A DNA stretch of 64,000 nucleotides. It comes from Marivita lacus. GTDB taxonomy: Bacteria > Pseudomonadota > Alphaproteobacteria > Rhodobacterales > Rhodobacteraceae. Both the position numbers and the translations under genes were made by a program. The stretch is taken from assembly GCF_014637725.1 (NCBI RefSeq), contig NZ_BMFC01000012.1, positions 62,001-126,000 of the forward strand, given 5' to 3'. Below, piece by piece: positions 1 through 64,000 of the stretch (position 1 is its first letter; each line of letters starts with the position of its first letter). Below the pieces are notes generated by a model that searched no databases, had not been told where the DNA came from, and saw only the letters and a list, made by a program, of their open reading frames with translations.

Positions 1-119
1 AATGGGTCGCTGATCGACCGGTCAATTGCCTATCTCCTCACAATTCCAGGCAAATCCATCGCTCCCGCCGGAATCAACGGTTGAAGTCTTCGCATCCATG
101 TAAAGCGAAGGAGTGTGGA

Positions 120-518
120 ATGTCGTTTCCGAAAAAGGGCAAGTTCTTTCCAAAAGAAAACGGATATAATGGGAAAGACGATCATCAGACGAATGGATGC
201 TTTGTCGACGAAATCGCATCGGCGTTAAAGCGGTCGCTCGGCGACAGTCGGGCGGGTGTCAAAACCGTGGCGGCCTGGACGGGTGCCAACGAAAAGACGG
301 TGAAGAACTGGTTCTCGGGCACCTACGGTCCGAGTGGGGCGCACCTGATCGCGCTGTCGCGGCATTCTGACGAGGTGCTGGGTACCTTCTTGGCCATGGC
401 AGGGCGCGAGGATCTGATGGTGGCTATCAAGCTCGCGGCTGCCGAGGACGCTATTGCGGAGCTTCTGATGGCGGTGCGGGAGCTAAATCGACACGACCAG
501 ACAGGTTCCGATACCTGA
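120..518 (+). CDS. Small putative HTH DNA-binding protein
   Basis: The protein has 132 residues and I do not recognise its family with certainty. Residues about 40-70 (LGDSRAGVKTVAAWTG, then NEKTVKNWFSG) look like a helix-turn-helix in which a homeodomain-like KNWF segment would be the recognition helix. The rest is helical and Ala/Leu-rich. I chose ATG 120 because AAGGAG lies about eight bases upstream; an in-frame TTG at 81 lacks such a site. It stands about 100 bp before the deaminase gene on the same strand, so it may be a regulator of the defence genes or of a mobile element. That role is inferred from position only. Confidence 0.6.
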   Translation: MSFPKKGKFFPKENGYNGKDDHQTNGCFVDEIASALKRSLGDSRAGVKTVAAWTGANEKTVKNWFSGTYGPSGAHLIALSRHSDEVLGTFLAMAGREDLMVAIKLAAAEDAIAELLMAVRELNRHDQTGSDT

Positions 519-622
519 CGTAGGGCCTGCCGCTAGAACGATAACCGATTGACTGGCCCGACGATCGGGGTGATCGTCGGGCAGCTCACGCGGGCGCGGA
601 AATCGATCATTCGGGGAATATT

Positions 623-2278
623 TTGTCAAAAGTTGTCGAAAAGATATCTGGTAAGGCCAAAATTTTAGGAATTAAAGATTCCAAGGAAGTAATTTCGCAA
701 AACAGATCAAGCGAAATGTTCTTCGCTGTTGTTGGTCCTGTGGGCGCAGGCGGGTCTAGAGTGATTGAGTCGCTCAAGCGCGCTTGCGAAGAGTCCGGGT
801 ATAAAACAGAGTGGATTAAAGCCAGTACTCTAATCAGCCAATGGCATGAGGATAACGATAGTCCACTGCCGTCTTCAACAGAGAAGACACTCGAACTCGT
901 TGAGGCATACCAGGATGCTGGGGACAAGATGCGCAAACGAGATGCGGCCGAAGTTGCACGTGAGGTATTGCGCGAAATTGCTAGGCGGCGAGCTGAAGCT
1001 ACCGATGTTGCATATGTGCAGGGCGAGCCAGTTAGGCCAAATAATGAGCGACGTGCCTATCTGATTGATTCGATTAGGCACCCGGCTGAAGTTAGTTTAC
1101 TCCGTCGTACCTACGGCAGTGCATTCGCGCTGGTAGGCGTTGTTTGTGAGGAAGGCAGGAGAGAGAAACGAATACTCGAAAAGTATTTCCGAAAACCACG
1201 TCATCATGATCAAGAAGTAAAAGATCAGGTCCTGCGCTTTATGCAGCGCGATTCCGACGATGCTGGTAACAAAAGAGGACAGCACGTTGCGGAGGCGTTT
1301 TTCGAGGCCGATTATTTTGTTGATAACTCGGAAGATGACCCAGAAGGAAATAAATTCGCCCTTGATGAGCCATTAGGTCGCTTGGTGAATATCGTTGCGC
1401 ACGACCAGGTCATTCGCCCGACTATGGAAGAAACGGCAATGCATCATGCCCATTCTGCAAGAGTTAGGAGCGCCTGCTTGTCTCGGCAGGTGGGTGCTGC
1501 TCTGGTTGACAGCGACGGGACAGTCGTTGCCACCGGCGTCAACGAAGTGCCGGCTGCAGGGGGTGGCGTGTATGGCGAAGGATTTGGCCTCCCGCATGAT
1601 CATGAAGATCATCGATGCGCTTTTCGCGAGACCAAGTTCTGTAGCAGCAACAGGCAACAGAATAAAATCATTGATGAACTGATCGTTGCGTTGCCTGAAC
1701 TGGCTACGGTAGGGGACAAACTTGACCTCGCTGCGAGAATTAGGAAGACCCGCCTTGGAGGTCTCATCGAGTTTAGCCGCGCTGTGCACGCTGAAATGGA
1801 TGCATTGCTGTCTGCGGGTCGGGAGGGCGTCTCGACGGTTGGAACGCGGCTGTTCGTTACTACCTTCCCGTGTCACTACTGCGCCAGACACATCGTCGGT
1901 GCAGGTGTGTATGAGGTTCAGTACATTGAACCTTACCCCAAAAGCCTCGCAATTGAGCTGCATAGTGATGCCATCGAGACCAACCCGTTTGAGTGGATGC
2001 CACCAGAACGCAAGTCGATGGCAGAGCAGAGGAAGGGGATTAATGAGCCACCGCGTCCTGTTGCCGCGCCCGAGCCAAGGAACCCAGGAAAAGTTCTGTT
2101 CAGGCCTTTCGTGGGCGTCTCTCCGCGCATGTACACAAGGGCATTCGAGAAAACGTGGCGTTTGAAGGACAAGGTCACTGGAAATTTTGAGATGGAAGCG
2201 CCAGAATGGGGCGATGAGTGGTCACCGTTCACCGTTGGGTACCCCGACCTCGAAGCAGCACTAACGAAGAAGTCATGA
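623..2278 (+). CDS. Anti-phage dCTP deaminase-like protein (P-loop + cytidine deaminase)
   Basis: The protein has 551 residues and two domains. Residues about 31-250 form a nucleotide-kinase-like P-loop domain with GPVGAGGS at 38-45, where the usual Walker A lysine is absent, and YLIDSIRHPAEV at about 146-157. Residues about 270-450 form a zinc deaminase domain with HAE at 389-391 and PCHYC at 416-420, plus the SACLSRQVGAALVDSDGT strand. This architecture is that of the bacterial anti-phage deaminases (DCD/AvcD group), which convert dCTP and dCMP to uracil nucleotides during infection and starve phage replication. The start is TTG 623 after a GGGGA-like site. The stop overlaps the next gene as ATGA, so the two are translationally coupled. 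The base composition is more AT-rich than the core genes in the window, consistent with acquisition by transfer. Confidence 0.82.
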   Translation: MSKVVEKISGKAKILGIKDSKEVISQNRSSEMFFAVVGPVGAGGSRVIESLKRACEESGYKTEWIKASTLISQWHEDNDSPLPSSTEKTLELVEAYQDAGDKMRKRDAAEVAREVLREIARRRAEATDVAYVQGEPVRPNNERRAYLIDSIRHPAEVSLLRRTYGSAFALVGVVCEEGRREKRILEKYFRKPRHHDQEVKDQVLRFMQRDSDDAGNKRGQHVAEAFFEADYFVDNSEDDPEGNKFALDEPLGRLVNIVAHDQVIRPTMEETAMHHAHSARVRSACLSRQVGAALVDSDGTVVATGVNEVPAAGGGVYGEGFGLPHDHEDHRCAFRETKFCSSNRQQNKIIDELIVALPELATVGDKLDLAARIRKTRLGGLIEFSRAVHAEMDALLSAGREGVSTVGTRLFVTTFPCHYCARHIVGAGVYEVQYIEPYPKSLAIELHSDAIETNPFEWMPPERKSMAEQRKGINEPPRPVAAPEPRNPGKVLFRPFVGVSPRMYTRAFEKTWRLKDKVTGNFEMEAPEWGDEWSPFTVGYPDLEAALTKKS

Positions 2279-2811
2279 CACATCCGATGCTCAGACTCGT
2301 AACCAAGGAAAGCTACGAACTTTCAGTGCCTACGGAAGTATCCGGGGCGCGCTCGCGTGTTGCGTCGAACGAACAACTCAGTTTTTCGTTCGAGGATGAT
2401 GATCGCTTTGACGGTCGTCGAATCGAAATTGTGTCTATGGATGGCCTACACGGAAAGCGGCTCTGTGAATTGATTCTGTCAAAAAAGCCGAGAGTCGCGC
2501 TTGATTTGCGTCATGTAATTCGTTTCGATTTGCCTGGAACCAGTCGCGAACAAGTCCTCAGTTACTTCCGCGCCGCAAACACTCTTTACGTGCGTGATCC
2601 ACTTCCTTGGCATGCGCTGCAAAGAAAGGATTTCATTGTAGGGAATCGAGTCATCTCGCAGAGACTTGAGCATGAGACAGTAGAAAGAAAGCATTCGCCG
2701 GTTATGCTATTCGTTCCTAAAGATGAACATGCTGGGTTTCTCGCTGCTTATCTTAATCGCGTTTTCTCAACTCGGGGAGGCGAGCCCTGGGAGATATTGA
2801 CCGCTCACTAG
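2275..2811 (+). CDS. Unrecognised protein coupled to the deaminase
   Basis: The 178-residue protein starts at ATG 2275, overlapping the deaminase stop codon by four bases (ATGA). I recognise no domain. Visible features are an acidic stretch (SFEDDDRFDGRR), a strand/helix region with KKPRVALDLRHVIRFDLPG, and a C-terminal half containing VMLFVPKDEHAGFL. No signal peptide or membrane segment is seen, so it is probably cytoplasmic. Tight coupling to an anti-phage deaminase suggests an accessory, sensor or inhibitor of that enzyme. This is an inference from gene order; characterised deaminase systems of this type are usually single-protein or paired with an RNA. Confidence 0.7.
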   Translation: MTHPMLRLVTKESYELSVPTEVSGARSRVASNEQLSFSFEDDDRFDGRRIEIVSMDGLHGKRLCELILSKKPRVALDLRHVIRFDLPGTSREQVLSYFRAANTLYVRDPLPWHALQRKDFIVGNRVISQRLEHETVERKHSPVMLFVPKDEHAGFLAAYLNRVFSTRGGEPWEILTAH

Positions 2812-3122
2812 GGTGATTTTTCAAGAAGAAGCCGTGACGATTTTCGCAGAAATTCGAAAGACCAACATAGTGTCCGACACTGGCACGAGAGAGAGTTCGT
2901 TGAATGTGTCATCCCCTCCGCCAAGATTTCAAAAAACCCATAAGATATTGTTTTTAAATGAAAATGTGAGGCGGATATTTTTCCTTCCACACACGTTTCC
3001 CACACACGTTTTCCACACACACCCAGCGCTACCGACTTGATCGACAGTTTCAGCGGCTTCCCTGTTGCCGATCTGTGCTGTTGGTGGTCATGATGCGGAA
3101 AAAGCAAAAGGGCAGGGCAACG
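2812..3122. other. Intergenic region carrying the left direct repeat
   Basis: This 311-bp stretch between the deaminase partner and hsdM has no convincing gene. Its middle is AT-rich (2925-2985) and could hold the hsd promoter. It contains the left copy of the 25-bp repeat at 2987-3011, followed by a degenerate third unit TCCACACACACCC at 3012-3024. The sequence changes to the GC-richer hsd block after about 3025. Confidence 0.5.
2987..3011 (+). repeat. Left copy of 25-bp direct repeat, candidate attachment site
   Basis: The 25 bases are identical to 12494-12518. Each copy is itself two CCACACACGTTT units separated by one C. The second copy lies just upstream of a tyrosine integrase start, so the pair looks like attL/attR of an integrated element containing the restriction-modification genes. 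An alternative is that they are integrase arm or operator sites. No recognised tRNA overlaps either copy. Confidence 0.6.
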
Positions 3123-4571
3123 ATGTACGAAACGGCCTTCAACCAGATCGAGCGGAACCTCCGGGCCGAGGAAGGGATCGCCAACGAACTGGATTACGTT
3201 GAACAGATTTCGTGGGTCCTCTTCCTGAAGTACCTGCACGAGCTGGAGGCGGAACGGCAGGACAGGGCTGAACTGGAGGGCGGGGATTACGAGCCGATCA
3301 TTAAGGACGAGTATCGCTGGGATCAGTGGGCCGCACCAAAGAAGGATGGGCAGTTCGATCACAACGCGGCAAGGATCGGCGACGATCTGATCGCTTTCGT
3401 GGATCAGGAGCTGTTCCCCTTCCTTGGGTCCTTCCGGGAAACCGCCACGGGGCCACAGACCATCGAATACAAGATCGGGGAGGTCTTCACTGAACTGCGC
3501 AACAAGTTCCGGTCGGGCTACATTCTGCGGGACGTGCTGGAGGTGCTGGACGGCCTGAGCTTCAACACCCAAGCGCAGCGGCACGAACTGTCAGAGCTGT
3601 ACGAGACGCGCATCAAACGGATGGGCAACGCAGGCCGCAACGGGGGCGAATACTACACGCCACGGCCACTGATCCGGGCGATGATCAAGGTCCTCGATCC
3701 ACAGATCGGCGAGACCGTCTATGACGGTGCCGTCGGGTCTGCAGGCTTCCTGTGTGAGGCCTTCGAGTACATGCGCACCCCTGATCTGACCGCGACGGAA
3801 TGGGAGACGTTGCAGCGCAAGACGTTCTACGGGCAGGAGAAAAAGAGCCTAGCCTACATCATCGGGATCATGAACATGGTCCTGCACGGGATCGAAGCGC
3901 CGAACATTGTCCACACCAACTCGCTCAACGAGAACGTGATGGACATACAGGAGAAGGACCGCCACGACATCATCCTTGCCAATCCGCCCTTCGGTGGTGG
4001 CGAACGGCGCGAGGTGCAGCAGAACTTCCCGATCCGCACCGGGGAAACGGCTTATCTCTTCCTGCAGCACTTCATCCGCAAACTGCGGGCCGGGGGTCGT
4101 GCGGCGGTAGTGATCAAAAACACCTTCCTGAGCAACACGGACAACGCCTCTGTTGCCTTGCGCAAGGAACTGCTGGAGGCGGCGAACCTGCACACGATCC
4201 TTGACTGTCCCCAAGGCACGTTTCAGGGGGCCGGGGTCAAGACTGTGGTGCTGTTTTTCGAGAAGGGGTCGCCAACGCGGGACGTTTGGTTCTACCAGCT
4301 CGATCCGGGGCGCAGCATGGGAAAAACCAACCCGCTGAACGACGCTGATCTGGCAGAGTTCGTGGAACTGCAGCGGGGCCAAAAAACAGGCTTGAAGAGC
4401 TGGACAGTGAACCGCGCCGATTTGGATGAGTTGACCTTTGACCTGTCGGTTAAGAACCCGAACACGCCAGAGGCCGACGTGCTGCGCAGCCCAGAGGAGA
4501 TCATTGCCGATATGCTGGCGCGGGATGCCGACACTGCAGACATTCTTGAGAATATCCGGGGTATGCTGTGA
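3123..4571 (+). CDS. hsdM: Type I restriction-modification DNA methyltransferase subunit
   Basis: The 482-residue HsdM forms the M2S methyltransferase and M2S R2 restriction complex, methylating adenine with S-adenosylmethionine. It has an N-terminal helical HsdM domain (about 1-130), GGEYYTPR at 174-181, motif I DGAVGSAGF at 201-209 (the usual form is DPxxGTGGF, so this is a variant) and the catalytic NPPFGG at 287-292. ATG 3123 is preferred over an in-frame upstream start at 3075 because the family begins close to this residue. The gene ends with a GTGA overlap into hsdS. It is the first gene of the four-gene hsd operon. Confidence 0.95.
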   Translation: MYETAFNQIERNLRAEEGIANELDYVEQISWVLFLKYLHELEAERQDRAELEGGDYEPIIKDEYRWDQWAAPKKDGQFDHNAARIGDDLIAFVDQELFPFLGSFRETATGPQTIEYKIGEVFTELRNKFRSGYILRDVLEVLDGLSFNTQAQRHELSELYETRIKRMGNAGRNGGEYYTPRPLIRAMIKVLDPQIGETVYDGAVGSAGFLCEAFEYMRTPDLTATEWETLQRKTFYGQEKKSLAYIIGIMNMVLHGIEAPNIVHTNSLNENVMDIQEKDRHDIILANPPFGGGERREVQQNFPIRTGETAYLFLQHFIRKLRAGGRAAVVIKNTFLSNTDNASVALRKELLEAANLHTILDCPQGTFQGAGVKTVVLFFEKGSPTRDVWFYQLDPGRSMGKTNPLNDADLAEFVELQRGQKTGLKSWTVNRADLDELTFDLSVKNPNTPEADVLRSPEEIIADMLARDADTADILENIRGML

Positions 4572-5899
4572 GCACCGATTGGCCGAGTGTTGCGCTTCGT
4601 GACCTATGCTCAATCGCACGTGGCGGCTCTCCACGCCCGATCAAGAACTTCATCACAGACGACCCAGACGGGATCAACTGGATCAAGATCGGAGACACGC
4701 AGAAGGGAGGCCGTTACATCGACAGCACTGCCGAAAAGATCAAGCCCGAAGGCATTGCACGGTCGAGGTTCGTAGAGGAAGGGTCATTCCTCTTGTCGAA
4801 CTCCATGAGTTTCGGACGCCCCTACATCCTTAGGACAAGCGGCTGTATTCACGACGGGTGGCTAGTCTTGGAACCGGATTACGCACGGGTCGACCAAAAC
4901 TTCCTGTACTATGTACTTGGGTCACGAACTGTTTTTGACCAGTTTGATCGTCTCGCAGCAGGATCGACGGTACGAAACTTGAATATTGACTTGGTCAAAG
5001 GGGTGGAAATCCCTCTGCCACCACTCGAAGAACAACAGCGGATTGTTGCGGTTCTGGACGAGGTCTTCGAGGGATTGGCCCGCGCCCGCGCCCATGCCGA
5101 AGCCAACCTCCAAAACGCGCGGGAGTTGTTTGAGAGCGCTGTGAACTCGACAGTTTTGGGCGACCGTCATCGGATGCCCCATGATGTTCAGGACGACGGT
5201 GTTCGTGACCTCAAGGATGAACAAAGAAAAAGGACGAACGACAGGAAATTTCGAGGACCTAGATTTATAGCGTCAAAAGGAGAACCCAAGTTGCCTGATG
5301 GCTGGATTTGGGCCTCACCCGAACAGTTGTGCACCCACATCGTTGATTGCCTCCATGCGACACCGAAGTGGGCCACCAGTGGCGAGGTATGTTTGCGCAC
5401 AACGAATTTCCGTGTCGGTGAACTTGATCTGACAGAGACACGATATGTTTCACCAGAAACGTACGCTCAGAGAATTTCCCGATTGGAACCGAAGCCCGGC
5501 GACGTGCTGTACAGCCGCGAAGGCGGGATACTGGGTATCGCTTGCATACACCCTGAGGGTCTGAAAGCCTGCCTCGGACAGCGTATGATGCAGTTTAGGT
5601 TGAGACAAAATTTGATGCTTCCAGAGTTCTTTTGCGCGGTTCTCAATTCAGCGTTGGTTCTTGGTGAAGTAAGGCACTTTACTGGCGGGGCAGCAGCGCC
5701 CCATCTGAACATCGGCGATATTCGGCAGTTCCCGATTCCGGTGCCGCCGTTACAGGAACAAGCTGAGATGGTGGAAATCATTGAGGCCCAGACCGACGGT
5801 CGCCGCCGCCTCCAATCCGCCTATGAAACCAAAATCCAATACCTCGACGACCTACGCCAATCCCTTTTGCAGAAAGCCTTCGCAGGCGAATTGACATGA
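4568..5899 (+). CDS. hsdS: Type I restriction-modification specificity subunit
   Basis: The 443-residue HsdS provides two target-recognition domains that read the two halves of a bipartite DNA site. Each half starts with a W-P/W-xxxxLxxL type segment (WPSVALRDLCSI near residue 5 and LPDGWIWASPEQLC near 243) and ends in a conserved helix (PLPPLEEQQRIVAVLDEV at about 154 and PVPPLQEQAEMVEIIEA at about 390). This duplicated layout is typical of full-length two-TRD subunits. The GTG start at 4568 overlaps the hsdM stop. The two recognition domains are less GC-rich than hsdM and hsdR, as is usual for recombining specificity cassettes. Confidence 0.95.
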   Translation: MSTDWPSVALRDLCSIARGGSPRPIKNFITDDPDGINWIKIGDTQKGGRYIDSTAEKIKPEGIARSRFVEEGSFLLSNSMSFGRPYILRTSGCIHDGWLVLEPDYARVDQNFLYYVLGSRTVFDQFDRLAAGSTVRNLNIDLVKGVEIPLPPLEEQQRIVAVLDEVFEGLARARAHAEANLQNARELFESAVNSTVLGDRHRMPHDVQDDGVRDLKDEQRKRTNDRKFRGPRFIASKGEPKLPDGWIWASPEQLCTHIVDCLHATPKWATSGEVCLRTTNFRVGELDLTETRYVSPETYAQRISRLEPKPGDVLYSREGGILGIACIHPEGLKACLGQRMMQFRLRQNLMLPEFFCAVLNSALVLGEVRHFTGGAAAPHLNIGDIRQFPIPVPPLQEQAEMVEIIEAQTDGRRRLQSAYETKIQYLDDLRQSLLQKAFAGELT

Positions 5900-5916
5900 C
5901 TTAGGAAACCCCGCCA

Positions 5917-6159
5917 ATGGGAACATCAAAACGCCAACTTGGCGACATTAGCCGTAACGATCAGGTCCTGATTACCCGTACCGACCGACACGGCACAGAC
6001 CACATGCAATATGTCTGGGTTCTGGTCTGCGCACGTCGCTTGGAAGATGGTGTTCTATGCGGTTATCGTTATGGGGCAAACGGCTCTGACTTTCACCATC
6101 GGAAATGTCCACAGTGCCAAGGTGGTGCAGCAGGGTTGGACGTTGACGGGTTGATATGA
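5917..6159 (+). CDS. Small four-cysteine protein inside the hsd operon
   Basis: The 80-residue protein lies between hsdS and hsdR. Cysteines at about 38, 48, 64 and 67 (VCARRLEDGVLCGY, then HRKCPQCQGG) form a possible zinc ribbon. It starts 17 bases after hsdS, with AGGAAA upstream, and its stop overlaps the hsdR start (ATGA), so its translation is probably coupled to hsdR. I do not know its function. A role in assembling or restraining the restriction complex, or in DNA binding, would fit the position but is not shown. Confidence 0.65.
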   Translation: MGTSKRQLGDISRNDQVLITRTDRHGTDHMQYVWVLVCARRLEDGVLCGYRYGANGSDFHHRKCPQCQGGAAGLDVDGLI

Positions 6160-8477
6160 GTATTCATGACGAAACCGAAGCTGAAACACGGACAAACCGT
6201 ATCCTGCCCGTGTTGCAGGCCTCAGGCTGGGGTGTTGTCGAAGGATCGCGGCTACGTGAAGAGCTGATCTGTCCGGGTCGTATCCAATCCGGCGGGACAC
6301 GAGGCAAAGGCCTGACCTGTGACTACGTCCTGCAGTACCGGGGCCAAAAGCTGGCAGTGCTTGAGGCGAAACGGGCCGGGATCAGCCACCGTGACGGCAT
6401 TGGGCAGGCCAAGGACTATGCCCAGCGACTTGAAGCACGGTTCGCCTATGCCTCCAACGGGATCGACTGGCACCAGATCGACATGCAGACGGGAGCAGAG
6501 GGCGACCTGAGCCTGCCCTTTCCGACACCGGATGAGCTGTGGGACCGGACCTTCGGGGATCAGAACGCATGGCGTCTGCGGTTCGGAGCCGTCCCGTTCG
6601 AAACCGACGGCGGCAAATGGGAGCTGCGCTATTACCAACACAACGCCATCAACGCGGCGCTTGAGGCCATCGCCAAGGGTGACCGCCGCATCCTGCTTAC
6701 CCTCGCCACGGGGACGGGCAAGACGTCTATCGCGTTTCAGATCGCGTGGAAGCTCTTCCATGCCAAGTGGAGCCTTGAGGGTGAGCCGGTGCGACGTCCG
6801 CGCATCCTGTTTCTTGCCGACCGCAACATCCTCGCCGATCAGGCTTACAACAGCTTCTCTGCTTTCCCGTCTGACGCGGTGACCCGGATCGACCCCGGCA
6901 CAATCCGCAAGAACCACGGCAAGCCCCCCAGGAACGCCAGTGTGTTCTTCACCATTTTCCAAACCTTCATGACCGGGGATGGGGAGCCGACCTACAAGGA
7001 GTACCCACGCGACTTCTTCGACTTCATCGTGATCGACGAATGTCACCGGGGCGGGGCCAAGGATGAAAGCGAGTGGCGCAGGCTGCTGGAGTATTTCGAG
7101 CCAGCCGTGCAACTTGGTCTTACTGCAACGCCAAAGCGCAAGCACAACGCCGATACCTACGCGTATTTCGGAGAGCCAGCCTATGTCTACGCGCTCAGGG
7201 ACGGGATCGAGGATGGCTTCCTGACCCCGTTCAAGGTGCGGCAGATGGCCAGCACGATTGACGAATACGTTTACGATCCTGACGACAAGGTGGTTCAGGG
7301 CGAAGCGCAGATCGGCGACAGCTTTTCCGAGGATGACTTCAACACAAGGATCGTCATTCCAGACCGTGAGCGCAGCCGCGTCATCGAGTTTATGGAACAG
7401 ATCAACCAACGGCAAAAGACGCTGGTTTTCTGCGCAACCCAAGACCACGCCGCCTTGGTGCGAGACCTGATCAATGAGGTGAAGGCAAACCCTAACCCCA
7501 ACTATTGTCACCGCGTCACCGCGAATGACGGGGCCATCGGGGATCAGCATCTGCGCGACTTTCAAGACAACGATAAGACCATCCCAACGATCCTGACGAC
7601 TTCCCACAAGCTGTCCACCGGGGTCGATGCCCGCAATGTCCGCAACATCGTGCTGATGCGCCCAATCAAGTCGATGATCGAGTTCAAGCAGATCATTGGC
7701 CGGGGAACGCGGGTCTACGAGGGCAAGGATTTCTTCACCATATGGGACTTCGTGAAAGCCCACGAGAACTTCAAGGACCCCGAATGGGATGGCGAACCAG
7801 AGGACCCGGTCGAACCGCATCAGCGGCCATCTGAGACGCCCACAGACCCACCTGAGCCGCCTGACTTGCCAGATGATGAAGGCGAGGGAGAAGACCCCAA
7901 GCCGAAGCTGGTGATCAAGCTGGCGGATGGGAAAGCGCGAAAGATCAGATACATCGCGTCCACGACCTACTGGATCGACGGAAAGGTGGTGTCGTCTGCT
8001 GAGTTTCTTGAACGCCTCTTCGGTGATCTGTCCGATCTTGTTGCTGACGAAGACCAACTGCGGAAAACGTGGAGCGACCCCGACAACCGCGAACGCTTCC
8101 TGTCTCAGATCGCAGACCGTGGATATGACCGCGATAAGCTGAACGACATCCGGCAACTGGTGGACGCGCCCGACAGCGACCTTTTCGATGTGCTGGCCTA
8201 CGTCCTCTACACGCACGATCCGAAGACCCGCCATGTCCGAGCCGAGGTCGTCCGCAGCGAAGCGTTGGGCGACGTGACAGACGACTTGCGCCCGCTGCTG
8301 TTGGGCATCTTGAGCGCGTACGAAGAGGGTGGCGAAGACGAACTGGCTTCTGGCAAGCTGACGCACTACCTGACAGCCCGCTACGGGAGCGTCGGCGAAG
8401 GGAAGGCCGCTTTGGGTGGCATTGAGGGTGTCCGCAGGGCATTTCTGGACATGCAGCGAGACCTCTACAGATCGTAG
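6156..8477 (+). CDS. hsdR: Type I restriction enzyme motor/endonuclease subunit
   Basis: HsdR (773 residues) translocates and cleaves unmodified DNA as part of the R2M2S complex. The N-terminal nuclease domain shows the CDYV...VLEAKRAG (D-ExK) motif at about 56-72. The SF2 motor follows, with Walker A LATGTGKT at 183-190, DECH at 294-297 and LTATPKRK at 322-329, then motif VI IIGRGTR near 512. A Pro/Glu/Asp-rich linker (about 545-590) precedes the C-terminal domain that contacts HsdM. All nuclease and ATPase residues appear intact, so the system should be active. The start overlaps the preceding small gene. Confidence 0.95.
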   Translation: MSIHDETEAETRTNRILPVLQASGWGVVEGSRLREELICPGRIQSGGTRGKGLTCDYVLQYRGQKLAVLEAKRAGISHRDGIGQAKDYAQRLEARFAYASNGIDWHQIDMQTGAEGDLSLPFPTPDELWDRTFGDQNAWRLRFGAVPFETDGGKWELRYYQHNAINAALEAIAKGDRRILLTLATGTGKTSIAFQIAWKLFHAKWSLEGEPVRRPRILFLADRNILADQAYNSFSAFPSDAVTRIDPGTIRKNHGKPPRNASVFFTIFQTFMTGDGEPTYKEYPRDFFDFIVIDECHRGGAKDESEWRRLLEYFEPAVQLGLTATPKRKHNADTYAYFGEPAYVYALRDGIEDGFLTPFKVRQMASTIDEYVYDPDDKVVQGEAQIGDSFSEDDFNTRIVIPDRERSRVIEFMEQINQRQKTLVFCATQDHAALVRDLINEVKANPNPNYCHRVTANDGAIGDQHLRDFQDNDKTIPTILTTSHKLSTGVDARNVRNIVLMRPIKSMIEFKQIIGRGTRVYEGKDFFTIWDFVKAHENFKDPEWDGEPEDPVEPHQRPSETPTDPPEPPDLPDDEGEGEDPKPKLVIKLADGKARKIRYIASTTYWIDGKVVSSAEFLERLFGDLSDLVADEDQLRKTWSDPDNRERFLSQIADRGYDRDKLNDIRQLVDAPDSDLFDVLAYVLYTHDPKTRHVRAEVVRSEALGDVTDDLRPLLLGILSAYEEGGEDELASGKLTHYLTARYGSVGEGKAALGGIEGVRRAFLDMQRDLYRS

Positions 8478-8584
8478 ATTAAGGTTTTGAAATAATGTGA
8501 TGAAATACGATTTTCGCCGATTGGGTTCCACCATGGCACAGAGAAGCTTCTGTGTTCACATGAACTCATCAAGGAAAATCAAAC

Positions 8585-9106
8585 ATGACATACCACATGG
8601 ACATGCCCAGTGAAATCGACGCCATTCTCAAGATGTTCCACATGTTCGGTCTCTATAGAACCAGAGCATCAGGGCTGGAGCTGCTTGTGTTCCTTGAAAT
8701 AGCAAAAGAAGAAGGATGCACTTCGCGCTACCTGCGAGAAAGACTGGACGTCAATCAGTCAACAGTATCCCGCGTCACCCGTGTCTTAGGAGATGGCGAT
8801 GCCAAACCGATTGATCGTCAGCCTTGGGATGGACAACAGTTGATCTACAGTTATCCGGATGCCGCCCAAAGCAAAAAGGCACGAGGCGATTGCAGCGCTT
8901 ACAGGGCAGATACGTTGCGCTACGCCCTTACGGAAAGGGGGCGTGAACTACTGAACCGTGTCTTGGATTACTTGGCGATATACTTCCCTTCGCGACCTGT
9001 TGGATGCCCAATAGGTCGATGCCAGCGCCCATCGGGAATGGGTGCCACCATTGCAAAGAGTGTTCCGGTGAGGCTGTTCAATCAAGGCACTCAATCCAAG
9101 GGTTAA
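8585..9106 (+). CDS. Winged-helix (MarR-like) regulatory protein
   Basis: The 173-residue protein has a helix-turn-helix at about 45-70 (SRYLRERLDVNQSTVSRVTRVL) followed by wing-like sequence and YALTERGRELL at about 120-130, the pattern of MarR-type winged helices. The C-terminal 40 residues are unlike MarR proteins and could be a poorly conserved tail. It begins with an ATG at 8585 after AAGGAAA. Its place downstream of hsdR suggests a cassette regulator, but no operator is evident. The following 220 bases up to the ParB-like gene hold no gene I can support. Confidence 0.65.
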   Translation: MTYHMDMPSEIDAILKMFHMFGLYRTRASGLELLVFLEIAKEEGCTSRYLRERLDVNQSTVSRVTRVLGDGDAKPIDRQPWDGQQLIYSYPDAAQSKKARGDCSAYRADTLRYALTERGRELLNRVLDYLAIYFPSRPVGCPIGRCQRPSGMGATIAKSVPVRLFNQGTQSKG

Positions 9107-9327
9107 CCAAGGGCGAAACCAGTGACGCGCTCCTGATATTCGTATCGGTGGAAACCGACGGGTCCGGGAGTGCGGCCATGGACCATCAAGAGAACTCCGC
9201 CAATGCCATACTGAGCAGGGCGCTTGAGGGGAACCTTGGTCTCGTTCGGCTGTGCAACCCTTGGGCCGTGCATCTGCACAGGCTTGTTGCCTTGCCATTT
9301 CGATACAAACTGACCGGAACTGACTGA

Positions 9328-10089
9328 ATGATAAAGACAAAAACGGGCCTGCCGCGCCCGATCAAGCGGCGTGTAGTAATGTCCAACTTGACCACGGATG
9401 AAAGCAGGTTCCAGCCACGCCAGAACGGTGTTCAGGAGAACCATGTTGCTCACCTCTGCGATGTCCTGAAGCGTGGCGAAGACTTCGACCGCCTCAGTGT
9501 CTGGGAGGACCCACAATCCAAGGAGCTGATTGTCGCGGATGGTCATCACAGGTTGGAGGCGCTTCAACGGGAGCGACCTGACAGCAAACTGGAGGTGGAC
9601 GTCTTCCATTGTAGCTATCACGTGGCCCTCGAAATACCACTTGCGGACAACCGCAAGAACCGTCTGTCGTTGCGATACGAGGAAAAGGCCAATTGGGCAT
9701 GGAAGCTCAATGTCGAGGGTGAAAGGTCCAAGCGAGAAGTGGCGAAAATCTGCGGCGTTTCTGAGCGCACTGTCGCTAACCAGCGTAAGACGATGAAACT
9801 TCTTGAGGAAACCGACCAGCTCTTGCCTGACAACTGGCGAGATGCTCTCCGCTTGGCACAAGGGCGCGAAAAAGACGAATGGACAGACGAGGACCGTGAT
9901 GCTTGGCGAGAAGCTGCCATCGCAAAAGCAGATGAAGCCTTCGGTGCCAATCTGACGGAGCTGTTTCGACGATGGCCGGATGCCGCAATGGAGTTGGTCG
10001 AACGGTGCGCTGGTCCTGATGCTTTCGCGGATGCCTTAGACTACTTGGGCTGGCAGAAGTCGGACGATGATTTCGTTGATCCGTTCTGA
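9328..10089 (+). CDS. ParB-like nuclease-domain protein
   Basis: The 253-residue protein has an N-terminal ParB/Srx-fold domain (about 20-100) with the ADGHHRLEAL motif at about 70-79, and a helix-turn-helix at about 145-165 (SKREVAKICGVSERTVANQRKT). The C-terminal region is Ala/Asp-rich and helical. Chromosomal ParB partners such as ParA are absent, so this is more likely a stand-alone ParB-like protein of a mobile element, of the type used in plasmid or phage regulation, than a segregation protein. An in-frame TGA lies immediately before ATG 9328, fixing the 5' limit. Confidence 0.7.
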   Translation: MIKTKTGLPRPIKRRVVMSNLTTDESRFQPRQNGVQENHVAHLCDVLKRGEDFDRLSVWEDPQSKELIVADGHHRLEALQRERPDSKLEVDVFHCSYHVALEIPLADNRKNRLSLRYEEKANWAWKLNVEGERSKREVAKICGVSERTVANQRKTMKLLEETDQLLPDNWRDALRLAQGREKDEWTDEDRDAWREAAIAKADEAFGANLTELFRRWPDAAMELVERCAGPDAFADALDYLGWQKSDDDFVDPF

Positions 10090-10531
10090 GATTACTGGAT
10101 TTGCCTTCGCAGGAAGCAGACCCCGATATTTTGGGGGCAAAAATCTCAGCGGTCTACTTAATATGAGCGCTTTCGGTCTTCCCCCCTGTCGATATGCGAG
10201 GGGGTGGGGGGAGGTCGATGCGTTGCAGGTCAGATCAGAGCGCCACCATACGCGGGTCCCGGTTCTGAGAAGCAATTCATCTTGTTGTCGTGTCTGTGCA
10301 GCCTCCAGTCTATCCGCAAGCCAACACAAGCCAGAAGAGCGCATAGGACAGCCGAGATAGGAGCAATCTTTATCCCGAGAGAGCCGAGTTTCACATCGCC
10401 GTCCTAAATACCCGTGCGCCGGGCAATGGGCGTTCAAGCCTGCATCATTTTCGTTTGTAACAGTCACAACCTACGTTGACGTTTGCAACGGCCTGTCATA
10501 TGTGCCGACTTAACAGCAAGCGGAGGCAGTC
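10090..10531. other. Intergenic region before the serine recombinase
   Basis: This 442-bp stretch contains a C-run followed by a G-run (10181-10216) that could pair as a hairpin. A GTG-started minus-strand frame with several Cys (10036-10467) overlaps the ParB-like gene and lacks a good ribosome site, so I do not call it. No other gene or site is supported. Confidence 0.4.
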
Positions 10532-11215
10532 ATGAAGAGGTACGTAACCTACAAGCGGGTCAGCACGGCAGAGCAGGGACGTAGCGGTCTTGGCTTGGAT
10601 GCCCAAGAGCGGGACATTCAAATCTTCCTTGAGACCTACTCGGATGTCCCCTTTGAGATTGTTGGGGAGTTCACTGACGTTCTGAGCGGCAAGGATGATG
10701 ATCGACCAGAACTGGCGAAGGCCATCGAACTGGCCAAGAGGACTGGTGCTGACTTACTGGTCGCAAAGCTGGATCGGTTGTCCCGTCGTGTTTCCTTCAT
10801 CGCAGGTTTGATGGAGGACCCGAAGTTGTCTATGCGGGTCGCTCAGATGCCATATGCCGACAAGTTCCAGCTCCATATTTACGCCGCCCTTGCAGAGCAG
10901 GAGCGGGATTTCATCAGCAAGAGAACCAAGGCAGCATTGGCGGAGGCCAAGAAGCGTGGCACGAAGCTCGGCGGGATGCGGGACGCAACCATGAAAAGAA
11001 ACGAGGCCGTGGCGGCAAACGCCGATGCCCGCGCCAAGAAAGTGGCCGGTATCATTGTCCCTCTGCGTGACGCCGGGAAGACGCTTCGTCAGATCGCCGA
11101 TGAACTCAACACAGTGGGCATCAAGACAGCCAGAGGGGGCCTGTGGCAAGCCTCTCAAGTCCAACGGACACTGGACCGCTTGGAGCGCCAAGATGCTGCT
11201 ACAGAGAGCTTGTGA
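10532..11215 (+). CDS. Serine recombinase (resolvase/invertase family)
   Basis: The 227-residue protein has the resolvase catalytic domain with YKRVSTAEQ at 7-15, in which Ser11 would be the nucleophile, and KLDRLSRR near 79-86. A helix (QLHIYAALAEQERDFISKRT) leads into a C-terminal helix-turn-helix (about 185-225, TLRQIADELN...WQASQVQRTL). It is the size of a simple resolvase, not a large serine integrase. It converges on the tyrosine integrase and the two genes overlap by 17 bases at their 3' ends. It could resolve or invert a segment of the island. Confidence 0.9.
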   Translation: MKRYVTYKRVSTAEQGRSGLGLDAQERDIQIFLETYSDVPFEIVGEFTDVLSGKDDDRPELAKAIELAKRTGADLLVAKLDRLSRRVSFIAGLMEDPKLSMRVAQMPYADKFQLHIYAALAEQERDFISKRTKAALAEAKKRGTKLGGMRDATMKRNEAVAANADARAKKVAGIIVPLRDAGKTLRQIADELNTVGIKTARGGLWQASQVQRTLDRLERQDAATESL

Positions 11216-12488
11216 GCCGTCTGCTAAAGGCCGGGGCATCTAGCGGATAGTCCAGCTTCGTCACTGCTTCCAGCTTGGATTGAAACGGTGCTCCGCCTGA
11301 ATACAGTCCGTATGTCATTGTCGGAATATCATGCCCAAGTACCCGTGCGCTGATGCTTTCCGGGATGCCAGCCGCGTCAAACTGCGTGGTGACCGTCTTG
11401 CGGATCGAGTGGAAGACATAGTCTGGCCCGAAGCCCAGATCACGTTTCAATCTTCCAAAGCGCTTGCCCACAGCGTTTGACCTGTCGCCGTACTTGTTTC
11501 GCGTCAAGCCCGACAAGATGAAACCGTCGGCACTCGATGCGCTTAACTCGGCCAGTGTGGCAACGAGATGAGGATGCAGCGGAACTTCCCTCAAACCTGC
11601 TTCAGTTTTTGCGTTGGTCACTGTGAGGCGATCACCGTCAATGTCTGTAAGTTTGATGCTGCAAAGTTCCTCGATCCGGCAGCCAGTCCACATCCCCAGC
11701 CAGATAAGCTGTGCCAGTGGCAGGTCGTTTTTCGCCAAGGATGTCTCAAGGAGTTTCACGACCTCGCTGGCTGTGAACGGTTTACGACGTGTGGCAATTT
11801 CCGCCTTCGATTTCTTGGGCGCTCTGGGGACAGCCTCGGCGAACGGATCGCTCTCATCGGCGACGTGGCCAACTCTTTGCAGGTAGCGCCAGTAGCCCCT
11901 GCAACTTGAGATGATGCGCCGAACTGTTGCTGGTTTCAGGCCATCGTCGTGGAGCAATTTGTGTACCCATTGCTGCACATTTCTACGGTTGACGTCCTTG
12001 GTCAGACAAAACCTCTCGGAAAACCGCAAGACATCAGATCGTTTCATGTCGATGCTCTTGGCTTCGAGGTCATTGGTTGCAAGCCAGTCTGCGATGTACT
12101 CCTGCGTTTCAGTCCATTGCCGTGTCGCCAAACGGGCGAGAGCCACACCAGCCTTTGGTTGTTTTGCTTCGATTGCTTCTGCCGCATTGGTCAGGGCAAG
12201 TTCCAGCGCCTCTTTCTGCGTGTCGTCTGCGTCATCGAGCAAAACTCGCCATTCCAAAGCAGAGGAACGAAGGTCTCGGATGGCCGTGTCGTTACCGCTT
12301 CTGATCGCTTCAAACTCTGCTTTCCATAACGCGACAAGAGGCAAACACAGTCGCTCTGCTTCGCTCTGGCTGTCGGTGCCAAGCGACTTGAATAGCCGTT
12401 TCTTGCCGCCATAATCGGCTTGCAGCTTTGATGGAATGTCGAGGGTCGCGTACCACTTGCGACGTCGTTTGGTAAGGTATTTTGCCAT
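11199..12488 (-). CDS. int: Tyrosine-type site-specific integrase
   Basis: The 429-residue integrase has an N-terminal arm/core-binding region (about 1-200) and the catalytic domain with Arg271 (GCRIEEL), His360 and Arg363 (FHSIRKT), His386 (LGHD) and probable nucleophile Tyr396 (GLYSGG). All catalytic residues seem present. ATG at 12488 follows a GGGAG ribosome site. That site is part of the direct repeat at 12494-12518, so integration state could affect its expression. It marks the right end of the island carrying the hsd genes. The homologous family integrates phages and genomic islands by recombining short identical core sequences. Confidence 0.93.
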   Translation of the reverse strand: MAKYLTKRRRKWYATLDIPSKLQADYGGKKRLFKSLGTDSQSEAERLCLPLVALWKAEFEAIRSGNDTAIRDLRSSALEWRVLLDDADDTQKEALELALTNAAEAIEAKQPKAGVALARLATRQWTETQEYIADWLATNDLEAKSIDMKRSDVLRFSERFCLTKDVNRRNVQQWVHKLLHDDGLKPATVRRIISSCRGYWRYLQRVGHVADESDPFAEAVPRAPKKSKAEIATRRKPFTASEVVKLLETSLAKNDLPLAQLIWLGMWTGCRIEELCSIKLTDIDGDRLTVTNAKTEAGLREVPLHPHLVATLAELSASSADGFILSGLTRNKYGDRSNAVGKRFGRLKRDLGFGPDYVFHSIRKTVTTQFDAAGIPESISARVLGHDIPTMTYGLYSGGAPFQSKLEAVTKLDYPLDAPAFSRRLTSSL

Positions 12489-12493
12489 GGCTC

Positions 12494-12518
12494 CCACACA
12501 CGTTTCCCACACACGTTT
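12494..12518 (+). repeat. Right copy of 25-bp direct repeat, candidate attachment site
   Basis: This copy is identical to 2987-3011 and starts six bases upstream of the integrase start codon. On the minus strand it reads AAACGTGTGTGGG followed by AAACGTGTGTGG. Position next to an integrase is classic for attR or attL. Confidence 0.6.
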
Positions 12519-13009
12519 GGGGGTCCATCACATTGAAAACCAAGAGTTTCAAGGCGTTACTGAGCGTAAGCGGATCATCCCTGAGCCTCCGCCAATTTTT
12601 TGAAAACAATGATTATCTTTCAAGATTTTAGGGCGTAACCTGTTTCGTCTCTCAATTTGACCGCCATTTGATTTTGTGTCGGTCCGCCAGGCCTTTCCTT
12701 CTCATGAGCACCAGCCTCCATACTCTGTAAGGGCTATTTAATCTTCGGCTTCACTGGTTGTCTTGCCCACGTACGCCGATGGAGTGTTCCGCGATGTCGT
12801 CGGGAGAGGGCATCCCTGCCGTCGCCAATGCCGCAACGGACCATCAATGTCGGCAGTGCTTTTGGATAACATGGCATGTTGGACGATCTTTTGGAACGCG
12901 GGCACAGGTGAGGCGTTACATTACAACCAAAGCAAACGCGTCTTCGTTTTGGCCGGTTCCTCGACCCCGGTTGGATCGCTCACAAAGTCGACCCTGAAAC
13001 AAAGGAAGA
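12519..13009. other. Intergenic region between integrase and OmpA-family gene
   Basis: This 491-bp stretch has no supported gene. The first 200 bases are AT-rich and may belong to the island junction or the integrase promoter. The last 30 bases carry the AAGGAA ribosome site of the next gene. Confidence 0.4.
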
Positions 13010-14938
13010 ATGATGTCTCTCGCTCCGTTAAAGACCACGACGGCACTTTTTGCCAGCCTGTCTCTGCTTCTGCCACACACCGCGCTTGTCACCAGCGCCG
13101 CAGCGCAAGAGGTCGAGTTGCTGTGTCTTGACGAAAGTGAACCCCCCTGTCCCGAAGGTGAGCCGGAACAAGGCTCGACTCCGATGGAGCGCGCAGATTT
13201 CGTCGCTGCGCAAGCCGCGCGACTGGCTGAAGAAGCGCAGGAAGCTGCAAGACTGATCGAAGAGGACGCCGCGGCGGCCAAAGAAGAAGCTGCGCGTCTG
13301 GAACAGGAAGCTGCGGACGCAGCTGAAGCGGATCAAGCACAGGCTCAAGCGGAGGCTGAACGCGCGGCCTTGGCGGCAGCCGAAGTCGAAGCCCAGGTAG
13401 AGGCCTTGCGTGCCGAAGCCGAGGCAGCTGAAGCAGAGGCTGCTCAGATGGCGGCGGAGGCGGAGGCCCAAGCGGCTGACGCAGCTGCGGCCGAGGCTGA
13501 AGCGCAGGCTGTTGACGAAGCTGCAGCGGCAGAAGCAGAAGCGCAGGCCGATGAAGACGCCGCAGTGGCAGAAGCAGAAGCGCAGGCTGCCCAGGATGCT
13601 GCATCGGCTGATGAGGCCGCTGCGGTGGAAACAGAGGCGCAGGCTGCCGAGCAAGCAGAAGCGGCAGAAGCCGAAGCGCAGGCCGCTGAAGAAGCGCAGG
13701 TGGCTGAGGATGTCGCGAAGGCGGAGGCTGAGACAGAGGCACAGGTGGCCGAAGAAGCCGAAACGGCTGACCCCGAAGCCATAGCGGCCGAAGAACAGAC
13801 GGAAACCGAAGCGGAGACGGGCGCTGCAGAGATCGATGCCGCAGATACGACGGCTTTGGTCGACCCGACCGTGGTCGAAGATGACGAGGTGCCAGCCGCA
13901 CCCATGGCCGAGACAGCATCCGAACCAGAGGCGGTAGTGGAAGAAACACTCGACGCGCAGTCAGTCCGGAGCAGCGAGCAGGACTTCGCGACCGCCATTG
14001 GCAGTGAAGAATCCAGTGCCTCCTCTGGAAACGAGAGCAGCGGGATGAGCAATCTGGAAAAAGCCCTCCTGCTGGGGCTTGGAGCGGTCGTCGTCGGATC
14101 GGTGCTTCGCAATGGTGACCGGGTTGTAGAGAACACGGGCGACCGCGTTGTCGTCGAAAGCCCGGACGGGTTTACTGTCTACAAGGATGACGATGCGCTG
14201 CTTCGCCAGCCGGGCGCCATGATGCGCACCGAAACCTTCGCCGATGGGTCCACGAGCACCACGCTCACCCGTGAGGACGGATCCCAGGTTGTGACGATCC
14301 GCGATGCGCGCGGCCGGGTGCTGCGTCGCGAAGCGATCTATCCCGATGGTACGCGCTATGAGCTGTTCGATGATCTGCAAGCTTCGGCGGCAGTCGATGT
14401 GCGCCAGTTGCAAGCCACGCGCCCGGTGCCACGGAGCCTGTCAGTTGCTGAAAACGATCTGGCCGCCTTGCGGGCGGCATTGCGTGCCGACATGGCCTTT
14501 GATCCGGACCGGACGTTCAGCCTGCGCCAGATCCGCGAGATCGAGCAGGTGCGCAGCCTCGTTCCGGCGATTGATCTGGATACGGTGACCTTCGCCTCCG
14601 GGTCTGCCGCGATCCCGGCAGTGCAGGCGCGTAGCCTCGTGCGGCTGGGCAGCCTGATCGAGGAATTGCTGCTTGAGAATCCGCGTGAGGTGTTCCTGAT
14701 CGAGGGTCATACCGACGCGGCGGGAAGTGAAAGCTACAACCTTGCCCTGTCGGATCGGCGTGCGGAATCGGTCGCTCTTGCCCTGACCGAGGCGTTCCGC
14801 ATCCCGCCGGAAAACCTGATCGTTCAGGGCTACGGGGAATCGTTCCTCAAGGTGCAGACGGAAGCCGCAGAAGAACGCAATCGCCGCGCAACCGTGCGCC
14901 GGATCACGCCGCTGCTGCGCGAGATAGCCGCAAACTGA
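13010..14938 (+). CDS. OmpA-family envelope protein with Ala/Glu-rich stalk
   Basis: The 642-residue protein has a signal peptide (about 1-33, ending TSAAAQ), a Cys pair near 38-46, and a very long Ala/Glu/Gln-rich segment (about 57-265) predicted to be a coiled coil. An acidic linker, a short hydrophobic stretch (KALLLGLGAVVVGSVL, about 350-365) and a C-terminal OmpA-like peptidoglycan-binding domain (about 525-635) follow. The OmpA signature is seen in FASGSAAI, EGHTDAAGS and LSDRRAESV. It probably anchors an envelope structure to peptidoglycan. The stalk is encoded by degenerate units such as GCAGAAGCAGAAGCGCAGGC at 13529 and 13568. The first two codons are both ATG, and the second (13013) has better ribosome-site spacing. 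Confidence 0.85.
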   Translation: MMSLAPLKTTTALFASLSLLLPHTALVTSAAAQEVELLCLDESEPPCPEGEPEQGSTPMERADFVAAQAARLAEEAQEAARLIEEDAAAAKEEAARLEQEAADAAEADQAQAQAEAERAALAAAEVEAQVEALRAEAEAAEAEAAQMAAEAEAQAADAAAAEAEAQAVDEAAAAEAEAQADEDAAVAEAEAQAAQDAASADEAAAVETEAQAAEQAEAAEAEAQAAEEAQVAEDVAKAEAETEAQVAEEAETADPEAIAAEEQTETEAETGAAEIDAADTTALVDPTVVEDDEVPAAPMAETASEPEAVVEETLDAQSVRSSEQDFATAIGSEESSASSGNESSGMSNLEKALLLGLGAVVVGSVLRNGDRVVENTGDRVVVESPDGFTVYKDDDALLRQPGAMMRTETFADGSTSTTLTREDGSQVVTIRDARGRVLRREAIYPDGTRYELFDDLQASAAVDVRQLQATRPVPRSLSVAENDLAALRAALRADMAFDPDRTFSLRQIREIEQVRSLVPAIDLDTVTFASGSAAIPAVQARSLVRLGSLIEELLLENPREVFLIEGHTDAAGSESYNLALSDRRAESVALALTEAFRIPPENLIVQGYGESFLKVQTEAAEERNRRATVRRITPLLREIAAN

Positions 14939-14945
14939 GAAAGCG

Positions 14946-15316
14946 AGGAACGTCTGAAAAACCTCGCGTGCTGAGCGGTTTGAGATAGACTGTCGGGGAC
15001 GAGAATGGAGCCTCGCCGATGCCTAAGCAGCCCGCCTTTCCCGGTCTCCGCCACGCGATGAAAAAGAAGCAGACACGGTGGGAGAAATTCCTCGCCGAGA
15101 TGGAGGTGGTTGTGCCGTGGGCGCGGTTGTTGACGCTGGTTGCGCTGCACTATCTCAAGACCCGCTATCGGGGCCTTGCGAAAAACCGCGCGCAGCTGTT
15201 CACGCTGTTCACGCTGTTCGCTCTTGGCAACCTGTTCGTCGTCCGACGAAAGCTGATTGCATGAGGCGGACTCTGCCCAAAATCGGCGCAGCCGATGTAG
15301 CAGATCAGACGTTCCT
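14946..15316 (+). mobile_element. Internally deleted IS5-family element (MITE-like)
   Basis: The element has perfect 12-bp terminal inverted repeats, AGGAACGTCTGA at 14946-14957 and TCAGACGTTCCT at 15305-15316. Its first 215 bases are about 90% identical to the remnant at 16117. It lies seven bases after the OmpA-family stop. No clear target duplication is visible. It retains both ends but only transposase termini, so it could be moved only in trans. Confidence 0.75.
15019..15264 (+). pseudogene. IS5-family transposase, internal deletion
   Basis: The reading frame keeps about 45 N-terminal residues (MPKQPAFPGL..., ARLLTLVALHY) joined in frame to the transposase C-terminus (TRYRGLAKNRAQLF, LFALGNLFVVRRKLI). 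The middle, with the DDE catalytic residues, is missing. The deletion point is near 15154. A 9-bp duplication gives the repeated LFTLFTLF. It could still make an 81-residue protein, but not an active transposase. Confidence 0.75.
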
Positions 15317-15486
15317 TAACGCAAGTATTTGTTCATGAGGCCAAGGCCGCAGTTATTCATATGGCACCTGTTCTGCTCCACCGTTTAATCAAGTCGCTTC
15401 AGTTGATGCCTTGCCTTGTGTATATTTGAGTGATTAAACATTTTTGACTGGGGCTGCTTTGACATCCACAGAACGGGGGTGATGCA

Positions 15487-16128
15487 GTGTTGGTTGTAAG
15501 TAAAGGATTTCTGCGAGTGATTGCTTCAGCAAGACCGCAGATGACTAGTAGTTTTGCCGAGAGGTCAAGGCTTTTTGGTGCGCGACTTGCGCAGGGCGCT
15601 GGACTTGTTTCAACAGGCATAAGTCTTGCTGAATTAAGTCGGGACTGGAACAAAGAAGTTGAAGTTTACGGACAAATGGTGAGGCGGACCAAGTTTGAGA
15701 AGGGCGCTGCTATCTTCTGCGTTGCTCTCGACGGGCTCAGTAATGTTGGTGGAGTTAAGGGTGCGCTTTGTGGTGTTGGGAAAGTGGCAGTTGGAATGTC
15801 GTCAGCCATTGCGACAGGCAGCCATAGCTTTTCCCGCCAGCATGCAAGTAACGATTTTGTGGAAGGCTTGGCAGGTGTAGCATCCGGCGGGGTTGGCCTT
15901 TTACCAGGCAGGTCTTTTGGACGCGTATCTGATATTTTGACTATTGGACTTCGTGCCGAGTTAGAAGGGCCAAAACTTATGGGATTGGTCGCACCGATGC
16001 TGGATGAGTATCCCAAAGGCGTCGATATGTTCGTGCTTGACGATATCATGCTCAGTCTAACAAATAAACTAAATTCTATAGCCGCCGCCCAGAAGGACAC
16101 CCTGTTAAGCATGTCGAGCAACGTCTGA
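15487..16128 (+). CDS. Orphan 213-aa protein between two IS remnants
   Basis: I do not recognise this protein. It has an N-terminal basic/hydrophobic part, a Gly/Ala/Ser-rich middle (about 80-145, with GGVKGALCGVGKVAVG and GLAGVASGGVGLLPG) and an acidic hydrophobic C-terminus. Such Gly-rich helices are seen in pore-forming or pretoxin regions, but that likeness is weak. GTG 15487 follows GGGGGTGA; TTG 15490 is possible. Its last codons run into the terminal repeat of the second IS copy (stop TGA at 16126-16128), so insertion may have altered the C-terminus. The region is more AT-rich than its surroundings, suggesting foreign origin. Confidence 0.5.
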   Translation: MLVVSKGFLRVIASARPQMTSSFAERSRLFGARLAQGAGLVSTGISLAELSRDWNKEVEVYGQMVRRTKFEKGAAIFCVALDGLSNVGGVKGALCGVGKVAVGMSSAIATGSHSFSRQHASNDFVEGLAGVASGGVGLLPGRSFGRVSDILTIGLRAELEGPKLMGLVAPMLDEYPKGVDMFVLDDIMLSLTNKLNSIAAAQKDTLLSMSSNV

Positions 16129-16616
16129 AAAACCGCGCGTGCTGAGCGGTTTGAGATAGACTGTCGGAGAGGGCAATGGAGCCTCGCCGATGCCCAAGCA
16201 GCCCGCCTTTCCCGGTCTCCGCCACGCGATGAAGAAAAAGCAGACACGGCGGGAGAAATTCCTCGCCGAGATGGACGTGGTTGTGCCGTGGGCGCGGTTG
16301 TTGACGCTGATTGCGCTGCACTACCCGAAGGCTGGACCAAAGGGTGGACGACCGCCCATTCCGCTGGAAACGATGCTGCGGGTGTATTTCCTTCAGAAGT
16401 GGTATGCGCTGAGCGATCCGATGGCCGAGGAAATGCTCTATGACAGTGATGCAATGCGCAAGTTCGCGGGCATCGAACTTGGCGACGACTGCATCCCGGA
16501 CGGTCCGAAGGGACCGTGGCGCCAGTGGCGCCGCGTAAGCCCGAAGGACGCGATCCTGAACTTTCGCCACCTGCTGGAGACGCGTCGGCTTGGCGTTCTC
16601 GCTCAAAAGGCGAGTG
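16117..16616 (+). mobile_element. IS5-family element, 3'-truncated
   Basis: The left end (AGCAACGTCTGA, one mismatch to the repeat at 14946) and the N-terminal half of the transposase are present. The element stops near 16616, where the CBS-domain gene on the other strand ends. No right inverted repeat is seen. It has the same orientation as the element at 14946, and the two flank the orphan gene. Confidence 0.7.
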
Positions 16617-16672
16617 TTATCCCAGACGGATCAGTTCCGCGAGGATGTCGGAGCGGTGAACAAGTCCCTTGA
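16190..16672 (+). pseudogene. IS5-family transposase N-terminal fragment
   Basis: About 140 residues resemble the IS5/DUF772 N-terminal domain (GRPPIPLETMLRVYFLQKWY, LSDPMAEEMLYDS, FRHLLE). The similarity ends around 16600, and the frame then runs antisense through the end of the CBS gene to 16672. The DDE catalytic domain is absent, so it is inactive. Confidence 0.75.
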
Positions 16673-17009
16673 CCCGACCCGCATCGCAGACCGGGAAAAC
16701 GCGGTGAGGATGCGACAGAAACATCCCGGCCACGTGGATCAAGTCATCCTCGGGCAGCACGGTTATGACCTCGCGGCTCATCTGATCTCCCACGTTGCCC
16801 TTCCATTCGCGATAGTAGCTTGCGTGCAGTGCCGAACGGAAACAGTCCTTCTGGGTGAGAAATCCGGCAAGCTGGTCGTCTTCTCCGAGGACGGGTGCGG
16901 CTGCCGCGCGTGCCTCGACCAGCAAGGCGGCGGCACGGCGGATCGGTGTGTCTGCCCTCAGAATCAGGATCTCTGTGCGCATGACTGATGCGACGCGTTT
17001 CGTAGTCAT
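16617..17009 (-). CDS. CBS-domain protein
   Basis: The 130-residue protein consists of two CBS motifs: VASVMRTEILILRADTPI to FLTQKD, and DQMSREVITVLPEDDLI to LVHRSDIL. Such pairs bind adenine nucleotides and regulate enzymes or channels. ATG 17009 has a strong GGAGG site and overlaps the stop of the nqrM-like gene, so it is the last gene of the nqr operon. It may sense energy state for the Nqr complex; this is inferred from position. Its stop codon lies at the junction with the IS5 remnant, but the second CBS motif appears complete. Confidence 0.85.
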   Translation of the reverse strand: MTTKRVASVMRTEILILRADTPIRRAAALLVEARAAAAPVLGEDDQLAGFLTQKDCFRSALHASYYREWKGNVGDQMSREVITVLPEDDLIHVAGMFLSHPHRVFPVCDAGRVKGLVHRSDILAELIRLG

Positions 17010-17185
17010 CGCCGACCTCCGTCCCCGACGCGTCGGCGAAGGGGACAATCCGCGCAGCGTCCCTCGGGGCGGTTGGCCGCAGCGCTGCAAGTCGTAAGCA
17101 CCGGACCACGACCGAGGACGAGTCCCAGCCCCAGGCCGCCGACGGCCAGCGTCACGATGGCGACGGCAAGGATCACTTCGAACAT
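17006..17185 (-). CDS. nqrM: NqrM-like (DUF539) Nqr maturation protein
   Basis: This short gene encodes 59 residues: a single N-terminal membrane helix (MFEVILAVAIVTLAVGGLGL) followed by a tail with Cys33 (TTCSA), Cys44 and Cys47 (CADC). NqrM is a small membrane protein needed to mature Na+-NQR, probably by delivering iron to the site between NqrD and NqrE, and it depends on conserved cysteines. Start ATG 17185 follows AAAGGTGA, 13 bases after the apbE stop. The gene overlaps the CBS gene by four bases. Size, topology, cysteines and position right after apbE all fit, although one of the usual four cysteines is not evident. Confidence 0.7.
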   Translation of the reverse strand: MFEVILAVAIVTLAVGGLGLGLVLGRGPVLTTCSAAANRPEGRCADCPLRRRVGDGGRR

Positions 17186-17198
17186 CGGATCACCTTTC

Positions 17199-18167
17199 TC
17201 ATGACAGCACCGCGCCGATGCCGCCGGTGCGCAACTGGCGCAGCGCCTGTGCGTCTACAAACACGAAGAGCGCTGCGATGTCATGCTTCCGCGCAAGCGC
17301 GGGCCCCGAGGCATCCCCTGCGGCGAAGAGGGCAGTGGCCCACCCGTCGGCGGTCATGGCGTCGTCGGCCAGCACCGTGACCGAACGTAGTTTACCATCG
17401 ACGGGCTGTGCGTTTGCGGGGTTCATGATATGGCCCCAAGCGCGCCCGTTCAGCACGTAACTTTGCGCGCCAAGGCCCGAGGTTGCAACCGCCATGCCCT
17501 CGGGCAAGTGCAGGATCGCCGGAACGGGATGGCCCGGCGCCGGAGGCTCTACCGCCACATGCCAGTCGCGCCCTTCAGGATGTGGGCCAAGCGCGCGCAA
17601 TTCACCTCCGAGATCGAGAAGCAGGTTTGCCAGGCCGTGATCGCGCGCGAGTTCCCATGCGCGGTCGAGCGCGCGGCCCTTGGCGATGCCACAAAGGTCG
17701 AGGGTCAGATCAGCCTGGCTCTTGGCCAGCCGTCCTTGACCAACCGACAGTTTCCGCCAATCCGGAGCCGCGCCCTGTTCGATCGGCCCAAATCCCCAGC
17801 GCGCCACGAGTGGTCCGACCGTAGGATCGAACGCGCCTTCGCTTTCACGGGCCAGATGCAGCGCCGATCGCGCAACCCGGGTCATCTCGAAACTCGCGGG
17901 CATGCCTGTCTGGCTCGTGTTGAAGCGGCTGAGGGCGCTGTCCGGGCGCCACGGCGACATGTCCTGGTCGATCTCCGCGAAGAGCGCGTCAAGCGCCGGG
18001 CGCAGCCGGCCAAGCGCTTTGCCCTCCGGCCCTGCGATGTGCCATCGCGTGCCGAACGCCGCGCCTGACAGATGTTGGGATGTCGCTGCACGGACCAGGG
18101 ACGGGGCGGCGAGGGTTGCGCCCAAACCGGTCATAAAAGCGCGTCTTGAATGGAAAGCTGCGTGCAT
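17199..18167 (-). CDS. apbE: FAD:protein FMN transferase
   Basis: ApbE (322 residues) attaches FMN covalently to a threonine of NqrC-type proteins using FAD and Mg2+. A Tat-type signal (SRRAFMTGLGATLAAPSLVRA, about 7-27) implies export to the periplasm, where the NqrC flavin domain resides. Conserved ApbE segments are visible: DQDMSPWRPDSALSRFN, TVGPLVARWGFG, DLCGIAKGRALDRA, and the DDAMTADGWATALFAAG near the C-terminus. It follows nqrF by three bases and serves the same complex. Confidence 0.92.
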   Translation of the reverse strand: MHAAFHSRRAFMTGLGATLAAPSLVRAATSQHLSGAAFGTRWHIAGPEGKALGRLRPALDALFAEIDQDMSPWRPDSALSRFNTSQTGMPASFEMTRVARSALHLARESEGAFDPTVGPLVARWGFGPIEQGAAPDWRKLSVGQGRLAKSQADLTLDLCGIAKGRALDRAWELARDHGLANLLLDLGGELRALGPHPEGRDWHVAVEPPAPGHPVPAILHLPEGMAVATSGLGAQSYVLNGRAWGHIMNPANAQPVDGKLRSVTVLADDAMTADGWATALFAAGDASGPALARKHDIAALFVFVDAQALRQLRTGGIGAVLS

Positions 18168-18170
18168 GTC

Positions 18171-19394
18171 TCAGGCTCCAAAATCGTCGTAAAAGATGGC
18201 GTCGGGTTCCACCCCCAACCGTTCCAACGTCGCCAGCACAGCCGAAATCATCACCGGAGGTCCGCAGAGATAGTATTCGCACTCCTCGGGAGCGGGATGG
18301 TCGGCCAATTCCGCGTGAAGGATTTCGTGGATGAACCCGGTCGGGCCGGTCCAGCGGTCACCGGGTGCGGGATCGGACAGTGCGGGCGTCCAGCTGAAAT
18401 TGGCATTGTCGCGCGCCAGCGTGTCGAATTCCTCGCTATAGAACAGGTCGGCCGCTGTGCGTGCACCATAGAAGTAGCGGATGCGGCGGGGCGTGCCGCG
18501 TCCCAGCTCCTGATGGATCATCGCGCGCAGCGGAGCCATGCCGACGCCGCCACCGATGTAAACCATCTCGCGGTCGGTGGGCTGGACGTGGAACTCGCCA
18601 AACGGGCCCGAAACCGTAACCATATCGCCGGGTTCGAGCGTGAACAGCCAGGACGACACGATGCCCGGCGGCACATCGCCCTCGCGTCCGGCGGGCGGCA
18701 CGGCCAGGCGGATGTTGAACACCACGGTGCCTGCGTCTTCGGGTCGGCTCGCCAGCGAATAAGCGCGCGTCACGTCCGTGTCGGAAGCGACATGCATGTC
18801 GCGCCAGCCGGCGATCTGCCAATCTTCGCGGAAGGCTTCCGGAAGGTCGAGCGTTGCGAAATCGAGGCTGTAGGGTGGCGCGGTGATCTGCATGAAGTCG
18901 CCGGCATGAAAGGCGGTTGGCCGATCCGCTGGCACGTCAAGCACGATCTCGCGGATGAGGGGCGCCAGCATCCTCGTCGAGACGACCGTGCAGGCAAAAC
19001 CGCCCCCCGCGCTTAGGATCCCTTCGGGCACCTCGACGGCGCAATCGCCGCGCAAGCTGGTCTGGCAGGCAAGTCGCACGTGGTCGCGCCGCTCTTTCGG
19101 CGACAGCACGCCACGTTCGGTCGCTTGCGCCGCGCCCGCGCCGTCGCCCGTCACGGTGACCCGGCATAGCCCGCAGGTGCCCTTGCCGCCACAGGCCGCC
19201 GGGATGGGTATGGCCGCATTGTGCAGCGCATCGAGCAGCTTGTCGCCACGTTGCGCCGGAATATGGCGCCTGCCGTTCAGCGAAATGTCGAGCGCCTCTG
19301 CCGGGATCAGGCGCTGCCGAAGGACCACCAGCCCGATCGCCAACCCGAGCATCAGAGATACGATCACCAAGGAACCGACAGCGATCTCCGTCAT
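18171..19394 (-). CDS. nqrF: Na+-translocating NADH:quinone reductase subunit F
   Basis: NqrF (407 residues, like the family's usual 408) is the NADH-oxidising entry subunit. It has one N-terminal membrane helix, a 2Fe-2S domain with Cys68, Cys74, Cys77 and Cys110 (ACGGKGTCGLC...LACQ), the FAD-binding RAYSLAS and the NADH-binding GGGVGMAPLRAM, ending in YYLCGPP and FYDDFGA. ATG 19394 overlaps the nqrE stop. All cofactor ligands are present, so the electron-input module appears intact. Confidence 0.95.
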   Translation of the reverse strand: MTEIAVGSLVIVSLMLGLAIGLVVLRQRLIPAEALDISLNGRRHIPAQRGDKLLDALHNAAIPIPAACGGKGTCGLCRVTVTGDGAGAAQATERGVLSPKERRDHVRLACQTSLRGDCAVEVPEGILSAGGGFACTVVSTRMLAPLIREIVLDVPADRPTAFHAGDFMQITAPPYSLDFATLDLPEAFREDWQIAGWRDMHVASDTDVTRAYSLASRPEDAGTVVFNIRLAVPPAGREGDVPPGIVSSWLFTLEPGDMVTVSGPFGEFHVQPTDREMVYIGGGVGMAPLRAMIHQELGRGTPRRIRYFYGARTAADLFYSEEFDTLARDNANFSWTPALSDPAPGDRWTGPTGFIHEILHAELADHPAPEECEYYLCGPPVMISAVLATLERLGVEPDAIFYDDFGA

Positions 19395-20005
19395 TGCGAC
19401 ACTGCCATCTGGGCAAATGACGCAAATCCCAGCGACATGAGACCTGTCAGGACAAAGGCAATGCCCAGCCCGCGCAGCCCCGCTGGCAGGTCCGCATAGG
19501 CCAGCCGGGTCCGCAATGCGCCCAGCATCACGACCGCGACGGCAAAGCCCAGCCCGCTGCCAAGCCCGAACACCGCCGACTCCGCCAAAGTATACGCCCG
19601 GTCGACCATGAAGAGGCTGCCCGCGAGGATCGCGCATTGCACCGTCAGAAGCGGCAGGAAGACCCCGAAGGCGGAGTGGATCGCAGGGAAGAAGCGATCC
19701 AGCAGCATTTCGAGCACCTGCACCGTCGCTGCGATCACACCGATGAAGGCGATGAGCGCGAGATAGGACAGGTCCAGTTCCGGCAGCCCGGCCCAAGCCC
19801 AAGCGCCGGGGGCCAGCACGCCCTGATAGATCAGCCAGTTGAGCGGCACCGTCACGCCGAGGACGCCTGTCATGGCAATTCCAAGGCCTATGGCGCTTTC
19901 GGGACGTTTTGAGAGCGCAAGAAATGTGCACAGCCCGAGGAACAGCGTCAGCGGCATGTTGTCCACAAATGCGGCAGACAGGAAGAGGGCCCAGAGGTCT
20001 GTCAT
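19391..20005 (-). CDS. nqrE: Na+-translocating NADH:quinone reductase subunit E
   Basis: NqrE (204 residues) is a six-helix membrane subunit that, with NqrD, holds a buried iron centre carrying electrons across the membrane. Family segments include FLGLCTFLALSKRPESAIGLG near the N-terminus, with its Cys, and ALGLGIAFVLTG-like sequence at the C-terminus. The gene overlaps nqrD and nqrF by four bases at each end. Length is within a few residues of the family norm. Confidence 0.93.
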   Translation of the reverse strand: MTDLWALFLSAAFVDNMPLTLFLGLCTFLALSKRPESAIGLGIAMTGVLGVTVPLNWLIYQGVLAPGAWAWAGLPELDLSYLALIAFIGVIAATVQVLEMLLDRFFPAIHSAFGVFLPLLTVQCAILAGSLFMVDRAYTLAESAVFGLGSGLGFAVAVVMLGALRTRLAYADLPAGLRGLGIAFVLTGLMSLGFASFAQMAVSQ

Positions 20006-20667
20006 TCCGCAGCCCTCACATCTGCGGGGGGCTCGTGCTCGGGCGCTTCGGCCTGTTCCGGCAGCATTGCCCGGATCGCCCAGACAAGGCCACCCAGCAG
20101 GAAGAAGGCCGATGGGGCCAGCAGCATCAGGCTGAGCGGCGTGAACCAGCCGCCCGCATCCGCCAGAGGCAGAGCTTGCCAGCCGAAAAGCTGCCCTCGG
20201 CCGAAAAGTTCACGCATTCCGCCGATGACGAGAAGGATCAGCGAATACCCCAGCCCATTGCCGAAAGCGTCCACCGCTGCCGGGACCGGCGCATGATGCC
20301 GCGCATAGGCCTCGGTGCGGCCGAGCACGAGGCAATTGGTGGTGATCAGGCTGACATAGATCGACAGCGCGCGGCTGATTTCGGCAAAGAAGGCTTGCAG
20401 CACCTGATCGATCACGATCACCAGCGAGGCGACGATGACGATCTGCACGATCAGTCGGATGGTATCGGGAATGTGACGGCGGATCAGGCTTATGATCACC
20501 GCCGACAATGTGAGCACCACGGTCAGCGACACCGACATGGTCAGCGCCGTGGCCAGCGATGTGGTCACCGCCAGCGCCGAACAAATCCCGAGGATTTGCA
20601 ACGTCACCGGGTTCTGCCGGATCAACGGTTCGGTCAGGGTGGTCCAGAGGTCGGAACGGGTGGCCAT
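20002..20667 (-). CDS. nqrD: Na+-translocating NADH:quinone reductase subunit D
   Basis: NqrD (221 residues) is the inverted-topology partner of NqrE. The membrane segments include NPVTLQILGICSALAVTTSL with the expected Cys, the YVSLITTNCLVLGRTEAYA loop with the second Cys, and DAFGNGLGYSLIL. These conserved cysteines ligate the intramembrane iron centre in the family. The gene starts three bases after nqrC. Confidence 0.94.
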   Translation of the reverse strand: MATRSDLWTTLTEPLIRQNPVTLQILGICSALAVTTSLATALTMSVSLTVVLTLSAVIISLIRRHIPDTIRLIVQIVIVASLVIVIDQVLQAFFAEISRALSIYVSLITTNCLVLGRTEAYARHHAPVPAAVDAFGNGLGYSLILLVIGGMRELFGRGQLFGWQALPLADAGGWFTPLSLMLLAPSAFFLLGGLVWAIRAMLPEQAEAPEHEPPADVRAAE

Positions 20668-20670
20668 CGA

Positions 20671-21465
20671 TCAGAACTCCCCCCGCCGAATGGCGCGGAT
20701 CAGCGGGCCGTAACCGTCGGGGCCGAGCCAGAAGCGCACCATGTTCGAGATGCCCCGCGTGGTGCGCGTGGCGCCTGTAATGCCGTCGACCTGGTAGGCG
20801 GTCGATGCTTCGCCCCGCGCCACGCTGAAGCGCAGATCGCCCGCGTCATCATGTAACTCGGTCCCCGGGAAGCTGGATTGCCAGGAGCGATCCTCGATCC
20901 GCCCGCCCAGGCCGGGCGTTTCGGAATGGCTGGTGATGGCGATCCCGGTAACAGTGTTCATGTCGCCCTCGACAGCCAGGATCGCATCGATCCGCCCGCC
21001 ATAACCCTGACCGGTCATCGGAAGCAGCACCAGGGAAATGGCGTCGTCCCGGCGCAGCAGGAAGATTTGTGCGTAATCCGGTCGCTGGCCCAGCCCGGCG
21101 ATGTCGTCCCCGGCCTCGAGCGCGGTCCAGTTCGCGGTGTCGGCCAAAGCGGCGTCAAGCGTGTCGATGGTCACGTCCTGCGCCGCGCGCCCGTCGTCAA
21201 GGTCGACCACCACCGTCGACAAGGTGCCGCCCGATTGCTCCAGAAGATCGGCCATGCCGGGAATGCCGCGCACCAGAGCCTCGATCCGGGCCTGTTCCTC
21301 GGCGGCGCGGTTGGCGGACTGGATCGGCCGCAGCAGCACGGTCGCGCTGCTGACCAGCAGGGCGCAGACCGCCGCCACGATGAACGCCATGACAAGCGTC
21401 TTGGTCCGGCTTTCGTTCGGCAGCGCAAGGAATCGTCGCCAGGGATTGCGCTCAGTGTCGGCCAT
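20671..21465 (-). CDS. nqrC: Na+-translocating NADH:quinone reductase subunit C
   Basis: NqrC (264 residues) has one N-terminal membrane helix (TLVMAFIVAAVCALLVSSA) and a periplasmic FMN domain. The covalent-FMN motif is DGITGAT near the C-terminus, with Thr at about 233 as the attachment residue, the target of the downstream ApbE. ATG 21465 has a GGAGGCGA site and lies 14 bases inside the nqrB 3' end. Confidence 0.95.
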   Translation of the reverse strand: MADTERNPWRRFLALPNESRTKTLVMAFIVAAVCALLVSSATVLLRPIQSANRAAEEQARIEALVRGIPGMADLLEQSGGTLSTVVVDLDDGRAAQDVTIDTLDAALADTANWTALEAGDDIAGLGQRPDYAQIFLLRRDDAISLVLLPMTGQGYGGRIDAILAVEGDMNTVTGIAITSHSETPGLGGRIEDRSWQSSFPGTELHDDAGDLRFSVARGEASTAYQVDGITGATRTTRGISNMVRFWLGPDGYGPLIRAIRRGEF

Positions 21466-22234
21466 GTCGCCTCCATCTTTGGGCATACCAGAGCGCAAGC
21501 GCCACCTCATCGAGGACCGGCGCGGCAAGCGAAGTGAGAAGAGCCGCGGCCACCGCGAATTGCACCGGCGCGGCCCCGTGCCAGGCATTTGCAAAGAGGA
21601 TCACCAGCGCCAGAAAGAGCAGCCCATTCAGCCAACGGCCCAACCGTGTCGTTGCGCTGGTGACAGGATCGGCCACCAGCAGGACCAGAACGACACCCGC
21701 CGCGGGCAGGACGAAACCGGGCAGCACACCGATCGCCACCGCGATCGTTGCACCCAGTGCCGCACTCAGCAAGACACCGGCTGGCATCACCCCGGTCATA
21801 AGGCCGATCGCTGCCGCCGGGATCGCGGCCCACGCGACCGGCAACAGGATCTCGGGCCAGGTGAACCCGGGAAAGCCGAATCCCAGAAAGGAAAGCGCCA
21901 CCGTCGCCGGATTGACCACGTTGCGTCCCCAGCCGCCGAAGACCAGCTCTCCCATCACCGCGCCAAAGCTGATGCCGAGGATGAGCCGGAACGCCCCCAG
22001 TCCTTCGGGTGTCAGCATCGCGATGGCCAGCGCCGTGATCACCGCCGAGAGCGAGACCGGCTGCGCACGGGCCAGCAGAAAGACAAGCTGCCAGATCGCG
22101 AGGACCAACAGCGCCAGCGCCAAGCGCTGCAATTCCTGAATGTCGCCGAACCACACCCAGAACAGGGCCAGCGGCAGATAGGCCACCAGCAGCAGCACCA
22201 CCACCGTCTCGCGGGTCCAGATTCCTCTGGTCAT
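21452..22234 (-). CDS. nqrB: Short NqrB-like subunit
   Basis: This is an RnfD/NqrB-type membrane protein of 260 residues; characterised NqrB proteins have about 400-415. NqrB-like segments are present: GRNVVNPATVALSFL, then LVADPVTSATTRLGRWLNGLL and the C-terminal LLTSLAAPVLDE. The region that should carry the covalent-FMN threonine in an (S/A)GAT motif between the NPA helix and the next helices seems to be missing. The only GAT triplet is in a predicted membrane helix (AALGATIAV). N-terminal sequence is also shorter. It overlaps nqrA by four bases. The frame is intact, so this looks like a divergent form, not a decayed gene. Confidence 0.8.
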   Translation of the reverse strand: MTRGIWTRETVVVLLLVAYLPLALFWVWFGDIQELQRLALALLVLAIWQLVFLLARAQPVSLSAVITALAIAMLTPEGLGAFRLILGISFGAVMGELVFGGWGRNVVNPATVALSFLGFGFPGFTWPEILLPVAWAAIPAAAIGLMTGVMPAGVLLSAALGATIAVAIGVLPGFVLPAAGVVLVLLVADPVTSATTRLGRWLNGLLFLALVILFANAWHGAAPVQFAVAAALLTSLAAPVLDEVALALWYAQRWRRHGRH

Positions 22235-23499
22235 GCGGCGAACTCCGTCCTGATCCGCTCCAGCATGCCGCGCAGAAGCTCACGCAGATGCCCGTCGTCC
22301 CCCAGGACGTAATCGGCCAGCGCACAATCCTCTTCCAGCAGGCACAGGACCCCCATCTTCATCGCTGTTTCATCATCACCCGCGCTCAGCACGCGGGTAA
22401 ATGCAGCCGCCGGCAACGCACCGCCAAACGCTTGGTCCAGCGCCGCGCTCGGGATCACCGGCCTGGATCTTGCAGAGCGGGTGAGCGCCGCAGTCAGCCA
22501 ATGCGGCGTGGGGCGCGATGGTTCTCGTGGCAATGCCGTGACCTGCCTGTCGCGCGGCTGCAGCCAATGCGCGGCTTGCCCGTCTAGGGGTGATCCGGAC
22601 AAGAGCCTGTGCGCCCCGGGCAAAACGCTGCGATAGGTGAGGCCGCGCAGGTCGGCGCCAGCTTGCGTCCTCACAAGGCGGCTTTCTCGCAAGGCCGATC
22701 CGCCAACGCTGACCAGCCGGGTCAGCGGCAATTGCCCGGTTTCGAGCAGCGTGCCAAGTGCTGCCACGTCTTCGGCATGGATGTCCCAGACAGGCGCGTC
22801 GATTCCCGCCGGACAGAGCGCGTGAATGCGCAGTCCCGCAGCACCCTGCGGATGACGCGCACCGATCGTCACGACATGTGCCCTTTGCCTGTCGGCGCTG
22901 TCGATCAAGGCGGGGCCCGGCTGTTGACACAGAAACGGAGCTTCGTCTGTCAGCAAGTTCAATGCGCGAAGTCCACGGCCGAACGCTTCTTCGCGCCCAT
23001 CGAGGGCAATGCGCGGATCGGGTGCGAAAGGGCGGGTGTCTGTTGCCATGACCACGACGGCCGCCGGGCGTTCATCGGCATCGGGCATCCCTCCGAATGG
23101 CCGCCGCCGGAGCCAAGGCCAAAGTCCGGCGCGTTGCATCAGTCGCCGCAAGCCAGCTTCGGTGTCGGCCGTGGAGGTGTCATGACTGATCACATCGCCG
23201 CCGGGCTCTTGGAAGACCACGATTTCGGACAGCCTGTGTCCTTGCAAAAGCGACACCCGCGCAACACGGGACGCCATCGGCGCCACAAAACAGACATCCG
23301 GCGCATCGCGCAATCGGGCCAGCGGCGCGCCCTGCGCCACCACTGCGCCATCTTCCGCCTCGATCGACACGCGCGGCACGGTGCCTTGGGGTGGGCAAAG
23401 TCCGACCTCCTCCGTCATCTCGTCCTCAATGCCATGCGCAGTGCGCGGCGGCGACGGGAAGGGAAGTCTGAGACCTGAGCGAGACGTAGCCTGGAACAT
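22231..23499 (-). CDS. nqrA: Na+-translocating NADH:quinone reductase subunit A-like
   Basis: NqrA is the peripheral subunit of the complex with an RnfC-like fold. This protein has 422 residues against about 446 in the family and is divergent. It keeps the N-terminal RSGLRLPF start, the lipoyl-like FVAPMASRVARVSLLQGHRL segment, and the RLVSVGGSALRESRLVRTQAGADL region. It is the first gene of the nqr operon. The promoter must lie in the 119-bp gap that it shares with the divergent cytochrome gene. Confidence 0.82.
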   Translation of the reverse strand: MFQATSRSGLRLPFPSPPRTAHGIEDEMTEEVGLCPPQGTVPRVSIEAEDGAVVAQGAPLARLRDAPDVCFVAPMASRVARVSLLQGHRLSEIVVFQEPGGDVISHDTSTADTEAGLRRLMQRAGLWPWLRRRPFGGMPDADERPAAVVVMATDTRPFAPDPRIALDGREEAFGRGLRALNLLTDEAPFLCQQPGPALIDSADRQRAHVVTIGARHPQGAAGLRIHALCPAGIDAPVWDIHAEDVAALGTLLETGQLPLTRLVSVGGSALRESRLVRTQAGADLRGLTYRSVLPGAHRLLSGSPLDGQAAHWLQPRDRQVTALPREPSRPTPHWLTAALTRSARSRPVIPSAALDQAFGGALPAAAFTRVLSAGDDETAMKMGVLCLLEEDCALADYVLGDDGHLRELLRGMLERIRTEFAA

Positions 23500-23618
23500 G
23501 CGGCATCGGTATCATGAAACAGCCTCATGTCGTTTGATCTGACGCAATCCGGCACAGGGAAAATCGTGCTAGCCTTCGAACAAGGTTCCCCGTTGGCACA
23601 AACACCGGAGTAGACGCG

Positions 23619-24797
23619 ATGTCCCGCAAGCCCAGACCCACCTGGTTCGTTCTCGCCGCCGCATCTTTTGCGATCCTGTTGATCGGCGCCCCGTCCGTGC
23701 CGGGCCAGAACGACCCAGCCGTTTCCGAAGAGGCCGAGACAATTGTGCCCTTCGCACTGCCCAAATCCGGCCCCTTCAATCCGGCCGATATCGAGATCAA
23801 GAACGACCAATCCATCACCGACTGGTTTCGCTCGGCCCATGCCGACGCGGCGGCCGAAGCGTTCCGCCACTGGGACGAGGAAGAGGAAATCACCGCTGTC
23901 TGCGCCACCTGCCATTCGGGCGAGGGTTTCCGCGACTTCCACGGGCTTGATGGCACAACCGCAGGCAAGGTCGATGGCCCGATCAACACCGGCGGTGTGG
24001 TCGATTGCGGCACCTGCCACAATGCGGGTCTTGCGGATATCGAAGAGATCGCCTTTCCAAGCGGCCTCATGCATCCGGTTCAGGGGGTCGAGGCGTCCTG
24101 CATGACCTGCCACCAGGGCAGGACCGCTGGCAGCAACGTGGTCAAGGCCGTGGGCGATATGGATCTTGATGAACCCAACGCCGACCTGCGCTTCATCAAC
24201 CCGCATTACGCCACCGCCGCCGCGACATGGCTCGGCGGCTATGGCGGGTCGGGGTATCATTACGACGGCAAGGACTATTCCGGTCGGTTCTTCCATGCCC
24301 GGCCAGTGTCGAGCTGCGTGTCCTGCCACGAACCTCACACGCTCGAGGTCGCGTTCGAGCCGTGCCTGACCTGCCACCAAGCGGACTCTGCCGAAGGCAT
24401 CCGCATCGCCCGGCAAAGCTATGACGGCAGCGGCAATACATCGAAAGGGATCAAGTCCGACCTCCAGGCGAATGCTGCAACGCTTCTGGAGATGATCAAA
24501 GCCTACGCCGCCGACGTAGCGGAGGTGCCGATACTCTATGATGGAACGCGCTACCCCTACTTTTTTGCCGATGCGAATGGCGACGGAGTGGTTGACCAAA
24601 GTGATGGAAAAGCCGTCGCCTACACGTCATGGACCCCCCGCAGCCTGCGTGCGGCCTATAACTGGAAACTGGTCACCGCCGATCCCGGCAACTACGTGCA
24701 CAATCCGCCTTACATGCTCGAACTTCTTTACGACTCGATCGAGGATCTGGGCGGTCCGCTCGGAACCGATATCGAGGCGTTGAACCTGTTGCGGTAA
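23619..24797 (+). CDS. Five-haem c-type cytochrome
   Basis: The 392-residue protein has a signal peptide (about 1-29) and five CxxCH haem-binding motifs at about 94, 130, 161, 233 and 249 (CATCH, CGTCH, CMTCH, CVSCH, CLTCH). A C-terminal EF-hand-like segment DANGDGVVDQSD (about 317-328) may bind Ca2+. It should be a periplasmic electron carrier or reductase. The family is not clear to me; it is not a recognised NapC or nitrite-reductase cytochrome. It is transcribed divergently from nqrA, which suggests a link to the Nqr complex. Confidence 0.85.
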   Translation: MSRKPRPTWFVLAAASFAILLIGAPSVPGQNDPAVSEEAETIVPFALPKSGPFNPADIEIKNDQSITDWFRSAHADAAAEAFRHWDEEEEITAVCATCHSGEGFRDFHGLDGTTAGKVDGPINTGGVVDCGTCHNAGLADIEEIAFPSGLMHPVQGVEASCMTCHQGRTAGSNVVKAVGDMDLDEPNADLRFINPHYATAAATWLGGYGGSGYHYDGKDYSGRFFHARPVSSCVSCHEPHTLEVAFEPCLTCHQADSAEGIRIARQSYDGSGNTSKGIKSDLQANAATLLEMIKAYAADVAEVPILYDGTRYPYFFADANGDGVVDQSDGKAVAYTSWTPRSLRAAYNWKLVTADPGNYVHNPPYMLELLYDSIEDLGGPLGTDIEALNLLR

Positions 24798-24830
24798 ACC
24801 AGATACCTCGTGGGTCTTGCCACGCCGACC

Positions 24831-26009
24831 TCAGTCGGATCGGTCCTCCGAGGGGACATCGGCATCAACGTAACGCAGAGCCATCAGGGTGACCGGTGGG
24901 CCGATGATCTCGAAAACCACGGTGGCAGCGACGGTGAGTGTCATGATCGTCGCGGCCCATTGCGGGATCGCTTCCGCCGCGACCAGCGCCATGCCGACAG
25001 CGACCCCCGCCTGCGGAAGAAGCGCGGGCCCGTAGGCGTGGCGCTCTCTGGCCGGGACATGCCCCAGCCGCGCGCCGATCTCGCCTGCCACCAACCGCGA
25101 AACGATTCTCAGAGCCACATATGCCGCGGTGAGCCAACCCAGGGACCACAGAGCGTCCAGTTCGAGCGACGCTCCGGCGAGCAGGAAGAATAGGAGCATG
25201 AACGGCCATTCGATATGCTCGATTTCATTGAAGGTGCGCTCATGGTGTTTTGCAAAATTGGCGATGATGGTTCCGGCGGTCATCCCGGCCACCAGGAATG
25301 ACACCTCCATCCAGATCGATACACCCGCGGTGATGAAGACCACGCCGATGGCTTCGGTCTGAAGCGGCTCGCCCGGCTTGAGACGACCGGTGAGATACGC
25401 CGCGGGCATTCCTATGGCGAGGCCAAGAAGAACGGCACCTCCGATATCGAAGCCGACTGCCAGCACAGGTCCGCTCCAACCATCGAACGGGTGCACGATG
25501 GCGAGACAGAGGCTGAACACGATAAGGCCCCAGACATCGTCGATGGCCACGATGCCGGTCAGGGTTTCCGAAAATCCGTTCCGGATGCCCGATTGATGGA
25601 TGACATCCGAGATGGCAGCGGGCGCCGTTGCCGTTGCGATTGCCCCAAGCAACAGGGCAAGGCCCGGCTCTACCCCCATCAGTGTCAAACCGGCCCAGAC
25701 GACAACCGTGGTTCCGGCAACGACACAAAGGGAAATCGCAAAGATCGCCCGTCCATGACGCGTGAGATTCTCTCGGGTCAATTCGCCGCCCATCAAGAAC
25801 GCGACCATCGTGAGCGCAATGTAGGAAAGCGGCGCAAACCATTCAGCCGAGGCTTCAGGAAGGATACCGAAGCCGGATTGCCCAAACAGCAAGCCGAGGA
25901 GCAACAGCGCCGTCACACGCGGCAGCCGTGTCGCACGACCGAACTGATCGGCCGCCAAGCCTGCCAGAAACAGGGCACCCAGCGCAGTTATCAGAAGACC
26001 ATGGTCCAA
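24831..26009 (-). CDS. CPA2-type monovalent cation/proton antiporter
   Basis: The 392-residue membrane protein has about 12 helices and resembles Na+(K+)/H+ exchangers of the KefB/GerN-type CPA2 family. The ion-binding region appears as IVAIDDVWGLIVFSL at about 152-166, with the paired aspartates expected for electrogenic exchangers. No TrkA-N cytoplasmic domain is present, as in short antiporters. It converges on the cytochrome gene. With the sodium-pumping Nqr nearby, a sodium-cycle role is plausible. Confidence 0.87.
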   Translation of the reverse strand: MDHGLLITALGALFLAGLAADQFGRATRLPRVTALLLLGLLFGQSGFGILPEASAEWFAPLSYIALTMVAFLMGGELTRENLTRHGRAIFAISLCVVAGTTVVVWAGLTLMGVEPGLALLLGAIATATAPAAISDVIHQSGIRNGFSETLTGIVAIDDVWGLIVFSLCLAIVHPFDGWSGPVLAVGFDIGGAVLLGLAIGMPAAYLTGRLKPGEPLQTEAIGVVFITAGVSIWMEVSFLVAGMTAGTIIANFAKHHERTFNEIEHIEWPFMLLFFLLAGASLELDALWSLGWLTAAYVALRIVSRLVAGEIGARLGHVPARERHAYGPALLPQAGVAVGMALVAAEAIPQWAATIMTLTVAATVVFEIIGPPVTLMALRYVDADVPSEDRSD

Positions 26010-26366
26010 GCTGTCATTCCCTTTGGTGAAATCGTGCTTTTGGACACCCTACCGAGATAGCGGTCAGAAACCAGATGATGCATTGGACCTGTCCCGCTTC
26101 TGTGCCGCCCCAAGTGGTCGTTTAGGCCATCTTTCGTTCAAAAGCGACCGGGCTGCTGCGCATCAGGGCTGGCGATTTCATCTTTCAGATCCTGGCCCCG
26201 CTCGGGTTGGGATGCGTGCAGCCCATCGATGAAACCGAAGTCTCGGGTTTCTTGTTCGAAGCTATCGCAACAGAAGGGGTGAGAGACATCACCGAACTGG
26301 GTAGCTGGAGCGCCTATGCCAACTTGCCAGCCAAATGGCGGGGTAGCTCTACGGCTGCTTGGGTGA
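26010..26366. other. Intergenic region with an IS3-type remnant
   Basis: This 357-bp stretch between the antiporter start and the LacI-family gene end has no intact gene. The left part contains the transposase-end remnant at 26084-26163. The frames in 26164-26366 resemble nothing I know and are not called. Confidence 0.4.
26084..26163 (-). mobile_element. Probable IS3-family 3' end remnant
   Basis: On the minus strand the last codons read MRSSPVAFERKMA followed by a stop at 26122-26124, matching the usual SPxxFE end of IS3-family OrfB. Just beyond lies TGGACCTGTCCCGCTTCTG (read on + from 26084), like IS3-family terminal repeats. Only the last few codons remain. Confidence 0.4.
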
Positions 26367-27398
26367 TCAGTCACCTCGCTGCCGTGCCGTTGTCGCCCTA
26401 GGGTTGAGGACTACCTCGATCTTGCCTCTGACGATGTCGTGCGGATCAAAATCTGCAACACAATTGATCAGATGTCGGCCCGCTTGCGAACCAATTTCAT
26501 AGGCTGGGATTCTGACCGTAGACAAGGCTGGAAACATGTCGGCCGAACCGGCGAAATCGCCGATGCCAATGATTGAAAGATCCTGAGGAATTCTGATCCC
26601 CAGTTCCAACGCAGCGGCAACAGCGCCCTGCGCGATGATGTCATTTCCGCAGATCAGTGCGGTAATGGGATGGCATTGATTGAAGAGAACCCTCGACACC
26701 GCCTTCGCCTGCGTGATGTTGTAAAGCGATTGCACACTCCACGCCTCCGGTATCTCTGCGCCCGATTTCTTCACCGTGGACATCGCCGCCTCCAGACGGC
26801 CACGGGCACGATCGTTTTCGTCGGTTGGAGGGAAGATGAAACCAATCCGGCTATGGCCGAGAGACAGGATGTGTTCAGCCGCGATGCGTCCGGCTTCACG
26901 ATTGTCCGATCCGATGCAGGAAATCCGAGATGTCTCGGAATAGTTCCAGACCGCGACCACGGGCACGTCCTGTGATGCCAATAGCCGGTAGGTATCGTCG
27001 CTGTGATCGAGGCCAATGAGCGCGACGCCGTCAACGCGGTGTTCCAGCAGCTTTCTAAGCACCCGATACTCGACTTTCAGGTCGTAGCCATGCGTTGCCA
27101 GCAGGAGCGTAAACCCCTGTTCCGCGACGGTGTCGTTGAAGGATTGCACCAGTTCTGCAAAGATCGAGTAGTTGACGGTCGGCACAACCAGACCAAGCGT
27201 GGAACTGCGCCGTCCATGCATTGTCTGGGCGGCACGGTTTCGGATGTAACCCGTCTTGCGAATGGCCTCCTCGATCCTCTTGCGGGTGGACGGGTTCACC
27301 AGATCGGGATGATTCATTGCCCGCGAAACGGTGGCCGCGGATACGCCGGCAGCATTGGCCACCGTGACGATATCAACCTTATATGACTGTTTTTTCAT
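26367..27398 (-). CDS. LacI-family transcriptional regulator
   Basis: The 343-residue protein has an N-terminal LacI helix-turn-helix (about 10-30, IVTVANAAGVSAATVSRAMN) and a periplasmic-binding-protein-like effector domain (about 65-335). It is divergent from the aldehyde dehydrogenase/CoA ligase/TTT operon and shares a 94-bp intergenic region with it. It most likely represses that operon, with the catabolic substrate or a CoA derivative as inducer. Confidence 0.9.
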   Translation of the reverse strand: MKKQSYKVDIVTVANAAGVSAATVSRAMNHPDLVNPSTRKRIEEAIRKTGYIRNRAAQTMHGRRSSTLGLVVPTVNYSIFAELVQSFNDTVAEQGFTLLLATHGYDLKVEYRVLRKLLEHRVDGVALIGLDHSDDTYRLLASQDVPVVAVWNYSETSRISCIGSDNREAGRIAAEHILSLGHSRIGFIFPPTDENDRARGRLEAAMSTVKKSGAEIPEAWSVQSLYNITQAKAVSRVLFNQCHPITALICGNDIIAQGAVAAALELGIRIPQDLSIIGIGDFAGSADMFPALSTVRIPAYEIGSQAGRHLINCVADFDPHDIVRGKIEVVLNPRATTARQRGD

Positions 27399-27426
27399 AG
27401 GTTATCGTTCAAGCGTCGCACTTTTA

Positions 27427-27440
27427 TGAAAACATTTGCA
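27427..27440. promoter_or_regulatory. Candidate LacI-type operator
   Basis: TGAAAACATTTGCA is an imperfect palindrome close to the LacI/PurR-type form TGAAAACGTTTTCA. It is located between the divergent regulator and aldehyde dehydrogenase genes, 52 bases before the latter. A wider dyad, ATGAAAA at 27426-27432 and TTTTCAT at 27447-27453, overlaps it. Confidence 0.5.
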
Positions 27441-27492
27441 ATACTATTTTCATTACCTACCGTCGATTTTCAGATTGACGACAGGGGTTTGA

Positions 27493-28902
27493 ATGGCTGC
27501 CCAGGGCATGGAAAATCAGGTGGACGCTCTCGTGGCGCAGGCACGGGTCGCACAGGCAGAGTTCGAAGCCGGGGGCAGTCAGGCGCGCTATGACCGGGCG
27601 GCCCATGCTGCGGCCTGGGCGATCATGGAGCCCGAGCGCAACCGGCTTTTGGCTGAACTGGCCGTACGTTCGACGGGCCTTGGAAACATCGCCGACAAGA
27701 TCACGAAGAACCACCGCAAGACCCTTGGCTTGATGCGCGACATCGCCGAGGCGCGGACCTTTGGCATCTTGTCGGACGATCCGTCGACTGGAATCACCGA
27801 GATCGCTCGTCCGCTTGGTGTCATCGGTGCCGTCGTACCGTCGACAAACCCAGCAGCCACACCCGCAAACAAGATCATCAATGCGTTGAAATGCGGCAAT
27901 GCGATCATCCTTTCGCCATCCCCCAAGGGGGTCGCCTGCTGCGAGATGCTGCTGGGCTTCATCCATGCCGAATTCGACAAGATCAGCGAAGACAAGCGGC
28001 TGGTGCAGAGTATCCCGGCCCCCGGGACCAAGGCCGACACCCAGAGGCTGCTGGAGCTCGCCGACCTCGCGGTCGTCACCGGCAGTCAGGATAACGTGCG
28101 CCGTGCCTATTCCAGCGGAACTCCGGCCGTCGGTGTCGGAGCTGGCAATGTCACCGTGATCGTGGATGAAACCGCTGATCTTTCAGCGGCTGCAAAAAAG
28201 ATCGCCGCATCGAAGACCTTTGACAATGCGACCTCCTGTTCGTCAGAAAACGCGCTGGTCGTGGTCGACGCAATCTACGACGACTTCCTGAAAGTCATGG
28301 CTGCGGAAGGTGGCGCGACGGTGCCGCAGTCCCGGGCCGCCGGGATCATCGCCAAGCTTTGGCCCGAGGGGCATCTGAACCGCGAAGTGATCGCGAAGGA
28401 CGCCGATGTGCTGATCGACAAGCTGGGGCTTGCAGGCACCGTTCCCGAAGGCACGCGTTTCATTGCGGTCGAGACCGACGGGATCGGGCCGGATCATCCC
28501 CTGTCGGGTGAAAAACTCAGCCGTGTTCTCGCATTGTACCGAGCGCGGGACTACGATGACGCGGTCGAGATCACCAGACAGGTGCTGACCTATCAGGGCG
28601 CTGGCCATTCGCTCGGCCTGCATACGACAGATGCCGAGAGGCCGGTCACGCTTGGGCGCCACATGCCGACCTGCCGGGTGATCGTCAATCAGGCCCATTG
28701 CTTCGCCACTGGCGGCGCATTCGACAACGGAATGCCCTTCTCGCTGTCGATGGGGTGCGGCAGTTGGGGCGGCAATTCGATCGACGACAACCTTCACTGG
28801 CGGCATTTCATGCAGCGGACCAAGATCATTCGACCGATTCCGTCGCGCGAGCCGTCACTGGATGATATCTTTGCCGGATATTGGGCAGAGGTCGGAAAAT
28901 GA
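27493..28902 (+). CDS. sauS: Acylating aldehyde dehydrogenase, SauS-like
   Basis: The 469-residue enzyme belongs to the CoA-acylating aldehyde dehydrogenase group. The catalytic Cys is Cys249 in NATSCSSENALV, and the GVIGAVVPSTNPAATP segment (about 109-124) is typical of this group. Together with the adjacent acyl-CoA ligase, it resembles SauS, which reduces sulfoacetyl-CoA to sulfoacetaldehyde in sulfoacetate catabolism. Other acylating aldehyde dehydrogenases (EutE- or AdhE-type) act on similar CoA esters, so the substrate is inferred from gene context. The stop overlaps the ligase start (ATGA). Confidence 0.68.
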   Translation: MAAQGMENQVDALVAQARVAQAEFEAGGSQARYDRAAHAAAWAIMEPERNRLLAELAVRSTGLGNIADKITKNHRKTLGLMRDIAEARTFGILSDDPSTGITEIARPLGVIGAVVPSTNPAATPANKIINALKCGNAIILSPSPKGVACCEMLLGFIHAEFDKISEDKRLVQSIPAPGTKADTQRLLELADLAVVTGSQDNVRRAYSSGTPAVGVGAGNVTVIVDETADLSAAAKKIAASKTFDNATSCSSENALVVVDAIYDDFLKVMAAEGGATVPQSRAAGIIAKLWPEGHLNREVIAKDADVLIDKLGLAGTVPEGTRFIAVETDGIGPDHPLSGEKLSRVLALYRARDYDDAVEITRQVLTYQGAGHSLGLHTTDAERPVTLGRHMPTCRVIVNQAHCFATGGAFDNGMPFSLSMGCGSWGGNSIDDNLHWRHFMQRTKIIRPIPSREPSLDDIFAGYWAEVGK

Positions 28903-30485
28903 CCGAGGTTTCCGCAACGCCACCGATGGGAACCGTCCGCAGCTGGCTCGATCTGCGTGCAGACCTTGACGGGGATAGCGTCAGCCACCTGTTCCCGAGC
29001 GCGGCACCGCTGACATGGTCCGCGCTGCGTGACCAGGCGGCTGAGATTGCCGCACGGCTGAGTGGTATGGGACTTTCAAAGGGGGACAGCGTGGCACTCA
29101 TGCTGCCCAACGGTCCTCAGGGTGTCCTGTCATTGTTTGGTGTTCTTTATGGGGGGTTCCGAGCGGCAGTCATCAACCTCGTCGCTGGCACCGAAGCAAT
29201 CGGATATGCATTGTCACATTCCGATGCGCTGGTGGTTCTCGTAGGCGAAGCGCAGCTTGATCTGCTCCTGGCCGCGAAAGGCGCCCATGACGTGGCCGCC
29301 CGGAAAGTCGTTGTCGGGCACGACATCCGGTGGCCCGAGGGGACACCGACTGCGCCGCTCGATGAACTTCACTCCGACGACCAGGCATTGTTGATGTACA
29401 CGTCCGGCACGACAGGGCGTCCGAAAGGCGTATTGCACAGCCATGCCAGCCTGCTCGCCGGGGGCTGGACAACAGCGCTGGCACACGAGCTCACGGATCG
29501 GGACCGTGCGCTCTGTGTCCTGCCGATCTACCACATCAACGGTCTTTGCGTGACGATCATGGCACCGCTTGTCGCGGGGGGATCGGTCGTCGTCTGCGAC
29601 AGGTTTTCGGCCAGCCGTTTCTGGACGACATGTGCCGATCATGAGATCACCTGGTTCTCGGTCGTTCCGACCATCATTTCGCATCTGCTTCATGGCGATG
29701 CCGATCCGGACGCGGCGACCAAGGCGCGCATCCGGTTCGGGCGTTCCGCATCCTCGGCGCTGGCTGTCGAAACCCAATCCGCCTTCGAAACGAGGTTTGG
29801 AATTCCCATTGTCGAGACGATGGGTCTGACCGAAACTGCGGCGCAGATCCTGTCAAATCCAATGCCGCCGGGGTCGCGCAAGATCGGTTCACCCGGAAAG
29901 GCCTACGGCAATGAGGTCGCGATCCTGTCGCCTGATCTGGTGCCACTACCGCCCGAAACCGAAGGCGAGATTGCTGTGCGGGGCCCGAATGTCATGCTCG
30001 GTTACTACAAGAATGCCGAGGTGACTAAAGAAGCTCTTACCGAGGATGGCTGGCTCCGGACCGGAGACCTCGGCAGGATGGACGCTGACGGCTACGTTTT
30101 CGTGACCGGCCGCCTGAAGGAACTGATCATCAAGGGCGGCGAGAATATCGCTCCGCGCGAGGTGGACGAGGCGCTCTATTCCCATCCGGACGTTGTCGAG
30201 GCCGCAGCATTTGCGCGGCCCTGCAAAATCTATGGCGAGCGGGTGGAAGCGGCCGTCAAATTGCGAGACGGCGCAACCGTGAGCCGCGGCGATCTGATCC
30301 TGCTTTGCGAGCAGAAAGTCGGCAAGTTCAAATGCCCCGACATGGTCCATGTCATGGGCGAACTGCCGAAGGGGCCATCAGGCAAGATCCAAAGGCTCAG
30401 GCTGGCCGAATTGACAACTCAGCCAGAGCGACATGAGCCCAAGCACAAAAAGAACCAAAATACTGTCGAAGCAACTCGGGACTAA
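28899..30485 (+). CDS. sauT: AMP-forming acyl-CoA ligase, SauT-like
   Basis: The 528-residue enzyme is an ANL-family acid:CoA ligase. It shows the P-loop-like MYTSGTTGRPKGVLH at 166-180, GLTETAAQ around 314, the hinge TGRLKELIIKGGENI (about 403-417) and the C-terminal catalytic Lys in GPSGKIQR. Beside a SauS-like aldehyde dehydrogenase it would correspond to SauT, which activates sulfoacetate to sulfoacetyl-CoA. ATG 28899 is chosen because it is coupled to the preceding stop. The downstream xsc gene that would complete the pathway is not in the window. Confidence 0.68.
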   Translation: MTEVSATPPMGTVRSWLDLRADLDGDSVSHLFPSAAPLTWSALRDQAAEIAARLSGMGLSKGDSVALMLPNGPQGVLSLFGVLYGGFRAAVINLVAGTEAIGYALSHSDALVVLVGEAQLDLLLAAKGAHDVAARKVVVGHDIRWPEGTPTAPLDELHSDDQALLMYTSGTTGRPKGVLHSHASLLAGGWTTALAHELTDRDRALCVLPIYHINGLCVTIMAPLVAGGSVVVCDRFSASRFWTTCADHEITWFSVVPTIISHLLHGDADPDAATKARIRFGRSASSALAVETQSAFETRFGIPIVETMGLTETAAQILSNPMPPGSRKIGSPGKAYGNEVAILSPDLVPLPPETEGEIAVRGPNVMLGYYKNAEVTKEALTEDGWLRTGDLGRMDADGYVFVTGRLKELIIKGGENIAPREVDEALYSHPDVVEAAAFARPCKIYGERVEAAVKLRDGATVSRGDLILLCEQKVGKFKCPDMVHVMGELPKGPSGKIQRLRLAELTTQPERHEPKHKKNQNTVEATRD

Positions 30486-30527
30486 GACATCGAGGCCCCG
30501 GGCAATGTCTACAAATGGGAGGAAAGA

Positions 30528-31481
30528 ATGAAGTCAATTATCGGAAAAGTAACCCTCTGCGCAACCGCGCTCTTGGGGACCATGGCCTTTGCGGGTTCGG
30601 CGGCAGCGCAGGACTACCCCAATCGTCCGGTTGAACTGATCGTGACCTTCGGACCCGGCGGCGGGGCTGATCTGATGGGCCGCACAATGGCCCAACTGAT
30701 GGAAGAGTCGCTGGGCGTGGCAATCCCGGTTTCGAATGTCGGGGGTGCGTCGGGCAATGCCGGCCTGACCCAACTTCGGACCAACCCGGCTGATGGCTAT
30801 ACGATCGGCACGCTGATTTCACTGACCGTCGCCTCCTGGGCTTCGGGGCTGGGTGACAACAAGCCCGAGGATTTCCGCGTGATTTCGGTCGTCCAAAGCT
30901 CGCCCTCATTCCTGTTCGTGCCCACCAGCGGGCCGCATCAGACTGCCGAAGCGCTGTTCGACTTCGCCAAGGCCAATCCCGGCGCAATCACCGTAGCGAC
31001 GTCGGGATATGGCACGCAGGACGACGTGACACTGAAGCTTCTGTCCAATGCCGGAATTCAGATGGAAAACGTGCCCTTCCAAGCCCCTGCAGAACGCTAT
31101 GCCTCGCCGATCGGCGGCCACACCAGCGCAATTTATGAAGAGCCGGGCGACGTTGCGCAATTCATCGCTGCCGGTCAATTGGCCCCGGTCGTGGTGTTCG
31201 CGAAGGAACGCCATTCGGAGTTTCCAGATGTGCCGACCTCGGCTGAACTCGGAATCGACATCTCCGGCCTCGACAATTACCGGAGTATCGCCGTTGCTGC
31301 CGGTACGTCGGATGAGATCGTGGCCAAACTTGAAGCGGCGGTCGCGACAGCCACGGCATCGGATGAATGGAAGGCGTTTTGTGCCAAGACCTATACCTGC
31401 ATCACGCCTGTAACCGGCGATGCGGCGCAGGCCATGGTCAGCGACTTCCGCGATCTGATTGCTGCGCAACTCGCGAACTGA
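30528..31481 (+). CDS. tctC: TTT transporter solute-binding protein (first copy)
   Basis: The 317-residue Bug/TctC-family periplasmic binding protein has a signal peptide (about 1-27, FAGSAAAQ) and the DYPNRPVELIVTFGPGGGADLMGR start typical of the family. It captures a carboxylate in the periplasm for the TctA/TctB membrane components. The ribosome site GGGAGGAAAG is strong, in keeping with high expression of binding proteins. It lies 42 bases after the ligase, making it part of the LacI-controlled operon. The likely substrate is sulfoacetate or a related acid. Confidence 0.92.
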   Translation: MKSIIGKVTLCATALLGTMAFAGSAAAQDYPNRPVELIVTFGPGGGADLMGRTMAQLMEESLGVAIPVSNVGGASGNAGLTQLRTNPADGYTIGTLISLTVASWASGLGDNKPEDFRVISVVQSSPSFLFVPTSGPHQTAEALFDFAKANPGAITVATSGYGTQDDVTLKLLSNAGIQMENVPFQAPAERYASPIGGHTSAIYEEPGDVAQFIAAGQLAPVVVFAKERHSEFPDVPTSAELGIDISGLDNYRSIAVAAGTSDEIVAKLEAAVATATASDEWKAFCAKTYTCITPVTGDAAQAMVSDFRDLIAAQLAN

Positions 31482-31494
31482 TCTGGAGGGGGCA

Positions 31495-32085
31495 TTGGCA
31501 CCGTCACCCGTCCGGGATCAGACCAGCCGAAACAGCACTGCCGGGGGTGGCCTTACCCCCGGCATGATCCGGCTTCTGCTGATGGCATTGCCTGTCGGGG
31601 TGTTCCTGATGGCCCTGATCCTGCCTGGATACATGTTCGAGACCGATCAGAAACCCACCGAGATCGGTCTTGGCCCCGCAGCCTGGCCCCGTGCGATGTT
31701 GCTGGCGCTGGCCATCTTTTCAGCACTTTGGATCGCCCAGGACATCTGGGTGCTGGGGAGGGCGGGGCGCACTCCCTTGCTTCGCATTCCCAAGGAAGAT
31801 GGCCATTACCATTTTGGCAAGGCTCTGGTCGGATTGGTGATGATCGTCCTCTACGGGTGGCTTCTGTCGGTCCTTGGCTTCGCCATTTCGACCGCCGTCT
31901 TCATCGCGACATGGTGCGTCTTCGGTGGTTTGCGGAAGATCAGTGTCGTGTTGCCTGTTTCGGTGATCGGCACGATTGCTCTTTTGTGGCTGTTCATGGG
32001 CCTCGCGCTGATGCCGCTTCCCAGGGGCGTGGGGATATTCGGCGAATTCAGCATCTGGTTGCTTCGGGCAGTCGGGATTTACTAG
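31495..32085 (+). CDS. tctB: TTT transporter small membrane subunit (first copy)
   Basis: The 196-residue protein has four membrane segments (GVFLMALILPGYMF, RAMLLALAIFSALWI, ALVGLVMIVLYGWLLSVLGFAI, VLPVSVIGTIALLWLFMGLAL) and fits the TctB family. The N-terminal 25 residues are unusual. I chose TTG 31495 because it follows GGAGGGGG; an in-frame ATG at 31564 would delete those residues. It assists TctA in carboxylate transport. Confidence 0.85.
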   Translation: MAPSPVRDQTSRNSTAGGGLTPGMIRLLLMALPVGVFLMALILPGYMFETDQKPTEIGLGPAAWPRAMLLALAIFSALWIAQDIWVLGRAGRTPLLRIPKEDGHYHFGKALVGLVMIVLYGWLLSVLGFAISTAVFIATWCVFGGLRKISVVLPVSVIGTIALLWLFMGLALMPLPRGVGIFGEFSIWLLRAVGIY

Positions 32086-32100
32086 CAGGAAGGCAGGACG

Positions 32101-33597
32101 ATGTCGGCTTTGGAGCTATTGGGTGGAGGGTTCCTCGCCGCCTTCGAATTATGGGCGTTCCTGACCATCGTGACAGGACTGCTGATCGGGGTCGTGGCAG
32201 GCGCATTGCCGGGCATCTCTTTCGTCAACGCGATGGCGATGGCCTTGCCGTTCACGTATGTGATGGAACCGACGCAGTCGATGCTGTTCCTTGGTGGCAT
32301 CTATGTCGGCGGCGTCTTTGGTGGCTCGATCTCGGCTATCCTGATCAATGTGCCGGGAACCCCAGCATCTTTGCCAGCCACATGGGATGGCTATCCGATG
32401 ACAAAGCGGGGCGAGGCGAAGCGGGCGCTGACGATCGCCGTAACCGCCTCGGCCACAGGCGGGCTGGTCAGCGCGCTGATGCTGGCCTTCCTGTCAGCGC
32501 CCTTTGCCAGTTTCGCGCTGAAATTCTCACAGCCTGAATTCTTTGCAGCAACCGTGCTGGGGCTTGTCAGCGTCATCGCCATCGCCAAGGATCAGCCAGT
32601 GATCACGATGGTGTCGCTGCTTCTCGGTATTGTTGTCGGGACCGTCGGCGTTGACCCGCTCTACGGTCAGGCCCGATTCAGCTTCGGTATCCCCGAAATG
32701 GAAAGCGGCATCCGCTTCGTCGTCGTGATGATCGGTCTTTTTGCCATCGGGGAAGTTGTCGATCTTCTGGCCACCAATCGGGATCTGCGACCAAAGAAAG
32801 CGGATGGCAAGGCGGTGGGCGCCCGCCTGAAGGACATCCTGTACGTCAAGGGCGCCATTCTGCGCGGCACCGGGATCGGCTGCATGATTGGCTTGATCCC
32901 GGGGGCAGGCGCAACACCGGGCGCGGTGATCGCCTATGGTATTGAAAAGCAGGTCTCCAAGCGCGGGGATAAGTTCGGCACGGGGATCGAAGAGGGACTG
33001 GCGGCACCGGAAGCTGCAAAGAACGCCACGACCGGCGCGGCAATGGTTCCGCTTCTGACGCTCGGTATTCCGGGCAGCGCTGCCACCGCCATCATGCTGG
33101 CCGCGATGATGCTGCAAGGCGTCAATCCCGGACCGCTCTTGTTCATCATGGATCCGTCGATGGTCTACACGATCTTTGCCGCCATGATCATCGCCAACGT
33201 GCTCATGATCGGTGCCGGAATTGGGGTTGCGCAGATGTTCTCGACCCTGATGCGAACACCGCCCGCCATCCTCGCCGCTTTCATAATCGTTCTGAGTGTG
33301 ATCGGGGCCTACGGCGTTCGGAACAACATCTTCGATGTCTATGTCTGCCTTGCCTTCGGTGTGCTCGGCTGGGGCATGAAGCGTGTCGGCTTTCCATCAG
33401 CACCCCTGGTTCTTGGCGTCATCCTCGGGCCGCTGGCGGAGCGCTATTTTCTGACATCGCTTGCGAACTCACGGCAGGATTGGACCGTGTTTTTCACCCG
33501 CCCGATCAGCGCGACAATACTATGCCTGGCTTTGGTGTTCATTCTGTGGTCGTTGGCTCCCGGCTTGAAGACCCTGTTTTTACGTCGGAGGAGCTAA
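32101..33597 (+). CDS. tctA: TTT transporter large membrane subunit (first copy)
   Basis: The 498-residue TctA permease has about 12 helices. Family signatures are ALPGISFVNAMAMALPFTY, GGIYVGGVFGGSISAILINVPGTPAS and the duplicated GLIPGAGATPGAVIAYGIEKQ and LGIPGSAATAIML segments. It imports the substrate captured by the preceding TctC in symport with a cation. A strong AGGAAGGCAGGA precedes the start. It ends the operon. Confidence 0.95.
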   Translation: MSALELLGGGFLAAFELWAFLTIVTGLLIGVVAGALPGISFVNAMAMALPFTYVMEPTQSMLFLGGIYVGGVFGGSISAILINVPGTPASLPATWDGYPMTKRGEAKRALTIAVTASATGGLVSALMLAFLSAPFASFALKFSQPEFFAATVLGLVSVIAIAKDQPVITMVSLLLGIVVGTVGVDPLYGQARFSFGIPEMESGIRFVVVMIGLFAIGEVVDLLATNRDLRPKKADGKAVGARLKDILYVKGAILRGTGIGCMIGLIPGAGATPGAVIAYGIEKQVSKRGDKFGTGIEEGLAAPEAAKNATTGAAMVPLLTLGIPGSAATAIMLAAMMLQGVNPGPLLFIMDPSMVYTIFAAMIIANVLMIGAGIGVAQMFSTLMRTPPAILAAFIIVLSVIGAYGVRNNIFDVYVCLAFGVLGWGMKRVGFPSAPLVLGVILGPLAERYFLTSLANSRQDWTVFFTRPISATILCLALVFILWSLAPGLKTLFLRRRS

Positions 33598-34041
33598 GTC
33601 AGGTATGTTGGCCATACGCGTCAATGATCGGATTTGACGGGCGGTCGTGATCTTTTGGACTGTATGATCCCGACTGTTGCAAGGGCATGTGGAAATTGTT
33701 GTAACCGGAAAGGTGCTCTGCCCTGTGCAACAGATTGTCGGTGGACATTTTTGCTACACCTTTCACTTGCCAAGAACCTTGCAATGTTTTGCTTTTAATA
33801 CACTTTGAATACATCATTTTCATCAAGTGACTGACTGAGCCTCCCCCAGTTTCCCAAGAATACTGACCCGGTGCGACCCCTTTGGCGCGACGTCACCCAA
33901 GGCACCTCCTGCATGCGCGGCTTCGGGCCGCTTGACCTGCATGTCGGTTTTTCGACAGCCCGATCACCGACTCAATTGACACGATACCGGATTCTTGGAT
34001 GGATCAGCGGACCGTAATATTCTGAGGACTTTAAAAAGTTT
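33598..34041. other. Intergenic region after tctA
   Basis: This 444-bp stretch is AT-richer than its neighbours and contains no convincing gene. Only a weak hairpin (GTATG/CATAC, 33604-33618) follows tctA. The promoter of the RTX/DUF4214 gene is expected near its 3' end but no clear boxes are visible. Confidence 0.4.
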
Positions 34042-35892
34042 ATGGAAAACGAATTTGAACAAAGCCTTCTCGACACGCTTGCATCTCTGGGGCCGTTGGC
34101 CGGGTTTGCTGATTTCGGTGACTTGCCGGCAACCGAAGCCGACGTATTCAACCTGACGGTTGGCGAATATCTCGACCTTCTTGCTGTCGCTGAGGCTGCT
34201 TTGGCGGCAGCTCAGCCCAATATCGCGGCGCTGTTGAGCAATCCGCAGTTTCTTGACACTCTTGACGCGGAAACCCGCATGTTCTTTCAGGACTGGGCGG
34301 CAGGTGATTTCAGCTTTCTGACAGCAGCCTTCGATGAGGCCCGCACCGCCCTGTCCGGCGTGCCGCGGGAGACATTGCTGATCAACGTGCAGGGGCTGGA
34401 CGGCGATGGCGGCACGCTCGAGGACGATTTCGAGATGGCCTTTGCCGAGGCCGAAGCGCGTCTGGGCGAACTGCTGTGGACCGATTTCGGCGGTCTTTTC
34501 ACGTCGCCCACCTTTACCATCGACCCGGATACCGGAAGCTGGTTCGTGCCAGGTGCGGCGCTCTCTGGCGGGTCGCTTTTCGAGCTGTGGACTCTCGTAG
34601 GCGAGGCAGCCGGCCAGGCGATCCTGAGCTATTTCAACTCGCAGACCGCATTGCTCAACGAGCTGTCCGGCAGCGGCGTCAGCTCGCTGGAGCTGGCCAA
34701 CGCGGCAGCCGCGGCGCAGGTTGCCTCGGCCAATGCCTTCGAGGTGCTGCAGGGCTTTGGCACGACATTGACCAATTCGGATGACGTGGACCTGTCGGCG
34801 TTCGAAGCACTGGCATTGGCCGAGTTCGAGGCGGTTGTTCAGGCGGTCACATCCGTTCTGCCCGTTGCCGCGAGCGCGCTGAGCCAGCTGATCCTCGGGT
34901 CGCGCAACTCGGACCCGACCTTTGTCGTCAATCTTGAAGGCGACGTGACCGGGTCCGATGAAGGCGACTGGTTCTACCTCAACGATCTGGCCAACGTATT
35001 CGACGGCGGATTGGGACAGGACATCCTGTTCGGCTTTGGCGGCGATGACCGCTTTACCGGTGGTGCCGAGGACGATGCCCTGTTCGGTGGTGACGGCGCC
35101 GATACGGCTGTCTATTCCGGGCCACAGGGGCGCTATACCCTGCAGATCGAACGCGACGGCGTGACGCTGATCGACCGCTCGGGTGCGGATGGCACGGACG
35201 CGCTCAGCGGGATCGAGTTCCTGTCCTTCGGCGACGCGACCGATTTCAACCTCGCCAACCAGGTGGGTATCGCGTCGCTGAGCGCAGAGGAGATCGAGAC
35301 CTTCGTCGAACTCTACATCGCCTATTTCAACCGCGCGCCCGATGCCGAGGGTCTCAACTTCTGGGGATCGGCCTTTGCCAACGGATTCTCGCTGGAAGAG
35401 ATCGCGACCCTGTTTCTTGATCAGGACGAAACCCGCGACACCTATCCTGACACGCTCAGCACGATTGAATTCGTCACGCAGGTCTACGGAAATGTGTTGG
35501 GCCGCACCCCGGATCAGGGCGGCCTTGAATTCTGGGCAGGTGCTCTCGACGATGGTTTTGTGACGCGGGATGAGTTCATTCTGCAGGCCCTCCGCGGCGC
35601 CAAGGTCGATCTGCCTGAAGGGTCTTCGGCCGAGGACATTGCCTTGCAGCAGGGCGACCGCGCATACCTGTCGGAAAAGACGGATATCGGCACCTATTTT
35701 GCGGTCATCCGAGGCCTGTCGGACGTGAACGACGCCGATGCCGTCATGCAGCTGTTCCAGCGTGATGACCAGGGGTCGATCGCAGAGGCCTTGTTGGCTG
35801 CCGACGCGGCATATTCCGATGCGCTTGCCGCCAATGGCGGCGATTTCCTGATCCAGCTCGTCGGCATCGTGCCGGACCCCTACGGCGTCTGA
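34042..35892 (+). CDS. Secreted RTX/DUF4214-domain protein
   Basis: The 616-residue acidic protein lacks an N-terminal signal. It has a long helical N-terminal region (about 1-300), a single block of RTX calcium-binding repeats (about 318-358: FDGGLGQDILFGFGGDD, then FTGGAEDDALFGGDGAD) and a DUF4214 domain (about 415-560, with FNRAPDAEGLNFWGSAF and LGRTPDQGGLEFWAGAL). This architecture is typical of type I-secreted extracellular proteins of Roseobacter relatives. The secretion signal should be at the C-terminus. No ABC exporter or HlyD partner is beside it, so it would use one encoded elsewhere. No enzymatic domain is seen. Confidence 0.85.
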   Translation: MENEFEQSLLDTLASLGPLAGFADFGDLPATEADVFNLTVGEYLDLLAVAEAALAAAQPNIAALLSNPQFLDTLDAETRMFFQDWAAGDFSFLTAAFDEARTALSGVPRETLLINVQGLDGDGGTLEDDFEMAFAEAEARLGELLWTDFGGLFTSPTFTIDPDTGSWFVPGAALSGGSLFELWTLVGEAAGQAILSYFNSQTALLNELSGSGVSSLELANAAAAAQVASANAFEVLQGFGTTLTNSDDVDLSAFEALALAEFEAVVQAVTSVLPVAASALSQLILGSRNSDPTFVVNLEGDVTGSDEGDWFYLNDLANVFDGGLGQDILFGFGGDDRFTGGAEDDALFGGDGADTAVYSGPQGRYTLQIERDGVTLIDRSGADGTDALSGIEFLSFGDATDFNLANQVGIASLSAEEIETFVELYIAYFNRAPDAEGLNFWGSAFANGFSLEEIATLFLDQDETRDTYPDTLSTIEFVTQVYGNVLGRTPDQGGLEFWAGALDDGFVTRDEFILQALRGAKVDLPEGSSAEDIALQQGDRAYLSEKTDIGTYFAVIRGLSDVNDADAVMQLFQRDDQGSIAEALLAADAAYSDALAANGGDFLIQLVGIVPDPYGV

Positions 35893-35914
35893 GCCGCGAC
35901 CCGAATGCCTTGCG

Positions 35915-35942
35915 ACAGCGCGCCCCTCGACGGGCGCGCTGT
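35915..35942 (+). terminator. Intrinsic terminator after the RTX gene
   Basis: A perfect 11-bp stem (ACAGCGCGCCC at 35915-35925 with GGGCGCGCTGT at 35932-35942) and a six-base loop are followed by TCGTTTTA. It lies 22 bases after the stop codon. Confidence 0.85.
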
Positions 35943-35995
35943 TCGTTTTAACTAACGCCCTCGAGATCAAGAATTCCAAAGCAGGGCAGGGCATC

Positions 35996-36919
35996 ATGAA
36001 GATCGCGATCATCGGTTCCGGCATGGCCGGTCTGGCCTGTGCCGCACGGCTGACCAAGGCGGGGCTGGCTCCGACCGTGTTCGACAAGGGGCGCGGTATT
36101 GGCGGGCGCATGGCCACGCGCCGGGCCGACGGCGGGTTTCAGTTCGACCACGGTGCGCAGGTGATCCCCTGCGACAGCGACGGGTTTCGCGCGCTGATGG
36201 ATGACGCCAAGGCTGCGGGCCATGTTGCGGAATGGGACACTGGCGAAGGCAAGACCCGTGTTGTCGGCTCACCCGGCATGACTGCGCTCGCCAAATACGT
36301 CGCCCAAGGGCTCGACTTGCGACAGGGTACTGAAATCACCGCCCTGACGCAGACCACCGAAGGCTGGGATCTTACGGCAAACGAAGCGCTTGGCACGTTT
36401 GACCGGGTGATCTGCACCGCGCCTGCGCCGCAGGCAGCCAAGCTGGCGGGTCATGCCCTGACCGACCCGCTGGGCGCCGTGACTTACGCCCCCAGCCTGA
36501 CGTTGATGGTCGCGCTGCACACCGCGCTGGATGTCCCCGTGACCCAAACCAATCCGACTGACGCGCTGGCGTGGATCGCGCATGACAGCGCGAAGCCCGG
36601 GCGCCCGACGCAGAACTGCTGGGTCGCTCAGGCCAGCACCGATTGGAGCATCGCTCATCTGGAACTGTCGAAGGACGAGATCGCGGCACGGATGCTTGAC
36701 CTCTTCCTGACGCATCACGGGCTTGACGCGACCGAAGTGGCCTATGCCGCGGCCCATCGCTGGCGCTATGCGCTGGTGGACACGCCGTTGGGCCAGCCCT
36801 TTGTCACGTCGGCCGACAAAACGCTCTATGCGGGCGGCGACTGGTGCCTTGGCCCGCGTGTCGAACACGCCTGGCAGAGCGGCACCGCCATTGCCGACGA
36901 TATCCTGAGCGCTGCATGA
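35996..36919 (+). CDS. FAD-dependent oxidoreductase, renalase-like
   Basis: The 307-residue flavoprotein begins with a Rossmann FAD-binding motif (IIGSGMAGLACAARL at 5-19) followed by KGRGIGGRMATRR (about 31-43), the renalase/amine-oxidase-like signature. A C-terminal FAD contact appears as YAGGDWCLGPRVEHAWQSG. The substrate is unknown. The stop overlaps the start of the membrane methyltransferase gene (ATGA), opening a four-gene operon with two predicted methyltransferases. Confidence 0.82.
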   Translation: MKIAIIGSGMAGLACAARLTKAGLAPTVFDKGRGIGGRMATRRADGGFQFDHGAQVIPCDSDGFRALMDDAKAAGHVAEWDTGEGKTRVVGSPGMTALAKYVAQGLDLRQGTEITALTQTTEGWDLTANEALGTFDRVICTAPAPQAAKLAGHALTDPLGAVTYAPSLTLMVALHTALDVPVTQTNPTDALAWIAHDSAKPGRPTQNCWVAQASTDWSIAHLELSKDEIAARMLDLFLTHHGLDATEVAYAAAHRWRYALVDTPLGQPFVTSADKTLYAGGDWCLGPRVEHAWQSGTAIADDILSAA

Positions 36920-37755
36920 CGTTCGACGATCCCCGCATTCAACGCCTGATCACCCTGATCCGCGCTGCTATAAACCCTCCTCCCGGCAAGGGCAGGATTG
37001 CGCTGGCGCTGCTGATGGGGGTGCTCTGCCACCTGATCTTTGCGATTGCGGTCCTGTCGATGATGGTCGCCATGTTCTTTGGCCTGAGCGAAAGCTTCGG
37101 GTTCGTCCCGTGGCCCTGGGCGGTACTGACCAACGCGGCGCTGATCCTGCAATTCCCGCTGGTGCATTCCTTCCTGCTGTCGAAGCGCGGCATGAAGATC
37201 ACGGCCCGCCTGATCCCCGGCCCGCATGGCGGCACGCTGTCGACCACCACCTACGCCATCATCGCCTCGCTGCAACTGGCGGCGCTGTTCCTGCTCTGGA
37301 CGCCAAGCGGTATCGTCTGGTACCGGGCCGAAGGTGGCGCGTTCGCCGCATTGTGCACGCTCTACGCCGCCACATGGGCTTTGCTGATCAAGGCCAGTTT
37401 TGACGCGGGCGCAGAGGTGCAATCGGGCGCGCTGGGCTGGATGTCGCTTCTGGGCAGGATCAAACCGGTCTTTCCCGACATGCCGACGCGAGGTCTTTTC
37501 CGCCACATCCGCCAGCCGATCTACGTGGCCTTCGCGCTCACGCTGTGGGCGGTGCCGGTCTGGACGCCGGATCAACTGGCGCTGGCGGTCAGCTACACCG
37601 CCTATTGCCTGCTGGCCCCGCGACTGAAAGAGAAGCGCTTCGAGGCGCGCTACGGTGCCGCGTTTGATCGCTATCGCGAAACGGTGCCCTATGTCCTGCC
37701 GAAACTCACATCGAAGGAGCGTAAGGATGGCGCAGACCCTGCGGAACAATCTTGA
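36916..37755 (+). CDS. Membrane methyltransferase of the ICMT/MddA type
   Basis: The 279-residue integral membrane protein has about five helices. The C-terminal RGLFRHIRQPIYVAFALTLW and the ERRY-like EKRFEARYGAAFDRYRETVPYVLP segments are characteristic of isoprenylcysteine methyltransferase-like enzymes, including the methanethiol S-methyltransferase MddA. A NnrU-type protein is the main alternative. The start overlaps the flavoprotein stop, and the 3' end overlaps the next methyltransferase by 29 bases. The methyl acceptor is not predictable from sequence alone. Confidence 0.7.
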   Translation: MTFDDPRIQRLITLIRAAINPPPGKGRIALALLMGVLCHLIFAIAVLSMMVAMFFGLSESFGFVPWPWAVLTNAALILQFPLVHSFLLSKRGMKITARLIPGPHGGTLSTTTYAIIASLQLAALFLLWTPSGIVWYRAEGGAFAALCTLYAATWALLIKASFDAGAEVQSGALGWMSLLGRIKPVFPDMPTRGLFRHIRQPIYVAFALTLWAVPVWTPDQLALAVSYTAYCLLAPRLKEKRFEARYGAAFDRYRETVPYVLPKLTSKERKDGADPAEQS

Positions 37756-38443
37756 GATTTACGACCACGTCGCGGCGCAATGGTGGTCCGACGACATCCG
37801 CTGGGTCCGCACGCTCAAGAACATGGTGCCGGGGCGGCTGGGCTGGTTCGACACGCATGTCGACTGGCAGGGCAAGGATGTGCTCGATCTGGGCTGCGCC
37901 GGGGGATTCATGGCCGAGGCGCTGGATGACCGGGGCGCGCGTGTCACCGGCATTGACCCCGCGAAGGACGCCATCGCGGCGGCAAGTGCCCATGCCGACC
38001 TGACGGGCCGTGAGATCCGATATGACGTGGGTGTCGGCGAGGCGCTGCCTTACGCCGATGCCAGCTTTGACGCCGTGGTCTGTGTCGACGTGCTGGAGCA
38101 TGTGCAAAGCCTGCCGCAGGTCATTGCAGAGGTCTCCCGCGTCCTGCGCCCCGGTGGGCTGTTCCTCTTCGACACGATCAACCGCAACCCCATTGCGCGG
38201 CTCGCCACGATCACCATGGCAGAGGACGTGCTGAAGCTGCTGCCCAAGGGCACGCATGATCCGGCGCTGTTCATCAAGCCCTCGGAACTGCGGGCAGAGC
38301 TTGAAAACGCAGGCTTCACCGTGGGCAAGATGGTCGGCCTTGGCCCGCGCGGGATCAATGGCCGGGGCGATTTTACCTTCGGGCGCGTGCCCGGCACGAT
38401 GATCATCTACATGGGCACCGCCCGGAAACCGGAGGCAACATGA
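37727..38443 (+). CDS. UbiG-like class I SAM methyltransferase
   Basis: The 238-residue methyltransferase has the SAM-binding motif I VLDLGCAGGFMAEALDDRG (about 50-68), motif II DVLEHV (about 122-127) and RVLRPGGLFLFDTINR. The N-terminal half resembles UbiG (3-demethylubiquinone 3-O-methyltransferase). UbiG is normally encoded elsewhere in Rhodobacterales, and this context with a membrane methyltransferase suggests a paralogue with another acceptor. ATG 37727 is preferred because AAGGAG lies eight bases upstream. Confidence 0.75.
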   Translation: MAQTLRNNLEIYDHVAAQWWSDDIRWVRTLKNMVPGRLGWFDTHVDWQGKDVLDLGCAGGFMAEALDDRGARVTGIDPAKDAIAAASAHADLTGREIRYDVGVGEALPYADASFDAVVCVDVLEHVQSLPQVIAEVSRVLRPGGLFLFDTINRNPIARLATITMAEDVLKLLPKGTHDPALFIKPSELRAELENAGFTVGKMVGLGPRGINGRGDFTFGRVPGTMIIYMGTARKPEAT

Positions 38444-38832
38444 CGACATTGGCCTTGCTGACAACCGCGCTGCTGTTCGGCGGCATGGTGCTTTATTCCT
38501 TCGGCTTCGCGGCGTTCCTGTTCACGGCCCTGCCTGCCGAGACCGCAGGCCCGACGATCCGCCGCGCTTTTCCGCATTTCTACCTCTTCGTCATCGCGGG
38601 GGCAGGGCTGTCGGCGGCGTTCCTCGCACCCGCCGACCCGATCTCTGCTGCGATCATGGCGACCATCGCGCTCTCCACGATCCCGACAAGGCAAATCCTG
38701 ATGCCCGCGATCAACGCCGCGACGGATGCGGGTGACAAGCGTCGCTTCGGCATGCTGCACGCGCTCTCGGTGGTGATCACCCTGATCCACATCGTCGCCG
38801 CCGCTTACGTGCTGCACCGCTTTATCGGTTGA
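38440..38832 (+). CDS. Small membrane protein (DUF4149-like)
   Basis: The 130-residue protein has four predicted helices and a TRQILMPAINAATDAGDKRRFGMLHALSVVI segment (split over the third loop and last helix) that fits the DUF4149 family. The ATGA overlap with the UbiG-like gene makes it the last gene of the four-gene operon. Its function is unknown. Confidence 0.7.
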   Translation: MTTLALLTTALLFGGMVLYSFGFAAFLFTALPAETAGPTIRRAFPHFYLFVIAGAGLSAAFLAPADPISAAIMATIALSTIPTRQILMPAINAATDAGDKRRFGMLHALSVVITLIHIVAAAYVLHRFIG

Positions 38833-38860
38833 CTTGGCGCGAATTAGGCCCCATGTGACC

Positions 38861-39033
38861 CTTATCGCCGCGCAGCCGCGTGAGCTTGCCGTGCCCGTCA
38901 TCTTGGGCACACCGGCGATAGGCACTTCAGTTCCCCATCACGCAGGGTCCCTGACGCAGTACCAGACGGTGCGGGGCGCTCCCGTAATGTCTTAAGGTCC
39001 TGCGGACACCCTCGTTTGCCGCGTGATGCGGCA
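38861..39033 (+). ncRNA. Structured leader upstream of the rhlE-like gene
   Basis: The 247-bp gap before the helicase can fold. An outer stem pairs CTTATCGCCG (38861-38870) with CGGCGATAGG (38913-38922), nine of ten bases. It encloses a hairpin GTGCCC (38891-38896)/GGGCAC (38905-38910). A further hairpin is TGCCGC (39017-39022)/GCGGCA (39028-39033). DEAD-box helicase mRNAs often have long regulated leaders. No poly-T follows, so it is not a simple terminator. This is based on pairing by eye. Confidence 0.35.
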
Positions 39034-39079
39034 GAACTCCCTCCGCCGGCATGATGCCCGTGGACGTAAAGGATAAATT

Positions 39080-40348
39080 TTGTCTGATTTCGAAACGCTG
39101 GGCCTCAAGCCCGTACTCCTCGCCGCTCTGAAAGAGGCTGGCCTCACCACCCCCACCCCGATCCAGGACCAGGCGATTCCGCTGGCGATGGCGGGTCATG
39201 ACGTCATGGGTCTCGCCCAGACCGGCACCGGCAAGACGATGGCCTTCGGCATCCCGCTGGTCAGCCACCTCATGGACAGCCCCGATCGTCCCGCCGCGAA
39301 GACCGCGAAATCGCTGATCCTCGCGCCGACGCGCGAACTGGTCAACCAGATCGCCGAGGCGCTCCGCACCCTGACCAAGAAGACCCATCTCAAGGTCAAT
39401 GTCGTGGTCGGTGGCCAGTCCATCAACAAGCAGATCCACCACCTGCTCAAGGGCACCGACATCCTGGTCGCGACGCCCGGACGCCTGATCGACCTGATGG
39501 ACCGCAAGGCGGTCGATCTGCGCACCGTCAAGCACCTCGTGCTGGACGAGGCTGACCAGATGCTCGACATGGGCTTCATCCACGCCCTGCGCCGGATCGC
39601 TCCGAAACTCGGCACGCCGCGCCAGACCATGCTGTTCTCGGCCACCATGCCGAAACAGATGGAAGAGCTCAGCAAATCCTACCTGACCGATCCGAAAAAA
39701 GTGCAGGTCTCGCCTCCGGGCAAGGCGGCGGACAAGGTCACCCAATCGGTGCACCACATCTCCAAGGCTGACAAACCCGCCAAGCTGCGCGAGATCCTGT
39801 CACGTGACATGGACGCGCTGACGCTGGTCTTCGCCCGCACCAAGCATGGCGCGGAAAAGCTGATGAAGTCTCTGGTGGCCGATGGCTACAACGCTTCGTC
39901 CATTCATGGCAACAAGAGCCAGGGACAGCGGGACCGCGCCATCAAGGCGTTCCGCGACGGCGAGATCAAGGTGCTGGTCGCCACCGACGTGGCCGCGCGC
40001 GGCATCGACATTCCCGGTGTCGCCTATGTCGTGAACTACGAACTGCCCGACGTGCCGGACAATTATGTCCACCGCATCGGCCGGACGGCGCGTGCCGGTC
40101 GTGAAGGTGAGGCGATTGCCTTCTGTGCACCCGACGAGGCCGATCTGCTGCGCCAGATCGAAAAGCTGATGAAGATCGAGATCGTGGTCGCCAGCGGCCA
40201 AGCGCCCAAAGACCCGGTCGCCCGCAAGCCGCAAACCCGCGGTCAGGGCCGGGGTGGCAAGACCGGTGGTCAGAGCCGTCCCGCCGGTGCGACGGCCAAG
40301 CCCAACGGCAACCGCCGCCGCCGCAGCAGGCCCAGCAAGGCGGCCTGA
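39080..40348 (+). CDS. rhlE: DEAD-box ATP-dependent RNA helicase, RhlE-type
   Basis: The 422-residue helicase has all core motifs: Q motif PTPIQDQAIP, Walker A AQTGTGKT (46-53), PTRELVNQ, TPGRLIDL, DEAD (156-159), SAT, RGIDIPGV and HRIGRTARAG. The C-terminal 60 residues are rich in Arg, Gly and Lys, as in RNA-binding tails of RhlE proteins, which remodel RNA in ribosome assembly and cold adaptation. TTG 39080 follows an AAAGGA site. A structured leader precedes it and a strong terminator follows. Confidence 0.93.
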   Translation: MSDFETLGLKPVLLAALKEAGLTTPTPIQDQAIPLAMAGHDVMGLAQTGTGKTMAFGIPLVSHLMDSPDRPAAKTAKSLILAPTRELVNQIAEALRTLTKKTHLKVNVVVGGQSINKQIHHLLKGTDILVATPGRLIDLMDRKAVDLRTVKHLVLDEADQMLDMGFIHALRRIAPKLGTPRQTMLFSATMPKQMEELSKSYLTDPKKVQVSPPGKAADKVTQSVHHISKADKPAKLREILSRDMDALTLVFARTKHGAEKLMKSLVADGYNASSIHGNKSQGQRDRAIKAFRDGEIKVLVATDVAARGIDIPGVAYVVNYELPDVPDNYVHRIGRTARAGREGEAIAFCAPDEADLLRQIEKLMKIEIVVASGQAPKDPVARKPQTRGQGRGGKTGGQSRPAGATAKPNGNRRRRSRPSKAA

Positions 40349-40368
40349 GACTGATCCGGTGATTTTGC

Positions 40369-40397
40369 AAACGGCCCGCCACATCGGCGGGCCGTTT
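40369..40397 (+). terminator. Intrinsic terminator after rhlE
   Basis: A perfect 12-bp stem (AAACGGCCCGCC at 40369-40380 and GGCGGGCCGTTT at 40386-40397), loop ACATC, is followed by TGCATTTTTG. It lies 20 bases after the stop. Confidence 0.88.
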
Positions 40398-40502
40398 TGC
40401 ATTTTTGCAGGGTCTGCTGTCTTGACCCTAGGTCAACTCTCCGTCCCTCGGCATCGCCCCTATATGGTAAACGGGACGTAGCGGGATACGGAGCATGACG
40501 CG

Positions 40503-40964
40503 ATGCAACTCAGGATCAACGGAACCATCCACGAGGTCGATGTCGAAGACGACATGCCGCTGCTCTGGGTCCTGCGCGATGAACTTGGCCTGACCGGCAC
40601 CAAATATGGCTGCGGCATTGCGCAATGCGGTGCCTGTACCGTGCATCTGGATGGCGTTGCCGTGCGGTCCTGCCAGACCTGGGCGGTCGACGCGACCGGG
40701 GCTGACATCCGCACCATCGAAGGTCTGGGCACACCTGCCGCGCTGCACGCGGTTCAGGCGGCATGGCTCACCGAACAGGTCGCGCAATGCGGCTACTGCC
40801 AGTCCGGGCAGATCATGCAGGCCGCATCGCTGCTGGCCGAAAACCCCAGCCCGACAGATCAGGACATTGACGACGCCCTGTCCGGCAACCTCTGCCGCTG
40901 CGGCACCTATCCCCGCATCCGCGCCGCAGTGAAACGCGCCGCGACGATGATGCAGGAGGGCTGA
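40503..40964 (+). CDS. 2Fe-2S subunit of a molybdenum hydroxylase (IorA-like)
   Basis: The 153-residue protein is a xanthine-oxidase-family small subunit with a plant-type ferredoxin cluster ([15 protein letters not shown], about 38-52) and a second 2Fe-2S domain ([10 protein letters not shown] and [13 protein letters not shown], about 99-142). It passes electrons from the molybdenum subunit to an acceptor. Length and order match the isoquinoline 1-oxidoreductase/aldehyde oxidoreductase small subunit. It is three bases from the large-subunit gene. Confidence 0.92.
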
Positions 40965-40966
40965 TC

Positions 40967-43213
40967 ATGGGACGCCTCAAAACCATCGCCCGCCGCACGT
41001 TTCTTGTCGGGTCCGTCGCCGTTGTCGGCGGAGTCGCGTTTGGCATCTTCACTGTCCGCAAACCGCACGGGAACCCGCTGACCGCCAAGGCGGGTGAGGC
41101 CGTGCTGACACCTTACGTCAAGATCACATCCGATGGCATCACCCTCATCACACCGCGTGCGGATTCGGGGCAGGGCGCCTACCATGTGCAGGCCGCGCTG
41201 ATCGCGGAAGAACTGGATGTGGATCTCGACCAGATCACAGCCGATCCCGGCCCGCCCAGCCCGGCTTACTGGAACACCGCGCTTGCGGCTGAGGCCGCCG
41301 ATTTCATGGTGCCCGCCGCTGGCGTGATGCACACCATGGCCGAAGGCGCCGTGAACAGCGTGATGAAGGTCATGGGCCTTCAGATCACCGGCGGGTCGAC
41401 CACCGTTCCCGACCAGTTCGAAAAGCTGCGTCTGGCCGGTGCCTCGGCGCGAGAGACGATCAAGGCGTTCGTGGCAGAGCGGGAGGGCGTGGCTGCGGGT
41501 GATCTGACCACCCGCGCCGGGGCCGTGATTTTACCGGATGGTCAAAAAATCCCCTATACCGACCTCGCCGCCGATCTGGCAGATGCCGAGGTGGTGCAGG
41601 ACGTTGCCCTCCGCACGCCGGATCAATGGCGCTATATCGGCAAGCCGATGCAGCGGATCGACATGCTGGCCAAGAGCACCGGCACGCAAGGCTACGGAAT
41701 CGACGCTGCGGTGGACGGGATGGTGCACGCCACGGTCCTGATGAACCCCGCGCAGCGCGGCGGCATGGCCGACTACGATGCGTCCGACGCGCTGGCCATG
41801 CGTGGCGTGCAGGCGGTGGTCCCGATCACCGGCGGCTTGGGCATTGTCGCCGACAACACGTGGCGCGCGTTCCGTGCTGCGGAGGCGATCAATGTCACAT
41901 GGGAAGAGCCGTCTTCCCCGCCCCAACAAGCGGATCACTGGGCCGCTCTGGAAGCCGCCTTCACCCCCGATGCGCAGGACAGCCGGAAACGCGATGATGG
42001 CGATGTGGAAAACGCGCTTGGCGAGGGCGAAATCCTCACCGCCGAATACCGCGCGCCCTATCTGGCCCATGCGCCGCTGGAGCCGGTCAACGCCATCGTG
42101 CGTGTCGAGGATAACCGCGTCGAGGTCTGGACCGGCACGCAGATCCCGCGCTTCATTCAGGCCAATGTCAGCCGGATCACTGGCATCCCGGCGGACAATG
42201 TGACCGTGCATGCGCTGATGATGGGGGGCAGTTTCGGACATCGCCTTGAAGACGAGGTGGTCAAGCAGGCGACCGAGATCGCGATGCAGATGAAGGGCAC
42301 ACCGGTCAAGCTGACCTATTCGCGCGAAGAGGACATGCTGCATGACTTCCCCCGCCAGATCGCCATGGCGCGGCTGCGGGGCAAGGTGGCGAACGGTCAG
42401 GTCGAGGCGCTGGATCTGGGCATCGCCATGCCTTCGGTCATGGCCTCGCAGCTCAGCCGTCAGAACCAGTCCGCCCCCGGACCCGACAGCCAGATCGTGT
42501 CTGGCGCGTGGGATCAGCCCTTTGCCATCCCGCACCAGCGGGTGACGGGGTATCGCGCGCCGGAACTTGCGCCGATCAGTTCGTGGCGGTCGGTGGGCGC
42601 ATCCTCGAACGGGTTTTTCTACAACGCCGCGCTGGACGAATTGATCGCGGCGGCAGGCGCTGACCCGATGGCGGAACGCCTGCGCCTGTGCAGCGATCCG
42701 CTCGCACGGCAGGTGCTCGAAGCGGTGGCCGAGATGTCGGACTGGTCCGGCATCGGCGGTCAGGCCGACGGGTCACGCACCGGGCGCGGCGTGGCGCTGA
42801 CCAAGTCCTTTGGCGTGCATTGCGCGCAGGTGATCGAGGTCACCGACACCGACAACGGTCTGCGCATCGACACCGTCTGGGTTGCCGCCGAGGTGGGCCG
42901 CGTCGTCGATCCGGTGAATTTCGAGAACCTCATTCAAGGCGGGGTGATCTATGCGCTCGGCCATGCGATGAATTCCGAAATCACCTATGCGGGTGGCGTG
43001 GCCGAACAGACCAATTTCGACACCAACCCTGGCATGCGGTTGGACCAATGCCCCGCGATCATGGTGCGCGGGCTGGAGAATGGCGACCGCGTGCTCGGGA
43101 TCGGAGAGCCGCCCGTGCCGCCCGCAGCACCCGCGCTGGCCGGGGCGATCTGGGCGGTCACCGGCACACGGCTGCGCGAGATGCCGTTCAGCAGGGCGGT
43201 GGATTTCGTTTGA
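40967..43213 (+). CDS. Molybdenum-cofactor subunit of an aldehyde/heterocycle oxidoreductase (IorB-like)
   Basis: The 748-residue subunit begins with a twin-arginine signal (ARRTFLVGSVAVVGGVAFG, about 8-26), so the complex is exported folded. It belongs to the IorB group of the xanthine dehydrogenase superfamily, with GSFGHRLEDEVVKQATEIA and the C-terminal IGEPPVPPAAPALAGAI loop that contains the base Glu. No FAD subunit accompanies it; members of this group donate electrons to a cytochrome or quinone. The substrate, an aldehyde or N-heterocycle, is not deducible. Confidence 0.88.
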   Translation: MGRLKTIARRTFLVGSVAVVGGVAFGIFTVRKPHGNPLTAKAGEAVLTPYVKITSDGITLITPRADSGQGAYHVQAALIAEELDVDLDQITADPGPPSPAYWNTALAAEAADFMVPAAGVMHTMAEGAVNSVMKVMGLQITGGSTTVPDQFEKLRLAGASARETIKAFVAEREGVAAGDLTTRAGAVILPDGQKIPYTDLAADLADAEVVQDVALRTPDQWRYIGKPMQRIDMLAKSTGTQGYGIDAAVDGMVHATVLMNPAQRGGMADYDASDALAMRGVQAVVPITGGLGIVADNTWRAFRAAEAINVTWEEPSSPPQQADHWAALEAAFTPDAQDSRKRDDGDVENALGEGEILTAEYRAPYLAHAPLEPVNAIVRVEDNRVEVWTGTQIPRFIQANVSRITGIPADNVTVHALMMGGSFGHRLEDEVVKQATEIAMQMKGTPVKLTYSREEDMLHDFPRQIAMARLRGKVANGQVEALDLGIAMPSVMASQLSRQNQSAPGPDSQIVSGAWDQPFAIPHQRVTGYRAPELAPISSWRSVGASSNGFFYNAALDELIAAAGADPMAERLRLCSDPLARQVLEAVAEMSDWSGIGGQADGSRTGRGVALTKSFGVHCAQVIEVTDTDNGLRIDTVWVAAEVGRVVDPVNFENLIQGGVIYALGHAMNSEITYAGGVAEQTNFDTNPGMRLDQCPAIMVRGLENGDRVLGIGEPPVPPAAPALAGAIWAVTGTRLREMPFSRAVDFV

Positions 43214-43270
43214 GCCAGGCCGATTTTTTACCGGGTGGTAAGAAATGGATGCGGTTCTCTACATAAAGTA

Positions 43271-43290
43271 TTGCTTACAGATACAGTTAA
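43271..43290. promoter_or_regulatory. Candidate LysR binding site upstream of the catabolic operon
   Basis: TTGCTTACAGA at 43271-43281 is identical to 54276-54286 upstream of the second tctC. It continues as a half-dyad (TTACA, five bases, AGTTAA). The surrounding AT-rich 60 bases would hold the operon promoter, about 80 bases before the first gene. Confidence 0.45.
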
Positions 43291-43369
43291 ATTATTTGCC
43301 TTTTCGTTACCTGCGCTGACCGTTATCGTTGATGCCACCACGTTGAAATGATGAAAGGCGGGCTCTCAG

Positions 43370-44098
43370 GTGCCAGAGCAAGACCATTTAACTGTGACGG
43401 TGCAGCGCGGCGGGCCTGATGCGCCGTTGCAGCCACAGACATTTCAAGTCCCGGCTTATGACAATCAGACGGTTCTGGACGTGGTGTCGTGGATTCAGCA
43501 GAATTCCGACCCGACCCTGACCTACCGGTTCGCCTGCCGCGTCGGCATGTGCGGAAGCTGTGCGATGATGGTCAACGGCGTGCCGCGCTGGACCTGCCGC
43601 ACCCATGTGGGCAAGGTCTCGAAGGGCGGCGCGATCGAGGTCGGGCCGCTGCGCAACCTGCCGGTGATCAAGGATCTGGCCGCCGACATGGACCCGTTCT
43701 TCGACAAGTGGGTCGCCGCAGAAGGCATGCACCACCCGACCCGCACGCGGCATGACGCCATCGAGGCGATTGATCCGGTGGCGTCCGACCGGCAAGAAGC
43801 CAATGCCGGGATCGAATGCATCAACTGTTCGGTCTGCTATTCCGCCTGTGACACGGTTGCGGGCAATCCCGATTACCTTGGGCCGGCGGCGCTGCAGCGG
43901 GCGTGGACGCTTTTCAACGATGCCAAGGACGCGGACCGCGATACCATTCTGGACGCGGTGTCCGGCAAGGGCGGCTGTCATTCCTGCCATTCGATGGGGT
44001 CCTGCACGACCTATTGCCCGAACGAGCTGGACCCGCTGTCGGCCATTCTTGGTCTCAAGCGCGCGACGGCCAAGCGGTTCTTCGGGGGGCGCAAATGA
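43370..44098 (+). CDS. Iron-sulfur subunit of a succinate dehydrogenase-like complex
   Basis: The 242-residue subunit has a 2Fe-2S domain (Cys56, 61, 64, 76) and a C-terminal ferredoxin domain with Cys150, 153, 156, 160 and Cys203, 206, 212, 216. This is the SdhB/FrdB pattern, with CINCSVCYSAC and the CHSCHSMGSC variant. It passes electrons from the flavoprotein to quinone. The gene opens an operon of ten coupled genes. GTG 43370 follows AAAGGCG. It is a paralogue of the housekeeping SDH by context: the flavoprotein follows two anchor genes and catabolic genes follow. Confidence 0.85.
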   Translation: MPEQDHLTVTVQRGGPDAPLQPQTFQVPAYDNQTVLDVVSWIQQNSDPTLTYRFACRVGMCGSCAMMVNGVPRWTCRTHVGKVSKGGAIEVGPLRNLPVIKDLAADMDPFFDKWVAAEGMHHPTRTRHDAIEAIDPVASDRQEANAGIECINCSVCYSACDTVAGNPDYLGPAALQRAWTLFNDAKDADRDTILDAVSGKGGCHSCHSMGSCTTYCPNELDPLSAILGLKRATAKRFFGGRK

Positions 44099-44424
44099 CC
44101 GAGTTTCACCTCTACATGGCGCAACGCCTGTCGGCCTTGGTCATGGCGCCCTTCGTGATCGTGCATATCGGCGTGATGATCTACGCCATTCAAGGCGGCT
44201 TGTCGGCGGCGGAAATCCTTGGCCGCACCCAGGGGTCGGTGTTCTGGTTCGCCTTCTACGGCATGTTCGTGATCGCGGTGTCGATCCATGCCAGTATTGG
44301 TCTGCGCACGATCCTTGGTGAATGGGCGGGCCTGCGCGGCGGGATGCGGGACGGGGCGTCGGCGCTCATCGGCCTGGGCCTCTTCGCTCTGGGCGCACAG
44401 GCCGTCTGGGCGGTGACGGCATGA
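44095..44424 (+). CDS. SdhC-like membrane anchor
   Basis: The 109-residue protein has three membrane helices. QRLSALVMAPFVIVHIGVMIY and SIHASIGLRTILGEW supply the Arg, Ser and His residues expected for quinone and haem contacts in SDH/FRD anchors. It overlaps the iron-sulfur gene by four bases (ATGA) and couples the complex to quinone. Confidence 0.82.
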   Translation: MTEFHLYMAQRLSALVMAPFVIVHIGVMIYAIQGGLSAAEILGRTQGSVFWFAFYGMFVIAVSIHASIGLRTILGEWAGLRGGMRDGASALIGLGLFALGAQAVWAVTA

Positions 44425-44759
44425 AGGTCGCGCGCGCCCATCCGCTCTGGCTGGCCTACATCCTGCACCGGCTGTCGGGCCTTGGCCTTGCCCTGTTCCT
44501 GCCGCTGCATTTCTGGGTGCTGTCCTATGCGCTCAACGATGCGGCCAAGCTGGATGCATTCCTGACCCTGACCGAGATGCCGCTGGTCAAGGCGGCTGAG
44601 TTCGGTCTGGTGTTCCTGCTGGCGGTGCATCTCTTTGGCGGGTTGCGGCTCTTGGCGCTGGAATGGCTGCCCTGGTCCGCGCCGCAAAAGACATGGGCGG
44701 CGGCGGCGGTGGCCGGGTCGTTCCTGGTCTCTACAACCTTTCTCATGCAGGCGATCTGA
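44421..44759 (+). CDS. SdhD-like membrane anchor
   Basis: The 112-residue protein has three helices with LHRLSGLGLALFLPLHFW and LAVHLFGGLRLLALE, the SDH/FRD cytochrome b-type signature with conserved His. It overlaps the preceding anchor gene by four bases and precedes the flavoprotein by one base. Confidence 0.82.
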   Translation: MKVARAHPLWLAYILHRLSGLGLALFLPLHFWVLSYALNDAAKLDAFLTLTEMPLVKAAEFGLVFLLAVHLFGGLRLLALEWLPWSAPQKTWAAAAVAGSFLVSTTFLMQAI

Positions 44760-44760
44760 T

Positions 44761-46524
44761 ATGTTCACGACAAAAGACATCGACCGGCACGACACCGATA
44801 TCCTCATCCTCGGCACCGGGGGCGCGGGCATGTTTGCCGCGCTCCACGCGATGCAGACCGCGCCCGAGGGCACCAAGGTGACCATCGCGGTCAAGGGCCT
44901 GATCGGCAAATGTGGCTGCACGCGGATGGTGCAGGGCGGTTACAACGTGGCGCTGGGTCATGGCGATTCCGTCGAGCGGCATTTCATGGACACGATCGAA
45001 GGCGGCAAATGGCTGCCCAATCAGGACATGGCGTGGCGGCTCTGCGAACAGTCGGTGGTGCGCATCCGTGAGCTGGAGAACGAGATCGGCTGTTTCTTCG
45101 ACCGCAACGGCGACGGGTCGTTGCACCAGAAGGCCTTTGCCGGGCAGACCGCGGACCGGACCGTTCACAAGGGCGACCTGACCGGCATCGAGATCATCAA
45201 CCGGCTGATGGAGCAGGTTCTGTCCCGCCCGGTGGAAAAGTTGCAGGAACACCGCGCGATCGGCCTGATCCCGACGAAGGACGGATCGGCCTTGGCCGGT
45301 GTACTAATGATCGACATGCGGACGGGCAAGTTCCGATTTGTGCGCGCCAAGACGGTGCTGATGGCAACGGGCGGCGGCCCGACCATGTACAAGTACCACA
45401 CACCCTCGGGCGACAAGACGATGGACGGGCTGGCCATGGCCATGCGCGTCGGCCTGCCGCTGCGCGACATGGAGATGGTGCAGTTCCATCCGACGGGATT
45501 GCTTGCGGGTGATCACACGCGGATGACCGGCACGGTCCTCGAGGAAGGTTTGCGCGGGGCGGGTGGTCAGTTGGTGAACCATTCCGGCCAGCGCTTCATG
45601 TTCGACTACGACGCGAAGGGCGAACGCGCCACCCGCGACGTGGTGAGCCGCGGCATCTATTCCGAGATGCGCAAGAACAACAATCCGGAACAGCAGGGCG
45701 TGTTCATCTCGATGTCCCATCTTGGGCCGGATTTTGTACGCGAAAAGTTCAAGGGCATGGTCAAGCGCTGTTCTGACAGCGGGTTCGATCTGGCCGCGGG
45801 CAAGGTCGAGGTGGTGCCGACGGCGCATTATTTCATGGGCGGTGTCGTGGTCGATGTGGACACGCGCACGGCGATGGAAGGCTTGTATGTCGCCGGGGAG
45901 GACGCGGGCGGCGCACATGGGTCGAACCGTCTGGGCGGCAATGGTGTCGCCAATTCTACCGTCTATGGCGGTATCGCGGGCGACGTGATGGGCACCGACA
46001 TTCGCAGCATGGGCGCGCTGCGCGACCCCGACGAGGCGGTGCTTGAGGCCGAACTGGCGCGCGCTTGCCATCCTTTGACGCGCAAGCCGGCGTTGGTTCT
46101 GCCGCTGCGCAAGCAGTTGCAGGAGGCGATGTGGGACGAGGTCGGCGTGATGCGCACCGAGGCCGGGCTGAAACGCGGGCTGACGCGGATTTCCGAAATC
46201 TCGGACGCGCTGGGCGATGTCGGCGTTGCGGCGGACAACTTGGCCTTCAACCTGACATGGCACGACTGGCTGAACCTGCGGTCGCTCTGTGATATCTCCG
46301 AGGTCATCACCAAGGCGGCACTCGCGCGGGACAATTCGCGCGGCGCGCATTACCGCGAGGATTTCCCCGACGCGGGCGCAATGGAGGACAGTTATTTCAC
46401 CATCGCCCGTCAGGTGGACGGCGCGGTCGAGGTGGGGCGCGAGGACGTGCAGTTCACCATCGTGCGCCCGGGTGAAACCGTGCTTCCCGACGGGGAGCCA
46501 GAGACATTGGTGGCCGCGCAATGA
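44761..46524 (+). CDS. Flavoprotein subunit of a succinate dehydrogenase-like complex
   Basis: The 587-residue FAD protein has GTGGAGMFAALHA (18-30) and the dicarboxylate-active-site segments VQFHPTGLL, VVSRGIY and PTAHYFMGG, plus LYVAGEDAGGAHGSNRLGGN. The histidine that binds FAD covalently in SdhA/FrdA is replaced by Cys53 (CGCTRMVQGG), so flavin is probably non-covalent. Catalytic residues for C4-dicarboxylate oxidation or reduction remain, so it likely dehydrogenates a succinate-like substrate and passes electrons to quinone. It overlaps the fumarase-like gene by four bases. Confidence 0.85.
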   Translation: MFTTKDIDRHDTDILILGTGGAGMFAALHAMQTAPEGTKVTIAVKGLIGKCGCTRMVQGGYNVALGHGDSVERHFMDTIEGGKWLPNQDMAWRLCEQSVVRIRELENEIGCFFDRNGDGSLHQKAFAGQTADRTVHKGDLTGIEIINRLMEQVLSRPVEKLQEHRAIGLIPTKDGSALAGVLMIDMRTGKFRFVRAKTVLMATGGGPTMYKYHTPSGDKTMDGLAMAMRVGLPLRDMEMVQFHPTGLLAGDHTRMTGTVLEEGLRGAGGQLVNHSGQRFMFDYDAKGERATRDVVSRGIYSEMRKNNNPEQQGVFISMSHLGPDFVREKFKGMVKRCSDSGFDLAAGKVEVVPTAHYFMGGVVVDVDTRTAMEGLYVAGEDAGGAHGSNRLGGNGVANSTVYGGIAGDVMGTDIRSMGALRDPDEAVLEAELARACHPLTRKPALVLPLRKQLQEAMWDEVGVMRTEAGLKRGLTRISEISDALGDVGVAADNLAFNLTWHDWLNLRSLCDISEVITKAALARDNSRGAHYREDFPDAGAMEDSYFTIARQVDGAVEVGREDVQFTIVRPGETVLPDGEPETLVAAQ

Positions 46525-47477
46525 TCCCGATAGACCTGATCCAGAAAACTGCTGAGTCCCTGATGGACAAGGCCGCCATCGAGATCCCCGAGGATTACCT
46601 CGACGGTCTGCAAAAGGCCGCCGAGACAGAGGACGGGGATCTGTCGTCCTTCGTGCTCAAGGCGATGCTCGACAATTACGAAGCCGCCAAGGAAGACCGC
46701 CGCGCGATGTGCGGCGACACCGGTGTGCCACGTTGGTTCGTGAAGCTGGGCAATGACGCAACAGTCGAAGGCGGCATGTGTGCGTTGGAAACCGCGCTGC
46801 GGCGGGCCACGGCAATTGCCACCAACGGCGTGCCGCTGCGGCCCAACCGGGTGCATCCGCTGTGGCGGACGGATCACAACAACAACGTAGGGATCGGCGC
46901 GCCCGAGATCGAATACGGGTTCGAGCCGGAGGGCGACTGGATCGACCTGATCACGGTGCACAAGGGTGGGCTCTTCGGCACAGATTACCGGATGCTGTTT
47001 CCCAGCGATGGCGTCCAGGGGATCAAGCGCTTCTACCTCGACAGCCTGATGGCCTTCGGCAAACGCGGTCTGGCCTGCCAGCCGGCGATCATCGGGATCG
47101 GGCTGGGCGGGTCGAAAGACATCTGCATGACGCTGGGCAAGCGCGCGTCGGTGCTGCGCATTGTGGGCAGTCGCAATTCCGATCCCCGCATCGCCGAGAT
47201 GGAGGACGAGTTCAAGGAGCTTGGCAATTCCATCGGCATGGGCGCGATGGGTTTTGTCGGCAAGAACATGGTGATCGATTGCAACATCGAAGTGGGCTAT
47301 TGCCACACCGGCGGGATGCCCATGTCGGTGCACGCCTTCTGCCTGTCCTCGCGCCGGGCCGTGGCGCGGATCTATCCTGACGGGCGGGTCGAGCACCGCA
47401 CCGATCCGGATTGGTTCACGCCGTACCAACGTCGCGAGACCGTGGAGTGGGAACCGATGCAGGAAGCGGCGGAATGA
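46521..47477 (+). CDS. Class I fumarase/tartrate dehydratase alpha subunit
   Basis: The 318-residue protein matches the alpha subunit of two-subunit class I hydro-lyases. Cys64 (MCGDTG), Cys186 (ACQPAIIG) and Cys261 (GYCHTGG) are the likely 4Fe-4S ligands, and GIGLGGSKD is present. It would add or remove water from a dicarboxylate made by the preceding dehydrogenase. The beta subunit is encoded two genes downstream, after a CoA-transferase gene. Confidence 0.88.
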   Translation: MIPIDLIQKTAESLMDKAAIEIPEDYLDGLQKAAETEDGDLSSFVLKAMLDNYEAAKEDRRAMCGDTGVPRWFVKLGNDATVEGGMCALETALRRATAIATNGVPLRPNRVHPLWRTDHNNNVGIGAPEIEYGFEPEGDWIDLITVHKGGLFGTDYRMLFPSDGVQGIKRFYLDSLMAFGKRGLACQPAIIGIGLGGSKDICMTLGKRASVLRIVGSRNSDPRIAEMEDEFKELGNSIGMGAMGFVGKNMVIDCNIEVGYCHTGGMPMSVHAFCLSSRRAVARIYPDGRVEHRTDPDWFTPYQRRETVEWEPMQEAAE

Positions 47478-48622
47478 CACGCGATGGCCCTCTGACGGGT
47501 GTTCGGATCCTTGATCTGACCCATGTTCTGGCCGGGCCGTATGCGACGGGACAACTGGCCCTGATGGGGGCCGATGTGATCCGGGTGGAACGCCCGAACA
47601 ACGACGATTTCGTCCGGCGTCACGGTGGCACGCATGCCATGAAGGACGCCGGGCTGGGTGCATCCTTCCTCAGCCAGAACAGTGGCAAGCGATCCATCGT
47701 GCTCGACCTCAAGGACCCGGAACAACGCGGGCAGCTTCTTGAACTGGCCAAGACCGCCGATGTGATGGTCGAGAATTTCCGCCCCGGCGTGGTTGACCGG
47801 CTGGGTGTCGGATTCGACGACATCCGGAGCATGCGGCCGGACATCATCTATGCCAGCCTGAATGGCTATGGCGCAGAGGGGCCTCTGTCTGACCGCCCCG
47901 CCTATGACCACATCCTTCAGGGGATCAGCGGGCTGATGGCGATGACAGGCGATCCGGGCAGCGGGCCGATGCGGGTGGGCCTGCCGATCGTGGATTACGT
48001 GGCAGGCCAGGCGCTTGTGGCGGCGCTGCTCGGGGCGTTGCTTCAGAAAGCACGTAGACCGGGCGAGGCGCAGAGGCTGTCGGTGTCGATGCTCGATGCC
48101 ATGACCACGTTCATGGGGGCCTATGCCATCCATCACGAAACAACCGGTCAATTGCGCGGGCTGGAAGGCAATCGCGCTTTTGCCGATACACCCTTTTCAG
48201 GCCGGTTCGACACCGCAGAGGGATCATTGGTGATCACCGCAAACACACCCGCGCAGGCGAAGCGCCTTTGCGCGGCGCTTGGTCAGGCTGATCTGGCAGA
48301 CGACACGGACGACACCCGGATCGCCACAACGCTTCGGACGGTCTTTCTCACCGATGATGCGCAGGCGTGGGAGGACAAGCTGTCCGCCGCCAATGTGCCC
48401 GCTGCCAAGATACGCACGCTGGCCGAGGTTCTGGACCATCCCCAGATGACCAACAGCCGAGCGTGGTTGCCATTGGAGGTGCCGCAGCTCGGCATCACCG
48501 TCCGTGCGCCAAGCCTGCCGTTCAGTGCGCCGTGGAGCCCGGACCGACTTGAACCGGTGCCTGCGTTCGGCCAACACACGGCCGAGATCGTCGCCAATTC
48601 GCTTGAAAAGGTCATGCCATGA
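47474..48622 (+). CDS. Family III CoA-transferase (CaiB/BaiF)
   Basis: The 382-residue protein has the family III signatures LTGVRILDLTHVLAGPYATGQLALMGADVIRVE (in parts) and GLPIVDYVAGQ with the catalytic Asp at about 169. Such enzymes move CoA between carboxylates such as succinate, formate, oxalate and malate. The gene is inserted between the two hydro-lyase subunit genes with four-base overlaps at both ends, which implies the CoA step acts on the same substrate path. Confidence 0.9.
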   Translation: MTRDGPLTGVRILDLTHVLAGPYATGQLALMGADVIRVERPNNDDFVRRHGGTHAMKDAGLGASFLSQNSGKRSIVLDLKDPEQRGQLLELAKTADVMVENFRPGVVDRLGVGFDDIRSMRPDIIYASLNGYGAEGPLSDRPAYDHILQGISGLMAMTGDPGSGPMRVGLPIVDYVAGQALVAALLGALLQKARRPGEAQRLSVSMLDAMTTFMGAYAIHHETTGQLRGLEGNRAFADTPFSGRFDTAEGSLVITANTPAQAKRLCAALGQADLADDTDDTRIATTLRTVFLTDDAQAWEDKLSAANVPAAKIRTLAEVLDHPQMTNSRAWLPLEVPQLGITVRAPSLPFSAPWSPDRLEPVPAFGQHTAEIVANSLEKVMP

Positions 48623-49284
48623 AACCGCGCGAAATCCGATTGTCGACAACCCCGACACCCGAGGCGATTGCCGAGTTGCGGCTGGGCGACATCGTCTATC
48701 TTGACGGGTTGATGTATACGGCCCGCGAAGGGGTCTATATGCGCGCGCTCGAAGAGCAGGCGAATATCCCGATGGAGCTGCCGTCGCAGAGTGCGGCCAA
48801 CTTCCACTGCTCGCCCGCCGCGCGGATCAACCCCGATGGCAGTTTCGACATGGGGGCAGTGACCGCCACGGCGTCGTTCCGCTTTGCAAAATGGCTGCCG
48901 GAATGGATGGAAAAGACCGGCGCCAAGCTGATCATCGGCAAGGGGGGCATGACCTCCAAGGATTACAAATCCTACTTCGTGCCCAATGGTGCGGTCTACC
49001 TGTCCACCGTCGGCTACGGAACCGGCGCGCTTCTGGGGCGCGGAGTCGAGAATGTCGAAGCGGTGCATTGGAACGAGGAACTGGGTCTTGCGCAGGCGAT
49101 GTGGGTCATTCGTTGCCGCAAGATGGGGCCGTTCATCGTGGCCTCGGACCTGAACGGTGATTGCCTGTTCGAACGGGAGAATGCCAAGATCGCAAAGAAC
49201 ATTGCGCGGGTGTATGAAGGCACGAAACCTGCCGTGCTCAAGCGCTACGGCGAAAGTGACGACCGCTCTGACGAGGTGATATGA
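48619..49284 (+). CDS. Class I fumarase/tartrate dehydratase beta subunit
   Basis: The 221-residue protein matches the beta subunit of two-subunit class I hydro-lyases (swivelling domain; GDIVYLDGLMYTAREG, LIIGKGGMTSKD and the conserved GAVYLSTVGYGTGALLG segment). It is the partner of the alpha subunit at 46521. The two-gene separation is unusual, because the pair is normally adjacent. It overlaps neighbours by four bases. Confidence 0.88.
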   Translation: MKPREIRLSTTPTPEAIAELRLGDIVYLDGLMYTAREGVYMRALEEQANIPMELPSQSAANFHCSPAARINPDGSFDMGAVTATASFRFAKWLPEWMEKTGAKLIIGKGGMTSKDYKSYFVPNGAVYLSTVGYGTGALLGRGVENVEAVHWNEELGLAQAMWVIRCRKMGPFIVASDLNGDCLFERENAKIAKNIARVYEGTKPAVLKRYGESDDRSDEVI

Positions 49285-50387
49285 CCCAAAACCCATTTGC
49301 GCCCGGCGCGAAACGTCCGTCCGTCACGGAAGGCGTGTTCTCGCGCGAGGAAGTGGCTCTGGCCAACCGCAATTCCGGCGCGCTGCTGGAGACGCTGGGG
49401 TTGGAGATCACCCCCACGGGCACGCATTACCTGCTGAACCATTTCGATGTCCCGGTGCTGGACGAGGCCGCGCATGTGCTGTCCTTCGAGGGCGCGTTCG
49501 ATGCGCCGTTCCGCCTGACGATGGACGAGATCCGCGCGCTGCCTGAAATGACACGTCCGGTGACTTTGGAATGCGCGGGCAATGGGCGAGCTGGGGTCAG
49601 CCCGCGCTGCTTCTCGATGCCGTGGATGTACGAGGCAGTGGGCACGTCGAAATGGGCGGGTACACCGCTTGCGCCGCTGCTGGAACGCGCGCAGCCACGC
49701 TCGGGCGTGCAGGATTTCGCATTCCTTGGAGCGGATTTCGGCTTTGACAAAGGTCAGCCGCATTACTTTGGACGTAGCCTCACGCCGGATCAGATCGCGG
49801 ATCTGGACGTGATGCTGGTCTGGGGCATGAACGGTCAGCCGCTCTTGCCGCAGCACGGGGCGCCTTTGCGGATCATCGTGCCCGGTTGGTACGGCATGGC
49901 GTCGGTCAAGTGGTTGACGACGATCACGGCGCTGACCGAGCGGTATCAGGGCTTTCAACAGGTTCAGACCTACCGCCTGCGAAAAAACGAGGACGATCCC
50001 GGCACGCCGGTCACCACGATCCGGGTGAAATCGCTGATGAAGCCTCCCGGTGTGCCCGATTGGGTGACGCGGCAGCGCTGGTTGCAGGCCGGGCGCGTGA
50101 CGCTCGAGGGTCGGGCGTGGTCCGGCGGCGGGGTGCCGATCACCAAGGTCGAGGTGCGCTTGGGCGACACATGGCAGGACGCCGAACTGACTGGCCGCCC
50201 CGACACCTATGCCTGGACCGGCTGGCGCATCGACTGGGATGCAACACCCGGAGTTTTCGATCTGGCCTGCCGCGCGACCGATGCAAACGGCAACACGCAA
50301 CCACTGGAGGCGCCCTTCGACATGGCAGGATTTGCGAACAATTCGGTGCACCGCGTGCGGGTCCATGTGGCCGAGGCCGCGACATGA
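49281..50387 (+). CDS. Sulfite oxidase-family molybdoenzyme
   Basis: The 368-residue protein has a sulfite oxidase molybdopterin domain with the molybdenum-ligand Cys98 in TLECAGNGRAG, followed by the WAGTPLAPLL and PLRIIVPGWYGMASVKWL segments, and a C-terminal Mo-co dimerisation domain (about 250-360). No Sec or Tat signal is visible, so it may be cytoplasmic. Members oxidise sulfite to sulfate, which suggests the operon generates sulfite. Homologues of unknown substrate exist in this superfamily. Confidence 0.85.
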   Translation: MTQNPFAPGAKRPSVTEGVFSREEVALANRNSGALLETLGLEITPTGTHYLLNHFDVPVLDEAAHVLSFEGAFDAPFRLTMDEIRALPEMTRPVTLECAGNGRAGVSPRCFSMPWMYEAVGTSKWAGTPLAPLLERAQPRSGVQDFAFLGADFGFDKGQPHYFGRSLTPDQIADLDVMLVWGMNGQPLLPQHGAPLRIIVPGWYGMASVKWLTTITALTERYQGFQQVQTYRLRKNEDDPGTPVTTIRVKSLMKPPGVPDWVTRQRWLQAGRVTLEGRAWSGGGVPITKVEVRLGDTWQDAELTGRPDTYAWTGWRIDWDATPGVFDLACRATDANGNTQPLEAPFDMAGFANNSVHRVRVHVAEAAT

Positions 50388-51949
50388 CGCGCGGCGCCGA
50401 TGTGGTGATGCAGACCCTTGCGGCGCATGGGGTCCGGGACATCTTCGCGCTCTCGGGCAACCAGATCATGCCGCTCTTCGATGCGAGCCTCGATGCGGGG
50501 ATCCGGTTGTACCATACACGCCACGAGGCGGCGACGGTCTACATGGCCGAAGGCTATGCGCAGCTGTCGCGTGGGCTTGGCGTGGCGTTGGTGACCGCTG
50601 GGGCTGGGCTTGGCAATGCGTTGGGGCCGCTGCTGACGGCGCGGGCGTCGGACAGTCCGGTTCTGCTGCTGAGTGGCGACAGCCCGGTGGCGCGCGACGG
50701 GCAGGGCGCGTTCCAGGAAATGGATCAGGTCGCGCTCACGCAGTCTTTGACCAAGTGGTCTGTGCGGGTCACACGAGCTGCCGATCTGGCCGAGGTGATC
50801 GACAAGGCGGTTCATGTGGCGATGCAGGGCCGACCCGGCCCCGTGCATGTGTCCCTGCCTGCCGATATCCTGATGGCCGAGGCCGCCCCCGCAACGGCGA
50901 CGAAAGCGGTGCAGCCTGATCCGGTCAATGTCGCTGATCTGCGCGATTGGATCGACGCGGCGCAGCGTCCGATTGTGGTGCTGGGTCCAGCCCTCAACAC
51001 CACCCGGCAGCCGGGACTGGCAGCTCGGCTGGAGCAGGCGACAGGTGCTCCTGTCGTGGTGATGGAAAGCCCGCGCGGGTTGAACGATCCGTCGCTGGGC
51101 GCTGTGGCGCAGGTTTTTGGCGAGGCGGACCGCGTGGTGTTGCTGGGCAAGCCGCTGGACTTTACCCTCCAATTCGGCGCGGCTGCCCCCAAGGCGGGAT
51201 GGGCCGTGGTCCATGCCGATCCGGTCGAGCTGTCCCGTGCGCGCATCAACTGCGCCGAACGCCTGACCCGCAGCGTCGAGGCTGATCCGAATGACGTGGC
51301 AAGGGGATTGTCACTGGGTACTCCGCCGCCCCGTGTGGGCGACTGGGCAGACAGGGTGCGCGCTGCTTGCGCGCGCCGCAGCATGACCAGTGACGAAACC
51401 GCGTTGACCTCCAACACTTTATGCTCTGCCGTTCATGTAGTGCTGCAAGAGGCGGACACGCCGGTTCTGGTCTGTGATGGCGGTGAGTTCGGGCAATGGG
51501 CGCAGGCGAATGTGTCTGCCCCGCGCCGGATCATCAACGGCGTGTCGGGCGCCATTGGCGGCGGGTTGTGCTACGCGATGGCAGCCCGTGCGGCCGATCC
51601 GACAGCCACCGTGGTTGCGTTGATGGGCGATGGCACGGTCGGCTTTCACCTGGGCGAGTTCGAAACTGCCGTGCGGGAAAATCTGCCCTTCGTGGCGGTG
51701 ATCGGCAATGACCTGCGTTGGAACGCGGAACACCAGATCCAGATCCGCGAGTTCGGAGAGGACCGGGTGCATGGCTGCGGCCTGAGTGGCGCGCGTTATG
51801 ACGAAGTGGTGACCGCGCTGGGCGGTTTTGGGGTCTACGTGACCGAGCTTGACGCGGTGCCCGATGCCCTGCGGCGTGCCATCGCATCGGGCAAACCGGC
51901 TTGCATCAACGTGCGGATCGACGGCACACCGGCTCCGGTGGTGAAATGA
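50384..51949 (+). CDS. Thiamine-diphosphate-dependent enzyme
   Basis: The 521-residue protein has the three domains of acetolactate synthase/oxalyl-CoA decarboxylase-like enzymes. Catalytic Glu48 lies in RHEAA, and the ThDP/Mg motif GDGTVGFHLGEFETAV...GND lies at about 415-443. It could be a decarboxylase, 2-hydroxyacyl-CoA lyase or sulfonate-cleaving enzyme (Xsc-like). It is shorter than Xsc and not close enough to any family for me to assign the reaction. It overlaps the sulfite oxidase gene by four bases and ends the operon. Confidence 0.8.
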   Translation: MTRGADVVMQTLAAHGVRDIFALSGNQIMPLFDASLDAGIRLYHTRHEAATVYMAEGYAQLSRGLGVALVTAGAGLGNALGPLLTARASDSPVLLLSGDSPVARDGQGAFQEMDQVALTQSLTKWSVRVTRAADLAEVIDKAVHVAMQGRPGPVHVSLPADILMAEAAPATATKAVQPDPVNVADLRDWIDAAQRPIVVLGPALNTTRQPGLAARLEQATGAPVVVMESPRGLNDPSLGAVAQVFGEADRVVLLGKPLDFTLQFGAAAPKAGWAVVHADPVELSRARINCAERLTRSVEADPNDVARGLSLGTPPPRVGDWADRVRAACARRSMTSDETALTSNTLCSAVHVVLQEADTPVLVCDGGEFGQWAQANVSAPRRIINGVSGAIGGGLCYAMAARAADPTATVVALMGDGTVGFHLGEFETAVRENLPFVAVIGNDLRWNAEHQIQIREFGEDRVHGCGLSGARYDEVVTALGGFGVYVTELDAVPDALRRAIASGKPACINVRIDGTPAPVVK

Positions 51950-51953
51950 CGCG

Positions 51954-52571
51954 CTAAATCCCGTGCGCCGCCATCACGGCCAATGTCGCCGGGCGGTGCA
52001 GCATCGCGTCGTGATGGGCCTGCAGCTTGGGGTAATCCGACAGGTCCACACCGGCCTTGGCCATCCAGCGCGGCATCAGGAACAGGTAGGCGTCGCAGAA
52101 CGTGTAGCGATCGCCCATTGCCCACGGCCCCTTGATATGATGGGTTTCGACGATCCGCGCGCAGTCTGCCAGATTGCTGGCGACCTTGGCCTTCATCGCC
52201 TCATGCGCGTCGGCGCTGTCGGCCCAGCGTGCACCGCGTTGCAGATGGGCGAAAGCGACGTGCACGGTGGCACAGAGATAGGCGCAAAGCGCATCGGCCT
52301 CGGCACGTTCGAACGGTGTGTCGGGCAGCATCTGCGCCTGCGGGTGGATCGCGGCGATATAGGTCAGGATGGCGGGGTTTTCCGTGATCACGCCGTTCGG
52401 TGTCATCAACGCGGGCACGCGGGCCTTGGGATTGATGTCGAGATAGGCCGCTTCGGTATTGGCTCCCTTGGCGATCGGCACCTCGTGGACGGCGTATTCT
52501 GCGCCGACCTCTTCAAGAAGGACATGCGGCGCAAGGGCGGATGATCCCTTGGCATAATAGAGTGTCAGCAC
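51954..52571 (-). CDS. Glutathione S-transferase-family protein
   Basis: The 205-residue protein has a thioredoxin-like N-terminal domain (MLTLYYAKGSSALAPHVLL; Ser as the likely GSH contact; PALMTPNGVITENPAILTYI in parts) and an all-helical C-terminal domain. It resembles GstA/beta-type GSTs. It converges on the ThDP gene and follows the TauE/SafE and LysR genes on the minus strand, so it probably takes part in the same catabolism, perhaps for reactive intermediates. Confidence 0.88.
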   Translation of the reverse strand: MLTLYYAKGSSALAPHVLLEEVGAEYAVHEVPIAKGANTEAAYLDINPKARVPALMTPNGVITENPAILTYIAAIHPQAQMLPDTPFERAEADALCAYLCATVHVAFAHLQRGARWADSADAHEAMKAKVASNLADCARIVETHHIKGPWAMGDRYTFCDAYLFLMPRWMAKAGVDLSDYPKLQAHHDAMLHRPATLAVMAAHGI

Positions 52572-52598
52572 GGGTTTTCCTCCGGTAAGGTGCGATGA

Positions 52599-53342
52599 TC
52601 ATAAAAGCGCGGGGATCAGGATTCCAAGCCCCAGCAGCAGCGACAGCCCGATCAGCAGCCGTCTGAAGATATTGTCCGAGATGCGTTGAAAGACGGCAAT
52701 ACCGATCTGTGCCGCGATCAAAGATGTGGGCAGCGCGATCAGGAAGGCGGTGATCGTCGGCGCGGTATAGGCGCCGCGCCACCAGAGCATCACGGTGGTG
52801 GTGAGCAGCACGCTCACGTTGAAGGGTTGCAACACGGCGCGGGTTTCGGCCTTGGGCCAGGGTCGCATCGAACACCAGATCACCGGCAGCGCGCCCGACA
52901 ATGACGCCATCCCGCCCAGCACGCCGCCGGTCAGACCGATCAGCGAATCAAGCACCGGCGTGCGGCGTTCGAACTTGGGCAGGTTGGCGCGAAAGCTGAA
53001 GAACCCGCCATAGACCAGCAGCAGCACGCCGATCACCAGCTTGAGCGTGTCCGCGTCGATGAAGCTGAGCAGAGAAATGCCCACTGGAACACCAAGCAGG
53101 CCGGGGATGATGAACCGCATCAGCCGCGCCACGTTCTGCGTCATCGCAACCCTGACCACCCAGAGCCCTTGCACCCCGGTGACCACAGACATCAGCGCGA
53201 CAATCGCCACCGCGCCCACGGGATCGAGCGCGACCAGAAAGAATCCCAGCGCAAAAAGCGCGGTTCCGGTCCCGGCCAGCCCGTTGATGAACCCCCCGGC
53301 AAAGGCGCCAAGGGTGATGAAGACAATCGCCTCGATACTCAT
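52599..53342 (-). CDS. TauE/SafE-family exporter
   Basis: The 247-residue membrane protein has about seven to eight helices with the TauE/SafE features GAFAGGFINGLAGTGTALFALG at its start and GLTGGVLGGMASLSGALPVIW in the second half. Members export sulfite or sulfoacetate-type anions. Its position beside a sulfite oxidase-like gene supports sulfite handling. ATG 53342 overlaps the LysR stop codon (ATGA), so it is co-transcribed with the regulator. Confidence 0.87.
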   Translation of the reverse strand: MSIEAIVFITLGAFAGGFINGLAGTGTALFALGFFLVALDPVGAVAIVALMSVVTGVQGLWVVRVAMTQNVARLMRFIIPGLLGVPVGISLLSFIDADTLKLVIGVLLLVYGGFFSFRANLPKFERRTPVLDSLIGLTGGVLGGMASLSGALPVIWCSMRPWPKAETRAVLQPFNVSVLLTTTVMLWWRGAYTAPTITAFLIALPTSLIAAQIGIAVFQRISDNIFRRLLIGLSLLLGLGILIPALL

Positions 53343-54256
53343 GAGACTTGTGTCGCTTCGGCATTGGGCGGCTGTTCCGGTGGATGATTCTGAACCGCGC
53401 GCAGCATCGCGGCGTGGATTTCCTCGATCACCCGCAGCTTGGGATGTTCCTTGCGATAGGCCAGCCCGAGGATGCGCGACGGGGGCGTCGGCCCAAGCGC
53501 CACGTGGTTGAGCGGAATGGCAAAGGGACGGGTCACGCAAGGGCGCGGCACGATCGAGACACCCAGATTGGCATGGACCATGCTTGAAATCGCCTCAAGG
53601 CTTTCAAGCTCCATCGCCTCGCTGACGCGGATGCCGTTTTCCTGCAACCAGGTCTCGATCACCGTGCCGACCACCGCATCGCGGTTGAACCGGATGAAGG
53701 GCTGGGTTTCGAGAATGCGGACAGGATCGGTTTCGGTGACCTCGGACCCGGTGATAAGATGCAGCGGTTCCTCCGCGATCTGCAGAAAGACAAGGCCCAG
53801 CGGCAACAGCACGGGCTTGGTCACTATGGCGACATCGTAATGGCCGCGGTCCAGGCCCGACAGAAGTGCGGCGGTCAGGGCAGGGGTGATCCGCACCCGC
53901 AATTCGGGAAACCGTGCGCGCAGGATCGACATGGACAGCGGTGCCAGCCCGATCAGCGTGGTCGGCACTGCACCCAGAACCACATCTCCTGTCAGTCCGT
54001 CATCGCCCAGTACCGAAGAAACAAGCGTGTCGTAATCCTGCACCAGCGTGCGGGCACGGGCGACCACGGCCCGGCCCAGTGGCGTGAGTTCGGGGGTCCG
54101 GTGGCTGCGGTCGAAGAGCGGAATGCCAAGGTCGGTTTCCAGCGTGCGCATCTGCTGGCTGACCGCGGCATGGGTGATGAACACCGCATCCGCAGCCGCG
54201 CTGAAGGTCTTGTGGTCGGCCACGGCGACCAGTGTTTTGAGCAACCTGATGGACAT
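53339..54256 (-). CDS. LysR-family transcriptional regulator
   Basis: The 305-residue protein has an N-terminal winged helix-turn-helix (about 1-65, AAADAVFITHAAVSQQMRTLE) and a LysR substrate-binding domain (about 90-295). It is divergent from the second tctC and most likely activates it. The TTGCTTACAGA sequence is found in both its own divergent region and in front of the SDH-like operon, suggesting a shared regulon with a dicarboxylate-like inducer. Confidence 0.9.
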   Translation of the reverse strand: MSIRLLKTLVAVADHKTFSAAADAVFITHAAVSQQMRTLETDLGIPLFDRSHRTPELTPLGRAVVARARTLVQDYDTLVSSVLGDDGLTGDVVLGAVPTTLIGLAPLSMSILRARFPELRVRITPALTAALLSGLDRGHYDVAIVTKPVLLPLGLVFLQIAEEPLHLITGSEVTETDPVRILETQPFIRFNRDAVVGTVIETWLQENGIRVSEAMELESLEAISSMVHANLGVSIVPRPCVTRPFAIPLNHVALGPTPPSRILGLAYRKEHPKLRVIEEIHAAMLRAVQNHPPEQPPNAEATQVS

Positions 54257-54275
54257 TCGCGTGTTTGTGTTTGCT

Positions 54276-54294
54276 TTGCTTACAGAACTTGTAA
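54276..54294. promoter_or_regulatory. Candidate LysR binding site upstream of tctC
   Basis: TTACAGAACTTGTAA at 54280-54294 is a clean TTACA-N5-TGTAA dyad containing the LysR-type T-N11-A form. Four bases before it begins the shared 11-mer TTGCTTACAGA (54276-54286), also found at 43271. It sits 89 bases before the tctC start and 24 bases from the LysR start. Confidence 0.6.
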
Positions 54295-54382
54295 TTTTTT
54301 ATTTCTTCGTCAAAGCTCTACTTAAGGTTAACGTAAGTCAAGAGCCCGCAACAGGGCCTGAACTTCAATTTGGGAGGAGACT

Positions 54383-55360
54383 ATGAAACTACGGACTCTA
54401 GGGTCGGCATTGGCGCTCGGGGTGGGCCTCATTGCTGGAACGGCGATGGCGGAATACCCTGAACGCCCGATCAACATGATCATTCCGTACGGTGCCGGTG
54501 GCGCCACGGACATTTCCGCACGCACCATTGCCGAGGCACTGGGCACCGCTGCGGGCAAGCCGCTGATCATGGCCAACGTCACCGGGGCAGGCGGCGCGAC
54601 CGGATCGGTTGCCGTGCAGAACGCCAAGCCCGATGGTTACACGATGCTGTTCGCGCGTGTCGGATCGCATTCGGTCAACCCGGCGATGAAGGCAACCTTG
54701 CCCTACACGCTGGATGATTTCCGCTTTGTCACGGTCTACGAGATCAACCCCGTGGCCTGCGCGGTGCGCCCGGACAGCGGCATCGAATCGATGGATGACC
54801 TTGTCGCCAAGGTGGCCGAAGGGGGCGTCAGCTACAGCTCCTCCGGTGTCGGATCGCTGCTGCACCTTGCCGGTGCGATGGTGCTCAAGGAATTCGGCGT
54901 CGAGGACCCTCTGAACGCTGCCACGCATATTCCCCAGAAGGGGGGCGGTGAAGCAGCTACAGCGGTTCTGAACGGTACGGTGACGTTTATCTGCACCAAC
55001 ACATCCGCTTTGGCGAATTTCGTGGCGAACAATCAGCTCAAGCCGATTTTGGTCACCACCGAAGAGCCGGTTGTCGGCTTCGATGCACCGACGGCAAACG
55101 ATCTGGGCAAGCCGCGCCTGAATGCGCTGGTCGGCTGGACAGGCATCGCCGGTCCCGCAGGTCTGCCGGATGATGTCAGCGCCAAGTGGGGCGACTGGAT
55201 CGTCGAGGCCGCACAGGACGCCAAGTTCTCGGATACGATGGCATCCATGGGTTCGGTCATCGATGTGATGAGTCCCGAAGAGGCCATCGACTTCATCAAC
55301 GGTCAGTACGCGGTGTTCAAGGCACTGGTCGACGAGTTGGGGATGCGGATCGAGGGCTAA
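54383..55360 (+). CDS. tctC: TTT transporter solute-binding protein (second copy)
   Basis: The 325-residue TctC/Bug protein has a signal peptide (about 1-23, AGTAMA) and EYPERPINMIIPYGAGGATD at the start of the mature protein. A strong GGGAGGAGA site precedes ATG 54383. It should bind a carboxylate in the periplasm for the downstream TctBA. Divergent LysR control and the shared regulatory motif point to the substrate of the SDH/fumarase-like operon. Confidence 0.92.
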   Translation: MKLRTLGSALALGVGLIAGTAMAEYPERPINMIIPYGAGGATDISARTIAEALGTAAGKPLIMANVTGAGGATGSVAVQNAKPDGYTMLFARVGSHSVNPAMKATLPYTLDDFRFVTVYEINPVACAVRPDSGIESMDDLVAKVAEGGVSYSSSGVGSLLHLAGAMVLKEFGVEDPLNAATHIPQKGGGEAATAVLNGTVTFICTNTSALANFVANNQLKPILVTTEEPVVGFDAPTANDLGKPRLNALVGWTGIAGPAGLPDDVSAKWGDWIVEAAQDAKFSDTMASMGSVIDVMSPEEAIDFINGQYAVFKALVDELGMRIEG

Positions 55361-55391
55361 GACCCTGATCCGATGACCCAGACCTAGCTTA

Positions 55392-55415
55392 CGCCGGGGC
55401 CCTTTGGCCTCGGCG
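55392..55415 (+). terminator. Hairpin between tctC and tctB
   Basis: CGCCGGGGCC (55392-55401) pairs with GGCCTCGGCG (55406-55415), nine of ten bases, with a four-base loop and TTTCC after it. Such a structure after a binding-protein gene often reduces read-through, so that the binding protein is made in excess. Confidence 0.6.
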
Positions 55416-55441
55416 TTTCCACCTGCGGAGCCCCCTTGCCC

Positions 55442-55939
55442 ATGTCCCAGAAATCGCTGCACCTGCGCCTGGGGATCGTTGCATCCCTGTTCGCGCTGTT
55501 TCTCATGTTCTACGCCATTCCAAACTACGTCTTTGCCCCGTCCAACGTCCGCAACATCATCCTGTCGCCAAAGTTCTGGCCCTATGTTCTGGCTGGGTTC
55601 ACCGCGTTCATCGGGCTGGCCTTGCTGTTCAACGCGGTCACCTCGGCGACGGACACCCCGTTCGAGGATGAGGAAACCGGTCATCCCGAAGGTTCGGCAC
55701 CTTGGATGCGGCTTGGCGCGTTGGGTGCGATCATGCTGCTGGTCATGTTCGGCCTGCCACTTCTGGGCATGGTCTGGACCGCGATGCTGGCCTTTGCGGC
55801 CTGCGCCTTCCTGTTTCGCACGCGGCACCCTGTGGCCGCCGTTGTCTGCGCGGTGGTTGTGCCGCTTCTGCTTTACGCGTTCTTTGCGCATGTCGCCGGT
55901 GTGGCGATCCCGCAGGGTGAATTCGTGAGGCTGCCATGA
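55442..55939 (+). CDS. tctB: TTT transporter small membrane subunit (second copy)
   Basis: The 165-residue protein has four predicted helices (LRLGIVASLFALFLMFYAI, FWPYVLAGFTAFIGLALLF, LGAIMLLVMFGLPLLGMVW, VVCAVVVPLLLYAFFAHVAG) and fits TctB. Two starts are possible, TTG 55436 and ATG 55442; the GGAG at 55427-55430 fits TTG better by spacing, but ATG is the stronger codon. It overlaps tctA by four bases. Confidence 0.82.
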   Translation: MSQKSLHLRLGIVASLFALFLMFYAIPNYVFAPSNVRNIILSPKFWPYVLAGFTAFIGLALLFNAVTSATDTPFEDEETGHPEGSAPWMRLGALGAIMLLVMFGLPLLGMVWTAMLAFAACAFLFRTRHPVAAVVCAVVVPLLLYAFFAHVAGVAIPQGEFVRLP

Positions 55940-57426
55940 GCCTGATGGACTCTCTCGCCGCCGGCTTTGCGCTGGTCGGAAATATCGAAGCCTTCCTGAT
56001 GCTGTTCATTGGTCTGGTCGTCGGGGTCATCGCCGGGGCGATCCCCGGATTGTCCGCGACGATGGCGGTGGCGTTGACCTTGCCCTTCACCTTTGCAATG
56101 ACCCCGATCAACGCGATCCTGCTTTTGCTGGGGGTCTACAAGGGCGGCATCTTTGGCGGCTCGATCCCCGCCATCCTGATCAAGACGCCGGGCACACCGG
56201 CTTCGTCTGCCACGATCCTTGACGGGCACCCGATGGCCGAGCGCGGTGAGGCGGGGCGCGCGCTGGGCATGGCGCTTTATGCGTCCTGTACTGCCGACGC
56301 GGTGTCGAATCTCGCGCTGATCCTCTTTGCAGGGTGGCTCGCGTCCTTCGCGCTCAACTTCGGCCCGCCCGAGTTCTTTGCGCTGATCCTGTTCTCGCTG
56401 ACCATCATCGCGGGCGTGTCGGGCGAAAGCCTGTTGCGCGGCGCGCTGTCGGCCTTGGCAGGGCTGCTGCTGGCGACCATCGGGCTTGATCTGGTCTATG
56501 GCACCAACCGCTTCACTCTGGGCAATCCGAACATGATGGGCGGGCTGAACTTCATCGCGGTGCTGATCGGTCTCTTCGCCATCCCCGAGATCATCTCGAT
56601 GGCATGGAACCCTGTGGCGCATCTGGGCAAGACCCGGGCGCTGGGAAAGTCGCGGTGCAGTTGGGCGGACTACAAGAACAGCTTCAAGAGCATCATCCGG
56701 GGCAGCATGATCGGCGTGTTCCTCGGCTCCATCCCCGGCATCGGGGCAGCGCCTGCGGCCTTCCTGAGCTATTCCGAGGCGCGGCGTACGTCCAAGAACC
56801 AGGCCAATTTCGGCAAGGGAGAGATCGAGGGGGTCGCGGCCTCCGAATCCGGCAACAACGGCGTGGCAGGCGCAACCCTGATCCCGCTGCTTGCGCTCGG
56901 TGTGCCGGGTGACGTGATCACCGCGATCATCATCGGTGCCTTCATGGTGCACGGGCTGCAACCCGGTCCGATGATGTTCATTCTCAACGTCGACATCATC
57001 TACGGGCTCTTCATCGGCCTGATCGTCAGTTCGGTCTTCCTGCTGATCGTGGGGTCGGTGGCGATCAGGGGGTTCCGGTTCGTTGCGGATGTGCCCAAGC
57101 GCATCCTGATGCCCGGCGTTCTGATCCTGTGCATCTACGGCGTCTTTGCGGTGAACAACAACATCTTCGACGTGGGTGTGATGTTCGTCATGGGCTGGGT
57201 CGGCTACATCATGATGCGCAACCGCATCCCTGCCGCACCGTTCCTGATCGCGTTCATCCTTGGCCCGCTGCTCGAGGACAATTTCCGCCAGGCGATGCTG
57301 ATGTCGGGCAGCGATCCCATCATCCTGTTCCGGGGGCCGATCACGTGGTTCTTCTGGTTCCTGACATGTCTGACCGTGTTCGCCATTACCCGCAGCACGC
57401 TGCGCAAACGCGTGCCGCTCAGTTAA
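55936..57426 (+). CDS. tctA: TTT transporter large membrane subunit (second copy)
   Basis: The 496-residue TctA permease shows the two repeated family segments, GAIPGLSATMAVALTLPFTF and SIPGIGAAPAAFLSYSEARR, and KGGIFGGSIPAILIKTPGTPAS. It imports a carboxylate in symport with a cation. Its stop lies eight bases inside the end of the convergent exonuclease gene. Confidence 0.95.
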   Translation: MSLMDSLAAGFALVGNIEAFLMLFIGLVVGVIAGAIPGLSATMAVALTLPFTFAMTPINAILLLLGVYKGGIFGGSIPAILIKTPGTPASSATILDGHPMAERGEAGRALGMALYASCTADAVSNLALILFAGWLASFALNFGPPEFFALILFSLTIIAGVSGESLLRGALSALAGLLLATIGLDLVYGTNRFTLGNPNMMGGLNFIAVLIGLFAIPEIISMAWNPVAHLGKTRALGKSRCSWADYKNSFKSIIRGSMIGVFLGSIPGIGAAPAAFLSYSEARRTSKNQANFGKGEIEGVAASESGNNGVAGATLIPLLALGVPGDVITAIIIGAFMVHGLQPGPMMFILNVDIIYGLFIGLIVSSVFLLIVGSVAIRGFRFVADVPKRILMPGVLILCIYGVFAVNNNIFDVGVMFVMGWVGYIMMRNRIPAAPFLIAFILGPLLEDNFRQAMLMSGSDPIILFRGPITWFFWFLTCLTVFAITRSTLRKRVPLS

Positions 57427-58837
57427 GATCTTCGAGGAGGCGGCCATGGCGGCGCGTCTCCTCGATCACCTGACCGAAGGTGGTCAGCCCGCGCGCTTCG
57501 AGCATCGGCAGCATCTTCACCAGCACTTCGGCCGTGGCGCGGGCATCCCCAAGCGCGGTGTGGCGCAGCTCTGCCGGGATCGAGACATTGAGGCGCTCGC
57601 AGAGCGCATCCAGCGTATGCCGCTCACTGGCCCCGAACAACACGGCGGACAACAGCACCGTATCGAGGATCGGATGATCCCAGGTGACACCCGTGTCCTT
57701 GGCCTGCCGGTGCAGGAACGCCATGTCGAAGGGCGCGTTATGCGCCACGATCACCGCGTCGCGGGAAAAGTCGTGAAACCGCTTGGCCACCGTCCGGATA
57801 TCCGGCTTGCCGCGCACCATCGCGTCGGTGACCTTGTGCACCTTGGTCGACGCAGGCGGAATCGGTCGTCCCGGATCGACCAGCTGGTTGATCTGTTCAC
57901 CTTCGATGATGCGTCCGTTCAGCACCCGTACAGCACCCAGCTGCACAACGTCGTCCTTGTGCGGCAGAAGCCCCGTTGTTTCCGTGTCGAACACTGAAAA
58001 GCACAGGCCCCGAAGAGGCCGGTCGAGGATGTCCATCTCGGCTGCACCGCGTTGCTGATCCAGCAGGTCGAAATCATAAACCAGCGGGCGCGGCGCATCG
58101 GGCGACAGGTCCAGCGTCTGGCTGTCGATCACCATCAGGTAGCCACCGCCGTCCATCGGCTTGAGCCGCGTGTCAAAGCTCTGTGTGCCGTCTGGCGATT
58201 GCGCGGTGAACTGCACATCCATGCCGGTCCGGCCCAATGTGCCCACCGCCGCGCCAAGGCTGCTGGGGTCGAAATACTCGGTGATCTGCGCGTTCAGGCG
58301 CGGTACGCCCAGCTGCGCCAGCACCTCTGCGGCCTGTCCGTCGTAAAGCACGATCTGACTATTCGGATTGACGAGAATTGTTGCCACCGGGATCTCGGTC
58401 AGCAGGGCCGTCAGACGGGCTTTCTCGGTGGTCAGGCGCGCGGTTTCCCGTGCGATGGCCTGTGCCGTGGTCAGGGCGGTGTCGTTCAGCTGACGGGTCA
58501 CCGCCGATGCCGCCGGGGCCAGATCGCCCAGATAGCGCGCGCCCTGCATGTCCAATTCGCCCTCGACACCGGCATGGGCGCGGCTCCGCATCTGCGCGGC
58601 CAGCCGTTCGATGGGTTTGGCGACGTTCTCGTCGAACAGAAGCCAGATCGCGACCGTCAGCCCAAGGATCAGGAACGCCGCAAGGATGGCCGCAAAGGTG
58701 AATCCGTTGGCAACCGTGGTCTCGATCGCGCGGGCATGGCCGAACCACAGCGCCACGCCGACCGAGGCCAGTGCGCCAAGGCCCAGCAGGCAGAAAAACA
58801 GGAAGATGCGCAGGCGCAGGCTGAGGTTTGACAGCAT
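57419..58837 (-). CDS. Membrane-anchored DnaQ-like 3'-5' exonuclease
   Basis: The 472-residue protein has two N-terminal membrane helices (about 8-30 and 42-65) and a HAMP-like segment. A PAS-like domain (about 130-240, LLTEIPVATILVNPNSQIVLYDG in parts) and a C-terminal DEDDh exonuclease domain follow (about 270-455: FDTETTGLL, HNAPFDMAFL, HTALGDARATAEVL). An exonuclease joined to a sensor-like membrane part is unusual, although this fusion is recurrent beside symporter/DUF294 genes. It may act in signalling, perhaps on nucleic acids or nucleotides, not in replication. Confidence 0.82.
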   Translation of the reverse strand: MLSNLSLRLRIFLFFCLLGLGALASVGVALWFGHARAIETTVANGFTFAAILAAFLILGLTVAIWLLFDENVAKPIERLAAQMRSRAHAGVEGELDMQGARYLGDLAPAASAVTRQLNDTALTTAQAIARETARLTTEKARLTALLTEIPVATILVNPNSQIVLYDGQAAEVLAQLGVPRLNAQITEYFDPSSLGAAVGTLGRTGMDVQFTAQSPDGTQSFDTRLKPMDGGGYLMVIDSQTLDLSPDAPRPLVYDFDLLDQQRGAAEMDILDRPLRGLCFSVFDTETTGLLPHKDDVVQLGAVRVLNGRIIEGEQINQLVDPGRPIPPASTKVHKVTDAMVRGKPDIRTVAKRFHDFSRDAVIVAHNAPFDMAFLHRQAKDTGVTWDHPILDTVLLSAVLFGASERHTLDALCERLNVSIPAELRHTALGDARATAEVLVKMLPMLEARGLTTFGQVIEETRRHGRLLEDLN

Positions 58838-58841
58838 GGTC

Positions 58842-59342
58842 TCACCCCCGGTCGCAGACGCCGGTGACGATGGGATCATCCCCGGGCGTGGAGCGCCAGA
58901 CCGGATCGCCACCATCGCCCAAAGCCGGATCGGCGCGCTGGCCGGTGTCGCAATTGACCATCAGTTCCACTGCCTGAACGGTGCCCCAGCGGCGGAAGAA
59001 ATAGATATCCGCCATGAAGAGCGCCGCATCCTCGGAATTGGCGCGCACATTGCCCGCATCCAGCGCGATGAAGCGGTCGGTATAGGGCACCACATAGGTC
59101 CAGGGGCGGTAAAACGCGGTATTCTCGGCGGTCTGCACCACGGTGAGCCCTTCGGGCAATGCCTGAGCCGTGCGCGAGAACCAGCTGTATTCGCTGCTGA
59201 TCGTCGTGCCCAGCATCGCGGCCCCCGCCGCCACCGGGATCAGCCATTTCGGCACGCGGGCGCCCGCGATCCGGGCAACCAGCATCATCACGCCCGCCCC
59301 GGCAATGCCGGCGACAATCACCGCGATCAGTTCCAGAAACAT
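58842..59342 (-). CDS. Unrecognised small membrane protein
   Basis: The 166-residue protein has two N-terminal hydrophobic helices (about 3-25 and 35-50) and a soluble C-terminal part containing WTYVVPYTDRFIALDAGN and ADIYFFRRWG. I do not recognise a family. It is located four bases before the exonuclease start and after the DUF294 gene, so it is probably in the same operon as both. Confidence 0.7.
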   Translation of the reverse strand: MFLELIAVIVAGIAGAGVMMLVARIAGARVPKWLIPVAAGAAMLGTTISSEYSWFSRTAQALPEGLTVVQTAENTAFYRPWTYVVPYTDRFIALDAGNVRANSEDAALFMADIYFFRRWGTVQAVELMVNCDTGQRADPALGDGGDPVWRSTPGDDPIVTGVCDRG

Positions 59343-59367
59343 CAATCGTCCTCCCAAACGATGCGCG

Positions 59368-61191
59368 TCAGCTCAGCATGCCGCGCCCGTGCCCAACTGC
59401 CGATTGCAGCGACTTTATCACCACGAAGGCATCGCGTAGATGACTTCGCTCAAAATCCGACAGGTCTGTCGGGCTTAGAAAATTGTCGGGGATGATGCCA
59501 GCACGAACCTGTGCCGCCTGATGCTCGAGCCGGGTTTCGGCGATCAGGTCATAGGCATCGCGCAGATCCTTGCCGCCGGATTTACTCAGAACCCCGGCCT
59601 CCATGGCCGCGTCAAGCCGTGCCGCCGTGTTCACCGCCGTGAGCTTGCCTTGCAGCGCGTAGATGCGCGCCAGGTCCACCACCGGCACTACGCCATTGTG
59701 CTTGAGGTCGATCATGTTCTTGTGCTCGCCCGACCGGATCGTGGCAAACCCGCGCAACAATCCCAAGGGTGGCGTGTGCTTGAGCGAGTTCGACACCATG
59801 TGCGCGACAAAGATCGAATTGGCCGACGCCTTGCGCAGGGTTGCGGTCTGCAAATCCTCGAACAGCCCCTTGGCCCCTCCGATGGGGCGCAGGTCGAACA
59901 TGACGCTGGCCAGCATCTGCGCCTCGGGCGAGGGCGTCTTGATCCAGCTGGTGAAATACTCGCGCCAGACGCGTACGGGTTGCCGCCAGCGCGGGTTGGT
60001 CGCCATCATGTCGCCGGGGCAATAGACATAGCCGCAGGTGTCCAGCCCGTCGCAGACGAACCGCGCGAGGGCTTCGAAATAGGGCATGTCGGGTTCGGTC
60101 ACTCTGTCATCGAGGAAGAGACAATTGTCCTGATCGCTCACGCCGGTCTGTTCCTGTCTCCCCTGAGACCCGCAAGCCAGCCAGAGATACGGCACCGGCG
60201 GCGCGCCAAACTGCTCTTCGGCCAGCGCCAGAAGACGGCGCGTCGCGGTATCCGCCACATCGGTGATCAGCCGTGTGATGACCTCGTGGCGGTTGCCGCC
60301 TGCCACAAGCTGGCCCAGCAGTTGCGGAATGCGGCGGGTGACCTGTGCCATGTCTTCGGCGCTGCCCGCATGGGCGATCTCGGACACAAGCTCGGCCGAG
60401 CTGACCGCCTGGAACCGGGTGAGGTCTGTCTGGGTGACAATGCCCACCAGCTTGCCCACCTGCGTCACCGGGATATGCCCGATGCGCCGCTCCATCATCA
60501 TGTGAAGCACGTCTGACCCGATGGCCGACGGGGGCAGGGTGACCGGACCCGGCGTCATCACACGGCTGATCGGCGTGTCGAACGGCAACCCGTCGCCGAC
60601 CACCTTGCCTGACAGGTCGCGGATCGTGGCGATGCCTTTCAGGGTGCCGCCCTCGGTGATGCAGATGGATGACACCCGCGCATCGCGCATCAGACGTGCC
60701 GCGCTTTGTACATCGGTGTCGGAGGGGCAAGTCAGGGGCATGGTCGCCATCAGCGACTCGACCCGCGTGGTAGCGAGGCTTGCCTTGTTCGGGCGCTCGG
60801 ATCGGCTGCGGTTGAAAAAGCGCCGGAACGCCGGGTCTTCGTTCATCGCCCGGTGAAACCGCTCTGCCGGCAGGATCAGCAGCGTCGTGTCGCTCACCGC
60901 CCGCGCGGAAGTCAGGCTGGTCCCGTCGCGCAGCAACCCGCGTTCGCCAAAGGAATTGCGCGGGCCCAGAAGCGAGATCGGCACGTCATGCTCGTCGCGC
61001 ACCTCGACCTCGCCGCGGTAGACCACGAAAAGCCCGTCCAGCGGGTCGTCCAGCGCATAGATCATTCCGCCTGCCGCGATCTCGCGCACGTCGAAACTGG
61101 CGATCAGGGTCTGAAGCGCTGCGGGCTCCATGGAATCGTAGGGATGGATCGCAGACAGGAACTGCATCAGGGATGTGTCGGATAGCGTCAT
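59368..61191 (-). CDS. cNMP-binding/CBS/DUF294 nucleotidyltransferase-like regulator
   Basis: The 607-residue protein has four parts: a cyclic-nucleotide-binding-like domain (about 15-130, FGERGLLRDG), a CBS pair (about 145-270), a DUF294 nucleotidyltransferase-like domain (about 290-440, CGSQGRQEQTGVSDQDN) and a C-terminal DUF294_C domain. This architecture is typically found beside ActP-like sodium symporters, where it is thought to control transport or signalling. ATG 61191 follows AAAGGGC; an upstream ATG at 61206 is possible. Confidence 0.88.
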   Translation of the reverse strand: MTLSDTSLMQFLSAIHPYDSMEPAALQTLIASFDVREIAAGGMIYALDDPLDGLFVVYRGEVEVRDEHDVPISLLGPRNSFGERGLLRDGTSLTSARAVSDTTLLILPAERFHRAMNEDPAFRRFFNRSRSERPNKASLATTRVESLMATMPLTCPSDTDVQSAARLMRDARVSSICITEGGTLKGIATIRDLSGKVVGDGLPFDTPISRVMTPGPVTLPPSAIGSDVLHMMMERRIGHIPVTQVGKLVGIVTQTDLTRFQAVSSAELVSEIAHAGSAEDMAQVTRRIPQLLGQLVAGGNRHEVITRLITDVADTATRRLLALAEEQFGAPPVPYLWLACGSQGRQEQTGVSDQDNCLFLDDRVTEPDMPYFEALARFVCDGLDTCGYVYCPGDMMATNPRWRQPVRVWREYFTSWIKTPSPEAQMLASVMFDLRPIGGAKGLFEDLQTATLRKASANSIFVAHMVSNSLKHTPPLGLLRGFATIRSGEHKNMIDLKHNGVVPVVDLARIYALQGKLTAVNTAARLDAAMEAGVLSKSGGKDLRDAYDLIAETRLEHQAAQVRAGIIPDNFLSPTDLSDFERSHLRDAFVVIKSLQSAVGHGRGMLS

Positions 61192-61290
61192 GGCATGCCC
61201 TTTCATCCGAAGTAGAAAGTCCCGCCCCGGAAGACCGGCGCGGGACCGCGGTATCAGGGGTGCGCCGCCCAAACGGCGCCTCCTGTCGGC

Positions 61291-63072
61291 TTAGTGGTCC
61301 TGCGCCACGCCCGCGCCACGGGGAACACGCACGCTTTCGACCAGTTCTTCGATCTCCTGCGGGATCGCGGCTGTCATCTTGGACACGGTGAAGGCCACCG
61401 CGAAGTTGATCAGCGCTCCCACCGCGCCAAAGCTTGTCGACTTGATCGTGCCAAGCAGCGGATCGGCATCGGTAAAGCTGTTGGTGTCAGGGATAAAGAA
61501 CCAACCCTTGTGCAGGAAGATGTAGATCACGGTCACGATCAGACCCGCCAGCATCCCGGCCACGGCACCGTAATTGTTCACCTTCGTAAAGATGCCCATC
61601 ATCAGTGCGGGGAAGATCGACGCAGCCGCCAGGCCAAAGGCCAGCGCCACGGTTTGCGCCGCAAAGCCCGGAGGATTGAGGCCCAGATAGGTGGCCACCA
61701 CGATGGCAACCGCCATGGCGATCCGCGCCGACAGAAGCTCGCCCTTTTCAGAGATACCGGGGTTCCATTGTCCCTTGATCAGGTCGTGGGACACAGCCGA
61801 CGAGATCGCCAGCAGAAGACCCGCCGCTGTCGACAGGGCCGCCGCAAGGCCACCCGCCGCCACCAGACCGATCACCCAGCCCGGAAGGTTGGCAATCTCG
61901 GGATTGGCCAGAACAAGGATGTCCTGGTTGAAGTTGGTCAGCTCGTTGCCTTCCCAGCCTTCGGTCGCCGCACGCTCCTGCATGGCGGGGCTTGCATCGT
62001 TGTAATACTGGATGCGGCCGTCGCCGTTCTTGTCTTCCCAGCCCAGAAGGCCGGTCTGCTGCCAGGTCTGCATCCAGTCATAGGCCGGATCGGTCGCGAT
62101 CTGCTCGACAGACACGGCTTCGCCGCTCGTGCCGTTCGGCCAGAACTGCTCGGTGATGTTCAGACGGGCCATCGCACCAACCGCAGGTGCGGTCAGGTAG
62201 AGAAGCGCGATGAAGACCAGCGCCCAGCCAGCCGACCAACGGGCATCCGCCACGCGCGGCACGGTGAAGAAGCGCATGATCACGTGCGGCAGACCGGCGG
62301 TGCCGATCATCAGCGACAGGGTGAAGAGCACCATGTTGAACGTGTCGCCGTGATGCATGGTGTATTCCCGGAAGCCAAGCTCGGCCACGATCTGGTCCAG
62401 CTTCTGGAGCAGAGGCAAGCCGCTTTCGAGATCCGTGCCGAAGAGGCCAAGGCCCGGAATCGGGTTGCCGGTCAGCTGCAACGAGATGAAGACGGCCGGG
62501 ATCGTGTAGGCCATGATCAGCACGACATATTGCGCCACCTGCGTATAGGTGACGCCCTTCATGCCGCCGAACACCGCGTAGGCGAACACCACCACGGCGC
62601 CGATCAGCAGTCCTACCTCGTTCGACACTTCAAGGAAGCGGCCAAAGGCCACGCCCACACCGGTCATCTGGCCGATCACGTAGGTGATCGACGCCACCAG
62701 CAGCGAAATCACCGCCACAAGCCGTGCAGTTGGGCTGTAGAAGCGGTCGCCGATGAATTCGGACACGGTGTATTTGCCGAACTTGCGCAGGTACGGCGCC
62801 AGCAGCAGCGCCAGAAGCACGTACCCACCTGTCCAGCCCATCAGGAAGGTCGAGTTGTCGTAGCCGGTAAAGGCGATGAGACCCGCCATCGAGATGAAGG
62901 ACGCCGCCGACATCCAGTCAGCGGCGGTCGCCATGCCGTTGGTGACCGGGTGCACGCCGCGACCGGCGGCGTAGAACTCCGATGTGGAGCCCGCGCGGGC
63001 CCAGATGGCGATGCCGATGTAAAGCGCAAAACTCGCGCCAACGAACAGCAGGTTGATGGTAAACTGATCCAT
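61291..63072 (-). CDS. Sodium:solute symporter (ActP/VC_2705-like)
   Basis: The 593-residue membrane protein has about 13 helices of the SSS family and resembles acetate/monocarboxylate symporters, with AAGRGVHPVTNGMATAADWMSAASFISMAGL (in parts), GGMKGVTYTQVAQY and AAGGLAAALSTAAGLLLAISSAVSHDL. It imports a small organic acid with Na+. It follows the DUF4212 gene by two bases, in the well-known two-component arrangement. The sodium gradient needed could be provided by the nqr operon in this window. Confidence 0.92.
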   Translation of the reverse strand: MDQFTINLLFVGASFALYIGIAIWARAGSTSEFYAAGRGVHPVTNGMATAADWMSAASFISMAGLIAFTGYDNSTFLMGWTGGYVLLALLLAPYLRKFGKYTVSEFIGDRFYSPTARLVAVISLLVASITYVIGQMTGVGVAFGRFLEVSNEVGLLIGAVVVFAYAVFGGMKGVTYTQVAQYVVLIMAYTIPAVFISLQLTGNPIPGLGLFGTDLESGLPLLQKLDQIVAELGFREYTMHHGDTFNMVLFTLSLMIGTAGLPHVIMRFFTVPRVADARWSAGWALVFIALLYLTAPAVGAMARLNITEQFWPNGTSGEAVSVEQIATDPAYDWMQTWQQTGLLGWEDKNGDGRIQYYNDASPAMQERAATEGWEGNELTNFNQDILVLANPEIANLPGWVIGLVAAGGLAAALSTAAGLLLAISSAVSHDLIKGQWNPGISEKGELLSARIAMAVAIVVATYLGLNPPGFAAQTVALAFGLAAASIFPALMMGIFTKVNNYGAVAGMLAGLIVTVIYIFLHKGWFFIPDTNSFTDADPLLGTIKSTSFGAVGALINFAVAFTVSKMTAAIPQEIEELVESVRVPRGAGVAQDH

Positions 63073-63074
63073 GC

Positions 63075-63362
63075 TTATTCCTCCTCGACGCCGAATTCAC
63101 GGTCGAGCTTGTTCATCCGCCAGGCGTAGAAGAAAATCAGCGCAAGAAAGACCAGGATCGACCCCTGCTGGGCGAACCAGAAACCAAGGTCGGTGCCGCC
63201 AACCGGAATACCTGACAGCATCGGCCGCAACAGGATGCCGAAGCCGAACGAACACAGGGCCCAGATCACCAGGCTGACTAGAATGATGCGCACATTTGCG
63301 GCCCAGTAGCCCGCGTCGGACTTCCCGGCTGCCTGCGCCTTTTGAGATGTTTGATCCGCCAT
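63075..63362 (-). CDS. DUF4212 small symporter subunit
   Basis: The 95-residue protein has two membrane helices (IILVSLVIWALCSFGFGILL and LGFWFAQQGSILVFLALIFFYAW in parts) and the DUF4212 pattern. It is regularly encoded before an ActP-type symporter and is presumed to be its subunit. The start is preceded by GAGGAGG. Confidence 0.92.
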   Translation of the reverse strand: MADQTSQKAQAAGKSDAGYWAANVRIILVSLVIWALCSFGFGILLRPMLSGIPVGGTDLGFWFAQQGSILVFLALIFFYAWRMNKLDREFGVEEE

Positions 63363-63434
63363 CGCGGGTCCTCCTCTTCCTACGTTGACGTGCCCCGATT
63401 GCGCGGGGAAACGTATCCTGTGTGCAGCGACCGC

Positions 63435-64000
63435 TCAGGCGGTGGCTGTGGTGACGATCGCGCCAAGCTCCAGTGCGATGTCGTCGATGGCCCCCATCGC
63501 ATCCACACGGGCAAGCGCGCCCTGTGCGTCGTAGAATGCGATAAGAGGCGCGGTCTGTGCATGATATGCATCAAGCCGGGCTGCGACCGTTTCGGCCGTG
63601 TCATCGGCGCGACGCCTGAAGTCGGTGCCCTGGCACTTGTCGCATTGGCCTTGTGTCTTCGGGGCCTTGAAGCTGTCGTGGTAGCCTTCGCCGCAGGTCC
63701 CGCAGGTGAAGCGCCCGGAAATCCGGTCGACCATCGCGGCATCGTCGACATCGAGGCTGATCGCCGCGTTGATGCGTTGCCCGTTTTCCGCAAGCAGCGT
63801 GTCCAGCGCCTCGGCCTGCACGGTTGTGCGGGGGAACCCGTCAAGGATCACACCGCGCACGCAATCCGCGTCTGTCAAACGGTCGCGCAGAATGGCGATG
63901 ACGATGTCGTCGCTCACCAGATCACCGGCTTCCATGACCGCCTTGGCTTGCTTGCCTGCGTCGGTACCATTGGCCACCGCCGCGCGCAACAGGTCCCCGG
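63435..64000 (-). CDS. adk: Adenylate kinase, 5' end beyond the window
   Basis: Only the C-terminal 188 residues are visible; the P-loop lies outside to the right. The partial frame begins GDLLRAAVANGT, then DGFPRTTVQAEAL (NMP-binding) and a four-Cys zinc LID (CGTC and CDKC, with GRFTCGTCGEGY), then RADDTAETVAARLDAYH. It catalyses ATP + AMP to 2 ADP. The zinc-type LID is found in some alphaproteobacteria and Gram-positives. Confidence 0.94.
   Translation of the reverse strand, partial: GDLLRAAVANGTDAGKQAKAVMEAGDLVSDDIVIAILRDRLTDADCVRGVILDGFPRTTVQAEALDTLLAENGQRINAAISLDVDDAAMVDRISGRFTCGTCGEGYHDSFKAPKTQGQCDKCQGTDFRRRADDTAETVAARLDAYHAQTAPLIAFYDAQGALARVDAMGAIDDIALELGAIVTTATA

Follow-up and report, generated by a model that had tools for sequence, protein, structure and literature searches.

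A widespread gene set related to succinate dehydrogenase and fumarase as a candidate module for C3-sulfonate catabolism

The window analysed in this work, a stretch of 64,000 nucleotides from Marivita lacus, carries a nine-gene operon with a core of six genes, namely a succinate dehydrogenase (SDH)-like B-C-D-A set and the two subunits of a fumarase-like enzyme, and this core is common to alpha-, beta- and gammaproteobacteria. The widespread gene set probably represents two steps of the citric acid cycle that were duplicated and adapted to a small sulfur acid. We tentatively propose that the core serves the catabolism of a C3 sulfonate, with 3-sulfopropionate the likeliest candidate, which would be converted through 3-sulfoacrylate to malonate semialdehyde and sulfite.

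3-Sulfopropionate is succinate with a sulfonate in place of one carboxylate. First, the membrane-bound SDH-like complex would oxidise it to 3-sulfoacrylate, with the electrons passing to quinone. Second, the two-subunit iron-sulfur hydratase would put water on the sulfonate-bearing carbon, and the product, the bisulfite adduct of malonate semialdehyde, would split into malonate semialdehyde and sulfite. Third, malonate semialdehyde could be turned into acetyl-CoA by methylmalonate-semialdehyde dehydrogenase (MMSDH), whose gene stands near the core in Cupriavidus-type bacteria, in Pseudomonas MPC6 and in a further lineage, and at another genomic site in the window's family, while sulfite could be exported by TauE or YeiH or oxidised by SorA/SorT-type enzymes. 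Both the substrate and the hydration site are inferred.

Passages of PMC11489063 (2024) state that bacterial 3-sulfopropionate degradation was unreported before, save for a thesis on Roseovarius nubinhibens, and that the compound arises from sulfoquinovose/DHPS fermentation and from homotaurine; the paper itself shows its use as an electron acceptor by Bilophila wadsworthia. No title or abstract that gives SDH-like or fumarase-like genes a role in sulfonate degradation was found among open-licence papers.

Results

The operon and its six-gene core

The nine-gene operon is real: all nine plus-strand genes between 43370 and 51949 were found, in the families named earlier (Table 1), and the earlier note's remark that nearly all of them overlap by four bases holds at seven of the eight junctions, the SdhD/SdhA junction being a one-base gap. 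The gene-cluster comparison that the earlier note had proposed found core genes in 73 to 88 of the 89 loci with gene calls (the window, 8 plasmid loci and 80 genome loci), and its view that the products serve one pathway is supported. The individual counts are SdhA 88, FumB 88, FumA 87, SdhC 80, SdhB 75 and SdhD 73, where short genes and contig ends account for missing members, and the FumA count is not independent because the FumA gene was the bait for finding the loci. This grouping exceeds chance. Among the recurrent neighbours, a LysR-type regulator cluster occurs in 67, a TctA cluster in 35 and a glutathione S-transferase-like gene in 12 of the 89 loci.

Table 1. Genes of the window in and beside the operon
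Feature	Position	Strand	Basis
SDH-like iron-sulfur subunit	43370..44098	+	Pfam PF13085/PF13534, NCBIfam TIGR00384; GTG start uncertain
SDH-like membrane subunit, anchor type	44095..44424	+	PF01127; TIGR02968 below cut-off
SDH-like membrane cytochrome b subunit	44421..44759	+	PF01127; TIGR02970 over cut-off
SDH-like flavoprotein, putative 3-sulfopropionate:quinone dehydrogenase	44761..46524	+	PF00890/PF02910; below listed SDH/FRD cut-offs
Fumarase-like alpha subunit, distinct clade (C-G/A-D-T-G), putative sulfoacrylate hydratase	46521..47477	+	PF05681
Accessory CoA-transferase of family III, its gene set between those for the hydratase alpha and beta subunits	47474..48622	+	PF02515
Fumarase-like beta subunit (TAREGVY, TASFRF, KGGM)	48619..49284	+	PF05683
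Accessory sulfite-oxidase-like molybdoprotein SorL	49281..50387	+	PF00174/PF03404
Accessory ThDP enzyme, related to acetolactate synthase, 2-hydroxyacyl-CoA lyase and benzaldehyde lyase	50384..51949	+	
Glutathione S-transferase-like protein	51954..52571	-	Family name from annotated relative in L009
TauE/SafE exporter, putative sulfite (or sulfonate) exporter	52599..53342 (best call)	-	PF01925 on 52599-53540
LysR-type regulator	53339..54256	-	Annotated LysR in relatives
TctC-TctB-TctA tripartite tricarboxylate transporter, putative substrate uptake	54383..57426	+	Annotated in relatives L002, L009

The remaining three genes lie outside the core as accessories; 10 (CoA-transferase), 19 (sulfite-oxidase-like) and 27 (ThDP) of 105 loci carry them. 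The CoA-transferase and the ThDP enzyme had been read earlier as pathway steps; as obligatory steps both were rejected on these frequencies. The CoA-transferase gene adjoins the alpha gene in 9 of the 105 loci, and its product, of family III, scores with mesaconate and glutarate transferases, below cut-off. The CoA-transferases beside the desulfinase genes in L087 and L091 are 32% identical to that of the window, and the idea that the latter belongs with the C. necator N-1 genes for 3-sulfinopropionate was given up at 32% identity. The ThDP protein scores with 2-hydroxyacyl-CoA lyases, below cut-off, and its best structure matches are benzaldehyde lyases. Its gene lies near the core in 5/5 core-bearing family genomes without Xsc versus 10/29 with Xsc (p=0.011, one among several comparisons), which is only suggestive of ThDP presence in the absence of Xsc.

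Both core enzymes depart from their citric-acid-cycle relatives

The naming of SDH-like and fumarase-like enzymes was borne out, and by sequence neither is the cycle enzyme. The complex shares with succinate dehydrogenase/fumarate reductase (complex II) the four-subunit layout and the FAD and iron-sulfur domains, and retains the catalytic Arg together with one His/Arg pair that binds carboxylate, with residue roles that we take to be those of FrdA T244, H232, E245, H355 and R390. Unlike in complex II, the substrate-binding Thr is replaced by Glu (Glu261 in the window), and an inserted loop bears Arg or Lys (Arg254 in the window), in 96/96 flavoprotein relatives; all 96 read Glu-Glu-Gly, versus the succinate-binding Thr-Glu-Gly of the genome's own SDH, to which the flavoprotein is 33% identical. 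Its scores all fall under cut-off (TfrA, the best, 478 of 718; TIGR01812, 413 of 567; SDH forward, 331 of 727), and the 48 window-type rows together with L182 form one clade in the SDH-like tree (support 98/97). A Glu close to a sulfonate is not obviously favourable and counts against the 3-sulfopropionate reading.

The hydratase carries the alpha and beta Fe-S hydro-lyase domains (PF05681 and PF05683) of two-subunit class I fumarase and L-tartrate dehydratase, with TIGR00722 over cut-off, and retains the Cys of CxDTG and the Thr, Arg and Lys positions, with the class I fumarase Gln/Thr/Lys/Arg residues presumably in their usual roles. Unlike class I fumarase, the window type lacks CQDTG, TARDEAH and TTSARM and scores under the fumarase equivalog cut-offs: CQDTG reads C(G/A)DTG in 111/111 alpha subunits, while TARDEAH is of the TAREGVY type and TTSARM reads TASFRF in 105/105 beta subunits. 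The active site of the window-type hydratase is remodelled.

Sulfur-related partners point to sulfite as a likely product

A TauE, YeiH, sulfite-oxidase-family or desulfinase gene lies within 8 genes of the core in 79/105 loci, or 73/105 without SorL; the 26 loci lacking such a partner within that range (32 without SorL) are in some cases on short contigs. Of the 964 genes lying no more than 6 genes from the core, 71 are TauE genes, against 13 of the 747 farther out, and the window's own TauE scores 102 bits against the Pfam cut-off of 32.6. Sulfite, whose release had been proposed earlier, is a likely product, and the chemistry of oxidising, hydrating and losing sulfite is supported.

The sulfite-oxidase-like protein had itself been taken as a pointer to sulfite. 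SorL stays under both cut-offs, with 170 of 600 bits for SorA and 143 of 570 for SorT, and has no signal peptide evident by eye. Cys98 and Arg103 of SorA are kept, but R55 is Leu and R362 is Asn in 19/19 members; because these two pocket arginines, whose roles in SorA we assume, are lost throughout, SorL was rejected as proof and offers weak evidence for sulfite. Better evidence comes from genuine SorA and SorT genes at other core copies; SorA and SoxC in M. nodulans and SorT in Pseudomonas MPC6 score over curated cut-offs.

Neighbours related to C3 sulfonates

C3-sulfonate partner genes were found at part of the relatives only. The 3-sulfinopropanoyl-CoA desulfinase scored over its cut-off in 4/4 tested, at 1.1 kb (L087), 2.1 kb (L017) and 9-10 kb (Sulfitobacter THAF37, C. 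necator N-1) from the core. 3-Sulfinopropionate degradation, with an Act CoA-transferase and the Acd desulfinase, is described in a passage of PMC6370202; unlike in that pathway, which yields propionyl-CoA, the window's surroundings hold no desulfinase. In L035, L036 and L050, semialdehyde and Zn-alcohol dehydrogenase genes lead into sdhB. MMSDH (TIGR01722) lies within 8 genes of the core in 8/9 Cupriavidus-type loci, the single Pseudomonas locus (MPC6) and 1/2 Methylobacterium-type loci, versus 0/93 other loci (91 counted as Rhodobacterales and rest), and none was labelled in 50 further stretches. It is commonly present genome-wide, including in 33/34 core-bearing family genomes.

SuyAB-, SlcC- and ComC-like genes share an island with the core on Paracoccus plasmids and in the Cupriavidus-type genome G857. 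We read a UxaA pair with a YeiH-family exporter after it as SuyAB-SuyZ, and we place HpsN in the HisD family and SlcC in the PGDH family; the SuyB-like gene is named by no library, and we infer its identity from the UxaA-pair layout and the neighbours. It occurs in 0/148 window-type stretches versus 4/9 loci with an ordinary CQDTG hydratase (Fisher 5e-6, duplicates and related genomes included). In G857 it lies just outside the examined stretch, at a distance of 6.8 kb to sdhB and 10 kb to the alpha gene; P. versutus and P. ferrooxidans have it about 20 kb away. SuyB-like genes are present in 10/34 core-bearing family genomes and, at no less than 63% identity, in 10/13 other genomes.

Discussion

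The main rival, which we hold to be rather unlikely, keeps the substrate and first step but lets the hydratase add water to C2, and the resulting 3-sulfolactate would be desulfonated elsewhere by SuyAB, by Xsc after oxidation and decarboxylation, or by CuyA. In aconitase-type enzymes the iron is chelated by a hydroxyl and a carboxylate that share one carbon, and by this analogy water on C2, hence 3-sulfolactate, would be favoured. Families of 3-sulfolactate/DHPS degradation (SuyAB, SlcC, ComC, HpsN, as we take the names) flank some relatives and a few window-type loci: in Methylobacterium, G1002 and G1077, the SDH-like genes adjoin SuyAB- and SlcC-like genes, with ComC-like genes in the latter two, and two haloarchaeal relatives adjoin UxaA pairs, one also with a ComC-like gene below its cut-off; the SuyB-like gene near sdhB in G857 also fits. 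Xsc (E <= 1e-150) is present in 29/34 core-bearing family genomes versus 160/261 others (p=0.007). The thesis cited in PMC11489063, as a passage there relates, has 3-sulfopropionate going through sulfoacrylate to sulfolactate in Roseovarius nubinhibens, a species not among the 80 named core loci. Against this rival, no window-type stretch holds a SuyB-like gene, 24/34 core-bearing family genomes lack one genome-wide, including that of the window (only a 32% identical paralogue), 3/34 lack both it and Xsc, and the presence of MMSDH beside the core of three lineages is left unexplained. The core differs from 3-sulfolactate/DHPS degradation in having a dehydrogenase and a hydratase of its own.

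The earlier note had suggested sulfosuccinate as a possible substrate, oxidised to sulfofumarate and hydrated at the sulfonate carbon to give oxaloacetate and sulfite. This appears improbable, although the enzyme logic is the same, the sulfur partners fit equally, tripartite tricarboxylate transporters are frequent and an enolase-superfamily gene (8/105 loci) could serve a chiral substrate; a few loci (e.g. L021, L030) with little beyond the core, TauE, LysR and a transporter would also be expected, because the product would enter the citric acid cycle directly. However, oxaloacetate requires no semialdehyde dehydrogenase, yet MMSDH recurs. Among the labelled neighbour genes none specific to C4 sulfonates was recognised; no such family is known to us. 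A C3 sulfonate is the more likely substrate because the relatives' neighbours (MMSDH, the desulfinase, SuyAB-, ComC- and SlcC-like genes, alcohol and semialdehyde dehydrogenases) point to C3 compounds.

Comparably doubtful is a sulfur-free C4-C5 dicarboxylate such as methylsuccinate, or a different mimic of succinate, for example 3-nitropropionate, with the TauE-family proteins exporting something else. The TauE/SafE family is broad, 30/105 loci carry nitroreductase-family genes, and methylsuccinate/mesaconate was considered because of the CoA-transferase scores; the SorA, SorT, SoxC and desulfinase neighbours above curated cut-offs and the SuyAB-like genes at relatives keep it low. Most improbable is a variant for the window in which the CoA-transferase activates 3-sulfolactate and the ThDP enzyme yields formyl-CoA and sulfoacetaldehyde for Xsc, as its lyase-type scores and the Xsc of the window genome would allow, since ThDP genes outnumber CoA-transferase genes, their association with Xsc is the reverse of the route's need and the best structure matches are benzaldehyde lyases.

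For the 3-sulfopropionate reading as a whole, we suggest, a shade more guardedly than for the pathway itself, that the window-type iron-sulfur hydratase may be a new desulfonating sulfoacrylate hydratase, in which hydration at the sulfonate-bearing carbon leads to the loss of sulfite and leaves malonate semialdehyde. This enzyme may have arisen once, replacing an older sulfolactate-forming hydratase and SuyAB, and would now serve a widespread quinone-coupled 3-sulfopropionate route linking sulfonate breakdown to respiration. Sulfoacrylate is handled by the superfamily of XcbC, according to a passage of PMC8727900, and the haloarchaeal SDH-like relatives adjoin one of its proteins; unlike XcbC, which is biosynthetic, the window hydratase is of the class I iron-sulfur type.

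If true, such a gene set in Rhodobacterales, Cupriavidus-type bacteria, methylobacteria and possibly also haloarchaea would supply a missing piece of the organic sulfur cycle, and many genes annotated as succinate dehydrogenase or fumarate hydratase would be reassigned. The proposed reaction would also add a new mechanism of C-S bond cleavage and desulfonation to those of SuyAB, Xsc and CuyA.

A nine-gene operon with a conserved six-gene core

The nine-gene operon read by the earlier note is borne out, encoding SdhB-, SdhC-, SdhD- and SdhA-like proteins, a fumarase-like alpha subunit, a family III CoA-transferase, a fumarase-like beta subunit, a sulfite-oxidase-like protein and a ThDP enzyme, and the four-base overlaps that it claimed are present at seven of the eight junctions. 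Downstream, on the opposite strand, lie a GST-like gene, a TauE exporter gene and a LysR regulator gene, followed by a TctCBA transporter. The two nearest named loci are both Marivita, with 82-86% DNA identity to the window in long blocks. The window genome also encodes a separate SDH flavoprotein, 33% identical to that of the operon, and the alpha gene has no other match in it at E ≤ 0.001. A gene pair that appears molybdenum-hydroxylase-like by eye immediately precedes the operon, and a nitroreductase-family gene lies near sdhB in many Rhodobacterales, mostly on the opposite strand.

In a protein search of plasmid records, 12 matches to the alpha subunit had 66-92% identity and, after a gap, the other 77 were all under 60% (about 34% at most for those listed). 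Among genomes, taken one per species, at least 529 alpha-gene relatives were confirmed (E ≤ 1e-3), and the best 80 of these (86-97% identity) were used for gene calling. Together with eight plasmid loci and the window they gave 89 clustered loci, in which six genes are near universal, namely the four SDH-like genes and the two hydratase subunit genes (the core). Three plasmid and 13 whole-genome loci extended the set to 105, in which neighbours were counted within eight genes of the alpha gene.

Genes found within eight genes of the alpha gene, in 105 loci
Gene	Loci
LysR	78
TauE	68
TctA	31
Nitroreductase	30
ThDP	27
Sulfite-oxidase family	20 (19 window-type SorL)
Zn-alcohol dehydrogenase	17
YeiH	11
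CoA-transferase	10
Methylmalonate-semialdehyde dehydrogenase (MMSDH)	10
Enolase superfamily	8
NIPSNAP	7
SSADH	6
Desulfinase	5
Homocysteine-methyltransferase-like	4

Their low counts therefore mark the CoA-transferase, SorA-like and ThDP genes as accessories, and the earlier proposal of the CoA-transferase and the ThDP enzyme as pathway steps is not upheld in the sense of obligatory steps. The CoA-transferase gene adjoins the alpha gene in nine of the 105 loci, and the window protein belongs to a different clade from those beside a desulfinase (32% identity); in other genomes the slot between the hydratase subunit genes holds an SDR or a methyltransferase-like gene. Among core-bearing genomes of the family, a ThDP gene lies near the core in all five without an Xsc match (L123, L129, L130, L138 and L156) versus 10 of 29 with one (p = 0.011, one of several comparisons), a pattern that could point to the enzyme desulfonating or decarboxylating an intermediate further down the route.

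Coordinates and loci of individual features
Feature	Locus	Position	Remark
Nine-gene operon	window	43370-51949 (+)	
2Fe-2S and large subunit, molybdenum-hydroxylase-like	window	40503-43213	same position in 7/89 loci, most named Marivita
Nitroreductase-family gene	e.g. L009	9257-10084	31/89 loci
Homocysteine/betaine methyltransferase-like gene	L015, L020, L031, L079, L098, L099, L139		in the window's CoA-transferase slot
Amidohydro_2 family gene	L005, L007, L091, L119, L121, L124-L128, L131		after the beta gene; L091 copy Pfam-scanned
Lyase-superfamily gene, haloarchaea	L163	7281-8783	over ArgH cut-off
Lyase-superfamily gene, haloarchaea	L164	7371-8873	over ArgH cut-off

Altered active sites of the flavoprotein and the hydratase

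In the flavoprotein alignment, all 96 relatives (a count that leaves out one row, where the genome's own SDH appeared again) carry Glu in place of the Thr that we take to belong to the succinate site, a longer preceding loop with Arg or Lys, and Phe-Ala-Gly for Phe-Gly-Gly, while the presumed general-acid Arg and the His/Arg presumed to hold the other carboxylate are kept. The signature pattern matched one protein per locus in 137 of 140 pooled loci (the misses being L030, L042 and L084); of 20 later loci, 15 match and five do so if Ile or Ser is allowed at a single position. In the hydratase, and again taking the motifs to be those of ordinary class I fumarase, CQDTG is replaced by C(G/A)DTG in 111/111 alpha subunits, and in 105/105 beta subunits the change is from TARDEAH to TAREGVY or something very close to it, and from TTSARM to TASFRF. 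Judged from their sequences, the SDH-like and fumarase-like proteins are not the citric-acid-cycle enzymes.

Sulfur and three-carbon partners of the core

A TauE, YeiH, sulfite-oxidase-family or desulfinase gene lies at most eight genes away in 79 of the 105 loci; the other 26 (32 without SorL, the window-type SorA-like protein), some on short contigs, have no such neighbour, which counts against a sulfur link. TauE density is about four times higher within six genes of the core (71 of 964 genes) than further out (13 of 747). Methylobacterium nodulans has a true SorA and SoxC over curated cut-offs 3-4 kb from the core, and Pseudomonas MPC6 a SorT over its curated cut-off about 7 kb and more than eight called genes away. 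The sulfite link of the earlier note is favoured by the sulfur neighbours, present at 73/105 loci even without SorL. The window SorA-like protein itself lends it little weight, as its pocket, unlike that of true SorA, is altered (two arginines changed to Leu and Asn in 19/19 SorL members); no signal peptide was evident in it by eye.

Eight of nine Cupriavidus-type loci (two Cupriavidus plasmids and seven genomes with near-identical cores) have MMSDH at 1.4-4.4 kb from the core, the ninth contig ending first, and L121 has it at 2.8 kb; in Pseudomonas MPC6 it shares one base with the beta gene. It was near the core in none of 93 other loci and labelled in none of 50 further stretches, and is found elsewhere in the window genome and in 32 of 33 other core-bearing family genomes, genome-wide presence being common. 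The Amidohydro_2-bearing loci are of Cupriavidus and Methylobacterium type, lineages mostly with MMSDH. The 3-sulfinopropanoyl-CoA desulfinase scored over its cut-off in all four cases tested, 1.1 kb from the core in L087, 2.1 kb in L017, and 9-10 kb in Sulfitobacter THAF37 and C. necator N-1. Semialdehyde dehydrogenase and Zn-alcohol dehydrogenase genes run into the core in L035, L036 and L050 (the L036 protein scoring 628 against the SSADH cut-off of 646); a route from 3-hydroxypropanesulfonate through 3-sulfopropanal to 3-sulfopropionate would need alcohol and semialdehyde dehydrogenases of that kind. Paracoccus versutus carries an island of about 20 kb in which the core is joined by a ComC-like gene (204 of 500 bits), and by PGDH-family and HisD-family genes, a UxaA pair and a YeiH-family exporter, which we take to be SlcC, HpsN and SuyABZ; the island of P. 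ferrooxidans is similar in the portion covered, and P. seriniphilus has the core and the SuyB-like gene, read as part of the sulfolactate-desulfonating SuyAB, on separate plasmids.

Related modules with other hydratases

The flavoprotein query finds more distant relatives than the alpha query. The loci of Methylobacterium radiotolerans and M. oryzae, nearly identical to each other, combine SDH-like genes with a CQDTG hydratase, ThDP, TauE, a SuyAB-like pair (SuyB-like protein 77% identical to that of P. versutus), and SlcC-like and Ldh-family genes. A CQDTG hydratase also accompanies the SDH-like genes of Rhodococcus jostii RHA1, where a SuyB-like gene (58%) lies about 20 kb off. Of six more alphaproteobacterial CQDTG-type loci, two (L168 and L174) have SuyAB-, SlcC- and ComC-like genes, which were not found at the other four, some on short contigs.

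In two haloarchaea (L163 and L164) the SDH-like pair stands with an argininosuccinate-lyase-superfamily gene, with TauE and with a UxaA pair, a candidate SuyAB, whose identity to the SuyB query is only about 33%; one of them also carries a ComC-like gene that scores 340 of 500 bits. XcbC, of the same lyase superfamily, produces sulfoacrylate according to PMC8727900. Despite their ArgH-range scores, the haloarchaeal proteins may be sulfoacrylate hydratases instead of ArgH.

Possible products: direct sulfite release or sulfolactate

Beyond gene content, conservation and residue changes, which are observed, we propose that the substrate is very probably a sulfonate, and probably 3-sulfopropionate. 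More tentatively, the window-type hydratase might add water onto the sulfonate carbon of 3-sulfoacrylate, so that sulfite would be set free directly and malonate semialdehyde formed. The main rival, in which the hydratase makes 3-sulfolactate, is favoured by an analogy with aconitase-type enzymes, as a hydroxyl and a carboxylate on one carbon would bind iron and direct water to C2. It is favoured as well by G857, a genome whose SuyB-like gene ends 109 bases before the fetched stretch, at distances of 6.8 kb to sdhB and 10 kb to the alpha gene. Also against direct release, sulfolactate is reported for Roseovarius nubinhibens (strain ISM) in a thesis, as cited in PMC11489063. By title or abstract, no assignment of such SDH-like and fumarase-like core genes to sulfonate degradation was found among the open-licence papers that the searches listed.

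In the fetched stretches, about 10 kb either side, a SuyB-like gene lies in 4/9 CQDTG-type loci versus 0/148 window-type loci (135 + 13), the genes of G857 and of Paracoccus (about 20 kb from the core) falling outside. The pooled test gave p ~5e-6, on 148 loci that include duplicates and related genomes, with many stretches shortened by contig ends; collapsed roughly by guessed genus, the contrast is 3/7 versus 0/40 (p = 0.002). Genome-wide, the gene occurs in 10/34 core-bearing family genomes versus 44/261 others (two only 37-40% identical; p = 0.10), and at ≥ 63% identity in 10/13 core-bearing genomes outside the family.

The flavoprotein tree has 61 rows, comprising every seventh of the best 80 loci, the other pooled loci (part left out) and the genome's own SDH, and drew a tool warning that its outgroup branch is very long and that of RHA1 long. 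In it, 48 window-type rows form one clade (support 98/97) with L182, where no alpha gene was recognised, and the haloarchaeal and CQDTG rows fall outside. On the simplest reading, sulfolactate would have been the product of an older module working with SuyAB, and a remodelled hydratase would later have come to release sulfite itself.
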